A stretch of 64,000 bases of DNA, taken from positions 25,079 through 89,078 of the IMG/VR virus record IMGVR_UViG_3300032157_000004. One strand, written 5' to 3'. Below the pieces are notes generated by a model. That model saw only the letters and a program-made list of their open reading frames with translations, was not told where the DNA came from and made no database searches. The stretch is from a virus. Below are positions 1 to 64,000 of the stretch, piece after piece. The position numbers were made by a program, and so were the translations under genes. The number at the start of each line of letters is the position of its first letter. Position 1 is the first letter of the stretch.

Positions 1-736
1 TCTTAGTCTGATATGGACTGTCTACGCATTGACGATAGAACCCACAGTCCCAACAACAATCTTTTGTCCAGTTAGGATAAATTTCTAATTTTTTCTTGTC
101 TGCTTTTTTAATCTCCTTGACCTGGGGAACCAGACTGTCCAAATAGGCTTTGATAAAATATTTCTGTCTGGTTGCCGTCGCTCGTACTGTAATTTTTTCT
201 GTGTTGCCTGTCTCCAGGTTGACAATGTTGTAAATCAACCCGAAAACCTCTATGCCTAGAAGATGGGCCAGCGCCAGATAGTGAGACACTTGGCTATCCA
301 CTTCCAGGTTGGAAGTCTGGTGAGATTTTTGAAATTTGTGATCGACAATATAATTTTTTCCCTGTTTGTTGACCAGCAAGTCCCAAATACCCATCAACTT
401 GATCCCGTTGTAGCTGGCTTCGACCGTGCGCTCTACCGCCAATACTTTCCACTGGTCGTAGATGTTGGCCCAGTTAAAGTAGCGCACAAGGATATGGTCT
501 AGCTCATGCATTCTTTTGATAGCATCGTCAGTCTGCGGCGCATAATCGACCCAGGCTGCTCCCGCTGCTTCTTTGATCGTGCTGCCGGAGTAAAATTTAG
601 CCAGCGCCACATGCGCCGCATGACCCCTTTGTAGAGCTAAAGAGTCCTTTTGCGGGACAGGATCGACATAAGTTAAGTGGTACTTCAACCTACACCGTCT
701 AAAGGTGGTCAAGCGCGTATTGGAATAACTGGTCAT
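1..736 (-). CDS. Cas4/AddB-like PD-(D/E)XK nuclease with Fe-S cluster motif, C-terminus cut by window edge
   Basis: The gene starts at the ATG at 734-736 and runs off the left edge; about 245 codons are present. Asp119 in 'GIWDLL' and the D132-x-K134 in 'IVDHKF' form the PD-(D/E)XK active-site pattern, with an upstream 'RGHAAH' helix typical of this superfamily. A single Cys15 plus the C-terminal CCWDCGFYRQC (Cys at 227, 228, 231, 237) match the split four-cysteine Fe-S signature of Cas4/AddB-type nucleases. By family it should be a DNA exonuclease in phage recombination or end processing. No cas genes are nearby, so a CRISPR role is not supported. It is the last visible gene of the leftward nucleic-acid block. 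Confidence 0.8.
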   Translation of the reverse strand, partial: MTSYSNTRLTTFRRCRLKYHLTYVDPVPQKDSLALQRGHAAHVALAKFYSGSTIKEAAGAAWVDYAPQTDDAIKRMHELDHILVRYFNWANIYDQWKVLAVERTVEASYNGIKLMGIWDLLVNKQGKNYIVDHKFQKSHQTSNLEVDSQVSHYLALAHLLGIEVFGLIYNIVNLETGNTEKITVRATATRQKYFIKAYLDSLVPQVKEIKKADKKKLEIYPNWTKDCCWDCGFYRQCVDSPYQTK

Positions 737-742
737 TTTCTC

Positions 743-991
743 TTAGGTTTTCTGTTGTAGCTCTGCCAACAGTCCAAAAATTGCAACTGCTACATCGGTC
801 AGATCGGTAATTGGAATCTTCAATATCTCATCTATACCGATAGCTAAGACCATCACCGCAAAACCCACACGGTTAATTTTTTCTTCATCTCCCGAATTGT
901 TAGCTTCAGTTACCATGTAGAGTAAGTTTGTCGTAAAGATATCTGTGTCTACAAAGTAACTTTTTTCCTTAACAACTACTCTTTTGTTCAT
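743..991 (-). CDS. Hypothetical protein, 82 aa
   Basis: Not recognised. The start codon overlaps the stop of the upstream gene in an ATGA arrangement, which supports a real, translationally coupled gene. The C-terminal half (about residues 45-75) is hydrophobic and could form one amphipathic or membrane-associated helix, but it also contains charged residues, so membrane location is unproven. It lies directly before the PD-(D/E)XK nuclease gene, separated by only a few bases. Confidence 0.6.
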   Translation of the reverse strand: MNKRVVVKEKSYFVDTDIFTTNLLYMVTEANNSGDEEKINRVGFAVMVLAIGIDEILKIPITDLTDVAVAIFGLLAELQQKT

Positions 992-1482
992 CGTGTTCTG
1001 ATCTCATGTGTCTCTATCGCCGGATCAAGGAACACTTCGTAAAAAATATAATTGGGATTAAGAAACACCGCCACCGCATAACTCTGGTAGGGCTTGGCTT
1101 TCTGCAACACCTTCTGCGTGATGATAGTGCCAGTCAAAAAGGTGTCGATAGAGCGTCCCGCCATCACGATCACATCCTTGTCGGAGTCGTAGTCTTTCAA
1201 ACCTTCGACCAGTTTCATCCGTGTGTTGTTGATGTGGTCGCTCAAGCCGTCCGTCACCATGATAATGTTTTCACAGAAAGGTTTGAGTGACGAGAAATCG
1301 TAGGCCACCTTGAACACATAGGCGTTGCGAAACGGTTTCTTGGCATCCTGGTCAAAGATGCGCTCATGCAATGCTTGACGACGTTCATGGCTGCGCCGTC
1401 TATCTTCATCTGTGTAAACTCTTGGCGGAGGAGCAATCGTGCCAGTTTCCCCGTCAAATTCGTTGTTGTAATTTCTACCCAT
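988..1482 (-). CDS. Hypothetical protein, 164 aa
   Basis: Not recognised. I place the start at the ATG at 1480-1482 ('MGRNYNNEF') because a GGAG sits about 8 bases upstream; a TTG 12 bases earlier keeps the frame but lacks a ribosome site. Residues 1-60 are polar and charged, probably disordered. The rest looks globular, with alternating hydrophobic strands such as 'VIVMAG' and 'YAVAVFL'. It is part of the small-gene string between the SLOG gene and the nuclease gene. Confidence 0.6.
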   Translation of the reverse strand: MGRNYNNEFDGETGTIAPPPRVYTDEDRRRSHERRQALHERIFDQDAKKPFRNAYVFKVAYDFSSLKPFCENIIMVTDGLSDHINNTRMKLVEGLKDYDSDKDVIVMAGRSIDTFLTGTIITQKVLQKAKPYQSYAVAVFLNPNYIFYEVFLDPAIETHEIRTR

Positions 1483-1500
1483 GTCACACTCCAACTTCTA

Positions 1501-1890
1501 CTAAATATTTAAAATTTCGTCGGTGAGAGGAAAATTTTCTTTGCTGAGATTACGCACATACTTAGGAACATTTAACTCCTCACAGATCCCAATCATGTTG
1601 CTCGTGCCTGGACTTGAACCGTCCCACACTATGATAGCACCATCTATATAAATTGCCATCTCACGGTTGCGAATTGATCCTGCTGACTTACCGTAACGTG
1701 TCCAGTTGGCGTAAAAAGGAGTCATCAAAATGCCATGCTCTTTGGCCCACTTCACGCCCAGTCTGTCTACGCCTGGAGCCATGCCGCTAACGACTTCCGT
1801 AATCAGCTTTTCATAGCCGCTCAAAACTACAGTCTCGCAGACAAGTTCATAACTGTTGACGGTTCGGCTACCTAAGATAGCAATCTTCAT
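1501..1890 (-). CDS. YspA-like SLOG domain protein (DUF2493 type)
   Basis: This is a 129-aa Rossmann-like protein. 'MKIAILGSR' at the N-terminus, 'VVSGMAPGVDRLGVKWA' near residues 40-55 and 'IRNREMA' near residue 80 match the SLOG/YspA family related to DprA and LOG nucleotide-binding proteins, where the GSR and SG-x-APG-x-D loops bind a nucleotide-like ligand. The ATG at 1888-1890 overlaps the upstream stop (ATGA), so an in-frame extension seven codons longer is unlikely. In phages these proteins are proposed to sense or process nucleotides or NAD derivatives; the ligand here is unknown. Confidence 0.75.
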   Translation of the reverse strand: MKIAILGSRTVNSYELVCETVVLSGYEKLITEVVSGMAPGVDRLGVKWAKEHGILMTPFYANWTRYGKSAGSIRNREMAIYIDGAIIVWDGSSPGTSNMIGICEELNVPKYVRNLSKENFPLTDEILNI

Positions 1891-2345
1891 CTGTGCCAAA
1901 CTCTTTCGCACAGCTTTGTTTCAGTGCCGCGAGTGCCTAAATTTATCTCTGACCTTTCAGGAAATTTATCTGTCCATTGCTCAATTTGTTGACCATTATG
2001 AGAAATTTTTAAAAATATCTCGTCATCTCCAACAGAGTTCTCCCAGCTATCTACTGAGTCACTGATTGGAATCCACTCAGTCTTTCCAGCTTCGGCTATG
2101 ATACCTTTGAGCTTGACTACTTCACTTTTTAGCTGGTGTATGTTGACGATCAAGCCAACACGTTCCATCTCATACTCGTGGGCCATCTGGTCAATGGTAG
2201 CTTCTCGTAAAGAGCTAACCAGTTCAGCGCCGTTATGCTGAGACTCAAGAGCGCGAACTAGTCTACTAATGAACGCGTCTTGAAACTTGTAGTCGTTCCA
2301 CAAAGGTTCGACATTGATTGTCTGCGGCCACTCTGACTCACTCAT
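1887..2345 (-). CDS. Hypothetical protein, 152 aa, with coiled-coil segment
   Basis: Not recognised. The ATG is preceded by AGGAGA. Residues about 60-85 are heptad-like ('MERVGLIVNIHQLKSEVVKL') and may form a short coiled coil, followed by 'TEWIPISDSVDSW', a phrase reminiscent of the short 'W-x-P-I-S' domains in other phage proteins. Before the insertion of the IS element its start overlapped the end of the helicase gene, so its translation was probably coupled to the helicase. It now lies just behind the transposon. Confidence 0.6.
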   Translation of the reverse strand: MSESEWPQTINVEPLWNDYKFQDAFISRLVRALESQHNGAELVSSLREATIDQMAHEYEMERVGLIVNIHQLKSEVVKLKGIIAEAGKTEWIPISDSVDSWENSVGDDEIFLKISHNGQQIEQWTDKFPERSEINLGTRGTETKLCERVWHR

Positions 2346-2368
2346 TTTTCTCTCCTGGTTTTCTCTAA

Positions 2369-2376
2369 ATTTTTTT
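2369..2376. repeat. Left 8-bp target duplication of the ISL3 element
   Basis: ATTTTTTT directly abuts the left terminal inverted repeat, and the identical 8 bp abuts the right end at 4650-4657. Eight bp is the usual duplication length for ISL3-family elements. Confidence 0.85.
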
Positions 2377-2400
2377 GGCTATTCGGAATAGTGTGTTGAA
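2377..2400. repeat. Left terminal inverted repeat of the ISL3 element
   Basis: This 24-bp end matches the right end at 4626-4649 at 22 positions. The transposase stop codon (2379-2381) lies inside it, so the repeat is partly coding: its last residues 'HYSE' come from the repeat. Confidence 0.9.
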
Positions 2401-3785
2401 TCATCGTCAGTCAGGTACAGAACTTCAACGTCTCTTTGAGTTGAAAGCGGTCGAAGTTTAGCTTCTTCCATGATTACCTGTTTGAGTTGAATCAACTCAA
2501 CACCATCGGAGTGCTGGACAGTAATCGTGTCAAAGCCAAAGTTCATTATGGGGTCGAATTCCAGCAGCATGACTGACTCTTTCACTTGTCGTTTCTCCTT
2601 CATATCAGGCTTGCGGTTGCGTGTCGAGTACAGCATCTTGGCGCGGATAGCACGAAAGCTATACCCGCGACCCAATCGGTTGACGACTTTGGCGACGCCA
2701 TTCAAGGCTTCCGTGACAGCATTGGTGACAGGATGATCAAAGTAAGCAAAGGCTTCGGCCTCCCAATTGGTGAGTGCAGTCATGAGATCACCGAATGCCC
2801 AGGCCAGATCGTTGGCGCGGACTTCTGCGGCCCACTCTCGGTAGTGAATTATGGCGGTTTGTTTGTCTGTCTCTGTGTCCCACAGGTCGTAGATGGCTTC
2901 CTTGAGTTCGTAGGCAACCGCCAATTCAGGGAAGGTTTCCAACCAAGTAGCCAGCAGAATTGTCTTATTGGGTGGCAACTCAGACCGGCGACGAAAGAGC
3001 AGGAACCTATCGTGCATCAGGGTACGACGTTGCCGGTCGGTCAATCCCTCTCTGATACGCTTGCGAACCTTGTCAATGGCCTGGTTTGCCATTCTGACGA
3101 CATGGAATTTGTCAATGACGATGATTGCCTGTGGAAGCACGGCCCTGACAGCATCTCGATAAGGTATCCACATATCCATTGCGACCAATTCAATTTGGTC
3201 ACGGTTGGGCAGGGCCATAAGTCGCTTGGCTACCTCTGGCTTTTTTCGACCAGGCAGGATGTCAATGAGTGTGCGAGCCTCAACATTGGTCAGCACGCAA
3301 CGGGCATTGCCAAGAAGATGCAACTCGTCAATGCCCAACCATCGTGGCGTGTTGAACTGGATGGCTTGTTCCAAGTGGTCAACGTGCCGACCAAAAATGT
3401 TACGAATAGTGCCTTCATCTACCCCAATGTCGGCGGCCAGGCTGGTAAAGGTACGTTCCAATGCCTTTGTCTGTACCCATTTGACCAGTCGTTTTGCTGC
3501 TCTGTGGTGGTCATCCAGATCGTCAAGCTGCTCAAAGAATGTGCGCTGGCACTCAAGGCACTTCCACTTCTTGCGCTGCACCAACAGTCTGACTTTCTTG
3601 CCGTGGATGGGAAGATCGCGGAATGGTTGATGCTTCGTGCCGTAACGATGCAACTTTGGATGGATGACGCCACAAGACAAGCAAACCTCTGGCTGCACTG
3701 TGTACCGAGCCTTGATGATGTATTCGTCGTGGGCTTCTTCGACCTCGGTTACGTCCCACTTGGGGAGGTTGAGAATGTCAGTCAT
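2379..3785 (-). CDS. tnp: ISL3-family transposase
   Basis: This 468-aa protein has the ISL3 layout. An N-terminal zinc finger comes first (C-x2-C near residue 35 and C-x2-C near residue 75), followed by a helix-turn-helix of the zf-ISL3/HTH type, then the DDE_Tnp_ISL3 catalytic domain. Catalytic acidic residues are visible as 'GIDELHL', 'VIDKFHVVRMANQA' and 'VTEALNGVAKVVNR', all hallmarks of the family. It is full length and intact, with no frameshift, so the element may be active. It terminates within the left inverted repeat and is transcribed in the same direction as the interrupted phage operon. Confidence 0.95.
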   Translation of the reverse strand: MTDILNLPKWDVTEVEEAHDEYIIKARYTVQPEVCLSCGVIHPKLHRYGTKHQPFRDLPIHGKKVRLLVQRKKWKCLECQRTFFEQLDDLDDHHRAAKRLVKWVQTKALERTFTSLAADIGVDEGTIRNIFGRHVDHLEQAIQFNTPRWLGIDELHLLGNARCVLTNVEARTLIDILPGRKKPEVAKRLMALPNRDQIELVAMDMWIPYRDAVRAVLPQAIIVIDKFHVVRMANQAIDKVRKRIREGLTDRQRRTLMHDRFLLFRRRSELPPNKTILLATWLETFPELAVAYELKEAIYDLWDTETDKQTAIIHYREWAAEVRANDLAWAFGDLMTALTNWEAEAFAYFDHPVTNAVTEALNGVAKVVNRLGRGYSFRAIRAKMLYSTRNRKPDMKEKRQVKESVMLLEFDPIMNFGFDTITVQHSDGVELIQLKQVIMEEAKLRPLSTQRDVEVLYLTDDDSTHYSE

Positions 3786-3826
3786 GTTTTCCCTTAACGA
3801 GTTTTGAAAACTGGTCTATTTGCCTA

Positions 3827-3855
3827 TTGACAAAATATTGCACATGTGCTATATT
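3827..3855 (+). promoter_or_regulatory. Sigma-70-like promoter of the IS passenger genes with dyad in the spacer
   Basis: A perfect TTGACA at 3827-3832 is followed after 17 bp by TATATT at 3850-3855. The spacer contains the perfect 10-bp palindrome GCACATGTGC (3840-3849), a likely operator. It drives the two passenger genes and lies about 45 bp from the divergent transposase start, so a protein bound here could also affect the transposase. Confidence 0.7.
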
Positions 3856-3906
3856 ATAGGCATGAACGGCACATATGAGATGCCGAATAGCACAGGAGAA
3901 ACAACA

Positions 3907-4137
3907 ATGGCTCGCCAAACAGCAAAGCAACAAGTTATCGAAATGTTGAAAGATGTTTACGAAGACGGTGATGTCAACGCCGCCACCATCTTCAAGGGTT
4001 ATGCTCACGATACTTTCCAGAACGGCTGGCACTTGCGCTTCTTTGGCCGCAGCGATCACATTTTCATGGGTACGTCGGTAGCAGAGGTGAGTGCCTACTG
4101 TGACGATGTTCGTACCAATCGGGAAGTTGGGTACTAG
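3907..4137 (+). CDS. IS passenger protein 1, hypothetical, 76 aa
   Basis: I do not recognise it. Translation most likely starts at ATG 3907 ('MARQTAKQQ'), 8 bases behind AGGAG; an upstream in-frame ATG at 3862 has no ribosome site. The protein is a small mixed alpha/beta domain with an N-terminal helix and strand pairs 'GWHLRFFGRSD' and 'IFMGTSVAEVS'. It lies inside the ISL3 element behind its own promoter and is followed closely by a helix-turn-helix protein, so the pair may regulate transposition or act as an addiction or stability module; this is inference. Confidence 0.65.
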   Translation: MARQTAKQQVIEMLKDVYEDGDVNAATIFKGYAHDTFQNGWHLRFFGRSDHIFMGTSVAEVSAYCDDVRTNREVGY

Positions 4138-4144
4138 ACGCTCA

Positions 4145-4168
4145 GGAGCCACAGCGATATGTGGCTCC
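4145..4168 (+). promoter_or_regulatory. Hairpin covering the ribosome site and start of IS passenger gene 2
   Basis: GGAGCCACA (4145-4153) pairs perfectly with TGTGGCTCC (4160-4168) across a 6-nt loop. The left arm contains the AGGAG ribosome site and the right arm the ATG at 4159. The structure could hide the start of the second passenger gene until a translating ribosome arrives, or force use of the ATG at 4177. Confidence 0.5.
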
Positions 4169-4497
4169 ACTCTATTATGAACATCCTGACGCAAGATGAA
4201 GTGATCGAAAAACTTGGCGTGAGTCGCCAGCTTCTTAGCCAATCTATACGCCCCCTCATGGAACGAGAGGGAGATGCCAAGCAGATAGGTGAAGGCAAAC
4301 GTGCCGTATGGATATATGATGGCGACCAACTTTGGCGATGGAAAGAGTACATCGAAAAGCGCAACGCCCTAATCGAGATCGGCTATCCAGGTTGGCATAG
4401 CAAGCGACCGTATGATTTGGGCGAGATGAACTCGCTTGTTGATCAAGGCGTCTTTGATGGCGAAATTGATCACCCTGCCTTTCGGCTACCGGAATGA
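4159..4497 (+). CDS. IS passenger protein 2, excisionase-like helix-turn-helix protein
   Basis: This protein has 112 aa from ATG 4159, or 106 aa from ATG 4177. Residues 'LTQDEVIEKLGVSRQLLSQS' form a clear MerR/excisionase-type helix-turn-helix, followed by 'RAVWIYDGDQLWRWKEY', the wing-like continuation seen in HTH_17 proteins. The C-terminal 45 residues are unrecognised. Such proteins bind DNA as repressors or recombination directionality factors. Inside an IS element the obvious targets are the terminal repeats or the promoter dyad at 3840-3849. AGGAG lies 10 bases before ATG 4159, within a hairpin. Confidence 0.7.
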   Translation: MWLHSIMNILTQDEVIEKLGVSRQLLSQSIRPLMEREGDAKQIGEGKRAVWIYDGDQLWRWKEYIEKRNALIEIGYPGWHSKRPYDLGEMNSLVDQGVFDGEIDHPAFRLPE

Positions 4498-4502
4498 TTT
4501 CC

Positions 4503-4533
4503 GTTGACCCTGCTTTCGGGTATGGTCAACTCA
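4503..4533 (+). terminator. Possible hairpin behind the IS passenger genes
   Basis: GTTGACC and GGTCAAC form a 7-bp stem just after the second passenger gene. There is no strong T run, so it is a weak terminator candidate, or a sub-terminal transposase-binding structure. Confidence 0.3.
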
Positions 4534-4625
4534 ACTTTCCGATTTCAGACCTTTATGTTATACCATCGGAATTCAACAAAAGCAACTCTATATTCCGATT
4601 TAGGATGTTAACGTACAAAACTCAG

Positions 4626-4649
4626 TTCAACTCAGTATTCCGAATAGCC
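4626..4649. repeat. Right terminal inverted repeat of the ISL3 element
   Basis: This is the inverted partner of 2377-2400 (22 of 24 identical). It supplies the last five codons (GYSEY) and the stop of the interrupted helicase gene, which therefore now ends inside the transposon. Confidence 0.9.
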
Positions 4650-6341
4650 ATTTTTTTTCTTATCAAAGACCGCCAGTAAATCGGCGGCTGTAACCTTTTT
4701 AATCATTCCCACTCGGTAGTCTAGGGTTGAATGAATGAGATGATCGATGGTCTGGTAGCCGTCAACGGTAACAGACCGCATATTGACAATGACTGGGGAT
4801 TCGGTTGTTCCAATCCTACGGTTTCTGTGTAGACACTGGAAGTAAGAATCATCGTACATCCGTTCAACAAAAAATGCCGTTCTCGCTTTGGTGAGTGTGA
4901 AGCCGAATTTTCCAACTTGGTTATTAAGCACCAGAACATCAAGTTCTCCGTTCTGGAACGCATCTACCATCTTGTTGCGATCTTCCATCTTCGTAGCGCC
5001 GTTGGCGAGAGCCACCCGCTTCTTAATCTTGCTGAAGTGATCTCTCAACAACTCACCTGTCTTGATGAAATTTACCCACACCAGATAAGGGCCAGGATAG
5101 AAACTCATCAGTTCCGGTAGAGCATCCCACTTTCCCGCCGAATCGACACCACCCACCAAGAGCGGGTTAGAAGCAACTTGAACAGAGCGCACCATCAAAC
5201 TTAGATGGTTGTTGACTGTGACGTACTCACCAGGATCGACTGTTGCTAATTCAACCCGTAACTTTTTTCTCAGTTCTTCGTAGGCTGCATCCTGCTTGGG
5301 CAGCATGGGGATATTGATATCCTCCATGATCCAATCGGGAATGTCGGCAACATCGTCTTGGGTACGGGAAAAATAAATGTCAGCAAAATTTTTCTTGATT
5401 TCTTTTTCTGCGTTGGGCTTGTTAGCAACCAGCTTACTGCCCCACTCATCTTTGTTTACTATAACATATTTCTCGACAAATCTCCAGTAGCTCGGATACC
5501 CTTTAGGCTTGAGAATGTGGAATTGATGCCACATATCATCCAAGAGTTTTGTCGCTGGAGCGCCTGTGAGAAGCCAGCAAACATCAATCACACTCGCCAG
5601 TTCCTTAATAGCTTTGGAACGAAGGCTGTCATGGTTTTTGTACATGATCGACTCGTCCAGAATTAGACACTCATAAGGCGGATCATAGGCCATGAACTCG
5701 TTTAGATGTTTGACGACTGTCTCTGGATTGGTGATACCCCACCAAGCTTCACTATCTTCTAACAATGTACCGCCGCCCAACCCTGATGTAACTTTGCGAT
5801 GCATCACAGCCGGAAAAGGCTTGACTGGCAGCTTATCTCCCCATTTTCGCAACTCGCCATCCCAATAATAAAGAAGGGAAGCAGGACATACTACCAAAAT
5901 ATTTTTAAAATTTTTCTTTCCCGCCGCATCTGCCGCCGTCAGTGTTTTGCCCAATCCAGGCGACAGGGAGAGCATCGCCCTATCATGGCGCACCAAAAAA
6001 TCAGAAGCCTCTTGTTGGTAATCAAACAAGACACTGTTTTCATCCTTTTCCCAAGCTTCGACATAGGGTGGTCGTTCTCGACGCAGCCAATTGTCAACCT
6101 TCTTGGTAGGAACAAAGGAGAGTCCCGACCAGATGAGGTCGTAATAATTCTCTAAGGTAGGGATTGCCATCATAACAAACTGGTCTTTAACCGCCCTCCA
6201 GTTGGTTACTTCTAACAGAACCCTGACCCTCGGATCACCCCAATCCACAGGTCGGAAGATGAGCATACCTTGCGTATACTGCATCCCTAGCATCCCAGGC
6301 TCTAATATTTTGGCTAGTTCTTTAGGAGAGTAATCCTTCAT
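4632..6341 (-). CDS. SNF2-type DEAD-like helicase, C-terminus altered by IS insertion
   Basis: This is a 569-aa superfamily 2 helicase. A Q-rich motif 'FDYQQEASDFL' (about residue 110) precedes Walker A 'SPGLGKT' (about 130), the Walker B variant 'LILDES' (about 228), 'LTGAPATKL' (motif III) and a C-terminal helicase domain with 'VLNNQVGKFGFTLTKA' and 'RNRRIGTT' (motifs V and VI). This is the Snf2/Rad54-like layout of phage replication helicases. The last codons now come from the IS end: the ancestral tail after 'DKKKN' would have been about eight residues ending in a TGA that overlapped the next gene's ATG. Function is probably intact, because only the extreme tail changed. Confidence 0.9.
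   Translation of the reverse strand: MKDYSPKELAKILEPGMLGMQYTQGMLIFRPVDWGDPRVRVLLEVTNWRAVKDQFVMMAIPTLENYYDLIWSGLSFVPTKKVDNWLRRERPPYVEAWEKDENSVLFDYQQEASDFLVRHDRAMLSLSPGLGKTLTAADAAGKKNFKNILVVCPASLLYYWDGELRKWGDKLPVKPFPAVMHRKVTSGLGGGTLLEDSEAWWGITNPETVVKHLNEFMAYDPPYECLILDESIMYKNHDSLRSKAIKELASVIDVCWLLTGAPATKLLDDMWHQFHILKPKGYPSYWRFVEKYVIVNKDEWGSKLVANKPNAEKEIKKNFADIYFSRTQDDVADIPDWIMEDINIPMLPKQDAAYEELRKKLRVELATVDPGEYVTVNNHLSLMVRSVQVASNPLLVGGVDSAGKWDALPELMSFYPGPYLVWVNFIKTGELLRDHFSKIKKRVALANGATKMEDRNKMVDAFQNGELDVLVLNNQVGKFGFTLTKARTAFFVERMYDDSYFQCLHRNRRIGTTESPVIVNMRSVTVDGYQTIDHLIHSTLDYRVGMIKKVTAADLLAVFDKKKNGYSEY
4650..4657. repeat. Right 8-bp target duplication of the ISL3 element
   Basis: ATTTTTTT, identical to 2369-2376. 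On the minus strand it encodes part of the Lys-Lys-Asn codons of the helicase gene. Confidence 0.85.
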
Positions 6342-6627
6342 CAGATAAAAGTCCGCTATTTTCTAGCAACGAATCAGAGGGCAGAATATCCAAATGAGTC
6401 GGTCGGAAGCATCTAGCTCCGCCGCCGTCCATGTTAACCCATATCTGCACAACTTTTGTCTCACGATTAATGTAGACATTGTAGATTGTGCCTACATAGT
6501 CCTCAGACCTACTAGCCCATGCCAGAGTGATACCCTCCTTCACCTTAACACGCACTCCATTTAGAGAAGAAACCCTCTCAGCGGCCTCCCCTATTGTCAT
6601 TACTTCATCACCAAACTTTTTTTCCAT
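6322..6627 (-). CDS. Hypothetical protein, 101 aa, beta-rich
   Basis: Not recognised. The protein looks like a small beta-barrel ('VRVKVKEG', 'VGTIYNVYIN', 'VVQIWVNMD'), as in Tudor- or KOW-like small phage proteins. It overlaps the helicase start by 20 bases, so the two are probably translated together. The start at ATG 6625-6627 has only a purine-rich stretch (AGAGAGAAAA) as ribosome site. Confidence 0.6.
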   Translation of the reverse strand: MEKKFGDEVMTIGEAAERVSSLNGVRVKVKEGITLAWASRSEDYVGTIYNVYINRETKVVQIWVNMDGGGARCFRPTHLDILPSDSLLENSGLLSDEGLLS

Positions 6628-6699
6628 CGGTTTTCTCTCTTTTTATTTTCTTAAAAAATTAGACTTTGTGCGACCAGGAGAACCCACTGGTCGCACAAA

Positions 6700-8022
6700 T
6701 TACATTTCCCCAGCCTTTTCCATTTCGACAATATAACGGAACACCGACTCTGAGAAGCCGTCGATATGAATCCAGTCACCATAGCCAACGCCATTTTGGT
6801 AGCTGGCAACGTTGATCAGATAGCCCTTGACACCCTTCGGAACCGACAGGATGCCATCATGTGTCTGTTCGTCCGTGATGACGATGATACGGTCATACTT
6901 GGTCTTGGCGTTGATCTCCTTGAGAGAATTAGCCAGATAAGTACCGCCTCTATTCGACTTTTCAATCGCATCACGCAGCGCAAAACCTCTACGTGGCGGC
7001 ACAAGAACAGCCTTGTCAGCGAACGACCACACCTCTACATCATCGCACATTTCACGTCCGACCATTGCCACACCACAGGCAGCGTCGGTGCGTTCCATAT
7101 CCGACTTGGCGGAGAGCGGCGCACGCATCGAACCGGACATATCGACCAGGATGACTGTCTTACCCGCCAGCTTCAACTCACCAGCCGCCTCGAAAAATTT
7201 TTCTTCCAAAGCTGGCTCCAACTGCGGCACTTCTCTAGCTGCGGCAATAAAGCGGAAAGGCAGAACACGATAGATGGACATATCGTGAATCGCTTGCATG
7301 ATCGTGCCATTATGCACACCCGCCTGTTGCATGTTTCTTAAATTTCTAAGCAGCGCCAACGCTCCCAACTTCTTCTCAACCAGAAGGCGAGTCCACTTGT
7401 TCAACTTGGACACGCCATCATTTCTGGATAACTCGACTTCCCAGGTGTCAGGAGTCGGCAACTCACCCTTAACTGCTTGACGCCACAACTCGGCTTGATC
7501 TGCATTATCAGGTTCAGGGCGCACGATACGAAACACGTCCTTCAAAGAAACAGACCCTTGACGGTCGTACTTGGCAAGCGCATAGGCGTCAAACTTACGC
7601 AAAGCCTGTGCCAGTCCATCACGAACACAGTGGGCGACAGGAACCTTACCCTCCGCCCAATACATCGCCATGAATTCCATCGGCTCGTCGGCACGTTGGA
7701 TCACCTTCGCCAATGTGTCAGCCACATAGGGACGATGTGTTTCATGGCGTGCCATTTCACGAACCAGGAACAGCGGCGCATGGCGCAGCTTCATTTGCTC
7801 TCTGGCTTCGACAGCCATTGCCGCTACCTTCGCCGGAGCCACCAACGGTACACTGTTGGCAAGCCGCTTGGCAATTTCTTGACCATCTTCGTAGAATGTC
7901 TTTTCCCACAGAAAGCAGGACATCAAAGACCGACGCAATTGTTGCTCGGCGTTGATGCGGTGCGCCTTCCCCCCTTCGTGAGTCAAGATTGGTGGTTGAT
8001 TTGGCTTCACGTTTGTTTTCAT
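6700..8022 (-). CDS. Ro60-like TROVE domain RNA-binding protein with vWA domain
   Basis: This 440-aa protein has the full Ro60/Rsr architecture. About residues 15-280 form an alpha-helical repeat ring ('TRLLVEKKLGALALLRNLRNM' is the conserved TROVE helix, broken here only by length). They are followed by a von Willebrand A domain whose MIDAS is intact: D294-M-S296-G-S298, then 'GGTYLA' and 'VITDEQTHD'. Ro60 proteins form rings that bind misfolded RNAs and Y RNAs and cooperate with nucleases. In this window it lies immediately downstream of a tRNA and hairpin-RNA region on the same strand, which suggests a phage RNA-handling role. A second vWA protein is encoded at 54824. Confidence 0.88.
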   Translation of the reverse strand: MKTNVKPNQPPILTHEGGKAHRINAEQQLRRSLMSCFLWEKTFYEDGQEIAKRLANSVPLVAPAKVAAMAVEAREQMKLRHAPLFLVREMARHETHRPYVADTLAKVIQRADEPMEFMAMYWAEGKVPVAHCVRDGLAQALRKFDAYALAKYDRQGSVSLKDVFRIVRPEPDNADQAELWRQAVKGELPTPDTWEVELSRNDGVSKLNKWTRLLVEKKLGALALLRNLRNMQQAGVHNGTIMQAIHDMSIYRVLPFRFIAAAREVPQLEPALEEKFFEAAGELKLAGKTVILVDMSGSMRAPLSAKSDMERTDAACGVAMVGREMCDDVEVWSFADKAVLVPPRRGFALRDAIEKSNRGGTYLANSLKEINAKTKYDRIIVITDEQTHDGILSVPKGVKGYLINVASYQNGVGYGDWIHIDGFSESVFRYIVEMEKAGEM

Positions 8023-8046
8023 TTTCTTTTTTCTCCTGAAAAATTT

Positions 8047-8370
8047 TTAGCCGTAAATCAGCCCAGCTTTACCGCTGACTGTCATCACACGATTGCCATT
8101 GTACTGCTTGCCTTTACGCAAGTCGGGCCTACGTTTAGCCTTAGACAAGACCAGCACAGGCTCGTCGCCTCTCTGGTATGTTCTCGGCGTCAACTGTCTG
8201 TAGCCCTGACTGACAAGATAACGACCATAACAGGCGTTGGCTTCTTGTCCAGTTGAGTGAGTCTTGGGCAAGTGCAGAGAGCGCAAACCCTTATTGGTTG
8301 CGCTAAGAGCCTGTCGTGTCCCTGAACAATGATCAAAAGGTGTATGACACATAAATTTATCTTGGCTCAT
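8047..8370 (-). CDS. Hypothetical protein, 107 aa
   Basis: Not recognised. I start it at ATG 8368-8370 ('MSQDKFMCH') because AGGAGA precedes it at a good distance; an in-frame extension upstream lacks this. It is basic, with several His and Cys residues near the N-terminus (CHTPFDHC) that could bind zinc. The C-terminal half is Lys/Arg-rich ('KAKRRPDLRKGKQY'), consistent with a nucleic-acid-binding role. It is the first gene before the TROVE gene, 24 bases away, and the first protein gene after the RNA region. Confidence 0.6.
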   Translation of the reverse strand: MSQDKFMCHTPFDHCSGTRQALSATNKGLRSLHLPKTHSTGQEANACYGRYLVSQGYRQLTPRTYQRGDEPVLVLSKAKRRPDLRKGKQYNGNRVMTVSGKAGLIYG

Positions 8371-8483
8371 GGTTTTCTCTCCTGACGTTTTCTCTAAAAA
8401 GTTAATCTCAGCCACACTCTACATTACCACGTACGGCTCAGTCAATCCCCAAATAGCTAAATCTTTCAAAATTTGTTGAGGGA

Positions 8484-8662
8484 AGAAGCGGCTAGGGCTT
8501 GGTATCAAAGCGTGGTTAGACACTGATAGAGAAGTATCCCTAACCTACACCACTCAACAAAATAATTTTCTGGAGAGAATGCCAGTGTTGGCGGCTGGCA
8601 CTCTCCACGTTCGAGACAGACCTTACAGGAGTTCACCGATGATCCCCCGAAACATCGGCTAG
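8484..8662 (-). ncRNA. Structured non-coding segment next to tRNA-Asn (candidate Y-RNA-like or leader RNA)
   Basis: On the minus strand several strong stems occur in a row. CCGATG pairs with CATCGG. GGAGAG-TGCCAG pairs with CTGGCA-TT-CTCTCC, a 12-bp nested stem with a 2-base bulge. GGTTAG pairs with CTAACC. No open reading frame fits. It lies between tRNA-Asn and the genes leading to the TROVE protein. I cannot assign an RNA family; a Y-like RNA for the Ro60-like protein, or a 5' leader, are the options. Confidence 0.4.
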
Positions 8663-8736
8663 GCTGCTACGGTAGGACTCGAACCTACATTTTTCCGGTT
8701 AACAGCCGGATGCCTTGCCAGTCGGCCACATAGCAG
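8663..8736 (-). tRNA. tRNA-Asn (GTT)
   Basis: Minus-strand cloverleaf. The acceptor CTGCTAT pairs with GTAGCAG (one G-U). The anticodon arm is TCCGG-CTGTTAA-CCGGA with anticodon GTT, and the T-arm is GTAGG-TTCGAGT-CCTAC. CCA is not encoded. The structure is complete, so the gene is probably functional. Confidence 0.9.
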
Positions 8737-8739
8737 TAA

Positions 8740-8897
8740 TGGGTAGGGAGATACTGATCAGGTATCCTTATCGGCTTCCCTACCGAACCGAGTCTGTATC
8801 CAGACACACTAGCTGACTGTCTCTCCATTTGGCCGGAGACACGTTGTATAGCCTCTGGCCTTTGACGCCGCCAGTGACGTAAACAGATCTGTTTAGG
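8740..8897 (-). ncRNA. Structured spacer RNA between tRNA-Asn and tRNA-Asp
   Basis: On the minus strand GGTAGGGA pairs with TCCCTACC, enclosing a second stem GATAC/GTATC with a 10-nt one-sided bulge. GTCTG-GATA-CAGAC forms a tetraloop hairpin, and TGTCTCC can pair with GGAGAGACA. No coding frame is convincing. These hairpins may be tRNA-processing signals or independent small RNAs. Confidence 0.4.
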
Positions 8898-8973
8898 CGA
8901 GACTGATCAGATTTGAACTGACGATCTTCTGTTCGACAAACAGACGCATTGGCCCTGGCTATGCTACAGTCCC
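8898..8973 (-). tRNA. tRNA-Asp (GTC)
   Basis: The acceptor GGGACTG pairs with CAGTCTC (one G-U). The D-stem is GCAT/ATGC, the anticodon arm TCTGT-TTGTCGA-ACAGA with anticodon GTC, and the T-arm GTCAG-TTCAAAT-CTGAT. CCA is not encoded. This is a canonical cloverleaf. Confidence 0.9.
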
Positions 8974-9060
8974 GTAAAGAGGCTTTATAGCGGGCTGCAA
9001 CCCTTGCCTCTTGCACTACACTTATCCGAAAACGCCCACTTTCTTAATGGAGGTGAAAAA

Positions 9061-9115
9061 CTCATCGGCTGTATCTTCGCGCTCCGACTTGATTAAAGTT
9101 GGAACAGCCGATGAG
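9061..9115 (-). ncRNA. Strong nested hairpin directly 3' of tRNA-Pro
   Basis: CTCATCGGCTGT (9061-9072) is perfectly complementary to ACAGCCGATGAG (9104-9115). A second stem, CCGACTT/AAGTTGG, lies nested inside with a one-sided bulge. It starts one base after the encoded CCA of tRNA-Pro, so the two are probably co-transcribed. It may be a processing stem, a terminator-like stem without a T run, or a small RNA. Confidence 0.55.
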
Positions 9116-9116
9116 A

Positions 9117-9191
9117 TGGTCAAGGTGGCAGGAATCGAACCTGCGTGTACTTGCTCCCAAAGCAAGCGGGTGGCCTCTACCCTACACCCTG
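9117..9191 (-). tRNA. tRNA-Pro (TGG), CCA encoded
   Basis: The acceptor CAGGGTG pairs with CACCTTG. The D-stem is GGGT/ACCC, the anticodon arm CTTGC-TTTGGGA-GCAAG with anticodon TGG, and the T-arm GCAGG-TTCGATT-CCTGC. Discriminator A is followed by an encoded CCA at 9117-9119. Confidence 0.9.
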
Positions 9192-9287
9192 ATAAGCCTC
9201 GAAAGGGAGTTACCCTCTAACGATGTCGGGCATACAGCACCGTCTAGTCTTTCCTAGAAGCCAAGAAACACGTCGCTTAGTGAACGG

Positions 9288-9328
9288 ATTAAAAAGTAAG
9301 CGTTGGTTTTCAGACCTCACTTTTTAAT
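9288..9328. ncRNA. Hairpin in the tRNA spacer
   Basis: ATTAAAAAGT (9288-9297) is perfectly complementary to ACTTTTTAAT (9319-9328) around a 21-nt loop. It is A/T-rich on both arms and could work as a terminator in either direction, but it lacks a GC-rich stem base. The surrounding 9192-9373 has no convincing gene. Confidence 0.35.
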
Positions 9329-9373
9329 TAACGTAGCCGTACCTGCGGAATATTTTAGGCATATTCATACCAG

Positions 9374-9442
9374 TGGCGGGGGCCGGATTTGAACCTGCGA
9401 CCACCCTCTTAACAGGAGAAGTAACCCTTATCTAACACCACC
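9374..9442 (-). tRNA. tRNA-Asn-like gene (GTT) with short D-arm, possibly degenerate
   Basis: The acceptor GGTGGTG pairs with CCCCGCC with one mismatch. The anticodon stem-loop is TTCTC-CTGTTAA-GAGGG (anticodon GTT), and the T-arm is GCAGG-TTCAAAT-CCGGC with one mismatch. Only about 69 nt are present because positions 8-26 are shortened and no normal D-stem forms. No CCA is encoded. It shares 'GTTACTTCT' before the anticodon with the neighbour at 9721. It could be a decayed tRNA or a tRNA mimic. Confidence 0.5.
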
Positions 9443-9631
9443 GAACAATTCAGTTGTTAAAGTAAACACCTTCGGATGGTGTCGAACCATCTACTCGGCT
9501 TGTCAGGCTTTGCGTATCCCCTCCCTCCAGAGCGACAAACTTCTGTCGAGAGCGACCGAAGATGATAATATCAGGGGAAGGAGGCGAAAACAGATATTTT
9601 CGGTGCTACCGTTACACTATCTCCGCAGACG

Positions 9632-9675
9632 CTTTAGAGAGTGGATGCCTTCTGTGTCCAGAAGGCACTCTAAAG
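9632..9675 (-). ncRNA. Nested hairpin beside the tRNA-Gly-like gene
   Basis: CTTTAGAG pairs with CTCTAAAG and, inside it, GCCTTCTG pairs with CAGAAGGC around a 4-nt loop, with a 7-nt one-sided bulge. It has the same outer-stem, one-sided bulge, inner-stem design as 9061-9115. No gene overlaps convincingly. Confidence 0.45.
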
Positions 9676-9720
9676 CTGACTTCAAAAGTGTTAATGCTTG
9701 CAACGGCCACTTTTGTAGTT

Positions 9721-9790
9721 TGGAGCGGAGAGTGGGACTCGAACCCACACTCGTCTTTTGGCATAAGAAGTAACTGTTTCCTATCACCAC
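9721..9790 (-). tRNA. tRNA-Gly-like gene (GCC) with short D-arm, CCA encoded
   Basis: The acceptor GTGGTGA pairs with TCTCCGC with one T-T mismatch. The anticodon loop ATGCCAA gives GCC on a 4-bp stem (TCTT/AAGA). The T-arm GTGGG-TTCGAGT-CCCAC is perfect. Discriminator T is followed by an encoded CCA. The D-arm is reduced to a few pairs with a 4-nt loop, giving about 67 nt before CCA. The encoded CCA argues for maturation, the short D-arm against normal use in translation. Confidence 0.55.
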
Positions 9791-9895
9791 CTGATGACAT
9801 CACTATAGCATGGCGTCGGCGGCTTGTCTATCCCCAATAGGCTACATATTTTCAACAGATTTAGAAGAACGGCGGCGACTTCCATAGCCTAATGG

Positions 9896-10040
9896 CTAAA
9901 TCTGTTAAACGCCCGCAACCCCGCAAGTAGTTAATACTATATTATTGCTATTGGGTAAGGGAAAATAGTATATATAGGCTCTATAGGTAATAGGGGAGGA
10001 GTGACTACTTGTTGTAGTGGTGCGTAAACAACAGATTTAG
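9896..10040. repeat. Inverted-repeat element A (145 bp) at the end of the late block
   Basis: The ends are perfect 11-bp inverted repeats, CTAAATCTGTT (9896-9906) and AACAGATTTAG (10030-10040). Similarity continues inward through 'AAGTAGT' and 'ACTACTT' for about 38 bp on each side. The centre (about 9932-9998) is AT-rich with further small dyads. A third copy of the terminal motif lies at 9853-9865. The right half resembles the inverted left half of element B at 62721. It may be a replication or termination signal or a miniature mobile element; it follows the last gene of the late block. Confidence 0.65.
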
Positions 10041-10044
10041 ACAA

Positions 10045-10575
10045 TCAGCCATTCTTAAAAAGCCGGATCACGCTTAAACGCGAACCCCAACCGTTGCCTA
10101 AACCCGATCCAAGAAGGTTCCAGTTTGTGCCAGCACTAGCCGCCATCAGTCGATAGCGGTAGTTGATGCCAACTCTGAGGATACAATTGGTGTGGATAGA
10201 TGTGGCGCTGCCTAAAGTCGAAGCTGCCGCTGCCATCGTGCCTGGAAGTTGTGCGAAAGTACCCGTTGCCGGATCTTCTTCTATGTAGCCGTAGCCTTGA
10301 GCATCTACGCCTGTCGTCGGGCTTGCCATGACTGTGTAGTTAAAAAAATAAATTCCGGCTTCCAAAATAGTTAAGATACTAGAAGCCAAAGAAAAAATTT
10401 CCGGCGCTGAGTTCTGACGAGTCGTAATGAGAGGAACAACGATGGCAGCAATATAGGCAGACCCAAAGAAGCCGGAGTCGTACCACTCTGCCGACCAGTT
10501 GCGATCTTCTACGTCTAAGTGATCCGCCGATCCGATTTGCTGTGAATCGGTGTTTCTAAGTCCTACAGTGGGCAT
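10045..10575 (-). CDS. Putative distal virion protein, 176 aa, possibly C1q/jelly-roll-like
   Basis: This is the last gene of the late block, after the tail-tip genes. The second half is hydrophobic beta-strand-rich with aromatic strands ('AGIYFFNYTVMAS', 'NYRYRLMAAS', 'RLSVIRLF' at the C-terminus), a pattern like C1q/TNF-type jelly rolls found in phage receptor-binding proteins. I cannot confirm the family. Gene order points to a tail-tip adhesin or minor tail protein. Confidence 0.5.
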   Translation of the reverse strand: MPTVGLRNTDSQQIGSADHLDVEDRNWSAEWYDSGFFGSAYIAAIVVPLITTRQNSAPEIFSLASSILTILEAGIYFFNYTVMASPTTGVDAQGYGYIEEDPATGTFAQLPGTMAAAASTLGSATSIHTNCILRVGINYRYRLMAASAGTNWNLLGSGLGNGWGSRLSVIRLFKNG

Positions 10576-10632
10576 TCATCAAACTCCCATCACAATTCCA
10601 TCAAGTTTCCGTCACAAAAAGACTTGACAGCA

Positions 10633-11817
10633 TCACACTTCGGTTCCCCTAAGTCCAAGCCGTGCGCTACGCATGTCGTATTTAGAACTCATACCGCCAG
10701 AAAATTGCACAGCATAGGGTGTTCGCATGTCGAACTGTACCGATTCAATTCTGAGCATCCTGGGATCACGATGTAAGTCAGAAAAAACTGGCCCCAGCCC
10801 TGGTAAGAAGTCAGAAAAAAATATCCACTTGCCAGGTCGAATTCGCCAGGGAGAAACAATACTGCCACCAGAGTCGAGAATAAGTCTCCTGGGATCGGCA
10901 ATCTCGATGGTGTAGTCTACCTCACTCGACCCTGGCCCATAGACAGGCTTGCGATTTGAGTAGATGCCAAAGTAATGCCGGATGTTGTTAGCGTCACCCA
11001 TTGCCGTCACACCGCGAATGTGTTCGTTAGCAAGCTGGTCATCGTTCTCGTAGAGCGGCACAGCGGACGTATTTAAGGCGATCTCGCTGTGATCGCTAGA
11101 TATCCAGCCTGAGTTAAGATGTGCGCTTAGAACAGCCTTAATGCGGTCGGAGATGGTTATTGTGCCTGTGCCTGGAGTCGTGTAGTTATAGGGATAGGTC
11201 AATGTCCGATACCAGCCGACGCAGTTGATAGTCAAAGAAATTTCTTCGTTGGAAAAAGAAAAATTTGAAGAAATTTCTGGATGACCATGTTCGGTCAACC
11301 ACATATCGACTAGCTGGTCAGAATTGGCGTCAGTCACGCCCGCCAAAGATAAAATTTTAAACCAGATACCCCAGTCGGATTGTGATGCTGTGTTGTTAAC
11401 GGTCGGTGTTTTCTTGCGGACACCGATCTGAGGCGGATAAACCGATGTGTCCACACCGGAATAGATTGCAAAAACACGGTTGGAGATATCGGTCACTGGC
11501 CCTAGTGTAAGGGAAAGTCCTGCCTGATTAACATTGATTGAATCAACAAAACCTTCCCACACCGAGTCTAAAAAATTATCATAGACGATGATAGGTCGAA
11601 ACAGACCGTCCTGCACCCACTCGTCTAAAGATGCCTGGTTTTCCGACAAAGAAAAAGAAGCTGTGTCGAAACCGCCGAAAGCATTGATGGTGTGTCGCCA
11701 GTCCTGAACGGAAACGTCTAAATTTCCTCTCCAGTTGCCGCCTTTTGGCAGTCTCTCAAAGTAGGAAATCGTAAAATTTTGACTGGAAAAATTACTGCCG
11801 ATAGACGCCCCAAACAC
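10633..11817 (-). CDS. Minor tail / tail-tip protein, 394 aa
   Basis: Beta-rich protein directly downstream of a large propeller-bearing tail protein, overlapping its stop by one base. Phrases such as 'WRHTINAFGGFDTASFSL', 'LDEWVQDGLFRPIIVYD' and 'VWEGFVDSINVNQAGL' resemble the phage tail-hub proteins in which a first beta-domain describes an offset from the virion axis. Position after the tape measure supports a role in the distal tail or hub. No enzymatic motif is visible. The exact family is not recognised. Confidence 0.6.
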   Translation of the reverse strand: MFGASIGSNFSSQNFTISYFERLPKGGNWRGNLDVSVQDWRHTINAFGGFDTASFSLSENQASLDEWVQDGLFRPIIVYDNFLDSVWEGFVDSINVNQAGLSLTLGPVTDISNRVFAIYSGVDTSVYPPQIGVRKKTPTVNNTASQSDWGIWFKILSLAGVTDANSDQLVDMWLTEHGHPEISSNFSFSNEEISLTINCVGWYRTLTYPYNYTTPGTGTITISDRIKAVLSAHLNSGWISSDHSEIALNTSAVPLYENDDQLANEHIRGVTAMGDANNIRHYFGIYSNRKPVYGPGSSEVDYTIEIADPRRLILDSGGSIVSPWRIRPGKWIFFSDFLPGLGPVFSDLHRDPRMLRIESVQFDMRTPYAVQFSGGMSSKYDMRSARLGLRGTEV

Positions 11818-14393
11818 TAGCTCACCCCGCGATAGGCCAGATATTGCTGTTGTTTATAGACCTGCACAGAGCCAGGAGCCTCTGGATAGCTGGCCCAGTA
11901 ATCGTTCCAGTGTAGAACCATAAACCAGAGTCGCTGGTCTTTGTTGGCTTGCAGAATCATCGGCCCATTGTTGACTGCCTGGTACTTACTTACAATCAGC
12001 CCAGCCGGATTGCGATTCAAAGCAGAGATGGCGATTTTTGGATTGGTAATACTGTCTACATCCAAAAAATTTTGATTGGCAATTTGTGGTGTACCAACAG
12101 GCGTCAGATCAGGGATGTAAGCATCAATCGCCCATTCATCAATTGGCATAAGCACAACATCATAGAGATAAAGCTGCCTTGCTGTCGCCGTCGTGTAGCC
12201 CTGGACGACAATCTGCATTTGATCGGATAAGCTTCCGCCCATACAAGCAATCTCCCTGGTCGAGATCGCAAGCTGTCCAAAATCCACCGCTTCCCACTCT
12301 TTGTTGGCTGTCGGGTAGACCGGATTGGTATTGAGACGCATACCACCAGACCCAAATCGCATCTGGAGTCGAAGCCGCCAACCTTGCGTTGTGGCGTTGT
12401 TATAGAGACACCTAACAAAAGCACGATAATAGCCATGAAATTCTCTGGCAATAGATGTGCTGAGTGTAATCGTAACCAGGTCTTTCCAGTCGTTCAAGTC
12501 TCCGGCGCTGCTAAGATTTACGCTGAGTCTCCTCCCCGTTGGAGCCGTAGAGTCGTTGACCCAGCTAATCCCCGTTGCAGAGCCTTGTGTCATTGTGATA
12601 CCAAAAGGTAGCTGTGTATCCGATATGTTGATATATGGATTGAAATTAGAACCTCTGTCAAGACTTCTCAGCCCACAGACTACTCTCTCGATTATAAAAC
12701 CCGACTGGCTATGGTATTTGACTCTGCCCACAGCGGGAAGATCGCCCTTTACTTGGTCTGCCGAAATGTCTATATAGGGCAACAGTGTCGTGTAGATAAA
12801 ACGATTGTCATGGATAGGATATTTCGGATCTGAGCCGACTGCGCTGATTCTAGCTCTTACCCAGTAACCTGTGATGCCGTTGACAGTTGTAGTTGACCAA
12901 GAAGGAGGCACAGCCCAGGAAACATTATTGACCCCAGGAATCTTAAACTGATCGGTGTTGTCCAGAGGGTTTAGAGCAGACCAGGAAGCCCCGTTCCAGT
13001 ATTCCCAGACAACTGTTAAATTTTCTTGGATCTGTGTGATATCAAAATTTAAATCAGAAAAAGTTCCGCCAGGAACATTGGAGTCGTTTGTCTTTGAGCC
13101 AAAGTAAACTGCCTTGTTGACAGTCGGATTGGTTCCCAAAAGCTCATAGGGAGGCACAGCCCCAAACTGGAGATTAGAATAAGTGGAGCCGTTATAGTGA
13201 AAGACATGCGAAATATTAGAAAAAGAAAATTTATTAGAGACAAAAACTTCGTTCTCACAAGTCGGAAGTCTACCCAAGAATCGTGAAGTAGCGACTCCAG
13301 GTGTGCCAGGAGGTTCAGGCTCGTCTGGCGGATCGACAGGAGGGTTGCCACCGCCTTCGCCGCCCGTTCCGCTGAAAAGAAAAATTTCTCCTGATGCCCC
13401 ACCCGCAATCAAAACACCCGATGTAGTTCTGACAAAAGAATAAATTTGTCCTACCGGAGCGGTTGTTGCCAATGCCCAGCTTAGACCGGAATTGTAAGAG
13501 ACATAGATAGCGCCATTGGCCCCTGCCCAAATAGTACGCAGTATTGAATTGTGATCGGGAGTTGTGTCAACGTACATGGCATTATAAAGAATGCCGTCCG
13601 CTGGCCCGTAGAGAAGGGCAAAGTTAAAGCCTGATGAGCCGCCGCCTGGGTAGTGCCAGATGTTTGTATCTGTTACGTCAGCGGCCCCCTTGACTGCCCA
13701 TAAAGCGTCCCTACGATAGACACCAGCGGCGTCTTTGTGTAGGAAAGAAACCATATCCAGACCGCCGTTACCTGCACCGCCACCGTAGGTTCCAAAAGCG
13801 ACTAGCTGGTTAGTTGCCTGGTTGACGCCATGCATGGCTGTGTAGTAGCCGTCTACACCAATAAAAACTAAAGTAGTACCGTAGGCACTGGGTTCGCCAG
13901 AGAAGGGAGTAGCGGCTGCGGACTCTCGATAGGAGGCAACCGACAGATGGGTACGATGATAGTCCGGTGTGGATACATAATTCCAGCTTCCAAAAGCACC
14001 TGAGCTATTGCTGTAAACAATTGGGGAATGAGCAGAGTTTGTAACCGGATAGCCAACGGCAACCAGTCTGTTACCTGATTGGATCGCCGTGATATCCAGA
14101 TAGCCTGTACCGTTAGGGTGCGACCATACCTTAGACCAGTTAGAACCGTTGTTGACACTGAGCCAGATGCCACTTGTTCCCGACGCTCCCGACATGGCAG
14201 CTAAGATATGGCCGGAGCTTTGAATCTTAGCAAAGGCATTGATTGAGTCAGCCCCAGAACCAAATGTAGCAAGTAATGTCCAAGTCAAGCCGTTGTCGGA
14301 TGACTTGTAGAGTCTGGCAGAACTGTTTGTCCCTGCTAGCACGTCGCCGTTATTTGCTTGGATTAGAGCTTTGACATCGCCTAAAATTGCCAC
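11817..14393 (-). CDS. Large tail protein with N-terminal BNR/Asp-box beta-propeller, 858 aa
   Basis: Residues 1 to about 350 contain repeated Asp-box motifs (S-x-D/N-x-G-x-x-W): 'SSDNGLTW', 'SVNNGSNW' and 'SYNSGLSW', as in sialidase-type and Ycf48-like beta-propellers. They end in a Gly/Pro/Glu-rich linker ('GGEGGGNPPVDPPDEPEPPG'). The remaining 480 residues are beta-sandwich-like and unassigned. It lies in the tail-tip cluster behind the tape measure, so it is probably a fibre or adhesin that contacts host glycans. The propeller resembles that of the tail tube protein at 23852. Confidence 0.7.
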   Translation of the reverse strand: MAILGDVKALIQANNGDVLAGTNSSARLYKSSDNGLTWTLLATFGSGADSINAFAKIQSSGHILAAMSGASGTSGIWLSVNNGSNWSKVWSHPNGTGYLDITAIQSGNRLVAVGYPVTNSAHSPIVYSNSSGAFGSWNYVSTPDYHRTHLSVASYRESAAATPFSGEPSAYGTTLVFIGVDGYYTAMHGVNQATNQLVAFGTYGGGAGNGGLDMVSFLHKDAAGVYRRDALWAVKGAADVTDTNIWHYPGGGSSGFNFALLYGPADGILYNAMYVDTTPDHNSILRTIWAGANGAIYVSYNSGLSWALATTAPVGQIYSFVRTTSGVLIAGGASGEIFLFSGTGGEGGGNPPVDPPDEPEPPGTPGVATSRFLGRLPTCENEVFVSNKFSFSNISHVFHYNGSTYSNLQFGAVPPYELLGTNPTVNKAVYFGSKTNDSNVPGGTFSDLNFDITQIQENLTVVWEYWNGASWSALNPLDNTDQFKIPGVNNVSWAVPPSWSTTTVNGITGYWVRARISAVGSDPKYPIHDNRFIYTTLLPYIDISADQVKGDLPAVGRVKYHSQSGFIIERVVCGLRSLDRGSNFNPYINISDTQLPFGITMTQGSATGISWVNDSTAPTGRRLSVNLSSAGDLNDWKDLVTITLSTSIAREFHGYYRAFVRCLYNNATTQGWRLRLQMRFGSGGMRLNTNPVYPTANKEWEAVDFGQLAISTREIACMGGSLSDQMQIVVQGYTTATARQLYLYDVVLMPIDEWAIDAYIPDLTPVGTPQIANQNFLDVDSITNPKIAISALNRNPAGLIVSKYQAVNNGPMILQANKDQRLWFMVLHWNDYWASYPEAPGSVQVYKQQQYLAYRGVS

Positions 14394-14454
14394 TTGATCT
14401 TTCCCCTAAAAAATTGTAAAATTTTATTTGCTTGATCGAATAGCTTTTGCGCGT

Positions 14455-14487
14455 ACAAAGTCGGCTCTGACCAGAGGCCGACTTTGT
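14455..14487. promoter_or_regulatory. Long hairpin between two tail genes
   Basis: ACAAAGTCGGC (14455-14465) pairs with GCCGACTTTGT (14477-14487), and TCTG/CAGA continue the stem, giving about 15 bp with one bulge. On the minus (coding) strand no T run follows, whereas on the plus strand TATTTTA follows. It may be a processing or stability element rather than a terminator for the late mRNA. Confidence 0.5.
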
Positions 14488-14490
14488 ATT

Positions 14491-16554
14491 TTAGCTTCCG
14501 GTTTCCCACCCGCTCACTGTCCAAGATCGAATAGAGCTTACTTCTACACAGTCAAATTTGCCTGGTGGTGTCGAGAGCCAGTGTCCCCGTTCTACTCTGA
14601 CCGTCAAAGATCGAACAACCGAACGTGAGTGAGAAAAGAACGGCTGGACATACGGGTTCTCTAGCTGCGGCACGCTGATGGTATGAATAATAGCATATCT
14701 GGGATTAAGTTCTCTAGCTGCTTTGGCGACCAGGTAGATCGGATTAACCACAAAGTCAGATACCCAATAATCAGCGGCGGCTTCTTGCCACGACATGAGT
14801 TCCTGTAGATAGCCAATCAGCGGATCTTGATCCCAACTCTCTGCTTCTAACTCGAAAACTTCAATCGCATTATCAAAGTTACGGTAGCGTAACCTACGTC
14901 CTTGTGCTAGCGGCCCAGAGGAATATCTGCCGCCGTCTTTGTATTGAGCGATCTGAGGCTGCCAATTTAATAAATTAAAGCCGTAACCGTCGTTCAAAAA
15001 ATTTAAAATATTTAATTGGCCGTTAGTTTTAACCGTTCCGTCCGTGATGTAAAGCATGGGGACGGGATTGCAGCCGACTACTCTGGCTTTGTTGATTGCC
15101 AGTAAAAAAGCCGACGCTGTAAGTTCCGAACTGCCCTCAATGGTGGCATGAGCATACAGAACACCAAATGCTCTTGCGGATACTGTTGATGTCCCTTGAA
15201 CCGTAGCTGACGCATACTCTGGATCAGAAGCATCTGCTGAGACTGTCGAAGTTCCTGCGATAGTGGCTCTGGCATACGCCGTAGCCCGTTTGACTGCTGT
15301 GACAGTCGATGTTCCTGCGATAGTAGCCGATGCACTGTAGGAAAAAGTGATGATTAGCTGCGGACGCTGTGAAGCAGTAGCGCCTTCGGACGAAACAAAA
15401 AATTTTCTGTTGAGTGTACCCGCTGCGCCAGGTCTAACTAGCCACCAGCCATAATTAGTAGCCAGTCCTTTATAGAAATCACTTACATCGACAGTTACAT
15501 CCCAGTCATAGGTAGTTCCTGTAGCTGTGATAAGAGTTGTCGCTGTAGCCGATGAAGCATAAGAAGAACCTGCTGCGCCACCAGCGCCTCCAGGCCAGGA
15601 GAGTGACCCGTTGACATTTCTGAGATTCCAAGTGCTGCCGTCTACGCCTGACTCCGGCGCAACACCATTCTGATCTCCCTCAAACCATTGGGTAAGACCA
15701 CGATGTACGCCGACATTGCCGTCAGGTGCGCCACTGTCCTCCGATGAATTGTAGAGACGCAGAATAGCTGAGTCGATGACAATGTTGGCAGGGAGGGAGG
15801 TCAAATTAAATTTTATTAAACTTTTCCAGTTAAGAGATGTGCTTGTGCTTTGTCCTACATGGAAGTCGCCACGACTACCGTAATTTGCTGTAGGAACATT
15901 GCTCTCAATCTCTGTATCTTCTCCGCTGTAATTATCAGGTTGCAGCGTGACGGATTCCAGATTGTTGAGGGTATAGGTAATTGTTAGCTTAGGTCGCTGC
16001 GCTGCGCTTCCACTAGCCCCCGCAAAAACCTTAATGCTGGTTGTACCTGCGGTAGCGACCACCCACCAGCCCAAGTTCTGATTTGTACCATTTAGAATGT
16101 TCGTAACATCAGCGGCAACATCCCAGTCAAAATACTGTAGACCTGTTCCAACCGATTGAGACGAGCTTGCTGTTGTATTGTATTCCGTTCCCGCCACACC
16201 ACCCGCACCGCCTGTCCAGGCGACAGGGCCAATATGGTTGCGGTTGTTCCAGGTACTTCCTTTGATGGTTGTCGTACCGCCAGCGCCGTTACCTTCATAC
16301 CACTCGACCAGACCACGATGAACGGCAATCGTAGCGGCGGCAACGGCTGTCGTCTGAAAAAGAGAAAGAGTAGCCGATACGATTGTGACATTGTTGGGAA
16401 TCGCAGACAGGTCGAACTGCAAAAGTGCCTTACGCTGGTTGACTGACTGGATATGCAGCACCGCGCCAGGATTAAAGTTAATATCTCCATCGGTATTGGA
16501 GATAAAAATATCTTTTGCGGCTGCTTCATCTGGCTGAATGACAACGGTAGGCAT
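14491..16554 (-). CDS. Tail-tip protein with two DNRLRE-type domains and short tandem repeats, 687 aa
   Basis: Two copies of a DNRLRE-type beta-sandwich (about residues 1-195 and 200-405) are marked by 'ALLQFDLSAIPNNVTIVSATL' style strands, 'VHRGLVEWYEGNGAGG' and 'VHRGLTQWFEGDQNG'. Next come four short repeats near residues 410-490 built on 'A-x-I-x-G-T-S-T-V' (for example 'ATIAGTSTVSAD'). The last 200 residues look like a distal tail domain ('YRNFDNAIEVFELEAESWDQ'). The gene abuts the tape measure stop (TAATG), so it takes the usual distal tail position, here with surface-binding domains fused on. Confidence 0.7.
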   Translation of the reverse strand: MPTVVIQPDEAAAKDIFISNTDGDINFNPGAVLHIQSVNQRKALLQFDLSAIPNNVTIVSATLSLFQTTAVAAATIAVHRGLVEWYEGNGAGGTTTIKGSTWNNRNHIGPVAWTGGAGGVAGTEYNTTASSSQSVGTGLQYFDWDVAADVTNILNGTNQNLGWWVVATAGTTSIKVFAGASGSAAQRPKLTITYTLNNLESVTLQPDNYSGEDTEIESNVPTANYGSRGDFHVGQSTSTSLNWKSLIKFNLTSLPANIVIDSAILRLYNSSEDSGAPDGNVGVHRGLTQWFEGDQNGVAPESGVDGSTWNLRNVNGSLSWPGGAGGAAGSSYASSATATTLITATGTTYDWDVTVDVSDFYKGLATNYGWWLVRPGAAGTLNRKFFVSSEGATASQRPQLIITFSYSASATIAGTSTVTAVKRATAYARATIAGTSTVSADASDPEYASATVQGTSTVSARAFGVLYAHATIEGSSELTASAFLLAINKARVVGCNPVPMLYITDGTVKTNGQLNILNFLNDGYGFNLLNWQPQIAQYKDGGRYSSGPLAQGRRLRYRNFDNAIEVFELEAESWDQDPLIGYLQELMSWQEAAADYWVSDFVVNPIYLVAKAARELNPRYAIIHTISVPQLENPYVQPFFSHSRSVVRSLTVRVERGHWLSTPPGKFDCVEVSSIRSWTVSGWETGS

Positions 16555-19500
16555 TAGTCTCTATTCAACCTCTGTACGATTCTTTCCACTCTATATTCAA
16601 ATTCGGCTGCATCAATCTTATCGGAGACATAGATCGGCCCGACCTGGACATTATTGTAAGTTGTCTGGCTCATACTTTGGTATTTTGTAGCAGCGGCTCC
16701 CTGAGAATTCATTATGGCATTCCTAAAGTTATTCAGAGAGCTTCCAAAATTTCCAGATATTTTGGCTGCATTGAGCAAGCTCTTGGACATTTGGTTGGAA
16801 AAAATTCTTGACCCAGGAGGTAAGTCTACAAATTCCGGCCCTTCTTCACCGACCAAGAGCCGACCACCCCTCCAGTATTGCATACCTGTTGCCGCACCGG
16901 AAGCTGGAGGAATTGTATCTTCTAAAGGTTTGCCGCCACCACCAGGGCTAGGTGTTTCGGGTACAACTGGTGTAGGTAGTGGATTTCCTGCCATACCCAG
17001 CGTAAAACCTTCTACAATCCCTTCCCAGATTCTTCTACCTATATCTCCAAAGGATGCAGCCGTATCGACTGGGTGAAAAATTGCCGTAGCAATTCTCTCA
17101 GCCATACCTTTAAGAACTTCAACCACAGCACTAACAGCGATTTCTCCTGCTGCTTTCCATGTCCACTTCCAGCCGCCTTCCTCATCTCCGTTAATAAATT
17201 TAGAAGTAGCAATAAGGAGAGCCGACTGCCATGATCCAGGATCGGTTGCCGGAAGCCAGGTTGCCAAGATGTCGTTTGCAGCTTTTTGTACTTCTTGCCA
17301 TGCCAGTACAAAGTCGCCATCAACTGCTAAGGCTCTAACAGCATTGCGTAAGTGACCCTGCCACGCAGATCCGCTTCCGCCGTTATCTTCTTCGGCCCAC
17401 TTACTCAACACTTCATTTGCAGCGATACGAACTTCTTTCCACGCTCCTGCCCAATCGCCACCTATAATTTTTCTGGCTGCTTCAATGGTGTGCCATTGCC
17501 ATGATCCAGTAGTGGTATTTGATTGCCACTGTCCCAAGACAACATCTGCGGCTGTTCTAACCTCTGCCCAAGCTGACGCCCACTCTCCTGAGTTAATTTT
17601 TCTGGCGGCTTCTATCGTGTGCCATTGCCATGAACCCTGACTTGTGTTAGCTTGCCACTGTCCCAGCACAACATCTGCCGCTTGACGAACCTCTGCCCAT
17701 GCAGCCCCCCACTCACCAGAGTTTATTTTTCGGGCTGCTTCAATAGTATGCCATTGCCAGCTTCCAGGCGTAGTGTTGCTCTGCCACTGGCCTAGCACAA
17801 TATCAGCGGCGGTACGAACTTCCGACCAGGCTTGCGCCCACTCGCCAGAATTTATTTTTCTAGCAGCCTCAATTGTGTGCCATTGCCACGATCCAGGCGT
17901 AGTATTGCTTTGCCACTGGCCTAAGATAATGTTGGCTGCATCCCTTGCTTCATTCCAGGCAGCAACCCACTCGCCTTCTTTAAGCAGACGCACAGCTTCG
18001 ATTAGCTTACTTTGCCAGCTACCAGGAGTTGTTTTGCTCTGAGCTTCGGCAAGTGCTTCATCCATCGCTACACCCGCCTCAAGCCATGCGTTGTACCAAT
18101 CGCCTCTGATAAATTTTTGTACAGCGCCAATCAAAGTATTCTGCCAAGTCTTGAGCGGTTGTCCTTCGGCGTCTACTTGTTTCAGAGACTCCATGCCCAG
18201 AACAAGAGCGTCCTGCATGTTAGCCCAAGCACCCACCCAGTCTCCCAGCAAAAATTTTTCTACGGAGTCTAGTAATTTATTTTGCCAGGTGTTAAGTTCG
18301 TTGCCCGCCTCATCTTTTTGCTTGAGAGTTTCCATGCCCAGAACAAGCGCATCCTGTAGACTCGACCAGGCTTTTGCCCAGTCTCCGGCAAGAAAATCCT
18401 GCACAGATTGAATAAGCTGATTTTGCCAGGTCTTGATTGGTTGGCCGTTCTCGTCAACCTCCTTCAAGGTTTCCATACCCTTGATCAGACCTTCTCTGGC
18501 TTTTGCCCATGCCTCAACCCACTTGCCCTCCAAGAAAAGCTGCACAGACGAGAGGAGAGAATTTTGCCAGCTATCAGGATTGTCGGCGTCTTTTAGTTGT
18601 TCCAAAGCATTGATAGCACCCTGACGTGCTGACGCCCAGGCTTCCGCCCACTTTCCGTCGATCATCTGCTGGACGGAAGTGATAAAAGGATCGGCCCAAT
18701 CGGGAGTAAAATCTTTTAATTTTTCCAGAGCGCCTTTGGCTGTTTCTTTAATTCTTTCCCAGACTTCATTCCAGCGCCCCTCTAAAATATCCAGAAGGAA
18801 ATCAGACCAGTCAGTATCGAAATCTCGTAGAATTTGTTTTAGAAGCTCAAATGCGCCTATAGCAACGTTAACTACTTTTCGCCATACCTCACGCCATCTT
18901 CCCTCTAAGATATCCAAGAGAAAATTTGTAAAGGGAAGGTTGAGTTCTTTAAGAGCAAACTTGATACCGTCGAAGGCGCTGATTGCCATCTGCTTGACCT
19001 GTAACCATGCCTCATACCAGTCTCCATGCACCAGATGCACAATAAACTCAGTGAAAGGCAGGTCAAGCTTGTCTAGCTCACCGATGATGAAGTTTAAAGC
19101 CTCAACTACGACGCCTCTGACCGTGCGCCACGCCTCATACCAGCGATTCTCTAAGATATCTAAGATGAAGTTGGTGAAAGGAGTGTTGAGTTCTCTTAGC
19201 TGATCTTTAATCCAGTTAAACGCAAAAGTTACCGTGTCTTTAACAGTATCCCAGACTTTTGTCCAGCGACCCTCTAAGATATCAACGATAAAGCCAGTAA
19301 ACGGATTATTTAGACTTTCTAGGAATCCAATAATTAAATTAAAAGATTTTTTGGCAATCTCGACAACATTTTCCCAGATACCCTCCCAGTCTCCCTCCAG
19401 AAGATCAAGAGCAATGTTAATAAAATTTTTGAAGAAAGGAGGAACGATTTTTTCCAACTCAATTAAAACTGTCTTGACGACCCCCAATGCCGTATTCCAG

Positions 19501-22500
19501 GCACGCTTCCAGTTGCCTGTAAAGAGGTCGTTCATAAAAGAGACAATCGGCCCACGAATCTTAGGCCAGGTTTTCTCAAAGAAAGTTCGGATACCGCCCC
19601 AGTCCGTTTCCCAAGCTTTACGGATGGTAGCGACTGCTCTGACTGCTCCCAGAATCACAGCACCCATGCGAATCAGCCCAGGCACAATATTAAGCAAAAT
19701 TGCTCCGGCTGCGGCAATAAGGACATCCTTTAGCTCCACGTTCTGAGTAATAAACTCATAAATGGGCATAAAAGTTTTTTTCAAAGAAACAATAAAATTT
19801 AATACTTGCCCAGCCGCCTCTTTAATCGTGCGCCAGATACCTTGCGCCCTCTCGATGAAGTCACGCATCCCTGGCGACATCTGATCAAACCAGTATTGAA
19901 GTTGGTCGCCGCTGAATAAAAGCTCTACCAGCCAGTGTGCGAAGGCTTGAATATTGTCGATGATTTGAGGCAGCATCCTCTCAATCCAGGGCATAGCTGC
20001 GTCGACCACACGATTGAGAAGCTGTGCGAAGCGTTCAAAAAAATTAATAATTTTATCTTGGTTCGCACCCGTTAGCGCCGTCAGCTTGTTCACCAAGTTA
20101 AAGAGCATGTCGGTGAAAGCTGCGCCCGACTTTCTCTGGATGGTCGCCCAGATATCGCCCAGGTTTCTCCATCTCGCCTGGAGAGTTTCAGTACGCACTT
20201 TGGCAGCATCCATCGCTGAGTTCTGGATTGTGATCTCATCTTTGAGCTTTCTGAACTCATCTTCACCCATGTTGACAAGACCGATGAAGGTTTCCAAAGC
20301 ATCGTTACCAAAAGTGCGGCGACCAAACTCAATGCGTTCTTCTTGGCTCAGACCCTTGACTGCCTCACGCAATTTTCCAATCATGGCGACTGTGCCAATA
20401 AATTTTCCCTGATCGTCAAAGAATGCGTTGTCGCCTGGTTTTTGCTGCTCTTTTAGCTCCTTCAAGTGCTGGGTGTGCGTCTGGAGAAGTTCGTCATAGC
20501 TATAGAGTCGGGGATCAAGCTCTGCGATTCTTTTTTCTGTCTCTGCAATCTCTTTGCTGATATCTTCAAACTCAGACTGCGACAGACCTGTAAACAGACC
20601 TACTTTTCGCATCTCGTCGGCGGCGACTTCTGTGATGGGGACAAGTCTTTGGAAGAAGTTCATTGCGCCTGTACCCGCTTGGCGCGCTGAGTGGAATAGG
20701 TTGACCGTTCCAGCAATGACAGTCGCAAAATCTTCAAAGGTTACACCCAGAGAAGCGGCGGCTGCACCACCGTTGCCCAAAGCCAAAGCCCAATCTTCTA
20801 ACTCAATTCTGGAGTTGTTGATGACACCTTGCGACACATCGGCAATGCGGTTTACCTCAGTTGCCGCCAGTCCAAACATTTGCATAGCCATCGTTGCAAT
20901 GTCAGCGGCTTGAGCAAACTCACCCCCTGTCGCATTCGCCAAGAGGATAGCGGCTTCGGCTGCGCCATTGAGAATGTTGGTCATCTCAATACCGTTACGA
21001 GCCAATTGGTCTACAACAGCGGCGGCTTCCTCTGTCGAAACAACCAGTTCAGGATCAAGCGCCAGATTGTCAATCAAGTCACCCAAAGGCGCAACTTCGG
21101 CGGCTGTCTTTCTCAAGACCGCTTGGATGTCTGCCATGTTTTGTTGGAACTGTGCTGCGCCTTCAATGGCTTCAAAGAGCCAGCCCTTAATCGCATTGCC
21201 GGAGAAAGCCAGCACTCCTGTTACGGCGGCTGTGATACCCAATAAAATATTTGTTAATTTTTGTCCCAGGTCACGATAAGCGTCTAAGGCACTTGTCGCC
21301 ATCGAACGTAAAGTTGTCACTGTGTAGCGAACGACATTGCCGATAATGGTTGTAATCGTGCGTGCCAGACTGGTCAAGATATTGACGACAGAGCTTGCCA
21401 GACTCATAAAGAGATCGGCTACCGACCGCACTAGATTTGTCACCAGTCCGATTACGCCTCTGACGATGTTTTGGAAAACACCGATCACAGACGACGCTAG
21501 ACCGGATAAGATTCTGCCGATAGAGGAGACGATGCCGGAGAAAGCACTGACAATGCCGCCCACAATATTCTGGACAACACCAAAAATATTTCTGAGGAGG
21601 GAAGCAAACGCACCGATTACAGAACTGACAATGTTCTGCACGATACTCACAATATTTTTTAGAAGGGACATGAACAGCCCGATAGCACCCGAAACAATGT
21701 TCTGGATGATACCGACGACTGTTCTGAGAAGGGACATAAAAAGGCCAGCGACCGTCGAGACGATGCTTTGCACCACCCCGATGATCGATCTTAACAGCCC
21801 TGTTAATAGTCCGATGATGGTCGATACCATGCCGCTGATGATATTAGCGACAGTTCTGACCATGCCCATAAAAAGCGATGTGATGCCGTTGACGATCATG
21901 CCGACAATCGACATCGCACTTTTGAGAACAGACGATAAAAGCCCTGTGATGACACCGCCTACCAAAGCGAAAGCATTGCCAATCAGCCCTGTAATTAGGC
22001 CCACCAGTCCGCCCAATACGCGCACGATCATGCCTGTGATAAAAGACAATGCACCGGAGATCACACCGCTGATAGCACCCAAGATACCAGTCGTTAGACC
22101 GCCCAGAAGTGTGCCGATGACTGCGCCGACTGGCCCACCCATCGCACCACCAGCCGACCCCATCATGTCCCAGATGCTACCGGATACTGTGCCGCTAGTA
22201 TTACGCATCAAAGACTGGGTAACTTTTATAGCAGCGGCTATTTGTCGCTGTGCTGACTTCTCGGCTGCGACAGCGGCTCTTTCTGCTGCTTTTTCGGCTG
22301 CTGCGGCTTTTTTATTTTCTTCCTGTAAAATTTGATTGGCGAGTCGAGTAGCATCTCTGATTTTTTTATTTACAGCTTTTTCATCGGCTACAGCTTCCTT
22401 CTCGCTATTTTTTTGTTTTTCTCTAGCAAGTTTGCTTTCTTCTTTAAGAATATCCGCCGCCATCTTAACCCTGATTTTGATCGCATTATCAGCCGCCTTT

Positions 22501-22868
22501 TTTGCGGCGGCTGCTTCTGCGTCGGCGGCTTTCTCAAATTCTCTTTCTGCTTCTTTGTATTCTTTGATGGTGAAGTCAACAGCCTTGCCGACTGCGCTTT
22601 CCCAATCGCTGCTGCTGTCTTTGGCGGCTCTGGAAATGGTTTTAGCGGCGCTGCTTGCTGCACGCGCCGCTGCATTCCACGCATTTGCCAGCGCCCGCAT
22701 GTCGCTGGTATTCATTTTATCGCTTATATCAGAAAAGCTAGAGACAACATCTCTAGCCATATTCTGAGTGGACGTTTTCATCTCCTCTACTTTACGGAGA
22801 TAAGTGTCCACGTTGCGATTAAATTGTCTTAGATCAAGCTCGGCAATTAACCCGATCTTCTCAGCCAT
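16554..22868 (-). CDS. Tape measure protein, 2104 aa
   Basis: The protein has an Ala/Lys/Glu-rich N-terminal coiled coil (to about 220) and a long run of hydrophobic segments repeating 'VVQNIVSGVIGLFMSLLRN' variants (about 220-540). Then comes the TP901-type conserved region ('FQQNMADIQAVLRK', 'GGEFAQAADIATMAMQMFGL'). A C-terminal tail of Trp-rich repeats follows, first 'WYEAWRTVRGVV' type, then near-identical 42-residue units 'SWQWHTIEAARKINSGEW'. The known rule of about 0.15 nm per residue suggests a tail near 300 nm. It is the largest gene of the window and follows the frameshifted chaperone, as in other siphoviruses. Confidence 0.95.
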   Translation of the reverse strand: MAEKIGLIAELDLRQFNRNVDTYLRKVEEMKTSTQNMARDVVSSFSDISDKMNTSDMRALANAWNAAARAASSAAKTISRAAKDSSSDWESAVGKAVDFTIKEYKEAEREFEKAADAEAAAAKKAADNAIKIRVKMAADILKEESKLAREKQKNSEKEAVADEKAVNKKIRDATRLANQILQEENKKAAAAEKAAERAAVAAEKSAQRQIAAAIKVTQSLMRNTSGTVSGSIWDMMGSAGGAMGGPVGAVIGTLLGGLTTGILGAISGVISGALSFITGMIVRVLGGLVGLITGLIGNAFALVGGVITGLLSSVLKSAMSIVGMIVNGITSLFMGMVRTVANIISGMVSTIIGLLTGLLRSIIGVVQSIVSTVAGLFMSLLRTVVGIIQNIVSGAIGLFMSLLKNIVSIVQNIVSSVIGAFASLLRNIFGVVQNIVGGIVSAFSGIVSSIGRILSGLASSVIGVFQNIVRGVIGLVTNLVRSVADLFMSLASSVVNILTSLARTITTIIGNVVRYTVTTLRSMATSALDAYRDLGQKLTNILLGITAAVTGVLAFSGNAIKGWLFEAIEGAAQFQQNMADIQAVLRKTAAEVAPLGDLIDNLALDPELVVSTEEAAAVVDQLARNGIEMTNILNGAAEAAILLANATGGEFAQAADIATMAMQMFGLAATEVNRIADVSQGVINNSRIELEDWALALGNGGAAAASLGVTFEDFATVIAGTVNLFHSARQAGTGAMNFFQRLVPITEVAADEMRKVGLFTGLSQSEFEDISKEIAETEKRIAELDPRLYSYDELLQTHTQHLKELKEQQKPGDNAFFDDQGKFIGTVAMIGKLREAVKGLSQEERIEFGRRTFGNDALETFIGLVNMGEDEFRKLKDEITIQNSAMDAAKVRTETLQARWRNLGDIWATIQRKSGAAFTDMLFNLVNKLTALTGANQDKIINFFERFAQLLNRVVDAAMPWIERMLPQIIDNIQAFAHWLVELLFSGDQLQYWFDQMSPGMRDFIERAQGIWRTIKEAAGQVLNFIVSLKKTFMPIYEFITQNVELKDVLIAAAGAILLNIVPGLIRMGAVILGAVRAVATIRKAWETDWGGIRTFFEKTWPKIRGPIVSFMNDLFTGNWKRAWNTALGVVKTVLIELEKIVPPFFKNFINIALDLLEGDWEGIWENVVEIAKKSFNLIIGFLESLNNPFTGFIVDILEGRWTKVWDTVKDTVTFAFNWIKDQLRELNTPFTNFILDILENRWYEAWRTVRGVVVEALNFIIGELDKLDLPFTEFIVHLVHGDWYEAWLQVKQMAISAFDGIKFALKELNLPFTNFLLDILEGRWREVWRKVVNVAIGAFELLKQILRDFDTDWSDFLLDILEGRWNEVWERIKETAKGALEKLKDFTPDWADPFITSVQQMIDGKWAEAWASARQGAINALEQLKDADNPDSWQNSLLSSVQLFLEGKWVEAWAKAREGLIKGMETLKEVDENGQPIKTWQNQLIQSVQDFLAGDWAKAWSSLQDALVLGMETLKQKDEAGNELNTWQNKLLDSVEKFLLGDWVGAWANMQDALVLGMESLKQVDAEGQPLKTWQNTLIGAVQKFIRGDWYNAWLEAGVAMDEALAEAQSKTTPGSWQSKLIEAVRLLKEGEWVAAWNEARDAANIILGQWQSNTTPGSWQWHTIEAARKINSGEWAQAWSEVRTAADIVLGQWQSNTTPGSWQWHTIEAARKINSGEWGAAWAEVRQAADVVLGQWQANTSQGSWQWHTIEAARKINSGEWASAWAEVRTAADVVLGQWQSNTTTGSWQWHTIEAARKIIGGDWAGAWKEVRIAANEVLSKWAEEDNGGSGSAWQGHLRNAVRALAVDGDFVLAWQEVQKAANDILATWLPATDPGSWQSALLIATSKFINGDEEGGWKWTWKAAGEIAVSAVVEVLKGMAERIATAIFHPVDTAASFGDIGRRIWEGIVEGFTLGMAGNPLPTPVVPETPSPGGGGKPLEDTIPPASGAATGMQYWRGGRLLVGEEGPEFVDLPPGSRIFSNQMSKSLLNAAKISGNFGSSLNNFRNAIMNSQGAAATKYQSMSQTTYNNVQVGPIYVSDKIDAAEFEYRVERIVQRLNRD
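17435..17960. repeat. Tandem coding repeats in the tape measure gene
   Basis: About four units of roughly 126 bp are repeated. Each contains the near-identical stretch reading 'GCCATTGCCA' on the plus strand and encodes the 42-residue unit with 'SWQWHTIEAARK'. Units start near 17480, 17606, 17732 and 17858. Their third positions have diverged, so the duplication is not recent, or slippage is balanced by drift. Confidence 0.75.
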
Positions 22869-22871
22869 AGG

Positions 22872-23022
22872 TTAGGATTCCGTGTTCTGAGATAGATTCG
22901 CCATTTCTGTCTCACGCTGCTTATTAGCAACATAAGAATCCCAGGCTTCCATCCCCATCTTACTTTCATAATAAATAATGGCGAGAGCCTGATCGTCCTG
23001 GCTGGCTTCAAAAAATTTACTA
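22872..23022 (-). CDS. Frameshift extension of the tail assembly chaperone (gpT-like part)
   Basis: This open frame, +1 relative to the upstream chaperone gene, encodes about 49 residues after the overlap ('SKFFEASQDDQAL' ... 'NLSQNTES'). It has no own ribosome site at its first ATG. It lies exactly between the chaperone gene and the tape measure gene, where lambda-like phages place the T part of G/GT. It should be made only as a fusion through ribosomal frameshifting at 23020-23028. Confidence 0.75.
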
Positions 23023-23028
23023 GGGGGC
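23020..23028 (-). promoter_or_regulatory. Programmed +1 frameshift site GCC-CCC-TAG
   Basis: In the chaperone frame the last codons read ATG-GCC-CCC-TAG. Slipping one base forward from CCC to CCT continues with AGT-AAA into the downstream frame. A proline codon run directly before a stop is the type of +1 site known from Listeria phage PSA (CCC-UGA). A -2 slip, as in Mu-like phages, would reach the same frame. Confidence 0.65.
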
Positions 23029-23751
23029 CATATCCTCCAGTAGTGGATTACTTCCGCTAGATGGAACAGATGTCTCCACTCCCACTTCCCCTTCAAGTCT
23101 TTCCGTTCCATCAGTTTCGACAGGGGTATTCCGTCGTACCTGATTCCGAAAAGTGGCCCTCAATTCATCAAGGTTTTCGGCGGGAACACCTGTGCGCTCC
23201 ATAATTCCGGCCATGATCTCAGCGAAGTCGTCATTGTTGCCGATCACATCAGAGTTGATGTACTGGAATTTCACATCAATACGATTGCCAGGAACCTTGA
23301 GTCCCCATACTTCTTCTTGTTCCCGCTTCCACTCGTCCAACCCTTCTTCCGTATAGCCGATGATCTCAAAGCCAGACGTGAAGGTATATTTCATCACATT
23401 GCTGTCACGCTGATCTAGAACTTTATCGCGCTTGGCAATGTATTCTTCCCAAATTTTTTTCTCGTTGTCGTCAAGAAAATCTTTTCCATCCATCGGCTCT
23501 CTTTGTTTGCCGCCGAAGTCCGTCACATATTCACGATAAGGAACTTCCGGCAACTCCCCCGCCCCGCGCAATGTCTCTAAACGTTGCTGGTTAAGACCGA
23601 TGAAACGAATTTTTACGCCCAGTGAAGTCGTAAAAAAGTCCGGCGTCGAGTAGGAAAAATTTTCTTTGCCGTTGCCATTGCCGTTGCCGTTGGTATGCTT
23701 GGGCGTTTGGTAAGTTTGCTTCTCTGCCATCTTGAAAGTTTGGTTGTTCAT
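23020..23751 (-). CDS. Tail assembly chaperone (gpG-like), 243 aa, with frameshift to longer form
   Basis: This acidic, soluble-looking protein is encoded between the tail tube gene and the tape measure gene. It starts with a low-complexity 'NGNGNGNGK' stretch and has no transmembrane segment. By position it is the short form of the tail chaperone that coats the tape measure during tail assembly. Its end overlaps a second frame that becomes fused by frameshifting (about 291 aa in total). The start could also be the internal 'MAEKQ' eight codons downstream of 'MNNQTFK'. A terminator lies between it and the tail tube gene. Confidence 0.75.
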   Translation of the reverse strand: MNNQTFKMAEKQTYQTPKHTNGNGNGNGKENFSYSTPDFFTTSLGVKIRFIGLNQQRLETLRGAGELPEVPYREYVTDFGGKQREPMDGKDFLDDNEKKIWEEYIAKRDKVLDQRDSNVMKYTFTSGFEIIGYTEEGLDEWKREQEEVWGLKVPGNRIDVKFQYINSDVIGNNDDFAEIMAGIMERTGVPAENLDELRATFRNQVRRNTPVETDGTERLEGEVGVETSVPSSGSNPLLEDMAP

Positions 23752-23769
23752 TCCTCTGTTGTCCTTTTA

Positions 23770-23810
23770 GAAAAACCAGCGGTTGTCTAAGGCTACTAAG
23801 ACAACCGCTG
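23770..23810 (-). terminator. Intrinsic terminator behind the tail tube gene
   Basis: CAGCGGTTGTCT and AGACAACCGCTG form a perfect 12-bp stem (23777-23788 with 23799-23810). On the minus strand it is followed by GGTTTTTC. It lies just after the stop of the tail tube gene and before the chaperone gene, where partial termination would give much more tail tube than tape measure mRNA. Confidence 0.85.
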
Positions 23811-23851
23811 ATTCTTCACGATAGTAGGGTAGCCTTACAACAAAAATTTTC

Positions 23852-25342
23852 TTAGCTGACAGGCTGTAGCTTGTAGACCACAGGCTTGCCACCTTGAGGC
23901 TCACCGACTGCGTAGACCAGGCGAAGTCCACAGGCAATCAGCGAGTTGATACCGGAATTGACAGGAGTCTCAATAACCTCCCAGTTGTAGCCGCCAGTGC
24001 GTGTGGTGAGGATAGTGGATTTACCGCCACTCGCGCGCACACTCATGTAGCCGACCATGTTGTTGACGAACTTCATGTCATCAACCACACCGCCCGCTTG
24101 ACCCGAACCATTCCAACCTGCACGCTGCGTCCAGGTTACACCACCATCAGTGGTGAAGAAAGTTTCGGAATCGTCAGTGCCGACCCAGGCGTTGTTGGTA
24201 TCGATCACAGAACCGGAACTGATGTCGCCACCCTGCCCAGTGCTGTTGACTTGGTTCCAAACCTGCCCGCCGTCATTGGTAGAGGCGATCACATCGGCTG
24301 CGCCACCTGCCCAGCCGTTGCGGTCGTCAATCATCTGAACCCAGTTCCAGGCAGCGGCATGGATACCCTGATCCTCCTGAACCTGCCAGGACGAACCACC
24401 ATCAGACGAGAAATAGATTCTGCCCGAATCAGTGCCGACCCAGATGTTGTTCTGGTTGATCGAGTGGACAGCTTGAGGAGAAGTTACGAACTCGCCGTTG
24501 TCTGTGCCGATGTTGACGCGTGTCCAGGTTGCACCGCCGTCGTCCGAATAGGCAGCTTCGGCTGGATTGGCAACATCGGTCGTGCCTCTGAAAACGAGAA
24601 TACGTGTGGTCAAACGGTCGATAGCGAAACAAGTTCCGGCTGTGATTGCATCACCTGTGTCGAACGGATCGGCGTCGGCTGGTGTCCAGGTATCATTTTG
24701 CATGATCCAAACAGTCGCCTTGTTAGTTGCCGAACCGACCACCGCATCGGAAACTGCATAGAGGGTGTCACAAGCTTCGTTGGCTGCACCGCAAGGGCCA
24801 GCACAAATATCAGTGTCGCAAGCGAACACATGATTCAAAGCCTGGGTTTCGAGAATACTGGAGTCTCTGGAAATACGGAGCGGAGCGATACGAATCATAT
24901 CGTCAGCTTCCATGTCGAAGGTCATCATAACCGGATTTTCGTCGTCACCACCGGAGAGGAGGTTAGACAAGCCTTCTTGAACGTTGTCGGCATTGATGAA
25001 GATGAAAGCTCTACGCCAGTTCCAGAACTCATTCTTAGGCGCGCAATCTACCGCCTGAGCAATGATCGGAACCGGACAGTTGAGATTTTCAAAATAATCA
25101 AAGAGGCCGTACATCTTGGTTTCGATGGTGAAGGTCACAAGACCAGGAGCCGCCTTAGTTTTGGTCGCTACACGATAGCGACCAGGTTGCACCGGATCTG
25201 GACAGTGGATGAGGGTATTGTTGCCTTTGGGCTTGGTCACAGAGCTAATCGTATGACAACCTGCAAAACGTGGCTGGGAGTTTGGCCCCCCAGGTAGCAC
25301 CCACAGCGAAACGCCTAGTGATTTGATTGGTTCGTCTGCCAT
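23852..25342 (-). CDS. Major tail (tube) protein with C-terminal BNR/Ycf48-like beta-propeller, 496 aa
   Basis: Gene order (connectors, this gene, terminator, chaperone, tape measure) is the canonical place of the tail tube protein. Residues 1 to about 190 fit a tube domain ('VKPKGNNTLIHCPDPVQPGRYRV' style strands). From about 200 to the end the protein becomes a Ycf48/BNR propeller with repeated Asp-boxes: 'SDDGGATW', 'SSDGGSSW', 'STNDGGQVW', 'TTDGGVTW' and 'TRTGGYNW'. A segment 'CDTDICAGPCGAANEAC' with four cysteines links the two. If right, each tube subunit displays a propeller on the tail surface, an unusual decoration. A separate fibre role cannot be excluded. Confidence 0.7.
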   Translation of the reverse strand: MADEPIKSLGVSLWVLPGGPNSQPRFAGCHTISSVTKPKGNNTLIHCPDPVQPGRYRVATKTKAAPGLVTFTIETKMYGLFDYFENLNCPVPIIAQAVDCAPKNEFWNWRRAFIFINADNVQEGLSNLLSGGDDENPVMMTFDMEADDMIRIAPLRISRDSSILETQALNHVFACDTDICAGPCGAANEACDTLYAVSDAVVGSATNKATVWIMQNDTWTPADADPFDTGDAITAGTCFAIDRLTTRILVFRGTTDVANPAEAAYSDDGGATWTRVNIGTDNGEFVTSPQAVHSINQNNIWVGTDSGRIYFSSDGGSSWQVQEDQGIHAAAWNWVQMIDDRNGWAGGAADVIASTNDGGQVWNQVNSTGQGGDISSGSVIDTNNAWVGTDDSETFFTTDGGVTWTQRAGWNGSGQAGGVVDDMKFVNNMVGYMSVRASGGKSTILTTRTGGYNWEVIETPVNSGINSLIACGLRLVYAVGEPQGGKPVVYKLQPVS

Positions 25343-25716
25343 TAGTCGCTCTCTCCCTTATGATCTCGGAAATTGATAACCGCTTCCTTAAAATGTTGGA
25401 GATTCGCAGAACAGGCTTCATTAAAGGCAGCGGTTACACCCCTAGTCCTGAGTGCGTAATCTTCCAGTGTCCAAATGCCGTTCTTGCGTAAAAGCTCCGC
25501 AATCTTTGTCGGGCCGAACTGGGTATGCATAAGAGTTTCCCATGCCACCCCGTAAGGCTGTCCTTCTTCAATATCCTCAACGGTCAGATCGCCGTTCGCC
25601 TCTTTTACGATGATGTCAGACGGAACAGTCACCCGTCTCAGAACTCCTTTGTCATCTGCCCACTCGACTACGCTAGATGATCCTTTATGGAATACTTCGC
25701 GGACAACTGTTTTCAT
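25342..25716 (-). CDS. Head-tail connector or tail terminator candidate, 124 aa
   Basis: Not recognised by motif. Its stop overlaps the tail tube start by one base (TAATG). It sits between a HK97 gp10-like gene and the tail tube gene, where tail terminator proteins are usually encoded. The C-terminal half is helical ('GPTKIAELLRKNGIWTLEDYALR'), the N-terminal half beta-rich ('SSSVVEWADDKGVLRRVTVP'). Assignment rests on gene order only. Confidence 0.5.
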   Translation of the reverse strand: MKTVVREVFHKGSSSVVEWADDKGVLRRVTVPSDIIVKEANGDLTVEDIEEGQPYGVAWETLMHTQFGPTKIAELLRKNGIWTLEDYALRTRGVTAAFNEACSANLQHFKEAVINFRDHKGESD

Positions 25717-25729
25717 CCTGTTTCCTCTC

Positions 25730-26245
25730 TCAAGGATAGGCGTGACCGCTTGCCTTACGAGCGATCTTCATGCCGTTCTGTAGAAGTGCCTGAAAATTTT
25801 TTTCCTGTTTATTTTTTATTTCTTCATCAAATTTTCTGGCTTCGATACCTGGATGAGCGACCCAAGCTCTAAACTGGTCTGTGGGGCCGGACATTCCTGC
25901 GCCGGAATTGATGATGCCAGGAAAAGTTTTTGGAATAAATTGCCCAGGAAACGCAAGTCGCTTGGCAGTTTTAGGAAAGATAGCGTGGGAACGCGTGCCT
26001 TTGCTCACATAGGCATATATTCGATCCTCAGTCGTTGATTCGACCGTAATTTCATCCATGCCCACTTTAGGAATTACAACGGCAGGATCGAACGGAACAG
26101 CATGATCCCAGGTGCGTGTAGTGTCCTCAAAATTTTCTCGGATACTCTCACCAATATCCCTCATTGCATCGATCAGTGCGTGATTGATGCCCGCCCTGTT
26201 CAGTGGTCTAGGGATAATTGGCGTCAGTCTTAGCATCTTAGACAA
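25730..26245 (-). CDS. HK97 gp10-like tail completion/connector protein, 171 aa
   Basis: The combination of an N-terminal helical region with 'IDAMRDIGESIRENFEDTT', a central 'VPKVGMDEITVES', 'YAYVSKGTRSHAIFPKTAKRLAF' strand region and 'AWVAHPGIEARKF' near residue 130 fits the HK97 gp10-like family, where the 'HPG-x-x-A-R/K-x-F' phrase is characteristic. These proteins complete the head-tail joint in siphoviruses. It is followed after 13 bases by the 124-aa connector candidate. Confidence 0.75.
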   Translation of the reverse strand: MSKMLRLTPIIPRPLNRAGINHALIDAMRDIGESIRENFEDTTRTWDHAVPFDPAVVIPKVGMDEITVESTTEDRIYAYVSKGTRSHAIFPKTAKRLAFPGQFIPKTFPGIINSGAGMSGPTDQFRAWVAHPGIEARKFDEEIKNKQEKNFQALLQNGMKIARKASGHAYP

Positions 26246-26365
26246 TAGGCTAATACAGAATCAGTAAAAATGCAATACCTAAGAAAATTTTAATATTTTT
26301 TCAAAAAATACTGGCACGTTGCGCTGCAAAGCCTTTGGCCCGTTTGTAGGTATAAATAGTCTAAA

Positions 26366-26394
26366 TTGACAATTAAATCTTTCTAATGCACAAT
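26366..26394 (+). promoter_or_regulatory. Promoter of the HNH gene
   Basis: A perfect TTGACA at 26366-26371 is followed after 17 bp by CACAAT at 26389-26394. It reads rightward against the surrounding late operon, toward the HNH start at 26415, so the HNH gene has its own expression signal. Confidence 0.6.
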
Positions 26395-26414
26395 TATTCT
26401 TAAAGGAGAACTCT

Positions 26415-26981
26415 ATGCTAATTACCCTTCGCTGTAGTGGCTGCGGTACTGAAATTCAAAAACAACACTGGACTGTCAATCAGACTAGAAATTTTTGTTC
26501 TCTTGAGTGTAAGTGGAACTCTGAAAGAACAGCGATTGTCTGTCAAAACTGTAAAATTTCTTTTACCAAAAAGTCTAAGATCAACAACTCCGCAAGAAAA
26601 TTTTGTTCTCGAAAATGCTATCTGGAATGGAAGGCTATAGTTGGAAGGGTTAAGCTGGTCTGCCAACAATGTGGGAAGAATTTTACTCGTCAAAAATGGG
26701 TTCCTTCTAAGTCTTATATCTGCTGCTCTCGTAAATGCCACACAGAGTTTCAAAGAAAAGATCGAGTAATAAATGGAAATGGTTATGTAGCCATCTGGGT
26801 TGATGACCAGAAAGTTTTAGAGCATCGCTTTGTAATGGAGCAGTATCTAGGACGTTCCCTTCTCGAGAACGAAATAGTTCATCACATCAACAATAATCGA
26901 ACAGACAATCGAGTTGAAAATCTTCAAGTGATGACTCAAGGACAGCATGTAGGGCTTCACAATAAGAATAGGCAGCTATAG
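26415..26981 (+). CDS. HNH homing endonuclease with three N-terminal zinc fingers, 188 aa
   Basis: Three tandem C-x2-C...C-x3-C treble-clef motifs (about residues 7-30, 45-70 and 83-108) are followed by an HNH_3-type domain. In it 'LEHRFVMEQYLGR', 'EIVHHINNNRTDNRVENLQVM' and 'HVGLH' show the His-His and Asn residues of the active site. A strong AAAGGAG ribosome site precedes the ATG. It lies on the opposite strand between two connector genes and overlaps the next one by 6 bases. This pattern is typical of free-standing mobile HNH genes. Confidence 0.9.
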   Translation: MLITLRCSGCGTEIQKQHWTVNQTRNFCSLECKWNSERTAIVCQNCKISFTKKSKINNSARKFCSRKCYLEWKAIVGRVKLVCQQCGKNFTRQKWVPSKSYICCSRKCHTEFQRKDRVINGNGYVAIWVDDQKVLEHRFVMEQYLGRSLLENEIVHHINNNRTDNRVENLQVMTQGQHVGLHNKNRQL

Positions 26982-28121
26982 TATGCTCGATCTTTGAGCA
27001 GCAAAATTCTTAGCCCATTTCCAGGCTTGCCACGCGCCGTTTGAAAGTCCAAAACCGCAGTTGACACGTTCTCTGGTTATAGCCCCCGTCACGTCGTAGT
27101 CTTTCTGCCAGATCTGTCCAGTCTTGTCGCACTGGCAAGGTGGGCGACCTAGCTTGGAATGGGCCAGCCGGATAATCGCCATCTCTGCTTGTAGATCTAG
27201 CTCACGTACCCCCGCCAAATAGTTTAGACGCACGTTACGATAGCCGTGACCGCAGATAACTTTGCTGTTCCACTCATCTGCATCTTCGTTCCACACAGCG
27301 GCGCTGACACGTACAATGCCCAGATAGGGATCTTCCAGATACATACAGGCTGTGTGCGTACATTCTGTGCAACCGTTGGCGCAACTATTGTTGCGACAGT
27401 TTGGTCGTACCAAAATAGCTTGTCGGGAAGGATCAGTATAAGTGCGTCTAACATCTACAGTCGTTAAGAAGAAAGCCAGATTTTCATGGTCAGGCACACC
27501 TTCAATCACATTCAAGAATTCCTGCTTAACCATACGGTAGCGGGGAATCTCAATTGTGACATTACCGGAAGCCAGCGTAATTTTGCTCGGCGTAATCTGA
27601 CGATTAGAACCTGGATAAAAAATTTTTATTTCATCCACCGATGCCGCTGATGTCGAGATAGGCCCGACTACGCCTACACCGTTTGGGTTCTCATAGTCGA
27701 TAGGGGAATCTGCTTCCAGCACTTCTATCACCGGAGAGCCAGCGGCTAAGATACGCGGATAACGGGTTACGATCTTGCATTTAATTTTTTGCTGATCGAC
27801 CCACCTGGGATTGTCGTTGTACTCACCTTGTATATAGGTTGGACAAAGTGGGTAGCCGCATACCTGCTCAATTTCTTGTTGAGCTTCTGCCAAAGCATTC
27901 GCAATCGTCATACGTTGATATTCTGTCCAGTAGGGATCGCAGCCTTTGAGATATTGATTCTCATAGTTAACGCCCCAAAAGGCAGCTTCTTCGTAGCCGA
28001 TGATCTTGGCGTATCTTGCCAGAGACACCGCACAATTAGGCGTAGTCTCCAGTTCCTCCATCTGGTCATAGACAGTCTCTAAGACCAGCGGTGTACCTTG
28101 TCCCGATCCTGATGTTGCCAT
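26976..28121 (-). CDS. Head-tail adaptor/connector protein, cysteine-rich, 381 aa
   Basis: The N-terminal third is helical ('YQRMTIANALAEAQQEIEQVCGYPL'), like head-tail connectors of the gp6/gp15 type. The middle is beta-rich, and the region near residues 250-275 has an unusual cysteine cluster ('CRNNSCANGCTECTHTACM') plus further Cys near residue 340 ('CQCDKTGQ'), which could bind metal or form crosslinks. Gene order (after minor head proteins, before gp10-like) supports a connector. Length is longer than most connectors, so extra domains are likely. Confidence 0.6.
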   Translation of the reverse strand: MATSGSGQGTPLVLETVYDQMEELETTPNCAVSLARYAKIIGYEEAAFWGVNYENQYLKGCDPYWTEYQRMTIANALAEAQQEIEQVCGYPLCPTYIQGEYNDNPRWVDQQKIKCKIVTRYPRILAAGSPVIEVLEADSPIDYENPNGVGVVGPISTSAASVDEIKIFYPGSNRQITPSKITLASGNVTIEIPRYRMVKQEFLNVIEGVPDHENLAFFLTTVDVRRTYTDPSRQAILVRPNCRNNSCANGCTECTHTACMYLEDPYLGIVRVSAAVWNEDADEWNSKVICGHGYRNVRLNYLAGVRELDLQAEMAIIRLAHSKLGRPPCQCDKTGQIWQKDYDVTGAITRERVNCGFGLSNGAWQAWKWAKNFAAQRSSIL

Positions 28122-28657
28122 TAGCTTACGACCTCCGTATCGACAGGGAAGGAGTAGCCGACTTTATAGGAGAACACGGTGTATGTGCCTGGAGCAAGTC
28201 GTGGAAGATTGTCATAAGCATCTCTAGCGACACCAAAGCTATCTGTCACACCCCGCCATACTGTTGTAGCAACATTGTTGCTGGTAGCAAAGCTGACTTC
28301 GACTCCTTGAATTGGCGCACTGTTGTCGCTGCGTGTGATTGTGTAGGTAAACTCAACAGCCGACGTTACTCGATCATCGACCACATACTCTAAGTTCTGT
28401 TGGGAGATACTTTCGTGGCTGATTGCAATAGCTACAGGGCCAGGAGTATCTGCTTCTCCCGCCGTTGTCACATATTTGTACCAGCCCAGTCCAGCTTCAC
28501 TTTTTGTTCCGGCGCTGGCTGCGAAGGCAGCGCCTCCTTTAGAAATTTGCAGGTCAAATGTGCTGCCTAAGCCTAAAACTTCGTTGTTGGTCACATCGAC
28601 CAGGACAAACAAAATTGTATTAGGCTGGTTTCGCACCCAACCTCCAGCATTCTGCAT
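28121..28657 (-). CDS. Virion protein with Ig-like / carboxypeptidase-regulatory-like domain, 178 aa
   Basis: The second half shows the pattern of a CarboxypepD_reg/Big-like fold: 'APIQGVEVSFAT', 'VWRGVTDSFGVARD', 'LAPGTYTVFSYKVGYSF'. The N-terminal half contains another beta-domain ('ILFVLVDVTNNEVLG', 'GLGWYKYVTTAGE') like those in baseplate upper proteins. It is a likely decoration or minor virion protein. Its stop overlaps the connector start by one base. Confidence 0.6.
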   Translation of the reverse strand: MQNAGGWVRNQPNTILFVLVDVTNNEVLGLGSTFDLQISKGGAAFAASAGTKSEAGLGWYKYVTTAGEADTPGPVAIAISHESISQQNLEYVVDDRVTSAVEFTYTITRSDNSAPIQGVEVSFATSNNVATTVWRGVTDSFGVARDAYDNLPRLAPGTYTVFSYKVGYSFPVDTEVVS

Positions 28658-28690
28658 CGCTGCCTCCTTTCCAAAAAATTAAAAAATTTT

Positions 28691-29122
28691 TTAATCTTCT
28701 GTGATGTTGAGTTCGCCCGCAGCAATCTGGGGTTCGATGCCTGTCGAGACAGACAAAGAAGCGGTGAGTGCGCCAGAGTAAATCAAATATCCTGAGCCAG
28801 AAGGCGCGACACCCACACCGGCATGCGTAAGTGTGTTAGAGCCGCTGGTACACTCTGGAAAAACAATGTCCGCTACGTTGCTCACAGCCCCACCAGAAAC
28901 AGCCCAGCCACCCGATGTTCTAGCGACGGCGACTCTAGCGTAAGCGCCGTAGTTTGCTTCGTTAGTTGACTGGTTGCCCGCTTCACCAGGATCGGCGGTG
29001 TGGAAAGAGACATAGAGGTTTGTTGCCGGAGAACTGGCATCGTTTTGTGCCAGATCGTCCAATGTTGTGCCGTTGAAAATAAGCTCTAAGATATCTGTCT
29101 CAAAAGCATTCGACTTGCCCAT
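28691..29122 (-). CDS. Gp80-like minor virion protein, 143 aa
   Basis: The start at ATG 29120-29122 ('MGKSNAFET') follows AAGGAGAAG; a longer in-frame start exists but is not needed. 'LYVSFHTADPGEAGNQSTNEANYGAYARVAV' features (a T-x-D-P-x-x-A-G box followed by 'YGAYAR') are typical of a widespread small phage structural family. A second, more distant member lies at 30372. The precise role in the virion is unknown. Confidence 0.65.
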   Translation of the reverse strand: MGKSNAFETDILELIFNGTTLDDLAQNDASSPATNLYVSFHTADPGEAGNQSTNEANYGAYARVAVARTSGGWAVSGGAVSNVADIVFPECTSGSNTLTHAGVGVAPSGSGYLIYSGALTASLSVSTGIEPQIAAGELNITED

Positions 29123-29148
29123 GATTTCTTCTCCTTTTAGAAAATTTT

Positions 29149-30369
29149 CTAAGCCATTGCTTTCGACATGCCGCGCCACATGCCCTTAGCCATTGCATTG
29201 CCGACTGCAAGCTCCGGCCCTGCTCGTAAAGTTGACGTGCCAAAGATGTTGGCGGACACACGTCCAATTGCGATTATAGCACCGATTACAACAGATGTGT
29301 TAGCAATTTCTGCTCTGGCCCTGCCGATCAATACGGCTGACACATCAAACGTAGAAGTTCCTTCGATTAAAGCAGCCGTCTCACCTGGGGCCAGTGTGTT
29401 TGCAATAACATCAGACAGACCTTCAATCAGAGCATTTCCGTAAATTTTTCCATGTATCTCTGATGAAAGTGCAGAGCTTCCCGTTATGGATGCACTAGCA
29501 AAAATTTTTCCTGTAGCGCCGACCGTAACGGTAGCTCCACCCGTTATTTGGCTGGAAAGCTGAACTGGAGCAATGGGATCAGCGGAAACAGTAGACGTTC
29601 CGTTTATTTGCGCTTGGCCGTAAAGTCTTTCTGGCCCCCAGTCGGTTCCACCCGTTGCTTCTGCTGGCTCGTAAGCCATGTCCTCTAAGGTAAGCCCAGC
29701 ACCGCCGTTCCATAGGTCATCAACATCACCATCGGTAAAGACATACCCTCTCCACAACCCGACAGGGCCAATCAGACCGTCTGTAGAGTTTGCTGCCCCG
29801 CCTGTGTCGTTACCGCCGATGCGGAAGGCGTTTGTGCTGTCTCTAAGTCCGCCTGATAAAGCGCCTGTCGCAAACGAGTCTCCGTCGATAGAGATACCGA
29901 CAAGATTGCTGACAGGATCGTGGATAAGGGCAACCATATGCCAAGAATTTGCTGTGATCGTTACGGTTGCTGATGCAAAGGCTGTATTGCCCGCATTACG
30001 AACAAGAAAACGTAGCTGCCCGCTGACAGCAATATCTAGCTCATACTCTGTCGATCCTGAACTCCACTTTGCCACAATCGGTTTGGTGTTGCCACCGGAG
30101 TTTGGATCGACATCAGGTAGGTTGAGCCAGATCATCCATGAAAAGCCAACATCACCACCTAAACTTAGCGTAGTGTTATCAGCACGGCTTAGAGATTCTG
30201 CACTGGCTTTAACAAAACTGGCGGCAAGAGGATAGACATGCCCAGTGTTACTGCCAACCGTATTGTTATCGGTCAGCGTCTCATTCGCCATCGCCTCTGC
30301 CCGACTGCCGCTGGCTTCGTTTAATTTATAGTAGCGAGTCAGGTTGCGATAGAGTTGAGGGTAGGCCAT
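29149..30369 (-). CDS. LamG-like virion protein with GTST repeats, 406 aa
   Basis: Residues about 1-235 form a LamG/concanavalin-A-like jelly roll ('YYKLNEASGSRAEA', 'SWHMVALIHDPVSNLVGISI', 'DGLIGPVGLWRGYVFTDGDV'). The rest consists of about six repeats of 20-25 residues built on 'A-x-I-x-G-T-S-T' ('AQINGTSTVSAD', 'ASITGSSALSSE', 'ALIEGTSTFDVS'), the same repeat as in the protein at 14491. A paralogous LamG domain is at 36113. The fold suggests carbohydrate binding on the virion surface. Confidence 0.75.
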   Translation of the reverse strand: MAYPQLYRNLTRYYKLNEASGSRAEAMANETLTDNNTVGSNTGHVYPLAASFVKASAESLSRADNTTLSLGGDVGFSWMIWLNLPDVDPNSGGNTKPIVAKWSSGSTEYELDIAVSGQLRFLVRNAGNTAFASATVTITANSWHMVALIHDPVSNLVGISIDGDSFATGALSGGLRDSTNAFRIGGNDTGGAANSTDGLIGPVGLWRGYVFTDGDVDDLWNGGAGLTLEDMAYEPAEATGGTDWGPERLYGQAQINGTSTVSADPIAPVQLSSQITGGATVTVGATGKIFASASITGSSALSSEIHGKIYGNALIEGLSDVIANTLAPGETAALIEGTSTFDVSAVLIGRARAEIANTSVVIGAIIAIGRVSANIFGTSTLRAGPELAVGNAMAKGMWRGMSKAMA

Positions 30370-30371
30370 CT

Positions 30372-30821
30372 TTAGTTGATAGAGATTTCCAGATTAGGAA
30401 GCCGGATAGTGTTGCCTACTGTGGCGCTGTAGCTTGTTTCTAAGTCCCACCAGATTAGAATTTCACGGTTGCCCTGTGTAGCATTGTCATCCGTCAAACA
30501 CGCATACAGAGCCGGATTCCCAGAAGCCGGAATAGATCCGCCTGATGCTGTCCAGATTAGATCTTTAATCTGGACAAAGGCTTTGTTTAGAGTGTCGTCC
30601 TCTGTGAGCGTGTCAAAGTCCGTACTGTCGTTATTAACTGCGATACCTCCGGTAGTGTAGCCATTACCGGAGGCTATCTCAGTCAACTCACTCTTAGTGT
30701 TGGTATCGACAGTGGGAGCGACGGCACTGGTAAACAGGGCAACATAGAAACTAGTCGGGATTGTCCCGCCTCTAAACGCCCACTCTAAGGCACGACGTTT
30801 GCCCTTGTTTGTCCAGCCCAT
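30372..30821 (-). CDS. Gp80-like minor virion protein, 149 aa
   Basis: The start 'MGWTNKGKRRALEWAFRGGT' and 'FYVALFTSAVAPTVDTNTKSEL', followed by 'GNGYTTGGIAVNNDSTDF', match the same small phage structural family as the protein at 28691, where 'YVALFT' precedes an 'E-I-x-x-G-x-G-Y' box. Both copies flank the LamG protein gene, suggesting a duplicated module. Confidence 0.65.
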   Translation of the reverse strand: MGWTNKGKRRALEWAFRGGTIPTSFYVALFTSAVAPTVDTNTKSELTEIASGNGYTTGGIAVNNDSTDFDTLTEDDTLNKAFVQIKDLIWTASGGSIPASGNPALYACLTDDNATQGNREILIWWDLETSYSATVGNTIRLPNLEISIN

Positions 30822-30833
30822 TGCTCAACTCTC

Positions 30834-31211
30834 CTATCGAGTGGACTTGCGCCAACCAGCGGCGATAGCTTCTTCCTCAGTGCAGAAAAATTTTTCTCCT
30901 GCACCTTCGTCTATCTTCACTCTATCATAATATTGTCCGTCCGGCACATGGAAAATTTTATCTCCCGAAGAAGAAATATTTCCCTTGATATCCAGACAGG
31001 GAGGTTGAGAGGGCGGTTCGGGTTCTGTTACCCCTTCTTCTTCCTCCGGCACAACCTGTGGCTCCATTGTCACAGTCGGCACAAGATTGGCCTTTGCCTC
31101 ATTGGTCGCTGTTGCCACCGCTGGCGGGCGGGGATCTTTGATTACAAAGCTACAATTCGTCACCGAGAACAGCGCCAGCACAAACAGAGAAAATTTTAAA
31201 AAATTTATCAT
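30834..31211 (-). CDS. Lipoprotein with C-terminal 'sunset'-like domain, 125 aa
   Basis: The N-terminus 'MINFLKFSLFVLALFSVTNC' is a type II signal peptide with the lipobox ending at Cys20. A Pro/Glu-rich linker follows. The last 50 residues ('CLDIKGNISSSGDKIFHVP', 'YYDRVKID', 'GEKFFCTEEEAIAAGWRKS') match a small domain found at the ends of secreted nucleases and lipoproteins. It should be anchored outside the host membrane during infection, for example in superinfection exclusion; that role is inference. It overlaps the next gene by 4 bases. Confidence 0.7.
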   Translation of the reverse strand: MINFLKFSLFVLALFSVTNCSFVIKDPRPPAVATATNEAKANLVPTVTMEPQVVPEEEEGVTEPEPPSQPPCLDIKGNISSSGDKIFHVPDGQYYDRVKIDEGAGEKFFCTEEEAIAAGWRKSTR

Positions 31212-31468
31212 GCGCTATCTTCCTCCAGCAACCCCTCCAAGTAGGTCAGGAGGGAGCTTCGGGGGTTGACAGAAGCCTTCTCCTCATCATAGAACCTTTG
31301 TGCTTGTTCTTGGCTCAGATTCATCTGTTCGATTTGTGTGACGGTGTACTCTTTGACACCCTCATAGACACGACCAGTCTCGCTGTCCACATGGCGTCCA
31401 GCCGCCACGTCACCCTCTTGACGCTTTTGTGCGTCGTCGCGTTCGTCATCAGTTCTCAAAACGTCCAT
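31208..31468 (-). CDS. Hypothetical protein, 86 aa, charged helical
   Basis: Not recognised. I start it at ATG 31466-31468 ('MDVLRTDDE') because GGAAG lies 8 bases upstream; a GTG 39 bases earlier lacks a ribosome site. Strongly charged and helical ('DERDDAQKRQEG', 'SQEQAQRFYDEEKASV'). It overlaps both the DUF1360 gene before it and the lipoprotein gene after it by a few bases. Confidence 0.55.
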   Translation of the reverse strand: MDVLRTDDERDDAQKRQEGDVAAGRHVDSETGRVYEGVKEYTVTQIEQMNLSQEQAQRFYDEEKASVNPRSSLLTYLEGLLEEDSA

Positions 31469-31862
31469 CACTGTCTTCCAAACTTTCTGCCACTTCTTCA
31501 ATGGCACTCTGTACTGCGTCGTCCGATGTAAGGTTCTCTAGGAACATGGAAATTCCCCATATTCCTGTCCAAGCTAAAAACAAATTACTAGGTACGGTCG
31601 GATATTGAAACAATAGGATGACAAAAATAGAAATGTAGGCGGCTACACACAATGGACAAGAGATGCCGCGTCCTAAATTAGATTCAGGTTTTCCATCCAC
31701 TCCATAGCTATACGCGCCCAGTTTTATTCTAACTGCTTTGAAGATTCCAATTTGCTGCTCTGATTTAGGCCACCCAATATACGGCCCCTCCAAAGAGCTT
31801 ATCAAACTGCTTAAACAGTAGACAGAAAAAACAGCAAACAAAAGCCTAATTATATCACCCAA
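31449..31862 (-). CDS. DUF1360 family membrane protein, 137 aa
   Basis: Three hydrophobic segments (about residues 5-25, 70-90, 93-110) and the phrase 'GRGISCPLCVAAYISIFVILL' match DUF1360, a family of small phage and spore-coat-associated membrane proteins with a C-P-x-C signature. The function is unknown. It overlaps the glycosyltransferase gene end, so the two are likely co-translated. Confidence 0.7.
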   Translation of the reverse strand: MGDIIRLLFAVFSVYCLSSLISSLEGPYIGWPKSEQQIGIFKAVRIKLGAYSYGVDGKPESNLGRGISCPLCVAAYISIFVILLFQYPTVPSNLFLAWTGIWGISMFLENLTSDDAVQSAIEEVAESLEDSDGRFEN

Positions 31863-32524
31863 TTTGCCAGCTTCTCCTCAAGATAAGAGACTAGCCCTTT
31901 ACGATTGCGATTCGCCATCTCCGACTTGTATACCCCGTTGACCTGTTCGTAGGTATAGCCGGATTTTTCTAGCTCGGCTTTGACCTGTTCCACTGTCATA
32001 TTCTCAGGGTTGAAGATCGGTTCCGCTGTGCTGACGATTCCAGTTGCCGTTGCGCTCGTGGTCGCCGCAGATGCCGTCATAGGCTGTGCTACAACAGCAC
32101 TTGTCACAGGCTCAGAAACTACAACAGGCTCCGGTTCCGGTTCTGTGCTTGGTACGACATCGCCTACAGGCTCCGCTGGCGGTTGTGTAGCCTCACCATT
32201 GCTTCCTACAACGACGAAAAGATATTTTCCTGTGTATTTATCTTTCTTCGCCAGGAAGCCCCGTTTTTGAGGGTCATCCTTAGATCCCAAGTCACGTTTA
32301 TCTACCCACCCACGCGGGCGATCCTTACCAAAGACATAAGTAGCACCTGTGAAGTCGCCTGTCCAGGTAGCGTCTACTTGTTCTCCCTGATACTCAATGC
32401 GCTCCATCCCCATTGCGCCGACTTGATTGGACATAGTTTTCATGCCTCCTGTTGAGAATAGAGCGGTTTTAGCATGGTTAACCACCGCCGCTCTGTTTCG
32501 ACTACTGCTGCCACAGCATCCCAT
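31850..32524 (-). CDS. Possible internally initiated C-terminal product of the glycosyltransferase fusion, 224 aa
   Basis: ATG 32522-32524 starts 'MGCCGSSSRNRA', in frame with the fusion, and is preceded by GAGGGGAG at 8 bases. Similar proteins starting with Met-Gly-Cys-Cys/Gly occur as independent genes in the head region of other phages, so this may be a second product of the same frame, carrying the Pro/Thr/Ala-rich linker and the C-terminal HeH-like helix pair without the glycosyltransferases. Confidence 0.45.
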   Translation of the reverse strand: MGCCGSSSRNRAAVVNHAKTALFSTGGMKTMSNQVGAMGMERIEYQGEQVDATWTGDFTGATYVFGKDRPRGWVDKRDLGSKDDPQKRGFLAKKDKYTGKYLFVVVGSNGEATQPPAEPVGDVVPSTEPEPEPVVVSEPVTSAVVAQPMTASAATTSATATGIVSTAEPIFNPENMTVEQVKAELEKSGYTYEQVNGVYKSEMANRNRKGLVSYLEEKLANWVI

Positions 32525-33895
32525 TGGTCGCTCCCCTCTGTATAAGGCTGGGAAAAGTCCCATAATTTTTTCTAAAAATTTTATGCGATGTCCCTCTGTG
32601 CCGTTAACCTCCGTGCGGTTCTGACCTTCTCTCCTGTAGAGATAGCCGCGCTCTCTGACATGCACACCACACCAGCCTTTAAGCCCTAATGCGACATTAA
32701 AAGCCCAATCTTCTCGACCGTCTCCCATGATAGCCGGATAGCCGCCTACTTCTTGCCAAGCCGCTCTAGGAAAGACAATTCCGGCATGGATATGGTTCTT
32801 GTAGATTAGCTTTTCAAAATCGTATTCCTCCATCGGCCAGGGTCTTGTGCGTTGATTTCTGTTAAACATCTGGATATCGTCATAAGCAAAAGAGTGAGGA
32901 TTGTCCTCACATGCCTGAACAAGATGCTCCAGAGAAAAATTTTCTCGCATATCATCGGCGGAAAGAAAAGTAATATATTTTCCCACCGCTCTTTGGATGC
33001 CGAAATTTAGCGCCTGAGCCGTGCCTACGTTAGTTTCCAGACGAAAACCCTTGATCCCCTTTGCTTCACTGACAAGTGCTTTGATGTATTCTTCGCTGTT
33101 GTCGGTTGAACAATCATCTACGATGATAACTTCAAATGATTGGAGAGTTTGAGGCTCCATTCGTCCCAGCGAACTACGGCCTCCGATGAGAGAAGCAATA
33201 CAATCTTCAAGATAACGACCGTAATTAAAGCACGGCACAACCACCGAAAGGAGAGGCGGAGTGCGTATGAAAACATCTCTCTTTTCAGGTTCTCGATCCA
33301 AAAGCTCGCGTATTCCTGATCCATATCTCTCTGTTTCTTTTCTTTCGTGATGCATCCCTGGAATATCAGGAATAGGCAGCACATTCATTCCCGCCCTAGC
33401 CACTCGCCACTGGTATTCGGCTGTGTTTCCCCAAAGAGGGTAGGTCTTTTCGTTAAGATAGCCCACAGATCGTACAGCCGCATTACTAATAAACATAAAA
33501 GTGCCATGAACATAACCCAGCTTGCCAAACGCAGGATGATCACCACGAATACGCTCACCAAAAAAGGCGTAGTGCTTTCTAGCAAGCCTAATAACTTCCA
33601 AGAAATTAAGATCATCAAACCAGATATCTTGGTTAAGAACCAACACATCCCCGCCAGCTTCTTTAATGCCTCTATTGACTGCTCCGGCGAAGTAACCTTT
33701 TCTATCCAGTCGAATAACCTTGATGTCATTGCCGTCTTGATGCTCCCATCTTTTATCGACATCCTCCTGTTTAAGAGGATCTTCACTCATGTCGTCAACA
33801 ATGATTAAAGGAAATTTTCTGGGTAAGGATCGAATCAAGCGGTCAAGAGTCGCATGGCCGTTGTAGAACGGGACAACAATGGTGAAATCACTCAC
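31850..33895 (-). CDS. Double family-2 glycosyltransferase fused to a virion-like C-terminal region, 681 aa
   Basis: Two GT-A domains lie in tandem. The first (about 1-200) has 'TIVVPFYNGHATLDRLI', 'IIVDDMSED' and 'LVLNQDIWFDD'. The second (about 215-440) has 'LSVVVPCFNYGRYLEDCI', 'VIIVDDCSTDNSE' and 'YITFLSADDMREN', all GT2 hallmarks including the metal-binding acidic residues. From about residue 457 a different protein begins with 'MGCCGSSSRNRA', as in small phage virion proteins. It ends with a helix-extension-helix-like 'MTVEQVKAELEKSGYTYEQV' region. An internal ribosome site permits separate expression of this part. Confidence 0.75.
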   Translation of the reverse strand: MSDFTIVVPFYNGHATLDRLIRSLPRKFPLIIVDDMSEDPLKQEDVDKRWEHQDGNDIKVIRLDRKGYFAGAVNRGIKEAGGDVLVLNQDIWFDDLNFLEVIRLARKHYAFFGERIRGDHPAFGKLGYVHGTFMFISNAAVRSVGYLNEKTYPLWGNTAEYQWRVARAGMNVLPIPDIPGMHHERKETERYGSGIRELLDREPEKRDVFIRTPPLLSVVVPCFNYGRYLEDCIASLIGGRSSLGRMEPQTLQSFEVIIVDDCSTDNSEEYIKALVSEAKGIKGFRLETNVGTAQALNFGIQRAVGKYITFLSADDMRENFSLEHLVQACEDNPHSFAYDDIQMFNRNQRTRPWPMEEYDFEKLIYKNHIHAGIVFPRAAWQEVGGYPAIMGDGREDWAFNVALGLKGWCGVHVRERGYLYRREGQNRTEVNGTEGHRIKFLEKIMGLFPALYRGERPMGCCGSSSRNRAAVVNHAKTALFSTGGMKTMSNQVGAMGMERIEYQGEQVDATWTGDFTGATYVFGKDRPRGWVDKRDLGSKDDPQKRGFLAKKDKYTGKYLFVVVGSNGEATQPPAEPVGDVVPSTEPEPEPVVVSEPVTSAVVAQPMTASAATTSATATGIVSTAEPIFNPENMTVEQVKAELEKSGYTYEQVNGVYKSEMANRNRKGLVSYLEEKLANWVI

Positions 33896-34145
33896 TGATT
33901 CTTCTCTCTTTAAATTTTTTAAAAATTTTCACATTACCCACCCCGTCCTGCCCACCCTGCGTGGGGGTGAGGGCGTGGCCCATTGGATACTTGCGTGCCG
34001 TTGCTGCCCGAATCAACTCAACTAACTGCCTCCGCCTTGCTCCGTCACGAGACGATTTCGGATAAATACACCTGTATGCCTCAGTTGCGTTCCAGGTTTC
34101 GAGATAGGCTTCCACGAACGCCCTGTGTTTGGCCGAAAGCGCCAC
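33888..34145 (-). pseudogene. Remnant of a small terminase subunit N-terminus
   Basis: Residues 2-40 ('ALSAKHRAFVEAYLETWNAT', then 'EAYRCIYPKSSRDGARR') are a good match to the N-terminal helix-turn-helix of Terminase_2-type small subunits. The frame then runs into low-meaning sequence and into native AAATTT-rich DNA. The true small subunit candidate is at 50834. It is GC-rich like the tailspike next to it, so it probably arrived as a stub with that module. The GTG start has a poorly spaced ribosome site. Confidence 0.55.
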
Positions 34146-34211
34146 AACTCCACCCCCACTTCATTCGCCACTCCACACTCGCCCCACTCGTCAGCGCGGT
34201 GGCTGATGGAG

Positions 34212-36068
34212 CTAACGCACAAAAACTTCCGCCGTTCTATCAGCGTCATCAGCCGTCAAATAGATGTTCGTGCCGTCACTCGCTGCCGACTTGTATATCT
34301 GCCCTGCGCTGGTCATGGTGATTTGCACCACCGTTGGCGCGTAGCCTAGACCGTGCGCAATCGTGGCCTCGCTCGTGCCCACTGTCTGCGCGCCCAATGC
34401 TTTGAGCATCATCGCCTTTGTCACAGTCGCCGTATGATTCGGCTCGGTCAGGTTGTGCGTGCCTGCGCTGCTCTCGGTGATGTCGCCATTGATGAGTGTA
34501 TTGTCCTGCACGAGTGTGTAATCGGCACTGGACTCGATGCGGATAGCACGCCTACCCGTCGTACTCTCGCAATTGTTGCGATACACTTTGTTGCGTAAGG
34601 CATTGGCTCCCGTGATATGGATAGCTCCCTGGTTGCCTGCGCTGGAGTTAATGCACTCATTGGCTTCAATCAGATTGTCGCCACGCTCGCACAGGATGGC
34701 CGAGCCGCCATTGGATTTGAGATAATTGCTCGTGACCTTATGCCGCCCACCCGCGCCGATGTAGACACAATGCACGTTGTTGGTCGTCTCGACGCGATTG
34801 CCTGTCACCAAATGACCGCTGCCTGAGAGCAGTTGTATGGCGTTGCCGAGCGTGTTGCGTGAGACATTATTGACCACCACCATGCCATCGGTGTTGTTGT
34901 TGAGGCGTACCCCACCGCGGCAATTCGTGAATTGATTACCCGCAACGAGTATGTCCTGCGGCCCACTTAGACCACCGATAAAGACAGGCGCATTGTTGCT
35001 GGCGTGGGTGTAGTCAATAAAATGGTTGTTGATGATAGAGATGCGGTAGGCCAGGCCATTGACGCTGTTATCGTCTGTGTGCGCCGCCTGCCCATAGCAG
35101 ATATTGCCCTGAATGAGAATATCGGTCGTAATGACGCCGCTTTGTCCAGCTACCTCAAAGCACGACCCTTGATTGCTAATGATGCCCGGATTGCGCAGGA
35201 TATTGTTGAGATAGCGGCTGCCCACCACCCCTTGCGCTATTTCGAGACAGCGTGAGGTAGAGCCGTCAATGACATTGCCAGTCCATACATTGCGTCCATG
35301 CGTAGCGGTATCGCCATAGTCCTCACAGGCAGACCGATGCACCGTGTGAGATGCGTCCTCAAAGCCGTAGTTGTCGAGGATGCGGTTGCCCTCGACCAAG
35401 CCATCCAGCACGCCGTACCATAGGCCAACCGCCTGCGACCAGCCCGTGATGGTGCAACCTCGAATGACGGGGCGCAAGGCACCGTTGACATAGACACCCT
35501 TAGAAACGCCGCCTGTTGTGCCCGCTGGATCGTTATGCCCGCCGTCAATGCGGCAATCCAGCACGTGCAGATCGTCACCGCCGCCATCCACAGAAATGCC
35601 GATGGCACGCACATTGCGAATCCACACATTTGCCAGTGTGCAGCGCGCCGCTGTGATGTAAGCCCCACAGTTGACAGTTTGGCTGAGATTGACCGCAGCC
35701 TCGCCGCGTTGACCATCAATTTGCAGATTGGCAAGCGTTACGTCAGCCTCTTCGATGGCAAAGGCGTTATGGCTGGCGTCATCGGCGACCAGTATTTTGC
35801 TAGCCTGGATACCCGCGCCAATGAAAGTTTGCCCTGCCAGTGGAGTAATGGCTGCCGAAATGAAATAGCTGCCTTGCGGGAAAAAGACAACGCCATTTGC
35901 GCCCGCGGCATCTCTGGCGGCGTGGATGGCGCTCAGGTCGTCGGCAACGCCATCGCCAACCGCCTCATAACGCTTGACGGAATAGACCGCGTTATAGGCA
36001 ATATGCAGCGCCAGATGGTCGTCCTTATGCGCTTGTTGCCCTACGCCTGCAAAGTCAGTCCTGAGCAT
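34212..36068 (-). CDS. Tailspike protein with right-handed beta-helix (pectate-lyase-3 type), 618 aa
   Basis: Residues about 30-110 show the pectate-lyase-3 start ('YEAVGDGVADDLSAIHAARD', 'GVVFFPQGSYFIS', 'FIGAGIQAS'). A long array of beta-helix coils with N-G-x-V/I-x-x-N patterns follows ('VIRGCTITGWSQAVGL', 'LVEGNRILDNYG', 'VVVNNVSRNTLGNAIQLLSG'). The last 70 residues ('ATIAHGLGYAPTVVQITM') form a fibre-tip beta domain. Such spikes bind and cut surface polysaccharide. GC content is clearly higher than the neighbours and AAATTT is absent, indicating transfer of a tailspike module. Confidence 0.85.
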   Translation of the reverse strand: MLRTDFAGVGQQAHKDDHLALHIAYNAVYSVKRYEAVGDGVADDLSAIHAARDAAGANGVVFFPQGSYFISAAITPLAGQTFIGAGIQASKILVADDASHNAFAIEEADVTLANLQIDGQRGEAAVNLSQTVNCGAYITAARCTLANVWIRNVRAIGISVDGGGDDLHVLDCRIDGGHNDPAGTTGGVSKGVYVNGALRPVIRGCTITGWSQAVGLWYGVLDGLVEGNRILDNYGFEDASHTVHRSACEDYGDTATHGRNVWTGNVIDGSTSRCLEIAQGVVGSRYLNNILRNPGIISNQGSCFEVAGQSGVITTDILIQGNICYGQAAHTDDNSVNGLAYRISIINNHFIDYTHASNNAPVFIGGLSGPQDILVAGNQFTNCRGGVRLNNNTDGMVVVNNVSRNTLGNAIQLLSGSGHLVTGNRVETTNNVHCVYIGAGGRHKVTSNYLKSNGGSAILCERGDNLIEANECINSSAGNQGAIHITGANALRNKVYRNNCESTTGRRAIRIESSADYTLVQDNTLINGDITESSAGTHNLTEPNHTATVTKAMMLKALGAQTVGTSEATIAHGLGYAPTVVQITMTSAGQIYKSAASDGTNIYLTADDADRTAEVFVR

Positions 36069-36112
36069 CAGTATCCAGCCTCATAGCCGCTCTCGTACCC
36101 CGGCCCCGCTAG

Positions 36113-36826
36113 TCATGCTCTACCCAATCCGCCGTTGTACATGTAAGTCAAGTCGTCCAGTGTGGGCGTATAATCCTTACCAAATTCGACGGGGCCGACT
36201 CTGCCCGTCAGGAATTTGGAGATAACACCACCGATTACAAATGGCTTTGCTGTGTCAGCGGGAGCTTGCGAGCGTGCAGCATCAACCGGTGTACCGCCGT
36301 TGACACTGATATAAAGGCGCTGTGTGCTGGCCTTGTGCCAACCCACGACTAGATGCCAGGCGTTGAGCGCGACACTGGATGCCGCCGATGCTACCGATGA
36401 GATAGCCGAGCCGTTGCCGGTGACAAAGCTGGCACGGCCTGTAGAGATAAGGTAAAGCGCATACTCATAGCCAGATGCGCTGTCGGCTGTGACTTTGCCA
36501 ACGAAGGGCGAATCGGTCAGTGCGCCGGGGCGCAGCCACGCTGACAGCCAGAAATCTATGTCGCTGGTCGAAAGTGCGGCGCTGTCGGCACAAGAGAGGC
36601 TATCCTCGCTAGCGGCCACGAAGCTGGCGGCTAATGGGTAGATCAAGCCTGTGGCGCTGCCAACCGAGCTATCATCGGTGAGTGTGCTGGCCCCAATGCT
36701 ATCGGCTCGTGTGCCGCTGGTCTCGTCCAGCTTCCACGCCGCCACGCGACTGGCGAGCAATGCAGCAGGAGAATAGCCCCCACCCCCGCTCACCTGGCCC
36801 CTTGCTGCTGCAACTGGATAGGGCAT
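36113..36826 (-). CDS. LamG-like virion protein, 237 aa
   Basis: Jelly-roll features 'VAAWKLDETSGTRADSI', 'IDFWLSAWLRPG', 'ALNAWHLVVGWHKAS', 'RLYISVNGGTPVD' and 'GRVGPVEFGKDYTPTLDDL' match the LamG/ConA-like domain. It is a paralogue of the LamG domain at 29149, sharing 'TLTDDNSVGSATG' style and 'YPLAASFV' motifs. It belongs to the GC-rich transferred module with the tailspike and may be its partner or attachment protein. Confidence 0.75.
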   Translation of the reverse strand: MPYPVAAARGQVSGGGGYSPAALLASRVAAWKLDETSGTRADSIGASTLTDDSSVGSATGLIYPLAASFVAASEDSLSCADSAALSTSDIDFWLSAWLRPGALTDSPFVGKVTADSASGYEYALYLISTGRASFVTGNGSAISSVASAASSVALNAWHLVVGWHKASTQRLYISVNGGTPVDAARSQAPADTAKPFVIGGVISKFLTGRVGPVEFGKDYTPTLDDLTYMYNGGLGRA

Positions 36827-36828
36827 CG

Positions 36829-37275
36829 TTACGTCTCACTATAGTAGAAAACAGTTGTAGCTACATTGCCGCTAACAGTTGTCTGTAGCTGTAATTTTTT
36901 ATTGACAGTTGCCAGCTTCAACTTTCCTCTAGGCGTAAACTGCACAGTGCCGTTGGCTGGCAAATAGAGAGATGCTAAAACTGTACCGGATGTTTCTTCT
37001 TTCAAATCAACGCGCATAGCCGTGTCTACACTAATAAGAACGTCTGTGATAACAAGTTTTTGTCCAGTCGTAGGCGCATTTGTGACACTGGCAGCACTAG
37101 CTGACTGATTAGCGGAAGTGAACCTGGCTCCAGATACTCCAAAGACGCTTTCCCAACCTGGCCCGCCGTCCTTAACAGCTTCAGGACTTCCATCAGCACC
37201 AATCAGAGAAACAGATAGCGGATTGTCCGGCCCGACCTCAACTCCATCTTCATATAACCTCACTGCATCAGCCAT
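36829..37275 (-). CDS. Virion-associated beta protein, 148 aa
   Basis: Not recognised as a family. The C-terminal 100 residues are a beta-sandwich-like repeat of strands ('QKLVITDVLISVDTAMRVDL', 'GTVLASLYLPANGTVQFTP', 'KKLQLQTTVSGNVATTVFYY'), as in small phage decoration or fibre-tip proteins. Its stop lies three bases before the LamG gene start. Codon and AAATTT use are native, so the transferred module ends here. Confidence 0.55.
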   Translation of the reverse strand: MADAVRLYEDGVEVGPDNPLSVSLIGADGSPEAVKDGGPGWESVFGVSGARFTSANQSASAASVTNAPTTGQKLVITDVLISVDTAMRVDLKEETSGTVLASLYLPANGTVQFTPRGKLKLATVNKKLQLQTTVSGNVATTVFYYSET

Positions 37276-37295
37276 CAGTGTTCTCCTTAATTGAA

Positions 37296-38048
37296 TTACC
37301 AGCGACGAATATCTTCTTGAAAATTTTTAAATCCTAACCTTACAAAACCTTCAAAGCCAAGCCGCTTGTGACCGCTGCGACTTAAAGTTCCTACATAGGG
37401 ATCGAATAAGCTGCCTGTGTCGATGATGGTTAGTCTCGGATAATAGGCATGAAGGCGAGAAACGAGTGTTGGAGAAGCCCCTTGACCTGCGGAAAGTAAA
37501 ATAGTGTCAGGTGCATATTTTTGAACTCTGAAACATATCTCTGCCTCTAGCTCGTCAACTTCTTCAAAAGCATGAGTTGGATGGCATTCGATATGGTATC
37601 CGATAGGAAAACCTTTTAGCTTGCTGAGATGAGAAGCGCCGACAATCAGCGACCTTCTCTTTTTCAGACACTCAATAAAAGGCCAAAGTTCCCCCTGGTC
37701 GGATGCTTTGTTCATCACGTCGGCGTCATACCAGTCAACATCTAAATTATTTTCTTGAAGCCATTGCGTTGCTCTGGTGGCATGAAGGGCTATACTGGTA
37801 ATGCCATGAGTAATGCCATTATCTCTCATCATGGCAATAAGAGCATCTGCCTGTTTGCGAGAGTAGGGAGAGCCGTCGCAGTTAATTCCCTTTTTTCCCA
37901 AAATACAGAAAAAGCCGCCATCGGAGATTCTGGCAAAGGAAAAACCAGGCTCCGTCTCAATCCGGTGTACGAATTGCCGGATGCTGAGCGGCTTCACCGA
38001 AACAGCGGGAATTTTTTCTTCGACGGTCATGCGCTTACGTCTTATCAT
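37296..38048 (-). CDS. GT-D type glycosyltransferase-like protein, 250 aa
   Basis: 'PGFSFARISDGGFFCILGKKG' near residue 35 is a variant of the R-x-G-D-G-E motif of the GT-D fold (DUF1792 family); here the last acidic residue is Gly, so activity may be altered. 'TILLSAGQGASPTLVSRLHAY' and 'TIIDTGSLFDPYVG' match the C-terminal strands of that family. ATG 38046-38048 overlaps the previous gene's end; 'MTVEEK' six codons on is an alternative start. It pairs with the GT4 gene upstream. Confidence 0.6.
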   Translation of the reverse strand: MIRRKRMTVEEKIPAVSVKPLSIRQFVHRIETEPGFSFARISDGGFFCILGKKGINCDGSPYSRKQADALIAMMRDNGITHGITSIALHATRATQWLQENNLDVDWYDADVMNKASDQGELWPFIECLKKRRSLIVGASHLSKLKGFPIGYHIECHPTHAFEEVDELEAEICFRVQKYAPDTILLSAGQGASPTLVSRLHAYYPRLTIIDTGSLFDPYVGTLSRSGHKRLGFEGFVRLGFKNFQEDIRRW

Positions 38049-39060
38049 GCACCATTCTTTCTAAGGAATTTTCTAGTTGAGAAACAACAGTATTATACGA
38101 GAACTGCTGTATAAGTTTCAAGCCCTTATTTTTTAAATTTTTTCGCAGGTCAGGTTCTTCGATTAGGCGCATAGTAGCGGCTGCCATTGCCTCCGCATCA
38201 TCGACAGGAACTCTTAGGGCTGTCTGCTCATGGATAGCAAAATCGCGGTTAGCGCCGATATCAGAGCAAACAGGAACGCAACCGCAAGCAATAGCTTCTG
38301 CCACTGGGTTACACCATCCGGCTCTGCGATGATTATCAAGGAAAGCATGACCGTGCTGGAGAAACTTGACCAACTCATACTGGGTAAACTTGCGGCCCCA
38401 GTAGGAATCCACTTCAATATCGTGCTTCTCTTTGACAAGTTCGATAGCTTTTTTAACAACCTCAGTTCCTTTTCTCTCTCTTGGGTCGCCTGAGTAAACT
38501 ACTGTAAAAGGTCTATCTTGAGGTTCTTCTGCAAGAGGAAAGAACATACTTAGGTTTATACCGCCGAAGGCTGGCCCTGCGGGATAGCCGACCTGGTTTT
38601 TCACCCATTCAAGTTGCCAGCTTGAATCTGCCAAAATTAAAAATTTTCTCTGCATGGCATCGTAAATCATTTTCTGGGCAGCGTCGTAAAAATTTTTTCC
38701 TGTCTTGAGAGCTTGCGCCATCTGCTCAGTCGGGTCAAAACCGAGAAGGCAGATCGCTTTGACTTTAGTATGGGCATTCAGTAAATGCTTGTAGAGTTCA
38801 GGTTTCCAGTCTACTATGCCAATTAAAACATCCATGTAAGCTCTATCTACTTCTTCCAGCCTCCTACAGTCAGCAAAAGAAGTCAACCACTTAACTTGGG
38901 TTCCCTCTGGATGGTAGATAGTTACCTGGTGGCCGCGCTCATGTAAAACATTTGAGACTTCGACCATCTCTCGCACCGCCCCAAAAGTCCCTACAGTGGG
39001 CGTAATCCAGCCAATATTTAACTTATTATTTTTTCTTAGCAAGTGTAGCCTCCTTGCCAA
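38035..39060 (-). CDS. GT4-family glycosyltransferase, 341 aa
   Basis: A GT-B enzyme. The N-terminal domain starts 'NIGWITPTVGTFGAVREMVEVSNVL' with the glycine-rich loop, and 'HEVTIYHPEG'-like strands follow. The C-terminal domain has 'FTVVYSGDPRERKGTEVV' and 'GWCNPVAEAIACGCVPVCSD', the GT4 E-x7-E region that binds the nucleotide sugar. It lies between the capsid gene and the GT-D gene, so it may glycosylate virion proteins or host surface molecules. Confidence 0.85.
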   Translation of the reverse strand: MARRLHLLRKNNKLNIGWITPTVGTFGAVREMVEVSNVLHERGHQVTIYHPEGTQVKWLTSFADCRRLEEVDRAYMDVLIGIVDWKPELYKHLLNAHTKVKAICLLGFDPTEQMAQALKTGKNFYDAAQKMIYDAMQRKFLILADSSWQLEWVKNQVGYPAGPAFGGINLSMFFPLAEEPQDRPFTVVYSGDPRERKGTEVVKKAIELVKEKHDIEVDSYWGRKFTQYELVKFLQHGHAFLDNHRRAGWCNPVAEAIACGCVPVCSDIGANRDFAIHEQTALRVPVDDAEAMAAATMRLIEEPDLRKNLKNKGLKLIQQFSYNTVVSQLENSLERMVHDKT

Positions 39061-39064
39061 ACAA

Positions 39065-39093
39065 GAAGGGCAAGACTCCCCATCTTGCCCTTC
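39065..39093 (-). terminator. Hairpin behind the capsid gene, probable partial terminator
   Basis: GAAGGGCAAGA and TCTTGCCCTTC form a perfect 11-bp stem with a 7-nt loop. On the minus strand TTGTTTGG follows, a weak T run. It lies between the capsid gene stop and the GT4 start, where attenuation would lower expression of the glycosyltransferases. Confidence 0.6.
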
Positions 39094-39151
39094 CTGCCCC
39101 AGTTTGTCAGTTCCCTTATCTTCACCCAGTCCCGAAAGGAGTTGGGGTAGG

Positions 39152-40708
39152 TCAGCTTAGACGTTGATCGCCACCAAAGCTGGTCAGCGGGTAGAAGCTG
39201 CTGATCGGATCTGGCGAGATTGGGTCGAGAGGTTGTGTGCATTCCACGTTCATAAAGCGGGCTTGCAGCCAGGGTGCGCGGTTGATAATTCTTGGGCGAA
39301 TCCAGGCTTTTGTGGTGCGGCAGAGATTATCGACTTCTGTGACACCGATCACACGTCCGCCATCGGTCGAGAAGTATTCTGGATGGCCTTCCGCTTGCAT
39401 TTCAGAAGCGGCTGCGCCAGCATCCAGGGTTTCGCCTTCCCACAGTTGTTGGTTGCCGACTCTTGAAGTGAGGAAATAAACATCGCCACGATTGGTTCCA
39501 TGCATAGTATTCCAATCGTAAGGGAAGATGTCAATTACTCGACCGTCGAGACGGATGAAGCCGCCGCCGTAGCGACCACCGTTAAGGCTGTCACGGAAGT
39601 TGCGTGCTTCATAGGTCATCAGATTGACGGGGTTATATTCCCCGCCCGCGCAAACGCTCCAACAGGTGAATGCATCCAAGAGACAACCAGCCAAGAAGGT
39701 TGGCATTACCAAAACAAATTCCGGCTCACCGTCTGCCGACAGCATGGGCGACCAGGAAATTCTCTGGAGGAAACGGCGCATGGTGTACAGAAGATAGTTG
39801 ATGAATTGGTAGGTTCCCGAAAGAGCCACACCGTTCAACGTCTTTGTGCCGCCACCCGTACCGTTGAGATTGTTGCCAGCCCAGTTAAAGACCATTGAAT
39901 CAAGCATACTGGATTCGTAGCCAGTGTTGATCCATTGTTGCATCCCATCAAATTGACCTGGCGTGGAAGCATTGCCAGTCATGGCATGGCGATACAAGTC
40001 CTGAATCTGAGTGTCGAGAATCCAGCGCATGTCCCACTCGAACTCAGACGTGATGATTGTACCGTCGAGACGGTAGCGCGGGTCTTGTTCGCAGTAGCGT
40101 TCAGCCTTCAAAATTTCACGCGTCGGGCCTTTACGACCGTAGCGACCAAAATCTTCCAGCGTGATCTTCGCTGTACCATAGTCGAACCCCGAAGGATCGG
40201 CACAAGGATCAGAGAGATGACCTGCGGTTGGGTTGCCACCCGACATTTCTGGACGCACATAGGTCAGGAAATTGAAGGTTTTGGTGAACACATCGCTCAT
40301 ACGCCAGTTAAACAAGTCAAGCAGCGAAAGGCGTCCGCCATAGCTCAGAGTCATCAAGCTATCTTCACAGCGACCGAAAAATGGCGTGGCGTCGGCAATA
40401 AAGGGGCTGTCAGGCACACCAGTCGCCAGCGTCAAACGTTGTTGGCGACCACCACGTTGCGCCGGAAGCTGCAACCCCTGTGTCAGCATCGCAAGCTGCG
40501 CCAATTGGTAGGTTTGCAGTTGCAGCGGCGAGAGTTGGCTTTGGCGTTGCTGCATTTGATGCTGGTATTGCTGAATACGATAATCTTGGCTCTCCCGCTT
40601 TTGTTTCTTGGTGCGGTCGAGACTCTTTTGCCGTTGTTGCAAAGACGGCAGCGCCCCTTTCTCCAGTGGGGTTCTGTCATACTGAACTCTTTGTTGTAGT
40701 GTTCCCAT
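39152..40708 (-). CDS. Major capsid protein, 518 aa
   Basis: It follows the protease/scaffold gene and precedes a terminator, the usual capsid position. Residues 1-95 are Gln/Arg-rich ('YQHQMQQRQSQLSPLQLQTY'), like a delta/scaffold domain that could be cleaved by the protease. The remaining 420 residues fit an HK97-type capsid: N-arm and E-loop region, 'TQIQDLYRHAMTGN', P-domain helices 'YQFINYLLYTMRRFLQRISW', and a C-terminal A-domain 'GRVIDIFPYDWN' ... 'GDVYFLTSRVG'. Family is inferred from order and secondary structure, because the sequence is divergent. Confidence 0.8.
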   Translation of the reverse strand: MGTLQQRVQYDRTPLEKGALPSLQQRQKSLDRTKKQKRESQDYRIQQYQHQMQQRQSQLSPLQLQTYQLAQLAMLTQGLQLPAQRGGRQQRLTLATGVPDSPFIADATPFFGRCEDSLMTLSYGGRLSLLDLFNWRMSDVFTKTFNFLTYVRPEMSGGNPTAGHLSDPCADPSGFDYGTAKITLEDFGRYGRKGPTREILKAERYCEQDPRYRLDGTIITSEFEWDMRWILDTQIQDLYRHAMTGNASTPGQFDGMQQWINTGYESSMLDSMVFNWAGNNLNGTGGGTKTLNGVALSGTYQFINYLLYTMRRFLQRISWSPMLSADGEPEFVLVMPTFLAGCLLDAFTCWSVCAGGEYNPVNLMTYEARNFRDSLNGGRYGGGFIRLDGRVIDIFPYDWNTMHGTNRGDVYFLTSRVGNQQLWEGETLDAGAAASEMQAEGHPEYFSTDGGRVIGVTEVDNLCRTTKAWIRPRIINRAPWLQARFMNVECTQPLDPISPDPISSFYPLTSFGGDQRLS

Positions 40709-40758
40709 TATCTTTCCTCCAGAGTGAAATCGGTCTGACGCCGAAAAATTTTTAAAAA

Positions 40759-42306
40759 TTAGTAGCTTGGCAGCTTCGACAGAGTGCGCTCGGCAATATC
40801 TTCGTAGGTTTCCCCAAAGACAAACGGGTCGGCAGCATCGTCGTACCCATCTTCCGGCTCATTGTGAGCTTCGCTGGCGCGATAGCTGACTTTGAGAGTT
40901 TTCCTGGATGGAAGATCTTGCAGATACTCAGTCTTGCGCGTGCCGTCATCCTTTGCCAGTCGCCCGACAATTTTTGCCAACTGGTCGTTGGCTTCTTTCA
41001 ACTCAGCAATTTCAGCCTGGTCTGCTTCCCTGGCTTTGATGAGGCTTTCTACAGCACGACCAAGCTGCTTGAATTGAGGAGATGCGAAAACTACCTGAGC
41101 AATGGCTTCGACAGCGGCGTCGTCCAGCACCAGTTCAGGAGTTTCTTCGTCCTCAGTCGTTTCTTCCTCAGTTTCGGCTTCGTCCTCAGTCGCTTCGGCT
41201 TCTGCTTCGGCTGCGGTGCGATGGATGAGCCGTTCATCCTTCACACGCTTGTTGGTCTGGTCTACACTCTTTTCAAACTTCTCAAGGAACTTATTCAGTT
41301 CCTCAGAGTCCTCACCAAAAAGTGTTTGCAGTTCCCCAGTAGTTTTTGGATTCATAGCTCTTTTCACCCCTTCTTCCAGAACACCTAAACGCGTAAATAA
41401 AGCCGCCGCTTCTTTTTCCAAGACTACACTGATACGAGTATTGATCCCATCGTTATAAACCGGAATCGTAATCTCAGGATCAAGTGAAATTTTTTCCGGC
41501 TCTGCATAAGCCCAAAACTCGATGCTGTTACCCCAAGTTCCGGCTTCATCCCGTTCACAAGCTCGAATCGTAGCTTTGGCAAGAGGATGATCTTCATCGA
41601 ACAAACCGGAGGCGATATAACAGACGCCCTCTCTTGCCAGATAGTCGGCTGTGCCAAACTCCCACAACTCAGGATTTTCTTCGCCGTGATGGTAATAATC
41701 CAGGCGGGGATAAACCCCTTCCTCTTGAGATTGCTGGATAAAACTATCAAAAAGTTTTACGCTGTCGATCTCACCGGAGCGGTTGAGAATCGAAGTTCCG
41801 GCAATCGCCACCCAACGATGGCGACCGTCTTTTTGACGAAAAACTCTAAAATTATTTTGCTGAACAGGCGTAAATTTTTCTTCGACCTGTACCCAACTGC
41901 CCAAAGTTACTTCTTCATTAGAAACGGAAAGCGGAACTTGAAAGAGCTTGCCGCTCTGCGCCACGATTGCCGATAGACCAGCGCCGTCGTCGTTAAGATA
42001 GACATCAATAAGACGTGCGTAGTCGCCGCCTTCGTCGTAGATGTCCCAGAGTGACATAGAGATTTTTTCATAGAACCTTGACATGCTAAAAGAGCGTTCT
42101 TTTAAGAAATTAGCCAATTTACTATCAGGCGTTTTTTCTTCAATCCGCTGTTCTTCTCTCGACCTGGCGACAATCTTCCGCACACGATACTCAAACTCGG
42201 CAGCATCGAGTTGGGAAGCACCGCTTTGCCAGTTTTCAGAAATCACGCCTGACTTGGTTAAGAAGAAGCGCCAGAGATTTTCAAGAACATTTTTTTCGAT
42301 TGTCAT
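40759..42306 (-). CDS. Prohead protease fused to scaffold domain, 515 aa
   Basis: The middle region shows the prohead serine protease pattern 'LDYYHHGEENPELWEFGTADYL' (catalytic His in 'YYHHG') and 'GTWGNSIEFWA' (catalytic Ser in the S-I-x-F phrase). After about residue 330 the protein is highly acidic ('EAEATEDEAETEEETTEDEE') and coiled-coil ('ADQAEIAELKEANDQLAKIV'), typical of a scaffold. The N-terminal 'LDAAEFEYRVRKIVARSREE' is also found at the tape measure C-terminus. It precedes the capsid gene by 50 bases. Confidence 0.8.
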   Translation of the reverse strand: MTIEKNVLENLWRFFLTKSGVISENWQSGASQLDAAEFEYRVRKIVARSREEQRIEEKTPDSKLANFLKERSFSMSRFYEKISMSLWDIYDEGGDYARLIDVYLNDDGAGLSAIVAQSGKLFQVPLSVSNEEVTLGSWVQVEEKFTPVQQNNFRVFRQKDGRHRWVAIAGTSILNRSGEIDSVKLFDSFIQQSQEEGVYPRLDYYHHGEENPELWEFGTADYLAREGVCYIASGLFDEDHPLAKATIRACERDEAGTWGNSIEFWAYAEPEKISLDPEITIPVYNDGINTRISVVLEKEAAALFTRLGVLEEGVKRAMNPKTTGELQTLFGEDSEELNKFLEKFEKSVDQTNKRVKDERLIHRTAAEAEAEATEDEAETEEETTEDEETPELVLDDAAVEAIAQVVFASPQFKQLGRAVESLIKAREADQAEIAELKEANDQLAKIVGRLAKDDGTRKTEYLQDLPSRKTLKVSYRASEAHNEPEDGYDDAADPFVFGETYEDIAERTLSKLPSY

Positions 42307-42434
42307 GTGGGACTCCTGATGTTAAAATCTCTACAGGGCTTGAACGGCTTAATTACCCGTTGACAAGTCGGTACTCTGTAACCGATGCCCTCTATAAAAT
42401 TTACAGAATCAATCTCTAACAGAGGAGATATAAA

Positions 42435-42986
42435 ATGTTCACTAGACAGTGTAAGTTTTGTCACGTTATTTTTAAAACAGGCGATCCAAAAATTAAATGC
42501 TGTTCCTTAGAACACGCAAGAGAATACAGCAAAAAGAGAAAACAAAGATACGAACGTAACCGTTTTTACAGAGAGTGCGGTCAGCCTGAAAAAGCACAAA
42601 AGCCTACAACAAATACATCTCCTATTATTCTCCCAAACTCTGCTCGTACCTTAGACACTTCCTCCATAATTCCTGGCTATTCTGTAAATTGGAAAGAAAT
42701 TTCAACCCAGATTCGCATAAGAGACAACTACACTTGTCAGTATTGCGGAGACTACTTTGACGAGTCCAGAGTTTGTCCGCCAGTTCATCACATTGTTCCT
42801 AGAAGATTTCTAGCAGGTATCTCTGCTGAGACAGCGGAACATCCAGACAATCTCATAACTCTGTGTGAAAAATGCCATCCTCTAATTGAGTACGGACACT
42901 TGAAACTCCCCACTGATATTGTTAAAAAAGCATATAGAGCAGTTAAAAAGGGAACGGCTGTTCCGCAGAACGACAACCTCTGCTAA
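42435..42986 (+). CDS. HNH endonuclease with N-terminal zinc finger, 183 aa
   Basis: The N-terminal C-x2-C...C-C finger 'CKFCHVIFKTGDPKIKCC' is followed by a basic region and an HNH domain: 'CQYCGDYFDESRVCPPVHHI', 'NLITLCEKCHPLIE'. AGAGGAG precedes the ATG. It lies on the opposite strand between the protease gene and small late genes, with about 80-120 bp of non-coding DNA on each side, typical of a mobile HNH gene. Confidence 0.9.
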   Translation: MFTRQCKFCHVIFKTGDPKIKCCSLEHAREYSKKRKQRYERNRFYRECGQPEKAQKPTTNTSPIILPNSARTLDTSSIIPGYSVNWKEISTQIRIRDNYTCQYCGDYFDESRVCPPVHHIVPRRFLAGISAETAEHPDNLITLCEKCHPLIEYGHLKLPTDIVKKAYRAVKKGTAVPQNDNLC

Positions 42987-43065
42987 ACAGCCGCAACGGG
43001 CGAGTCTTAATCGTAAATCTTCAATTGCCAACAATATAATCTTATTTTTTTCTTGTGTCAATAGA

Positions 43066-43272
43066 TTATTCCGACTTTCCCAGATTGGCTAGGTCGGAAA
43101 CTTTGATCTCAACAACCTCACGCCCCTTGATCAAACAGCGGCGACGGTCTTTGTCCTGCACCTGAATCGTGCCGCGCTCCGGTATAAAACGGCCTAACCT
43201 AACGCCATCGGCGTAGGCAAAGCCATCCTTTCCAACTTTGACCGGAGAAATTTTAGGGTTGGGCGCTGACAT
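43066..43272 (-). CDS. Hypothetical protein, 68 aa
   Basis: Not recognised. It is a small basic beta-rich protein with strands 'VKVGKDGFAYADGVRLGRF' and 'RCLIKGREVVEIKVSD'. It overlaps the end of the zinc-ribbon gene by 20 bases and is part of the late block. Confidence 0.55.
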   Translation of the reverse strand: MSAPNPKISPVKVGKDGFAYADGVRLGRFIPERGTIQVQDKDRRRCLIKGREVVEIKVSDLANLGKSE

Positions 43273-43624
43273 CTTTTTCCTCTAATAAAAATTTAAAATT
43301 TTCTTGGTCAGCATCGTAAGCTCTCTGGTGGGCCTTACGTGCCATCAAAACTAGCTGTTGGTTTTGTCTAGTCCTATGATGCTGGAGGTTATCTACTGCA
43401 ATGCGAAGATTGATACGAATACGCGCTGTCTCCGGCGACAGAAAATAAAGATGGCGTGTGTGATCGCAGTAAGGGCAAATCAACTTAGCCTGGACAACTC
43501 TGTCGTGTGGAGCCTCTAAGTCCCTTTCTTGTACATTCTTGGTTAAGGGAAATACTTGATGGCACTGGTCACAGCGTACTTTAACTTCTTTGCCTAAATT
43601 TTCTGGTAATTTTTCTGTTTCCAT
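43253..43624 (-). CDS. Zinc-ribbon protein, 123 aa
   Basis: Residues about 15-60 contain C-x2-C ('CDQCHQVFPL') and C-x2-C ('CPYCDHTRH'), a zinc ribbon like those of small phage DNA- or protein-binding proteins. A helical segment follows. The start at ATG 43622-43624 overlaps the CAP gene stop (TGATG), which favours it over an upstream in-frame start. Function unknown. Confidence 0.65.
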   Translation of the reverse strand: METEKLPENLGKEVKVRCDQCHQVFPLTKNVQERDLEAPHDRVVQAKLICPYCDHTRHLYFLSPETARIRINLRIAVDNLQHHRTRQNQQLVLMARKAHQRAYDADQENFKFLLEEKDVSAQP

Positions 43625-44088
43625 CAGTTCATTCCTGGCGCTGAAATAAAAACCCAAAGCTGGCGACCGTCTTGAGCTACGGCTGTACCAACTCCGATAG
43701 CGGGCTGTCCTCTATAAAAATCATTTCTTCCGGCAATATGATCGTGGTGGCTTGACGACTCCAGCCAGCCTTTTACAGCTTCTTCCGGCTCATCGTGACC
43801 GATGTAAAGGCTTTCGACTTGGTTGCCCTTCTCTGAGTAGTAGTCCGGTAGCTTATATCCTGCTGCCCGTACATTCTCATTGGCGGTAAAACCAAAAGGA
43901 TTGGTGTGGGCAAAGTAATCATGTTTCGCCATATCTTCGGCTTTACGCTGTGCCGCCAGCATCAATCTCAAGTCGATGTAGATCGGCGCACGTTCCTGCC
44001 AAGCTGCATACATAATCAGATCCGCCAGCTTATACACATCGGCAATCACTTTGCTGTGTTTTTCGATATAAGGCAGATACAGGCTCAA
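43624..44088 (-). CDS. CAP/YkwD-like domain protein, 154 aa
   Basis: 'LAAQRKAEDMAKHDYFAHTNPFGFTANENVRAAGY' carries the CAP superfamily pattern (helix with A-x-x-M-A-x-x-x-Y/F-F-x-H, then 'ENV'). 'EEAVKGWLESSSHHDHIAGRNDFY' matches the second conserved box with the paired His, and 'AIGVGTAVAQDGRQLWVFIS' the final strands. No signal peptide is present, so if exported it would travel in the virion or be released at lysis. Its role in a phage is unknown; virion protein or cell-wall interaction are possible. Confidence 0.75.
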   Translation of the reverse strand: MSLYLPYIEKHSKVIADVYKLADLIMYAAWQERAPIYIDLRLMLAAQRKAEDMAKHDYFAHTNPFGFTANENVRAAGYKLPDYYSEKGNQVESLYIGHDEPEEAVKGWLESSSHHDHIAGRNDFYRGQPAIGVGTAVAQDGRQLWVFISAPGMN

Positions 44089-44315
44089 TTCAGTCTTGGC
44101 CCCCAGTTAAACCAATCGACTGTGCCTGGTACTTCCTGCTCTATTCTTTCCAAGCCTTCTTTCATCATCAGAGGATCAATATGCCCCTGGCAGTTTAGGC
44201 TGCAAAAGATGAGTTTGGTTACTTCATGCCACTCATTGTTAACCAAAAGCCGACAGTACCCTGCGGCTGAGTTGACATGCAGCCCGACAGGAATAGGCTT
44301 GTTTGAAAAAACCAT
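44085..44315 (-). CDS. Hypothetical protein, 76 aa
   Basis: Not recognised. Start at ATG 44313-44315 ('MVFSNKPIPV') with GGAGAG upstream. Two Cys in 'IFCSLNCQGHID' could bind metal. Overlaps the CAP gene start by 4 bases, so co-translated with it. Confidence 0.55.
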   Translation of the reverse strand: MVFSNKPIPVGLHVNSAAGYCRLLVNNEWHEVTKLIFCSLNCQGHIDPLMMKEGLERIEQEVPGTVDWFNWGPRLN

Positions 44316-44328
44316 AATCTCTCCAGTC

Positions 44329-44574
44329 TCAGAGAAGTGCTTGTGCGGCTGTCCTGAGCATGTCCATAACAGCCACAACTTGCGCTAATTGTTGTGCTGT
44401 TAGATTTTTCTGTAAATCATAGCTCTTATCCGACATAATCTCGCCGTTCTGATCCATAACTTCCACTTGGGCAGTTCCCTGTCGAGAAGCAGGCTGGCCG
44501 TTGCCGTCTGCGAGAATTGTGCGAATTCTACCAATAGATGTAGGTGTGCGAACTGCCTCTTTTACAAACGCCAT
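44329..44574 (-). CDS. Hypothetical protein, 81 aa
   Basis: Not recognised. Small protein with beta-strands in the first half ('GTAQVEVMDQNGEIMSD') and a C-terminal helix ('AQQLAQVVAVMDMLRTAAQ'). Located 8 bases behind the collagen-like fibre gene, so it may be a fibre-associated or assembly protein, but this is only position. Confidence 0.5.
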   Translation of the reverse strand: MAFVKEAVRTPTSIGRIRTILADGNGQPASRQGTAQVEVMDQNGEIMSDKSYDLQKNLTAQQLAQVVAVMDMLRTAAQALL

Positions 44575-44582
44575 CTTTCCTC

Positions 44583-46790
44583 CTAAACAATTGCCGAAGG
44601 TGTTACTGTGATATTTGCGTGCTTATAGCCAAGCGTAATCATCTGGATAGCCAAGTCATTAAAACCTGTAATCGGCCCTGTGAAATCGAATCTGAGTGTT
44701 AGATTAGTAGACGTATTCGTAGTTGCTGTAACCGTAATTCCTGCGGCAAGTGCAGTTGCGGTATAGGTCATAGCGACGTTATTTGTGCTGGTAATTTGTA
44801 CAAGCGTACAACCACGATAGTAGTTTGTGCCAACCCTACCCTCCATACCAACAAGATACATTAAGCCGCCAAAAGCATTTGTACCTACACTTCTTGTAAC
44901 TGCTACCTGCAAGGCATTTTCAGAAGATGCTGAAAGTCTTACGCTAAAAGTGGCAACACCGTTTGTTACTGTTGTGGTGGAGTTCATCGTAGCCGCTCCA
45001 TCCACATTCAGCGTTGTGTCTAGGTCAACTGCTCCCTGAGCGTTAAAAGTAGAACCAGCGATTAGGGCGCTGCTAAATGTCTTGATACCTGCGATTGTCT
45101 GGTCAGTCGTCAACATCACATAAAGACTGTTTAGCGCCGTTTTAATGTTGGCCCACGTCCACTTAACTAGAGCGCCAGCCGAAACTCTGGCAAAAATATC
45201 CGCATCATCAGGAGAGGTATCGGTAGATGCATTGGTGAACTCAGTGACAATATTAGAAGCAGTTCCCGCATCACCAGATCGAGCAAAGGTTAGAACAACT
45301 GGATTAGTATCTGTAAAAGAGCCATTAGAGGCAACTTGCGTGACTGTAGCTGTCCAGTACCCTGTATTTTCAGCCAAAGCTGTTAGAGTAAAGACACGGT
45401 AGATAGAGCTATCTACTTTATCAAAAAGGCGTAACGTACCTTTATTTGTATTAGTTGAGTCATCCAAAGTAGCCAACCACGCCTGAACATCGACACCGTT
45501 ACGATCATTGTCATCAATGTAGAGGGCTGTTGCCGTTGTTAAATTATTTAAACGAATGTCGCCACTACCAGGATCGGCATTGGTTGTAGTCGAGTCAAAA
45601 CGAAACTCAATACTGTTGCCGCCAAAGACGCCTTGCGGCCCTGTAGCTCCAGTTGAACCTGTAGAGCCTGTTGCACCTTGAGCGCCGACATTGCCCGCTC
45701 TAGCAAAAGAGACAACCACGTTATCCAGATTAGAAAAAGCAGTAGACTGAACAACAGGCGTTACCGCCAGCTTCCAGTAACCTGTCGCCTCTACACTGGC
45801 CCCTGATATTTGAAAATCTGAATAGATGGAACTGTCAGTCTTTCGGAATAGTCGTAGTGAACCCCTGACGGTGTTAGTTGAGCCGTCCAGGGTGGCAAGC
45901 CAGGATTGGATGTCGGTCGCGTTGAGATCCTGGTCATCAATAAAAATCTGTGTAATCGACCCAAAAGTAGCGTGATTAAAGCGCAGCATACCGCTGCCAG
46001 GATCGCTATCAGTGGTGGTCGTTGAAAAACCGTAGTTAAAAGAGTCGCCGCCGAAGCCGCCCTGAGAACCTGTAGGGCCAGGATCACCCTGTATACCTTG
46101 AATGCCCTGGATACCTTGTTCGCCCTGTTCTCCCTGCTCTCCTTGCGGCCCTTGTGCGCCAGTCTCGCCTGTTGCTCCAGTCTCTCCCTGGATGCCCTGG
46201 ATGCCCTGAATACCTTGCTCACCTTGATCTCCCTGCGGCCCTGGATCTCCCTGTGGGCCTTCCGGCCCTGTTGCACCTGTCGCACCCGTTTCACCCTGGA
46301 TACCCTGCGGGCCTTCTTCACCCTGGATACCCTGCTCACCTTGTTCACCTTGAGGGCCAGTTTCTCCTTGAATACCTTGAATACCTTGAGGGCCAGGATC
46401 GCCCTGTTCTCCTTGTGGCCCTGCTGGGCCAGGTTCTCCTTGCTCACCCTGCGGGCCTTGCGGCCCTGGTGGGCCTTCGGTTCCCATGCCGGTAGCATTG
46501 ATCGCCGCCGCTATTGAGATAAAGCGCAGCCCCTTTTCATCCTCACGGACGCCGACTAGCTTCCAAGCAGCATCATCATAAGTGTCTGGCGTATCGGTCA
46601 GATCTAGAAAAGATTCTAAAATTTTTCTTTTTATTTCATCTGGCAAAAAGACAGGGCCATCCGACTCCAGGCGCATTACTGGATCATTAGGCAGTTCAAA
46701 AATACCGTCTACAGAAAACTTGGGTGTCTCCAAGAAACCTTCAACCTGGCGGGGTTTATTCTTTTCCATCACCCCATCGACTTTAGGCAT
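44583..46790 (-). CDS. Collagen-like virion fibre protein, 735 aa
   Basis: An N-terminal globular part (about 1-105) is followed by a long Gly-X-Y collagen repeat (about 108-245, 'GPQGPQGEQGEPGPAG' and many 'GIQGIQGETG' units). Two near-identical beta domains come next (about 250-375 and 395-510, each with 'DSDPGSGMLRFN' or 'NADPGSGDIRLN' and 'IDD-x-D-L/R-N-x-x-D-x-Q-x-W-L-A-T-L-D'), joined by a second short collagen stretch. A C-terminal fibre-tip domain ends the protein. It overlaps the portal gene end by 8 bases, so it may be a head fibre rather than a tail fibre. Confidence 0.85.
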   Translation of the reverse strand: MPKVDGVMEKNKPRQVEGFLETPKFSVDGIFELPNDPVMRLESDGPVFLPDEIKRKILESFLDLTDTPDTYDDAAWKLVGVREDEKGLRFISIAAAINATGMGTEGPPGPQGPQGEQGEPGPAGPQGEQGDPGPQGIQGIQGETGPQGEQGEQGIQGEEGPQGIQGETGATGATGPEGPQGDPGPQGDQGEQGIQGIQGIQGETGATGETGAQGPQGEQGEQGEQGIQGIQGIQGDPGPTGSQGGFGGDSFNYGFSTTTTDSDPGSGMLRFNHATFGSITQIFIDDQDLNATDIQSWLATLDGSTNTVRGSLRLFRKTDSSIYSDFQISGASVEATGYWKLAVTPVVQSTAFSNLDNVVVSFARAGNVGAQGATGSTGSTGATGPQGVFGGNSIEFRFDSTTTNADPGSGDIRLNNLTTATALYIDDNDRNGVDVQAWLATLDDSTNTNKGTLRLFDKVDSSIYRVFTLTALAENTGYWTATVTQVASNGSFTDTNPVVLTFARSGDAGTASNIVTEFTNASTDTSPDDADIFARVSAGALVKWTWANIKTALNSLYVMLTTDQTIAGIKTFSSALIAGSTFNAQGAVDLDTTLNVDGAATMNSTTTVTNGVATFSVRLSASSENALQVAVTRSVGTNAFGGLMYLVGMEGRVGTNYYRGCTLVQITSTNNVAMTYTATALAAGITVTATTNTSTNLTLRFDFTGPITGFNDLAIQMITLGYKHANITVTPSAIV

Positions 46791-48816
46791 CGACTATCTC
46801 TCTTAGAACACCCATCATGCCTTCATTGACTGTCCAGGTGCGATGAAGATCATCGACCACACGGACTGCGTAGGTATAGAAACCGCTAAGCTGGGCTGTG
46901 TCTTGGGCTGTCAGGTCTACCCAGATCGTTGCGCCCTGCACACGCACACCATTATCTAAATTTTTCTGGAGAACTAGGCCAGGACTGTAGATATAAAAAG
47001 CTATATCTCTGGACTTGTCTACGGGAATTTCTTCACGCTTGCTATTTTTGACGGTAATTTCTAGCGTATCTGGCTTACCCCGCTCGATATTCCAGCCGCC
47101 CTCTACCCAGTCGGGATGGGCTGAAAAAAATTTTTCTTCTTCTTGAAAAATTTTTTCAGGATCAAGTTGGACGGGAATGTTAAAAATTAACTCTGTCTTA
47201 TCTTCAAGTTCCAGAGAGCGATTTTTTTCTTCTTCGTCAGCGCCAAAGTCGGGAATTAAAGCCGCTGGCTTAACCAGAGAAAATCTTTCTGCCTTGAGTG
47301 CATCGTCGCCACGCCGGAACAAGACTTGTGCTTTACGATTAGGCCAGCTATAACGCACAATCGGCTCATGTGGAAACTGAAAAGCAGCACGGCGTACTTC
47401 TTCATTTTCCATGAGTTGCTGGCGATAGAGCCGTTCGATTCCTGCTGCATCGGTGGCTTTGGCTTCTTCGTCGTTGTGTGTCCAGGCGTCGGGAATCACG
47501 TTATATCCAGCCAAAAGAATTCTCGCTTCCTCCCAGCTAATCAAGGGTTTAATCTCTGGATTCTCCGGCTGCACAACCGGATCGCCGTCACCGCCCTGGT
47601 CGCCTCTTGGCCCTGGCACTTGAGAACCTTTGCCGGAATAAAGAGTCGTAACAAGATTAGCGGCAAGTTGAGCAACTTCAACATCTAGGCGCATACCCTC
47701 CTGGTCGCGCTGCTCAAACTCAAACAAGAGGCTGTTGGGAAGTTCTCCCTGAATTGCCTCTTGCATAGCCAGCATGAAGTTCAAGCCGCCTTTGCCAGTG
47801 CCTTTTCTATGCTGGATGTCAGTCTCTCTACCTCTACCGAGTTGACCTGCGAGAACGGGCCAAAACTCGATAGGATCGTAACCAATGCAAAGAGCATAAG
47901 CATACATGAGAAGATTAGTGAAAACTTCCAGATCGAAGCCTTCTGGGAGTTGGGAGAGAGCAACCAATTTAGCGTCAACAGCGTCAACGCCTGACTGAGC
48001 AATGACAGCGACCGCATTATAGTATTTCCTCATGTCCGAGTCGAGCTTGGCATCGCGCACCCGCATAGCCTCATCCCACTGTTCCTGTGTGATGTTCTGT
48101 AAAAGCAAAAGCCCTTTGGGTGCGCGTGCGCCAATCATCTCCATCTGATGTGAGTAGATCCCCAGCATCAGTTTTGCCATATCCAGCGCGCGACTGGTGG
48201 CACAGTAACCCAGACCATTAAATTTATCTTTGATATTCTTGAGCGAGACAAGCCGGAAAAAATCATCATCTCGCCAGGGATATTTACTGCCGTCGTATTT
48301 GAGCGGTCTGTCCACATCACCAGTCAGCATACATTTAGTCGGATCAACATGGTAGAGCGCACGCATCGGCCCGCCTCTGCCGTCTCGTCCTATTTCTGTG
48401 ATCGGGCCAATGTCTGTGACATAGAAGCCGCTGGATTGCTGGCTAATCCACTGTCGCCAACCGGAACCTTTGTCTGCTCCCTCCAAGATGGGAACAAATC
48501 TAGCAACCTGGTTGCGCCCGCCAATCATCGTCCAGCCACGATTGGTGTCAATCATGTTGACCGAACTGATAATCCCTGCCCAGTGCGGCTCTTTAGTGTA
48601 AAACTCAGTGAGCCAAATATCTCTGGAGCGACTGTCGGTGCTGTAGCCAGGTTCTTCTTCCTGAGCATAACGCACCCAGTTCATCACACCTGTAAAAAAA
48701 TTATTATTATTTTTTTGACTTGAATATCGTGGCTGCTTTGAATTGACCGACCGCTGTTCCAGGCGCTCGTAAGCGGTTTCCAGTAATTTGTCGAGTTCTT
48801 TCGATGTTGGCGGCAC
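46783..48816 (-). CDS. Portal protein with C-terminal extension, 677 aa
   Basis: Residues about 60-400 have portal features: 'WLTEFYTKEPHWAGIISSVN', 'DDFFRLVSLKNIKDKFNGLG', stem and wing helices, and 'YAYALCIGYDPIEFWPVLAG' before 'LNFMLAMQEAIQGEL', as in SPP1/HK97-like portals. Terminase directly upstream and protease/capsid downstream agree. A short collagen-like 'GPRGDQGGDGDP' and about 230 further residues with an Ig-like region ('LDPEKIFQEEEKFFSAHPDW') form an unusual C-terminal extension. Its first 36 codons overlap the HNH gene. Confidence 0.85.
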   Translation of the reverse strand: MPPTSKELDKLLETAYERLEQRSVNSKQPRYSSQKNNNNFFTGVMNWVRYAQEEEPGYSTDSRSRDIWLTEFYTKEPHWAGIISSVNMIDTNRGWTMIGGRNQVARFVPILEGADKGSGWRQWISQQSSGFYVTDIGPITEIGRDGRGGPMRALYHVDPTKCMLTGDVDRPLKYDGSKYPWRDDDFFRLVSLKNIKDKFNGLGYCATSRALDMAKLMLGIYSHQMEMIGARAPKGLLLLQNITQEQWDEAMRVRDAKLDSDMRKYYNAVAVIAQSGVDAVDAKLVALSQLPEGFDLEVFTNLLMYAYALCIGYDPIEFWPVLAGQLGRGRETDIQHRKGTGKGGLNFMLAMQEAIQGELPNSLLFEFEQRDQEGMRLDVEVAQLAANLVTTLYSGKGSQVPGPRGDQGGDGDPVVQPENPEIKPLISWEEARILLAGYNVIPDAWTHNDEEAKATDAAGIERLYRQQLMENEEVRRAAFQFPHEPIVRYSWPNRKAQVLFRRGDDALKAERFSLVKPAALIPDFGADEEEKNRSLELEDKTELIFNIPVQLDPEKIFQEEEKFFSAHPDWVEGGWNIERGKPDTLEITVKNSKREEIPVDKSRDIAFYIYSPGLVLQKNLDNGVRVQGATIWVDLTAQDTAQLSGFYTYAVRVVDDLHRTWTVNEGMMGVLREIVDA

Positions 48817-49102
48817 GTTCTCTCTCCCTCCTGGCTGCGATTGCCCACAGCATAATTTTCAACTCATGCTTGCGTGTCCAACTTGCGTTATGCACCTTAT
48901 CGTGACACTGGCGACAAAGGGAGATGCAGTTCTCTCTGGTTGTATGCAGTTTCACATAGTCAATGTGGTGAACATCCATTCGCCCCGCACAATTACAGAT
49001 AGCACAACAATAGTTATCCCGCTGGCGAATATATTTTTTAAATTCTTCCGTCCACTCAGGCGGATAGCCTTGATTTTTTAATTTTCTATTCGATCTTGGC
49101 AC
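48707..49102 (-). CDS. HNH endonuclease of the terminase-portal junction, 131 aa
   Basis: A compact HNH domain is present: 'RQRDNYCCAICNCAGRMDVHHIDY', then 'NCISLCRQCHDKVHNASW', with the C-x2-C zinc pairs and the H-H/N active site. It lies between the large terminase and the portal, where HNH proteins of HK97-like phages stimulate genome cleavage. Its 3' end overlaps the portal start by 110 bases, an unusually long overlap. It is on the late strand, unlike the two other HNH genes of the window. Confidence 0.85.
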   Translation of the reverse strand: MPRSNRKLKNQGYPPEWTEEFKKYIRQRDNYCCAICNCAGRMDVHHIDYVKLHTTRENCISLCRQCHDKVHNASWTRKHELKIMLWAIAARRERERAANIERTRQITGNRLRAPGTAVGQFKAATIFKSKK

Positions 49103-50841
49103 TAGCTAGACGCTCCCTGTACCCATCCTTGCCCAATGGGACAAATACTAGCGATGTGGGCATAGGTTTCTGCATGAGCATAGTGATCTGCACGCTTGTT
49201 GTCAATATAGGTTGCAGTAAGGATTCCCGATGTTCCTACTTCTTTCTTGATCTTGATGGGAACCCGCATCTGGTTGTAATACTCTTTGATGTTTCTGGCA
49301 TGGGCAGGGAGAGCCGACAAATGCCCGTAAAAGCCCGCAAACATGGCGTCTAAGGCGCGTGTACGATCAATCAGAACAGTCTTTTCAAGTTGGTTCCAGA
49401 CTGCGTATTCTTCTTTTTTATTGCCGACTGGTTGGTTAGGATAGTAGGCAAGCCATACTTTTGCAAAAGGATATTTTTCCTGAAATTTTCTCGCTTGGGT
49501 TGTCTCAGGCAATGCATCGACCACAATCGTTGTAGGTCGATAAATTTTTACCAAATTATCCAGCGTGTCCCAGTCGGATTCACCCGCATAAAGCTGGTAA
49601 GTCTCTTTGGAAAGAAGGTGAACACCTGTTCGCACTACTACATGCAGGGTGTTGCCGATATCGACCCCCATATAGCAGTTCATATAGTGGTTAGGCCCAT
49701 GCCCGTATTCTCTGCGACACAGGTCTAAATCCTCAGAAGTTAAGCTGCCCCCTTTGGGAACATAGGGCAAACCCAAGTCCTGATTCCAGGCTTCGCGTTT
49801 TTTCGTCTCGTCTACTGTCTGTAGATCTGTGACAATGCTGGGAATATTGCTAAAAGGCGAAAAGAGCTTGGTCAAGTGAAAGCCTACTTTTTCTACAGAA
49901 GGAAATTCAGCTACCCACTCTCCCTCTCCCAGACGGTTTAATTTCCACCCACAATGACGACAGACAGGCCACGCATTGTTCTGGTTTTGACCATGCCAAG
50001 CAATCGGACGTCCTAACTTATCCCACTCGGTTACGATGTCGTCAATGGTGAGCGGCTGCTTTTGACCGCAATGATCGCATTTGATAAACCACTGGCGCTT
50101 GTCAGTTTCAGAATATTCGGCGTCGATACCGTAGCCAGGATAAGTCGGAGTGGAGACATAGAGGACAGTCGCCAGTCGTGAGTGACCAAGCCGCTTCTGA
50201 GTAATAGCGGGCGCTCTTTGATCGAGTTCATCTAGTTCATCCAATACAATCATGTCGGCGTCAATCGACTTGAGCTTAGGCGCGTTGCCGTCCGGCTGTA
50301 CCTGAGAACCACGAAAATAAAGATGGCGATGTCGAAAGCGTTTGAGGGTAATACGGTCGGAGCCTTTTAGACCGCTGGCACTGGAGCCATCGATCAGAAT
50401 TTGAGTAAGGTACTCGGAGGCTTCAATCGCAGGGCCAAGCCGTGCTGTAGAAAAGTCAGAGACAGTCTGCTCAGTCGGAAAAATATAAAGCACGTTGCCG
50501 TCTAGCTGATCACAGGTATGAATAGCCTTGCTCAACAGCCACTCGGAAACACCTGCTTGGCTGGATTTCATCACCACAATCTCTTTGGCTGTACACTTAT
50601 ACAGGTCAATAAGATACTTGTGGTGTTCGATATCAAAGGGACGGTTAGGAATCAAAAAAGGACGCTTCTTAATCGTCCATTCCAGTAAGTCAGGAAGATC
50701 TTCTTTGGGCATAGTTCGCAGAGCGATCTCTTTGGGATCTTCCCGTTCTGGGGGAGCGAAGTCAAACCAGCCTGTATCCAGATTCAGGTCTAGCAAGCCT
50801 CCAATCTCTCCAACCAGTTCTGCTGTATTAACCTTAGCCAT
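49102..50841 (-). CDS. terL: Terminase large subunit, GpA family, 579 aa
   Basis: Packaging ATPase and nuclease. Walker A-like 'VVMKSSQAGVSEWL' (about residue 90), 'NVLYIFPTEQTVSDF' and Walker B 'DMIVLDELDEL' (about 195) form the ATPase. A zinc-ribbon-like 'CDHCGQ...CRHCGW' (about 255-285) is typical of the GpA family. 'YMGVDIGNTLHVVV' begins the nuclease domain, with further acidic residues in 'TIVVDALPET'. Length and layout are normal for phage terminases. It overlaps the small-subunit gene by 8 bases. Confidence 0.92.
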   Translation of the reverse strand: MAKVNTAELVGEIGGLLDLNLDTGWFDFAPPEREDPKEIALRTMPKEDLPDLLEWTIKKRPFLIPNRPFDIEHHKYLIDLYKCTAKEIVVMKSSQAGVSEWLLSKAIHTCDQLDGNVLYIFPTEQTVSDFSTARLGPAIEASEYLTQILIDGSSASGLKGSDRITLKRFRHRHLYFRGSQVQPDGNAPKLKSIDADMIVLDELDELDQRAPAITQKRLGHSRLATVLYVSTPTYPGYGIDAEYSETDKRQWFIKCDHCGQKQPLTIDDIVTEWDKLGRPIAWHGQNQNNAWPVCRHCGWKLNRLGEGEWVAEFPSVEKVGFHLTKLFSPFSNIPSIVTDLQTVDETKKREAWNQDLGLPYVPKGGSLTSEDLDLCRREYGHGPNHYMNCYMGVDIGNTLHVVVRTGVHLLSKETYQLYAGESDWDTLDNLVKIYRPTTIVVDALPETTQARKFQEKYPFAKVWLAYYPNQPVGNKKEEYAVWNQLEKTVLIDRTRALDAMFAGFYGHLSALPAHARNIKEYYNQMRVPIKIKKEVGTSGILTATYIDNKRADHYAHAETYAHIASICPIGQGWVQGASS

Positions 50842-51523
50842 TTTGATCTACTGTCTCTAAGTGGGCTGCGATATTCTTAATCGCCTGTTGAGATCGTCCT
50901 AATGCCGACAAGACTGTCAGGAGCTTGTCTGCTTTGACTTCAAGAAAATCTGCCAGTTCTCCTGCTGACTGTAACAGCACCCATTCTTCTCTCTCTGTAA
51001 TCAAACTGATCGCCATCAACGACTTAAACTCCTGCTGGATAAAGGCCATCAAAATATCATTTAAGATATCCCGACGTGCAATCGCTTTGGTGTAGGCTAC
51101 AATGTCTGCCCAGCCTTCAACCGACCCCTGATTGATGCCGTACTGTGCCGCCACTAAATTAGGAGGTTGCCCCATCAAAATCGCTGCCTGTGCAGCCGCA
51201 CGCACAGTTTCTTCTTTGGTTGGCCCAGGTTGCATGTTTTCCAGAGCAAGTTCGCTGTCGATTTTTGTACGGTGTTTGATCGGCATGGAACTCTTGGGTT
51301 TTCTCGGATTAAAAGTTCTTTGCCCACCTTTCTTGGGTATAGGATTATTTTTAATTTTTTTCGTATTCATGGCAACAAGAAGCTGCTCCTCTGACGGCAT
51401 TTTTGGCGCAGCCGCCAATCTTTGCTCTATCAGAGGAGCAAGTTCATCCTCTTTTTCCTCAGTTAATTCTTTCGCCAGCTTGACGATGGCTTCACGGCGT
51501 TTGTGGCTTGTTAGTTTTCTCAC
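50834..51523 (-). CDS. Terminase small subunit candidate, 229 aa
   Basis: It lies directly upstream of the large terminase. A helix-turn-helix is visible near residues 110-145 ('KEETVRAAAQAAILMGQPPN', 'LVAAQYGINQGSVEGWADIV'), followed by a helical region as in DNA-recognising small subunits. The N-terminal 100 residues are basic and coiled-coil-like. No closer family match is apparent, so the call relies on the helix-turn-helix and gene order. A GC-rich stub of an unrelated small subunit lies at 33888. Confidence 0.7.
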   Translation of the reverse strand: MRKLTSHKRREAIVKLAKELTEEKEDELAPLIEQRLAAAPKMPSEEQLLVAMNTKKIKNNPIPKKGGQRTFNPRKPKSSMPIKHRTKIDSELALENMQPGPTKEETVRAAAQAAILMGQPPNLVAAQYGINQGSVEGWADIVAYTKAIARRDILNDILMAFIQQEFKSLMAISLITEREEWVLLQSAGELADFLEVKADKLLTVLSALGRSQQAIKNIAAHLETVDQNG

Positions 51524-51887
51524 TGGATGATCCCGCTTGTTTGCTGAGTGCCGATGCTACAAGGATAGCACCGTTGATTGTCTCGATCAACTGGTCGTCT
51601 GGAACCTCCCACTCATCGGGAATCCACTTCTTCGCCATCATGTAGGCTCTTTCAAAAGCCTGATTGTTATTGGTGATCTTGCCTTCGCGCCGCGTCTGTT
51701 CGACTGCGTTGACGGCTAGTTGCACAATATCACGAACTTCTAGAGCCACCGGACGTGCCTCTGCAACTGCTTCCAAGACACCAGGAACCGTGATCTCTTT
51801 GCCTTGCTGGTGGCGCAAATAGATGTCATAGCCAACTAGCGCCACGATCACCAAACCCATCACAATCGTCAAAATATTTTCAGGCAT
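51492..51887 (-). CDS. LLH-type holin-like membrane protein, 131 aa
   Basis: One N-terminal transmembrane helix ('ILTIVMGLVIVALVGYDIYL') is followed by a soluble helical part 'AVNAVEQTRREGKITNNNQA' ... 'AYMMAKKWIP', the pattern of phage holins of the LLH family. It lies with two further small membrane proteins just before the terminase genes. It overlaps the small terminase gene. A lysis role is plausible, but I see no endolysin next to it. Confidence 0.6.
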   Translation of the reverse strand: MPENILTIVMGLVIVALVGYDIYLRHQQGKEITVPGVLEAVAEARPVALEVRDIVQLAVNAVEQTRREGKITNNNQAFERAYMMAKKWIPDEWEVPDDQLIETINGAILVASALSKQAGSSSEKTNKPQTP

Positions 51888-51888
51888 G

Positions 51889-52038
51889 TTATTTCCCCGT
51901 TAAAAGCCCTGCGGCCAAAAGCAAAACACCGATCACCAACAACACGATCAGGCTTGAGCCTGTGACAACTTGACCTAGCAGAGCAAACACCCCTGCCAAG
52001 ACCAGCAAAACAATACCTATGATAGTTAAGATTCTCAC
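51889..52038 (-). CDS. Small two-helix membrane protein, 49 aa
   Basis: GTG start at 52036-52038 overlaps the upstream stop (GTGA), with GAGGAG upstream. The product is almost entirely two hydrophobic helices ('ILTIIGIVLLVLAGVFALLG' and 'SLIVLLVIGVLLLAAGLL') joined by a short loop with Ser and Thr. It lies between two holin-like genes and stops one base before the next ATG, so it is tightly packed into the lysis-like cassette. It is a good holin or pinholin candidate. Confidence 0.7.
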   Translation of the reverse strand: MRILTIIGIVLLVLAGVFALLGQVVTGSSLIVLLVIGVLLLAAGLLTGK

Positions 52039-52412
52039 CGCTTGATTCTCCTCTCATCAATCTCCATTGCTTCCGTCTGTAACTTTGCCATCTCTGGAAT
52101 AGCAGGGGTATTGTCGGGACGAGTTAGTGCTGTACCATCAACATCGGTAGGTTTGTCTAAAGGCGTCAGCGGCACACCAGCGGCAGTTGTTGGGTTGGCA
52201 AGCGGCGTTACCTTGCGTAAGGCCCACAGTGCTGTTCCCCACACCACCAAAATCGGCAAAACCGTGTCGATCAAGACGTTGGTCGCCGCCAAACCTTCAT
52301 CGGTTAAATTCCACCACCCCATCGCCCTAAAGTAAGTAATAAAGGCTTTGATTACGATGATGAGGGTTGTCGCTCCAGCAGCCTGTTGCACAACTGGGTT
52401 GGAAAGATTCAT
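52035..52412 (-). CDS. Holin-like membrane protein, 125 aa
   Basis: Two hydrophobic helices (about residues 12-32, 'GATTLIIVIKAFITYFRAMG', and 50-70, 'VLPILVVWGTALWALRK') are followed by a Pro/Thr-rich soluble tail. This is a class II holin-like topology. It forms a cassette with the 49-aa and LLH-type proteins downstream through GTGA and near-zero spacing. Confidence 0.6.
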   Translation of the reverse strand: MNLSNPVVQQAAGATTLIIVIKAFITYFRAMGWWNLTDEGLAATNVLIDTVLPILVVWGTALWALRKVTPLANPTTAAGVPLTPLDKPTDVDGTALTRPDNTPAIPEMAKLQTEAMEIDERRIKR

Positions 52413-52464
52413 TAAAGTTTTCTCCGGTTTTCTTTAATTCAGGGGAAGAAATTAAAAAAAATTT

Positions 52465-53310
52465 TTAATCCTCCCAGAGTTTTCTTATTTTCTCCTTAAC
52501 TTCCGGCGTGGCTCGATCAACAGCCCGCTTCAAAGCACGTCCTGGCCCAATACCGTTACCGATCTCCGACCAGAACAGTCTAACAAACGTAGATAGCTCT
52601 CGACTGGGTACGCTGCCATCTACTGTCACCACGTAGGGGACTACTCCTAGAAACTCCCCTATATACGAAGAATCTGCTCCGGCGACTACCAAGACAATCA
52701 CATCTTGCAGGATGCTGGAAAGCCAGTTAGCATCGACAATCTGGTTGCCTAGCTGATAGCCTTGTTTATCGGAAAAGACTGCCATATGCATGTAAATTTT
52801 TACTTTTCTACCTCTAGCTCTCTCCAATTCTCGCCTAAGTACGCCTGGGGTGGGCGCAACCATCTCTTTGACTTCAAAGCCAGTCTCCATTTTGACAGCA
52901 CGAATACTTGCCAGATCTAGGGTGAGACTGGAATCCTCTGCGCCGATAACCACAAATAAAATTTTGTCGGAGGGAATAATCTTTGAGTCAGCCAAGTTTG
53001 CAATCTCACGGCTGAGTTTTTCATTCTCAGCCGTCAGCGAGTCACACGTTTCGCTTAACTTTGCATATTTGGTCAGTGTCTCCTGGTACTGCTGCACGAT
53101 GATCTTGACTTGGTTTCTTAGATTTTCAATCTCGACAATCTGATCGGCTACTTGTTTCTCAAGCGAACCAACCTTAGCTTGCAATATCAACTCTCTCTCG
53201 TTGCCGTCTAACTTGAAATAGCGTCTAGCTACCCATGTTAAGCTTTGCAAAATGACGAATCCTAGCACGATATAAACGATAGCTGTAAGAGAACTGGGGA
53301 ACTGATTCAT
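52465..53310 (-). CDS. Membrane-anchored coiled-coil protein with CHAT-like C-terminal domain, 281 aa
   Basis: ATG 53308-53310 overlaps the upstream stop (ATGA). One transmembrane helix (about residues 10-28) is followed by a coiled coil (about 45-125) and then a C-terminal domain of about 160 residues. Its order of elements resembles caspase-like CHAT domains: 'KILFVVIGAEDSSLTLDLAS', 'GNQIVDANWLSSIL', 'DVIVLVVAGADSS', 'FVRLFWSEIGNGIGPGRALK'. The usual catalytic His and Cys are not seen at the expected places, so it may be inactive or only similar in fold. Confidence 0.5.
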   Translation of the reverse strand: MNQFPSSLTAIVYIVLGFVILQSLTWVARRYFKLDGNERELILQAKVGSLEKQVADQIVEIENLRNQVKIIVQQYQETLTKYAKLSETCDSLTAENEKLSREIANLADSKIIPSDKILFVVIGAEDSSLTLDLASIRAVKMETGFEVKEMVAPTPGVLRRELERARGRKVKIYMHMAVFSDKQGYQLGNQIVDANWLSSILQDVIVLVVAGADSSYIGEFLGVVPYVVTVDGSVPSRELSTFVRLFWSEIGNGIGPGRALKRAVDRATPEVKEKIRKLWED

Positions 53311-53699
53311 CGTACCTCTACCAGATTCATGTAGAACACGCCATGCACGATGGCAATAGCAATGTAAGGCGACGACAACAAGAGATCGGTAGGTTGCCAG
53401 CCATTTTCCAAACCTCTCCACATTACCAAAAGCCCAATACCTAACCAAAAAAGCCACAGCAATGCGTGGGCAACTCGTCGGAAGATGAGATGATGATGTC
53501 TTGGTGCAAAAAGAAGGACGATGCCTACTATGATTAGGAGAATTCCCCAGGAGTTGTCACCCGCGTAGGCGCGAGTTAGTTCTAGGCGGCTGGCTTGGCT
53601 TAGAACATCGCCAGGGAACAGAAAGAGGACACCCCAGAGAAGTGCCAGTAACGAAAGCACAATCTCTTTCATCCGGCTCAGATTCCATCCGAGTTGCAT
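53307..53699 (-). CDS. Multi-span membrane protein, 130 aa, first gene of the late block
   Basis: I start it at ATG 53697-53699 ('MQLGWNLSRM') behind AAAGGGA. Four hydrophobic segments are visible ('IVLSLLALLWGVLFLFPG', 'GILLIIVGIVLLFAP', 'ALLWLFWLGIGLLVMW', 'YIAIAIVHGVFYM'). It is the first gene after the minus-strand promoter. The family is not recognised; holin, antiholin or membrane scaffold are options. Confidence 0.6.
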   Translation of the reverse strand: MQLGWNLSRMKEIVLSLLALLWGVLFLFPGDVLSQASRLELTRAYAGDNSWGILLIIVGIVLLFAPRHHHLIFRRVAHALLWLFWLGIGLLVMWRGLENGWQPTDLLLSSPYIAIAIVHGVFYMNLVEVR

Positions 53700-53719
53700 G
53701 GGATTCCCTTTCTGCATAA

Positions 53720-53748
53720 ATAGTATACTATCCAGAGTAGAATGTAAA
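53720..53748 (-). promoter_or_regulatory. Late-block promoter with palindromic operator over the -10 box
   Basis: On the minus strand TTTACA (53743-53748) is followed after 17 bp by TACTAT (53720-53725). The perfect palindrome ATAGTATACTAT (53720-53731) covers the -10 region and is a likely repressor site. It lies about 20 bases upstream of the first late gene. Confidence 0.6.
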
Positions 53749-53792
53749 GAGGCAACTTTAGCCATTTGGCGATATACACAGCGGTTCTTATA

Positions 53793-53801
53793 TGCTATAC
53801 T
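53793..53801 (+). promoter_or_regulatory. Extended -10 promoter of the plus-strand block
   Basis: TG-C-TATACT (TG at 53793-53794, TATACT at 53796-53801) matches the extended -10 form, which needs little or no -35. It reads into the plus-strand genes starting at 53836 and is divergent to the late promoter. Confidence 0.5.
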
Positions 53802-53835
53802 ACGCAAAAATAGAGAAAATTAGAAAAGAGAAAAA

Positions 53836-54060
53836 ATGAAATTAGCTAGATTTATTGCCATCCTTAGCTGGATCAACCTCACCGCACTCACCTGGGCGCT
53901 TTTGCTCAATCCCTATTTAAGAGAGCATCCTGGCGCTGCTACCTGGACGGCGATCTTTTTTCTACTTGTTGCTGTCATCTTCACATCTTTATCTCAGGAG
54001 AAAAATGAATCTAAAACCATCCCTACCCAAAGAAACGATCAATCACCCGACACACTATAA
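53836..54060 (+). CDS. Small two-span membrane protein, 74 aa
   Basis: Two hydrophobic helices ('FIAILSWINLTALTWALLL' and 'ATWTAIFFLLVAVIFTSL') are followed by a polar tail. It is the first gene of the plus-strand block, preceded by a purine-rich ribosome site. Not recognised; it overlaps the DUF3310 gene. Confidence 0.6.
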   Translation: MKLARFIAILSWINLTALTWALLLNPYLREHPGAATWTAIFFLLVAVIFTSLSQEKNESKTIPTQRNDQSPDTL

Positions 54061-54298
54061 CGAGTCACCAGCGACCTGCGAGAAGTGTGGTAGTCGCATT
54101 GAGTGTATCACTGTCGTCCGCCACTTCAATTTTAACCTGGGCAACGTGATTAAGTATATCTGGCGGGCTGGTCTGAAAGATCGAGATGCTCACCTGGAGG
54201 ACTTGAAGAAAGCAAGATGGTATTTAGACGATGAAGTTAAGCGTCTGGAAGGAGAAATAAATGGTACTACCTCCACCCCTACGACTGGTCATCCGTAA
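54005..54298 (+). CDS. DUF3310 family protein, 97 aa
   Basis: Start at ATG 54005 behind AGGAG. 'TINHPTHYNESPATCEKCGS' and 'FNFNLGNVIKYIWRAGLKDR', then 'DLKKARWYLDDEV', give the conserved signature of DUF3310 (I-x-H-P-x-H-Y, N-x-x-K-Y-x-x-R, D-L-x-K-A-x-W-Y-L). The family is common in phage genomes and sometimes annotated as nucleotide kinase-like; function not established. An extra C-x2-C pair near residue 20 differs from most members. Confidence 0.85.
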   Translation: MNLKPSLPKETINHPTHYNESPATCEKCGSRIECITVVRHFNFNLGNVIKYIWRAGLKDRDAHLEDLKKARWYLDDEVKRLEGEINGTTSTPTTGHP

Positions 54299-54551
54299 GT
54301 TACTTTACTGTCGAAACATCGTACTGCGAAGGGAGCGTGTGATGAAGTGGTTTGTTAAGGATTCGCCAAGTGAGGATCGAGTTGTAGCCGAAGCCAATGC
54401 CTATATCCTCAAGACTCTCTCTGACGCCGATACAGTAGGTCAGATTGAGGCTGGCACAGAACGCAACGTGCGTGACCAGTTGACGGTCGAACAGGCAGAG
54501 GAGCTTTATCAGGAAGAACGGCTGCGTAACTTTGGGCATAAAAGAAACTAA
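54261..54551 (+). CDS. Hypothetical protein, 96 aa
   Basis: Not recognised. ATG 54261 follows AAGGAG at good distance, although the shorter start 'MKWFVKDSP' at 54342 also has a GGGAG. The first 27 residues are basic and hydrophobic, the rest acidic and helical. It overlaps the DUF3310 end by 38 bases, suggesting coupling. Confidence 0.5.
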   Translation: MVLPPPLRLVIRKLLYCRNIVLRRERVMKWFVKDSPSEDRVVAEANAYILKTLSDADTVGQIEAGTERNVRDQLTVEQAEELYQEERLRNFGHKRN

Positions 54552-54553
54552 CT

Positions 54554-54799
54554 ATGCCCGCCAACAGCGCCCTACTGAAAATTCTCAGCTACTCACCCGA
54601 TCCTGCCAACCCTGGCAAGTTTATCAAAACAGGCGAGTTTGAGGCGACACCTCACATTGTCCGCTGCGACTACTGTGGAGGTAATACACACAGCAATCAG
54701 ACTGCTTGTGAAAACTGCGGTGGGCCAACCCCACAAGAAAAGGAGAAGCCAAAAGTACCCAAACAACCCAAACCCAATGTGACATTCGAGTACCGATAA
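54554..54799 (+). CDS. Zinc-ribbon protein, 81 aa
   Basis: Residues about 36-57 contain two C-x2-C pairs ('CDYCGGNTH' and 'CENCGGPTP'), a zinc ribbon. The C-terminus is Lys/Pro-rich and probably disordered. Two bases separate it from the previous gene. It may bind nucleic acid or polymerase, but no specific family is recognised. Confidence 0.6.
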   Translation: MPANSALLKILSYSPDPANPGKFIKTGEFEATPHIVRCDYCGGNTHSNQTACENCGGPTPQEKEKPKVPKQPKPNVTFEYR

Positions 54800-54823
54800 A
54801 TTTTTTAATTTTTTCTAGGAGGA

Positions 54824-55417
54824 ATGATGAAAGACGATCTAAGTTTGATTGCTGTAATCCTTGACCGATCCGGTTCGATGGGCAGTCTAAGAGCCGCCAC
54901 CATTAACAATTTCAACCAGTTTATCGAGACACAGAAGGCGGTGCCTGGAGAAGCGCATTTTTACTTCTGCCAGTTCAACACCGAAATCCAGGTTGCCAAC
55001 CAGTTTAGTAACCTGAGCCAGATGACCGACTTGGGCTTTTCGGACTATGTACCCGCTGGCGGCACAGCCCTACTAGACGCCGTAGGCCAGACGATTGATG
55101 CTATCGGCAAACGACTGGCAGAAATGGACGAAGCCGAGCGTCCTGCTAAAGTCATCGTTGGCATTCTTACCGATGGACGCGAAAATGCCAGCCGCCAGTA
55201 CAACAAAGAAACAGTGGCGGGCATGATCAAACATCAACAAGAAGCCTACAAATGGGAGTTTCTGTTTATGGGGGCCAACATCGACTCCTTTGCCGAAGCT
55301 GCGGCACTCAATATCGCTGCCCACAACACTATGAACTTCGACCATTCTGTTGTCGGTGTTAGAGAAGCCAGCAGCTTCTTGACAGCGAACGTAACACGGA
55401 TGCGAACGGGGGGCTAA
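54824..55417 (+). CDS. von Willebrand A domain protein, 197 aa
   Basis: The whole protein is a vWA domain with a complete MIDAS: 'ILDRSGSMGSL' near residue 12 (D-x-S-x-S), 'PAGGTALLDAV' (Thr) and 'GILTDGRENAS' (Asp). It is full length. AGGAGG precedes the start. vWA domains bind partner proteins through a metal ion. This and the TROVE protein at 6700 are the two vWA proteins of the window, but the sequences are not close copies. Confidence 0.85.
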   Translation: MMKDDLSLIAVILDRSGSMGSLRAATINNFNQFIETQKAVPGEAHFYFCQFNTEIQVANQFSNLSQMTDLGFSDYVPAGGTALLDAVGQTIDAIGKRLAEMDEAERPAKVIVGILTDGRENASRQYNKETVAGMIKHQQEAYKWEFLFMGANIDSFAEAAALNIAAHNTMNFDHSVVGVREASSFLTANVTRMRTGG

Positions 55418-55419
55418 GT

Positions 55420-55608
55420 TTGGTTAGATTCATCCGAATTAAAGAATATCACATCAATGTCAACAACATTGCCTTTATCGACACCAAAGCCTATGTGCCT
55501 ACAGATGGCGAACCACTTCCTGCTTTTCACATCGTCTTTAACAGTGCCGTAGGACAGCGGGCTTTAGACTTATGGCTGTCGGGAGAGTACCTGACAGCCG
55601 CCGAATAA
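55420..55608 (+). CDS. Hypothetical protein, 62 aa
   Basis: Not recognised. A TTG start at 55420 is placed behind a GGGGGG run. The sequence 'YHINVNNIAFIDTKAY' and 'PAFHIVFNSAVGQRALDLWL' resembles small phage proteins of the type that describe 'location of a residue in a strand pair' and may be a KTSC/LytTR-like beta domain. Only two bases separate it from the vWA gene. Confidence 0.45.
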   Translation: MVRFIRIKEYHINVNNIAFIDTKAYVPTDGEPLPAFHIVFNSAVGQRALDLWLSGEYLTAAE

Positions 55609-55642
55609 GTTTTTCAGACCAAATGGGGAAAAGGGGCCGCAC

Positions 55643-56218
55643 ATGCCGAAGATGGGCAATCTGACACCGCTGATGACATCAGCCAAGACTGACGGAGCCG
55701 ACCGTGACGAGTGGCGCACTCCTGAATGGCTCTACAAACTCCTGGACGACGAGTTCAAATTTGACTTAGATCCAGCGGCGACGGACGGCAACGCCATCTC
55801 GCCTTACTACTTCACCCAAGACGACAATGGGCTGGCGATGCCCTGGTGGGGTAACGTCTTTGTCAACCCGCCCTACTCAAGAATGAAAGCCTGGGTAGAG
55901 AAGGGCTACACGGAAATCCTCAATAACAACTGCAATTTGGTTGTGATGCTGATCGCCGCCAGGACAGACACAGTAGCCTGGTGGAACTTTATCCGTCAGG
56001 GGGAAGTGCGCTTTTTGAAGGGGAGGCTCAGGTTCGGGCTTCCCCTAGAGTATATCGCAGAACAACAACAAAAAATTTTATCAGGAGAATTGCCGCCCGA
56101 CCATAAAATTAAAACTTTACACTCAGCACCGTTCCCATCGGCTATTGTTGTGTTCAGGAAGCACTTTTACCGTCCAGGCACGATCTATTGGGAGGTCAGC
56201 CATAAGAAAAGAAGATAG
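55643..56218 (+). CDS. Phage N6-adenine DNA methyltransferase (Dam type), 191 aa
   Basis: Matches the phage Dam family (PF05869-type). 'DEWRTPEWLYKLLDDEFKFDLDPAATDGN' at residues 20-50 holds the SAM-binding D-P-A-A motif, 'NVFVNPPYSRMKAWVEKG' the catalytic N-P-P-Y, and 'RFLKGRLRFG' the following conserved strand. It methylates adenine in DNA, probably shielding phage DNA from host restriction. AGGGG precedes the start. Confidence 0.9.
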   Translation: MPKMGNLTPLMTSAKTDGADRDEWRTPEWLYKLLDDEFKFDLDPAATDGNAISPYYFTQDDNGLAMPWWGNVFVNPPYSRMKAWVEKGYTEILNNNCNLVVMLIAARTDTVAWWNFIRQGEVRFLKGRLRFGLPLEYIAEQQQKILSGELPPDHKIKTLHSAPFPSAIVVFRKHFYRPGTIYWEVSHKKRR

Positions 56219-56304
56219 GATTAGTTTCTGTATCTTCTGACAGGAGTGTGGGAGTTGTGATAAGATCGTGGTCAATCATCAGAAACTATCCTTTCTGGTG
56301 AAAA

Positions 56305-56343
56305 GCCACGAATCTGTAACCAGCAGATTTCGTGGCGTTTTTA
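56305..56343 (+). terminator. Intrinsic terminator behind the methyltransferase gene
   Basis: GCCACGAATCTG pairs with CAGATTTCGTGGC (one bulged T) and is followed by GTTTTTATT. It lies about 90 bases after the methyltransferase stop and 48 bases before the next small gene. The upstream stretch 56222-56288 has another dyad, TAGTTTCTG/CAGAAACTA. Confidence 0.8.
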
Positions 56344-56390
56344 TTGGAGTAAAGATATTCTAGCATAGAAAAATTCAAGGAGAAAACCTG

Positions 56391-56525
56391 ATGTATTTTG
56401 TCAACAACAACTATGAGGGTGGAGCCAACGGCTGCGGAGGCTGTGGTTGCTCAGGCTGCGCCACCATCCTCATGCTCTTTGGCGGCATGGCAATGTTTAT
56501 GATGCTGTGTAAGTTTTTCTTCTAG
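56391..56525 (+). CDS. Small Gly/Cys-rich membrane peptide, 44 aa
   Basis: ATG 56391 follows AAGGAG at 8 bases and the frame ends at TAG 56523-56525. Residues 10-23 are Gly/Cys-rich ('GGANGCGGCGCSGC', five cysteines), followed by a hydrophobic helix with many Met ('ATILMLFGGMAMFMMLC'). It lies behind a terminator and 8 bases before the next gene. Cys clusters of this kind could bind metal or be lipidated or crosslinked. No family recognised. Confidence 0.6.
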   Translation: MYFVNNNYEGGANGCGGCGCSGCATILMLFGGMAMFMMLCKFFF

Positions 56526-56533
56526 GAGGTCTT

Positions 56534-56878
56534 ATGCCCTGGAGTGAAGATCGTATCAACCAAGAAGCCGACAAGATTTGTTACTGGCAAAGTCGCATGG
56601 GTGCAGAGTACCGCATGGCTTACAAGGCGGATATTGCCGGATTGCTCAGAAGAATGCAGAACGAGCTTCTGAGTGAAGTAGAGGATAGAGAAAATCCAAA
56701 GCTGGATGAGCTAATCAAAGGCAATCAGGAGATCATCGACATACTAAAAGGTCTAGGCTATAGCGCCGACACTGAACCAAAAAGCAACCGTCTGGTCGAT
56801 ATCCTGGGAGACTCCGATGACAGTTTTTCAGGCTTTGACGGGTACGGAGCGTCTAAGAACATTTTCAAAGACTTTTAG
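56534..56878 (+). CDS. Hypothetical protein, 114 aa, helical
   Basis: Not recognised. AGGAGG precedes the ATG. The first 70 residues are charged helix ('EVEDRENPKLDELIKGNQEI'), the C-terminus ('DILGDSDDSFSGFDGYGASK') acidic and probably disordered. It is the second gene of the small-gene string and precedes the 204-aa gene by 9 bases. Confidence 0.55.
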   Translation: MPWSEDRINQEADKICYWQSRMGAEYRMAYKADIAGLLRRMQNELLSEVEDRENPKLDELIKGNQEIIDILKGLGYSADTEPKSNRLVDILGDSDDSFSGFDGYGASKNIFKDF

Positions 56879-56887
56879 GGAAGGGCT

Positions 56888-57502
56888 ATGAAAACGACAC
56901 TAGATTACTGGGTTGAGGCCAGTCTAGGCAGTAACGAGATGGAGCATAAGCTGGCGCAAGCCCTATTAGCCATCCAGACGGTGCATAACCACACCGTTGA
57001 CTACCTCAACTCTCATTTTATCAACCACAACGGCGAGATTCCCTCTTTCCAAGAATATCGCACCGAGCTTAACCGCTACATCAAAGAAAAGAAATTATGG
57101 CGCTTTACCCAACGCTATTCGATGGAGAAAGCTGCGGAACAGACGTTCCCCTATTTCACCAACGCCAACAAGTTCGATGATCGAGAGCGTTTTGTGCCTG
57201 TCCCCTACGACAGCTACAACAGCATTCAGATCAAGACCAGGAAAGTATGGCGTAAGTATCTAGCCGATGGGGGAGGGATGACGACCGTCTACGGCACACT
57301 CTTTCTGGAGAACGACTGGAAGGGGATATTACGCCAACAAGCGGGGAAAATCCCTCTGGATCTTTTCCCCTTCTTGTGGCACAGCGCCACACTTAGGATA
57401 GACGGAGACGGAAAATATTTTTTAAAATTTAATTTTCATTCTCCCTCATCAAAACAGGGCGAGAGCGCCAAAGAAGAACTGGAGGAAACCTTTGCTGAGT
57501 GA
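56888..57502 (+). CDS. Hypothetical protein, 204 aa
   Basis: Not recognised. The N-terminal half is helical ('EHKLAQALLAIQTVHNHTVDY'); the C-terminal part contains strands 'ATLRIDGDGKYFLKFNFHS'. The C-terminus is Glu-rich ('SAKEELEETFAE'). It overlaps the next start by 11 bases. No catalytic motif is visible. Confidence 0.5.
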   Translation: MKTTLDYWVEASLGSNEMEHKLAQALLAIQTVHNHTVDYLNSHFINHNGEIPSFQEYRTELNRYIKEKKLWRFTQRYSMEKAAEQTFPYFTNANKFDDRERFVPVPYDSYNSIQIKTRKVWRKYLADGGGMTTVYGTLFLENDWKGILRQQAGKIPLDLFPFLWHSATLRIDGDGKYFLKFNFHSPSSKQGESAKEELEETFAE

Positions 57503-57779
57503 CGAAGATAGCTGGGCCGATGCAGAGTGGAGCGACACCGACTGGGATGCAGTTCAAGCTGAACTGGATGCTTCTCTGGATGCCCCCAAGATCAAACAAC
57601 TGGAAAGCATCAACATCCGTAACATTCTCAACATGGTTCCCGCTGGCGAGACGTGGCTGATCTGCCTGGGTAGATTCCGAGTCCGCTGGTCAAGTGATGA
57701 GAATTGGGAATCGTGGTGGAGTCCCAAAGTGGTGTGGTGGATGGGCAGGATTGATTTACCTTCACAGAAAGAAGAATAG
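57492..57779 (+). CDS. Hypothetical protein, 95 aa, Trp-rich
   Basis: Not recognised. A TTG start at 57492 is 6 bases behind GGAGG. Trp-rich in both halves ('DSWADAEWSDTDWDAV', 'WLICLGRFRVRWSS', 'WESWWSPKVVWWMGR'), with an acidic N-terminus. Eight or more Trp in 95 residues is unusual and suggests a compact protein- or nucleic-acid-binding surface. Confidence 0.5.
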   Translation: MLSDEDSWADAEWSDTDWDAVQAELDASLDAPKIKQLESINIRNILNMVPAGETWLICLGRFRVRWSSDENWESWWSPKVVWWMGRIDLPSQKEE

Positions 57780-57782
57780 AAA

Positions 57783-58229
57783 ATGGACGAGAAAACAGTA
57801 GAAAAGATTGAACTGCCGGATGAATTTTGGCAAGCCTATGCCCAACGAGTCGAAGAACTGATTGAGAGCCGCCAGAGAACAGGCTCTCTGCTTTCGACCT
57901 TTGATTTGGTGGCGGGAGCCAGCATTATCTACTTTACTACGGGCAACAACAACAAACTACCTGCTAAGTGGGTATTCGCCGCCGTCAGAGATGGGCTGTT
58001 GCCGGACGGTCTGATGGAACAGGCAGCAAGGCTGGACGGACGGTTAAGTGAACTACGAGAATCCCTCTCCAACCTGGACGACGTTGCTGCCTACTGCCAG
58101 GATACACGCCAACTGGCGGAAGCTCTTTATAAGAAGATTAAGGCTACTGTTGTCAAAGAAGGGAAAATTATTTTGGCCGAAGCCGACAAGAAAAATTTTC
58201 CTTTCCCTGAGCCGAAGGAGCAAGAGTAA
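57783..58229 (+). CDS. Hypothetical protein, 148 aa, helical
   Basis: Not recognised. The ATG follows an A/G-rich ribosome site. The protein is predominantly helical ('YAQRVEELIESRQRTGSLLS', 'LDGRLSELRESLSNLDDV'), with one hydrophobic stretch ('LVAGASIIYFTTG') too short for a confident membrane span. Its stop overlaps the next ATG (TAATG). Confidence 0.5.
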   Translation: MDEKTVEKIELPDEFWQAYAQRVEELIESRQRTGSLLSTFDLVAGASIIYFTTGNNNKLPAKWVFAAVRDGLLPDGLMEQAARLDGRLSELRESLSNLDDVAAYCQDTRQLAEALYKKIKATVVKEGKIILAEADKKNFPFPEPKEQE

Positions 58230-58531
58230 TGTTAGGGGCAGGAATTGTAGCAACCGATTCGAGAGGTTTTGCCGTCAGAATCGGAATGCTGGAGATTCGC
58301 AACGACGGCACAGGCAACTACCACACCGGACACTATGAGGTTAAGTACACCAATGAGGAGACGTTGGAAGTCTTTACAGCTAGAGTAGAGAACTACCCTA
58401 GAAGCTATGGGCCTCTAATTCTGGTCAAAAAAGCAATCGAAGCCTTAGAAACTACTGGTTCTCTCAAAAGCATGTCAATAGAGGATATTGTCAATGGAAA
58501 AGCCGATGCCGATTCAAAACTGGAGAGTTGA
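58229..58531 (+). CDS. Hypothetical protein, 100 aa, beta-rich
   Basis: Not recognised. Small beta-barrel-like protein: 'GAGIVATDSRGFAVRIGMLE', 'GHYEVKYTNEETLEVFTARV'. It is coupled to the preceding gene by a TAATG overlap and overlaps the following gene by 38 bases. Confidence 0.5.
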   Translation: MLGAGIVATDSRGFAVRIGMLEIRNDGTGNYHTGHYEVKYTNEETLEVFTARVENYPRSYGPLILVKKAIEALETTGSLKSMSIEDIVNGKADADSKLES

Positions 58532-58838
58532 GAGTGACATTCCCATCCCCTTTGATCTCAACAAAAAGAATCATCTGGCGCATGTCAGAGAGTCTTACAT
58601 CAATGCTCTGGAAAAGCTGTTGGCACAACTCAAGGAAAAAGACAGCTTTGTGGGGGAGGATGAGAAGGAGCCAGGGCCAAAGTATGCGCTGCCGACTGTT
58701 ATTTTTGCTCAGTCCGGTATGACACCTTCTACCGCTCCCCACTATATTTTCTTAGAATTATGGTGTTACCGTGATCGTGAAGATTTTTTTAAATATTTTT
58801 ACGAGCCGGAAGGAAGCGTAGAGGAGGAGGAGCCGTGA
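58494..58838 (+). CDS. Hypothetical protein, 114 aa
   Basis: Not recognised. Start at ATG 58494 ('MEKPMPIQNW') with GAGGA upstream. The middle is a charged helix ('NALEKLLAQLKEKDSFVGED') and the end beta-rich and acidic ('YFYEPEGSVEEEEP'). GTGA overlap with the next gene. Confidence 0.5.
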   Translation: MEKPMPIQNWRVESDIPIPFDLNKKNHLAHVRESYINALEKLLAQLKEKDSFVGEDEKEPGPKYALPTVIFAQSGMTPSTAPHYIFLELWCYRDREDFFKYFYEPEGSVEEEEP

Positions 58839-59119
58839 GTCAGACAACCATCGAGAGGGACAAGAACGGCAACGTCACTGTACATTTTGTCTCGCAGCCG
58901 CCTAAAATTTTACGGATCACGGAACGGGCCATCCTGTTCATCTTTATGGGCAGGTCATTTTGGGCCGACTTGCCCAAAGGCTACGCCCATCTAATCCCTA
59001 GAGATAAGGAGGAAAGAGAAAAATTAGTCGAGAGAATCAACAGCCGGATCGAGAAAGATGGAGGAGAAAACCGTGAAGAAGGCAGTCAACCCGCTGCGGC
59101 GCAGGAAGATCATCCGTGA
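58835..59119 (+). CDS. Hypothetical protein, 94 aa
   Basis: Not recognised. GTG start at 58835 overlaps the upstream stop (GTGA), with GGAGGAGGAG ahead. Strands 'GNVTVHFVSQPPKILRIT' and 'AILFIFMGRSFWADLP' precede a charged helix. It overlaps the ParB-like gene by 62 bases. Confidence 0.45.
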   Translation: MSQTTIERDKNGNVTVHFVSQPPKILRITERAILFIFMGRSFWADLPKGYAHLIPRDKEEREKLVERINSRIEKDGGENREEGSQPAAAQEDHP

Positions 59120-60089
59120 TAAGGCACAGGTTAGCCGTATCGAAGAAATGATTGTCGGGCAGTATGTTCAAAAACGTGTCGCTCAAGTTCTTGATGAGCA
59201 GAGAAAATATACAGGAGATAAATCCATGAAAAATCCAGAGTCCGTGATCGATGTCTATGAGGAACTGATGTATGGGGAAGAAACCACTGTAGTTGATGTC
59301 GGAGAGGATATCTACGAAAAAGATATAAAAATTTATTCATCGACTGACTACAATAAATTTTCTTTGGTACACTCTAATCGTCCGGTCAACTACGACCGTG
59401 TAAACCGCATGGTTAAAGCGATTCGCGAAGGAAGCAACTACCTCTCCAACTACCCGATCCTCATCAACTCCGACTTTGAGATTATTGATGGGCAACACCG
59501 CCATGCGGCTGCTAGGCTTGCTCAGGTCAAACTCTATTACAAGTTTGCCTTCGACATGGATATGGGCGATGCCGCCAAAGCAGTTTCCAATACAAAAAGC
59601 TGGATGATGAGCGACTGGCTACACCACTACGCTGAACTGGGATTTCCAGAGTATGTCAAGCTCAGAGATTTTTGGAAGCAATATGAGTGGCTGCCTGTGT
59701 CGATGCTGATCGGGCTGTCAAGCAGCCGCAAATATACGGCGGCAATTTTTAATGGGGGCCACTACCAGACCAACACGCTTGACCATGCCAAACGTGTGAT
59801 CGACCTGATCTCTTTCTTCAAGCCTTTTGCGCCGACTTACTGGAAAACAGCGGCATTTATGCAAACCTTGTCCAGTCTCGCCGCCAACCCCCTCTACATG
59901 CACAAGAGGATGCAAGACAAGATGAAAACGCAGTCCTCACGGCTGACTCGACAGGCAACAGTGGAGAGCTATCTGATTTTGCTTTCCGAGATCTACAACT
60001 ATCGAGTCGCGCCGGAGAACCGCGCCTTCTTTGACGAAGCCTACCGCCGCCGCCGCACCCAAGCCAGGGAAGATGCCGCTACAGAATGA
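59058..60089 (+). CDS. ParB-like nuclease-domain protein, 343 aa
   Basis: Residues about 105-165 show the ParB/Srx-type domain: 'RPVNYDRVNRMVKAIREG', 'YPILINSDFEIIDGQHRHAA' with the D-G-Q-H-R motif (the usual G-x-H-R box that binds nucleotide or DNA). Around it are helical regions, and the C-terminus is a basic 'RRRRTQAREDAA'. Phage ParB-like proteins act in replication, transcription control or counter-defence. No ParA partner is visible. It is the longest gene of the plus-strand block and precedes the four-paralogue array. Confidence 0.75.
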   Translation: MEEKTVKKAVNPLRRRKIIRDKAQVSRIEEMIVGQYVQKRVAQVLDEQRKYTGDKSMKNPESVIDVYEELMYGEETTVVDVGEDIYEKDIKIYSSTDYNKFSLVHSNRPVNYDRVNRMVKAIREGSNYLSNYPILINSDFEIIDGQHRHAAARLAQVKLYYKFAFDMDMGDAAKAVSNTKSWMMSDWLHHYAELGFPEYVKLRDFWKQYEWLPVSMLIGLSSSRKYTAAIFNGGHYQTNTLDHAKRVIDLISFFKPFAPTYWKTAAFMQTLSSLAANPLYMHKRMQDKMKTQSSRLTRQATVESYLILLSEIYNYRVAPENRAFFDEAYRRRRTQAREDAATE

Positions 60090-60495
60090 GATCGTCATTC
60101 GTGCCGACGCACGGAGGCTGATCGATAAACTGAAAAAATTAGCCAAGATGATTCCACTTACCTACTATGTGGTAGCGGCACAGAGCTATGAGGCTTACCG
60201 GAACTGGTGTCACAGACATAAGTTGGCACAGGGACTCAAAAGCAATACCCGCTACCTCAATATTAGACAACAGACACAGGGGGTAGACTACCAGCTAGTC
60301 TACCTCCCTGGCTGGGAGAGCAATGAGGTATTCAAACAGACACCTGGATCTGTCTCCCAAGTCAGACAAGATGCAAAAGCAATCTACTATTCCGGCTCTG
60401 AGACAGCCGACGACGACACACCTGTCGCCAATGAAGATGGGCAGATTACAGGCTGGCGCTGCCGCCTGAACCCGATCACACAGGATAGAGCATGA
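60073..60495 (+). CDS. Paralogue 1 of an unrecognised four-member family, 140 aa
   Basis: Start at ATG 60073 with AGGGA close upstream (an in-frame TTG at 60031 is an alternative). Core motifs shared with the three following genes: 'YYVVAAQSYEAYRNWC', 'TRYLNIRQ', 'YQLVYLPGWES', 'AKAIYYSGSETADDDTPVAN' and 'GQITGWRCRL'. The 'V-Y-L-P-G-W' strand resembles the L-P-G-W motif of Rossmann-like DUF4406/deoxyribosyltransferase-type proteins, but no active site is evident. Function unknown. Confidence 0.7.
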   Translation: MPLQNEIVIRADARRLIDKLKKLAKMIPLTYYVVAAQSYEAYRNWCHRHKLAQGLKSNTRYLNIRQQTQGVDYQLVYLPGWESNEVFKQTPGSVSQVRQDAKAIYYSGSETADDDTPVANEDGQITGWRCRLNPITQDRA

Positions 60496-60830
60496 AAAAT
60501 TTAAAAATTTTACCGCATTTATTTATTGCTTACAGCCAGATACAGCTAAGAGACTGGGCGACCAGACATCGTATCAACATCCACAACGGGCTGACTCATT
60601 TTGTCAACGGGCAGAACAATCTGCCCGTTCTGAACTCTTTTGTCTTGGTCTATCTGCCCCGCTGGGCAGAGTCGCCTTTCTGGAATGAGAACCAGGACTT
60701 GTCGGGTTTCCTCAGAAGCCGCGCCTGTGCCGTCTACCACGCCGACATCGGCACGAATGTTCCCGTCGTGCTGTCGGGGCGCATTATCGAGTGGACATTC
60801 AAGGTGGAGCTAGAGGGCCGGAGGAACTGA
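60492..60830 (+). CDS. Paralogue 2 of the four-member family, 112 aa
   Basis: The most divergent and shortest member. 'LFIAYSQIQLRDWATRHRIN', 'FVLVYLPRWAESPF', 'RACAVYHADIG', 'NVPVVLSGRIIEWTFKVEL' align with the shared motifs, but the 'G-W' and 'A-D-D-D' positions are changed (PRW; ADIG), so it may have lost or altered the common activity. ATGA overlap with paralogue 1; overlaps paralogue 3 by 40 bases. Confidence 0.65.
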   Translation: MKNLKILPHLFIAYSQIQLRDWATRHRINIHNGLTHFVNGQNNLPVLNSFVLVYLPRWAESPFWNENQDLSGFLRSRACAVYHADIGTNVPVVLSGRIIEWTFKVELEGRRN

Positions 60831-61306
60831 TGGGAATCTTACTTGACTGGTCAAAGAATATCGTTGTTTCCAGCCGTGCCGTTCTGAAGTTTGATCCGGC
60901 TACTTCCGACTTCGACCCTAGCTCCCCTTACCCGCCGACTTCGTTTGACTCTGTGCCTGTGATTACATCTTTTGGCCCTCCCCCGCTCTGGTATGTAGTC
61001 TTAGCCAAAGAGATTGCCGCCTATGATATGTGGACACGCTTGTACGGCATTAGCCACCACCGCAGCGATACCCGCTATTTTATCGGTGGCTGGAACCCCA
61101 TCTACTACAATGTTGATGTTGTGGCGGTCTGTCTGGCGGGCTGGGAGGAGAATCCAGATTATAACCTGAGAGAGCTACAGGAGCTTTTCAGAGAGGCCAA
61201 AGATGTCTTTTTCTGTGGGGGCCAACAGGCAGTTGATGATGTCCCTGTGGTCGATAAGGATGGAAAGATTACGGGCTGGACATATGGGCTGGTGAGGTTG
61301 GCCTAA
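60791..61306 (+). CDS. Paralogue 3 of the four-member family, 171 aa
   Basis: Shared core motifs: 'WYVVLAKEIAAYDMWTRLYG', 'DTRYFIGGW', 'VVAVCLAGWEEN', 'AKDVFFCGGQQAVDDVPVVD', 'GKITGWTYGLVRL'. An N-terminal 65-residue extension is Pro/Ser-rich. The first in-frame ATG lies inside the preceding gene; a later ATG, 'MGILLDWSKN' at 60830, has AGGAAC upstream and may be the true start. Its stop overlaps the next ATG (TAATG). Confidence 0.65.
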   Translation: MDIQGGARGPEELMGILLDWSKNIVVSSRAVLKFDPATSDFDPSSPYPPTSFDSVPVITSFGPPPLWYVVLAKEIAAYDMWTRLYGISHHRSDTRYFIGGWNPIYYNVDVVAVCLAGWEENPDYNLRELQELFREAKDVFFCGGQQAVDDVPVVDKDGKITGWTYGLVRLA

Positions 61307-61761
61307 TGGCAACGATGAACAAAGCCCCAGGTCGAGTCGCCAAAGGAATGCCAGGGCGCACGATCAAGGCGGGGGGAGCGACAGGGGGAGCCTTATGGCC
61401 GATGGACAACGAGTCAGGAAAAGGCGCACCGCATATCGTCTTGGCGAAAGAAGGAGCCGACTACCAGTGGTGGTGTGGCTACTGGGGACTGAGGACGACG
61501 GAATCTGGAGGCAATGTGCGCTACTACAACCATCTTAGCCCTTCAATCGGGGTGGACTGGCCCTACAACATCATCTGTCTGCCTGGATGGGATCAGTCAA
61601 TCGTGGTGCGTGTCAACTCCAACGCCAGGGACAGGATTGTCGTGATGTTAGAACAGGCAATCCACATCTTCTACTCCGGCTCAAAAGCCGCCGATGACGA
61701 CTGCCCGATTGTCTTGAGAGGGATTGTGGTGGGCTGGACATATAGGGGGATGAAACTATGA
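61306..61761 (+). CDS. Paralogue 4 of the four-member family, 151 aa
   Basis: Shared core: 'HIVLAKEGADYQWWCGYWGL', 'VRYYNHLS', 'YNIICLPGWDQS', 'AIHIFYSGSKAADDDCPIVL', 'GIVVGWTYRGMKL'. The N-terminal 40 residues are Gly/Lys-rich and probably disordered. It begins in the TAATG overlap with paralogue 3 and ends in an ATGA overlap with the ribbon-helix-helix-like gene. Confidence 0.65.
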   Translation: MATMNKAPGRVAKGMPGRTIKAGGATGGALWPMDNESGKGAPHIVLAKEGADYQWWCGYWGLRTTESGGNVRYYNHLSPSIGVDWPYNIICLPGWDQSIVVRVNSNARDRIVVMLEQAIHIFYSGSKAADDDCPIVLRGIVVGWTYRGMKL

Positions 61762-62000
61762 GCGATCTGTTGGGGAGAAGCGGAGGTGTTACCAGTGTCA
61801 CAGAGGAAGAACGACTCTCGACAAAGGAAGTCGGGGAGATACGCAAACACACGCTTAATATTCCCGTTGGCATCTACCGCGAAGTGGAATATATCGCCAC
61901 AATTGAAAATTTATCTTTTGCCAAAACAATTGCGCTGATCTTACGCAAGGGAGTGCAGACATGGCGCAAAGAACAGAAAGACAAAGAGGAGAAAAAATGA
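61758..62000 (+). CDS. Ribbon-helix-helix-like DNA-binding protein, 80 aa
   Basis: Residues 32-70 ('HTLNIPVGIYREVEYIATIE' then 'LSFAKTIALILRKGVQTW') fit a MetJ/Arc-type ribbon-helix-helix: an N-terminal strand followed by two helices with an 'A-x-x-I-x-x-I-L' core. The N-terminal 30 residues are flexible. ATGA overlaps on both sides tie it to paralogue 4 and the next gene. It may regulate the plus-strand block. Confidence 0.65.
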   Translation: MSDLLGRSGGVTSVTEEERLSTKEVGEIRKHTLNIPVGIYREVEYIATIENLSFAKTIALILRKGVQTWRKEQKDKEEKK

Positions 62001-62272
62001 GCGATAAAATTTTTTCGGACGGTAAAGGCAACGACAAAAAAGTGATGGAATACATGCTCCTCCATCACTCGGAAAAATTTTTAATCAACGACGACGGCAT
62101 CTCCAATTTTATTATGATGCACGACGACTGGTGTCCCAGGCTGAGAGGGGCCGCCTGTGAATGCGTCCCCGATATTTATTTTTCCTTCGACAAAGACATC
62201 CCTGTGGGAAGTAAAGTCGATTATCCAGTGCATGAAGTGCTGGGGCCGGAGTATGAAGGAGGGGTGATCTAG
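61997..62272 (+). CDS. Hypothetical protein, 91 aa, last gene of the plus-strand block
   Basis: Not recognised. ATG 61997 overlaps the upstream stop (ATGA) and follows GAGGAG. It contains 'HHSEKFLINDDGISNF' and a Cys-containing segment 'DWCPRLRGAACECVPDIYFS' with three cysteines. It is followed directly by the block terminator. Confidence 0.5.
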   Translation: MSDKIFSDGKGNDKKVMEYMLLHHSEKFLINDDGISNFIMMHDDWCPRLRGAACECVPDIYFSFDKDIPVGSKVDYPVHEVLGPEYEGGVI

Positions 62273-62304
62273 GGGGGTGAAAAAGGGGTGAAAAAGGGTG
62301 TTTT

Positions 62305-62335
62305 GGGGTGAGCGACAAGTTCACCCCTTTTTTAT
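62305..62335 (+). terminator. Intrinsic terminator at the end of the plus-strand block
   Basis: GGGGTGA (62305-62311) pairs with TCACCCC (62321-62327), followed by TTTTTTATTT. Three copies of GGGGTGAAAA-like sequence lie just upstream (62275-62310) and could offer alternative stems. Confidence 0.85.
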
Positions 62336-62551
62336 TTACTTCTCCCCAGGCAGCTTGATATAGTCCAGGTCGTTTTCCACCTGGATCTCTCCCTCAGAGA
62401 TTAGATGCTCTATCATTGCCTGTCTAAAAAATTCACGCAACATAACCTTGTTGTTGAAACAATGACGGCGTACAGCAAAGGCCAGCCGCTCATCCTCCGG
62501 ACTTAACTCAAACATAAACTTGCGATCATGCTTGGAAATTCCCTTGCTCAT
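62336..62551 (-). CDS. Small ribbon-helix-helix-like protein, 71 aa
   Basis: Probable DNA-binding protein: 'RKFMFELSPEDERLAFAVRR' then 'NNKVMLREFFRQAMIEHLIS' has the strand-helix-helix layout of ribbon-helix-helix repressors. ATG is preceded by AGGAG. It reads toward the terminator, convergent with the plus-strand block. The region in front carries a TATAAT box and two copies of a dyad, consistent with autoregulation. Confidence 0.65.
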   Translation of the reverse strand: MSKGISKHDRKFMFELSPEDERLAFAVRRHCFNNKVMLREFFRQAMIEHLISEGEIQVENDLDYIKLPGEK

Positions 62552-62630
62552 TTTGCTTTTCTCCTATGTATATACGGGTTTAGCTATGTAGACATATGGA
62601 TTGTAATATTATAAGAGTATAAAGGCAAAT

Positions 62631-62667
62631 TCGGCTGAAAATAGCCGAAAAAGGCTGAAAATAGCTA
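62631..62667. repeat. Two 20-bp-spaced dyad repeats in front of the small DNA-binding gene
   Basis: GGCTGAAAATAGC occurs at 62633-62645 and 62653-62665. The first copy sits in the perfect dyad TCGGCT-gaaaat-AGCCGA (62631-62648). On the minus strand a TATAAT box lies about 20 bases further toward the 71-aa gene. They are likely operators or replication iterons. Confidence 0.65.
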
Positions 62668-62720
62668 AAAATGACCGAAATTTGGAAAAATGGAGCCGAT
62701 CTAGAGTCGATCCTGGCCTG

Positions 62721-62901
62721 AAATCTGTTGATTCCACACCACTACTACAAGTAGTTGCCACTCGTTCAATGCCCCTAACTCCTTATATTATACAATATAC
62801 CCTCCAGCCTATATATACCCTATATATTATATATTATATTGAGTCTACGCGTTACTCACACAGATAACTACTAGTTTTAGTTAGGGGCATTCAACAGATT
62901 T
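62721..62901. repeat. Inverted-repeat element B (181 bp)
   Basis: AAATCTGTTGA (62721-62731) is the inverted copy of TCAACAGATTT (62891-62901). Similarity continues inward through 'AAGTAGTT' and 'AACTACT', and a second inner pair, CAATGCCCCTAACT and AGTTAGGGGCATTC, exists. The centre (about 62780-62840) is very AT-rich with TATATA runs. The outer half (62721-62757) matches the inverted right half of element A (about 10003-10040). No gene lies inside. Confidence 0.65.
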
Positions 62902-63640
62902 TACTATGCGAATAACTTAATAGAAAATTGGCTAGAAAAAAATTTATGGCTAGGGACTGTTTGGCTGGGGGAGGATTTTCTAGTTTACATAATAAATAGG
63001 AAGGGAAAAATTTTGGATACACGAGAGGGGGGTTATGTAATCGTATGGTGCATTATGTCAACCTAACATCGATCTGCGGCGTCCGAAAAAATTTTAGTTT
63101 TTATCTAAAAATTTTTTTATTTGTGCAATACATCACAATATACGGCGTCTGCTACGACGCGCCGATTCGCCCATTCGCCATAGCCAGAGGACGCACTAGA
63201 AAATTTTCTAGTCCAACCGTCTGAAAATTTTTCATACCTGGCTATGGTTGGGTATGGGCGCAGACGAATACGGCGCTACTACATTCGCCAGGTAGACACA
63301 TTCGGCTCTACCTCATTCGGTCGGCTCTATGCTTGGATGAGGATGGCGCTATACCTGCGTCTATAGGGTGGTTGGGCATACCTGGCTTGAGTCGACTTTG
63401 ACAGTCGGCTCTACAGTGGCTCTACAAACCAACAGGACGGTCAAAACGGCGCGATTCGCCCTAATTCACCCCATTCTAGGTCGGCTCTGAAAAAACGACC
63501 GTTTTTAGACGTTTCTACCTCTGGTTTTGTCTACTTAAAAAACGACTCAAAAATGGCTCAAAAGTACTGACCAGGACGCCAGATCAAAACCTCAAAACCT
63601 CAAAACATTAAAAAATTTTGTATACCTTTTTGGATAGAAT
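62902..63640. other. Long non-coding region with short repeats
   Basis: No convincing gene. ATTCGCC occurs at 63165, 63173, 63283 and 63454; TCGGCTCT at 63302, 63321, 63405 and 63481; CATACCTGGCT at 63233 and 63377. ACTAGAAAATTTTCTAGT (63195-63212) is a perfect 18-bp palindrome. The density of short repeats is typical of origins, packaging sites or regulatory arrays. Confidence 0.6.
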
Positions 63641-63647
63641 CTTTAAG

Positions 63648-63663
63648 GTGAACATCTGTTCAC
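63648..63663. promoter_or_regulatory. Dyad operator candidate
   Basis: GTGAAC-atct-GTTCAC is a perfect 6-bp-arm dyad 38 bp upstream of the -35 box of the following promoter, a likely regulator site. Confidence 0.5.
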
Positions 63664-63700
63664 TTTTATTATTTCTCGTGTAAATGCAACTAATAAAATT

Positions 63701-63730
63701 TTGACAGAACTATAGAACATTTTTTATGCT
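63701..63730 (+). promoter_or_regulatory. Promoter of the right-end gene
   Basis: Perfect TTGACA (63701-63706), an 18-bp spacer and TATGCT (63725-63730). It points to the gene starting at 63812. Confidence 0.6.
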
Positions 63731-63748
63731 TACTGCGTAGCAGTAAGC
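63728..63748 (+). promoter_or_regulatory. Hairpin in the 5' leader of the right-end gene
   Basis: GCTTACTGC and GCAGTAAGC form a perfect 9-bp stem with a GTA loop, overlapping the -10 end and the transcription start. It may be an operator or a 5' stability stem. Confidence 0.5.
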
Positions 63749-63811
63749 AGGACGCTACGACAGAGAAGAAAACCAGAGAAAACCGCTACAGAGAAAACAG
63801 AGGACAACACA

Positions 63812-64000
63812 ATGACCAGCCCAACCAGCAACACGAATCACACAGTCGTCGTCAAAATCGACAATGCGACAGGACGCGCCGAAATTGTCGAATCGTCTAA
63901 CCTAGCTCTATCAAAGGTTGGCGAAAAATTTAACTCTACTTTGTTTGCTGCTAAGGAAATCGGATCAACTTGGTTATGTGAGATACATCTAACGCCAAAA
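63812..64000 (+). CDS. N-terminal part of an unrecognised protein, cut by the right edge
   Basis: ATG 63812-63814 follows AGAGGA; 63 codons are visible without a stop, beginning 'MTSPTSNTNHTVVVKIDNAT' (Met start, then a strand-like 'VVVKID'). No family can be assigned from this fragment. Its own promoter, dyad and leader hairpin suggest it is separately regulated, perhaps the first gene of another plus-strand unit. Confidence 0.6.
   Translation, partial: MTSPTSNTNHTVVVKIDNATGRAEIVESSNLALSKVGEKFNSTLFAAKEIGSTWLCEIHLTPK

Follow-up and report, generated by a model that had tools for sequence, protein, structure and literature searches.

Four diverged tandem paralogues of an orphan phage protein family with a probable Rossmann-like fold

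Layout of the array

The window analysed here is a 64,000-base stretch of DNA at the very end of a virus record of 89,078 bases, and its array of four genes, called copies A to D, is listed with the other features in Table 1. The original prediction had placed four consecutive, overlapping genes at 60073-61761, and these coordinates proved right: the array is compact, and with the predicted starts the overlaps are 4 nt between A and B, 1 nt between B and C, and 1 nt between C and D. With overlaps of 1-4 nt between the reading frames, coupled translation of A-D is probable. The ParB-like gene lies directly upstream of copy A and overlaps it by 17 nt, and because this overlap is accompanied by two short genes and a strong terminator-like site downstream, the array very probably sits within one predicted polycistronic unit. 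The four proteins had also been described as keeping different N-terminal extensions, which was borne out for A, C and D but not for B. We are less sure of the extension of D than of the extension of C, because an internal ATG at 61402 is a possible start in D, whereas a clear GGAGG stands in front of the predicted start of C (ATG 60830).

Table 1 Features of the window
Feature	Position	Strand	Description
Copy A	60073-60495	+	140 aa; N-terminal helix, core and C-terminal hairpin (AlphaFold2 model, paralogy tests)
Copy B	60492-60830	+	112 aa; most diverged; no N-terminal extension; LPRW replaces LPGW, DDD gone (alignment)
Copy C	60830-61306	+	158 aa; ~50-residue Pro/Ser-rich N-terminal extension (low-confidence model, paralogy tests)
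Copy D	61306-61761	+	151 aa; ~40-residue basic Gly/Ala-rich N-terminal extension; alternative start 61402
ParB-like-domain protein	59058-60089	+	343 aa; phrog_12305 ParB-like partition protein, E 9.3e-24
Short, weakly Arc-like (ribbon-helix-helix) protein in the unit of the array	61758-62000	+	phrog_582, E 0.008
Final gene ahead of the terminator-like site	61961-62272	+	ORF; no family match
Intrinsic-terminator-like site	62305-62327	+	9-pair stem, 6 G-C, T run
SLOG-family YAcAr/DprA-like protein	1501-1911	-	PF10686, E 1.2e-10
ISL3-family transposase	2379-3785	-
TROVE/Ro60-like gene just downstream of a tRNA cluster	6700-8022 and 8400-10045	-	PF05731, E 2e-18, vWA domain
Glycosyltransferases, families 2 and 1	31850-33895 and 38035-39060	-	among late genes
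Similar intergenic elements	62721-62901 and about 9880-10040		compared by eye only

The flanking genes raise the alternative that the array forms part of a cassette for genome maintenance or regulation, in which the copies would act on phage DNA or on regulators. The ParB-like (E 9e-24) and weakly Arc-like (E 0.008) neighbours and the overlapping frames are consistent with such a cassette, but A-D carry no recognised DNA-binding motif, none of the genes examined was recognised as ParA, and ParB-like domains in phages frequently have other roles. We consider this alternative decidedly unlikely.

Paralogy and divergence of the four copies

Pairwise local-alignment scores were compared with those of 1000 shuffles (Gumbel p), and neighbouring proteins served as controls. 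All six pairs exceeded the shuffled sequences: A-C (score 143, p 2e-15), A-D (127, p 1e-12), C-D (120, p 1e-11), A-B (72, p 1e-6), B-C (61, p 5e-5) and B-D (49, p 9e-4), while control pairs with neighbouring proteins gave chance-level scores only. When copy A was searched over the whole record by tblastn, C (1.7e-13), D (3.9e-11) and B (3.3e-4) were recovered, and no fifth copy was found either in this search or in a profile search of all 89,078 bases. At the level of sequence, A-D are thus confirmed as true paralogues, with exactly four copies in the record. The claim that the four proteins align as one family was upheld, and so was their strong divergence.

The motif pattern described earlier (an N-terminal helix motif, RY, a strand ending in LPGW, SGSxxADDDxPV and a terminal GxIxGW) is present on the alignment of A-D. 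Besides Met1, the residues invariant in all four copies are A36, W45, L78, W81, A101, P117, G123 and W128 (A numbering); all are hydrophobic, Gly, Pro or Trp, and none is polar. It is in part the most degenerate copy, B, that leaves the array without an invariant polar residue, because A, C and D share R60, D72, D114 and D115, and among others also Y61. LPGW or a close variant stands at the strand end throughout the array, as LPGW in A and D, LAGW in C and LPRW in B. Copy B, the weakest member of the family, has in addition lost both SGS and DDD while keeping the scaffold, in agreement with the earlier statement that one copy had lost key positions. Such losses would fit a neutral expansion, in which the copies drift under weak selection and have no separate jobs. 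However, all four frames have stayed open despite very large divergence and keep the same Trp, Gly and Pro residues, which suggests selection, and a neutral expansion is very unlikely in our judgement.

Search for homologues

No convincing family match for A-D was obtained from Pfam, NCBIfam or PADLOC, so that the family is indeed unrecognised, as had been supposed. The best PHROG was phrog_32247, a group of unknown function that matched residues 32-88 of copy A with E 0.004, and no member of it was found in either of two phages tested. IMG/VR was scanned for conserved peptides of the four-sequence alignment, of A, C and D only, of the terminase and of the ParB-like gene, and no true homologue emerged; GTDB genome contigs, scanned with three of the copies or with the transposase as query, gave no match. 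Similarly, tblastn of A, C and D against 50,697 INPHARED phages returned nothing below about E 2, and tblastn of C against 72,556 plasmids returned no match whatever. An approximate consensus of a small Rossmann-like phage family, used as a query, also found no match, a result to which we attach no weight. DNA-pattern scans with the SG..ADDD.P and VYLPGW motifs had one informative catch, a DUF4406 protein. Two IMG/VR loci were matched by a DGxITGW-like stretch alone and were rejected as chance: a gene of 91 aa flanked by two large, repetitive, tail-like genes (L005), and a gene in a prohead-protease-like position between portal-like and capsid-like genes (L018). Scans of this kind depend on a conserved short peptide or on full similarity that can be recognised; they exclude close relatives, and distant ones could escape them.

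By these detectable-similarity searches, the A-D family is an orphan among the databases searched. The rest of the phage is likewise isolated on sequence comparison, its terminase being about 24-26% identical to known phages in the best matches, and the phage is previously unclassified. Within its record lies an ISL3-family transposase, whose closest plasmid copies among the matches listed are 41-47% identical and spread across Bacillota and Pseudomonadota.

Predicted fold

AlphaFold2 models were built on the four-row alignment of A-D. The model of copy A had a mean pLDDT of 70.8 and a pTM of 0.63, with a core mostly at about 76-90 and lower values near residues 61-70. Strands were predicted at residues 31-35, 59-61, 73-77, 103-106, 116-119 and 125-129 and helices at 11-23, 39-48, 85-89 and 91-100, giving a beta-alpha-beta-beta-alpha-beta core followed by a C-terminal hairpin. 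The core model of copy C shows the same order of elements but reached a pLDDT of only 51 and is supportive only. A-D therefore probably share a simple Rossmann-like alpha/beta fold of the nucleotide-binding type, as judged from these models, but lack the active-site residues customary for it. The Rossmann-like idea of the original prediction is in this way supported by the model of A and, at low confidence, by that of C.

In Foldseek searches with the model of A, no useful match was found in the PDB and nothing reached E 0.001 among viral proteins. Three of the best viral matches were uncharacterised phage proteins of 75-93 aa (probability 0.85-0.99, E 0.02-0.24). The element order of A and C agrees with the core of such small Rossmann-like phage proteins, but the models are shallow and the Foldseek E values are at least 0.02. 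One match was a 93-aa protein of Pseudomonas phage pf16 (E 0.05, probability 0.99), which is likely to be gp135 from its length and its sequence and element order; gp178 of pf16 also has 93 aa but is thioredoxin-like, and gp135 fits better. By eye, the sequence of gp135 follows the same beta-alpha-beta-beta-alpha-beta order as the array and has VLP where the array has YLP, whereas its sequence similarity is not significant (hhalign E 0.16) and it has no evident C-terminal hairpin. For a match in phage Pterodactyl, no such gene was found in DrRobert, a phage of the same species. Since another match, Brochothrix A9 gp124, carries a ribonucleotide reductase subunit annotation, it speaks only for a general Rossmann-type fold.

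Comparison with DUF4406 and SLOG proteins

The LPGW strand had been proposed to recall nucleotide-handling families such as DUF4406 or SLOG. DUF4406 proteins (PF14359; annotated in phages as nucleoside deoxyribosyltransferase-like) are, like the array proteins, short alpha/beta proteins, and they are common in phages. The protein caught with the pattern VYLPGW[DE] belongs to DUF4406 (family match E 4e-26) and was aligned with ten further phage DUF4406 proteins, giving a set of 11 members. With this pattern-selected member included, hhalign of the array against DUF4406 gave E 2e-5 to 4e-5; without it, E was 8e-5 to 1.4e-4 (probability 61% in the comparison with E 8e-5). The alignment spans only 14-15 columns, namely the strand-LPGW-xx-S/N stretch, which was the best-scoring profile match and lies between a strand and a helix in the array. 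The real profile scored 33, against at most 16 for 40 column-shuffled DUF4406 profiles; over the 14-column stretch the DUF4406 match outscored nearly all of 354 control proteins, and when 365 proteins were ranked singly, DUF4406 members made up 9 of the first 12.

Two motifs found in all 11 aligned DUF4406 members, the GP-x-x-G loop following the first strand and S-x-G-[AC]-x-x-E following LPGW, occur in none of the four array proteins, and their absence places A-D outside DUF4406. Furthermore, the array adds a C-terminal hairpin and the full-length match is not significant. A circular permutation, considered because IYYSGSxxADDDxP resembles the DUF4406 N-terminus, was not supported: a doubled DUF4406 profile did not extend the alignment. 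Pfam DUF4406 had no match at E<=1 for A-D and none anywhere in the record, no SLOG profile of Pfam matched A-D, and hhalign with the YAcAr protein of the same phage gave E 0.09 over 10 columns. That SLOG-family protein is a recognisable nucleotide-binding protein. The proposed link was thus partly supported, by a short stretch in common with DUF4406, and no SLOG match was obtained; we read the LPGW stretch as a local element that two similar folds share, which would agree with distant common ancestry but also with convergence.

It could still be argued that A, C and D actively handle nucleotides or nucleosides as proteins of the DUF4406, SLOG or deoxyribosyltransferase type, either enzymes or ligand sponges, and that B is dead. 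This would agree with the profile match, with the ranking and with the Asp and Arg residues common to A, C and D, through which these copies could still bind or convert a ligand. However, the alignment is short, both DUF4406 motifs are missing, and the library that matches no DUF4406 in the record does recognise the YAcAr gene of this phage. We regard active nucleotide handling as unlikely.

Possible function of the array

The lack of any invariant polar residue or catalytic motif, together with the missing DUF4406 motifs, makes a binding role of A-D most likely in preference to an enzymatic one, while strong divergence on a kept scaffold and differing N-terminal extensions suggest different partners. 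In our preferred reading, to which we give a probability of roughly 40%, one small alpha/beta protein, a Rossmann-like binding protein that is not an enzyme, would have expanded in tandem specifically within this phage lineage, and each copy would have its own partner. The predicted core contains the strand-LPGW-helix element, and the predicted C-terminal hairpin bears the conserved DDxPV and GxIxGW. The copies would act by binding; each would have retained the scaffold and fitted its surface and N-terminal extension to a different partner, probably a host protein or signal molecule encountered in infection.

The main rival to separate partners is a fixed four-copy complex, in which A-D would be specialised subunits of one hetero-oligomeric particle, co-translated for a fixed proportion, with B as a structural subunit whose ligand-site residues are dispensable. 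The overlapping frames within a single predicted transcription unit, the retention of four open frames despite strong divergence, and the loss of loop motifs from B with its scaffold intact all agree with such a particle, but differing extensions are equally expected if the partners differ. On balance we place the complex on the unlikely side.

For separate partners, an anti-defence role, as suggested in the original prediction, would fit and is a guess: PADLOC, Pfam and the gene neighbourhood gave no pointer to a particular defence system, the single weak PADLOC match (E 0.013) being to copy A. Tad1, Tad2 and Acb2 are phage signal sponges, small non-enzymatic binding proteins that block host defence (PMC12043709), and the array might work in a similar way. 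The reported sponge architectures (four strands followed by two long C-terminal helices in one, and all-helical in Acb2; PMC12043709) are unlike the predicted model of the array. It would be a long shot that the array is a catalytically dead, remodelled DUF4406/SLOG offshoot, expanded in tandem so that every copy would trap an immune signal nucleotide, or block a host effector, of its own. If the DUF4406 link were true, it would show how several binding proteins can be made from one enzyme-like fold. Rapidly diverging tandem paralogues of phages are a good hunting ground for host-interaction genes, and since one genome here holds four variants of one small scaffold, comparison of their partners would directly test whether such expansions track several targets.

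Other features of the phage and further loci

The tRNA cluster by the TROVE/Ro60-like gene comprises tRNAs for Asn, Asp and Pro and a fourth call, Asn, unconfirmed by Rfam. No Rfam match to a Y RNA at the gathering threshold was found by this gene; further tRNA-like fragments lie on the strand of the cluster, and some of them could be Y-RNA-like partners of the Ro60-like protein. The two similar intergenic elements have the ends AAATCTGTTG... and ...AACAGATTT, and each contains a ACCACTACnACAAGTAGT block and an AT-rich middle; they are possibly a shared regulatory or replication element. Glycosyltransferases of families 2 and 1 occur among the late genes. Locus L006 encodes, at 17326-19917 (minus strand), a primase with the archaeo-eukaryotic primase domain of TOTE conflict systems (PF22548, E 3e-20); a family A DNA polymerase lies close by, in locus L007.
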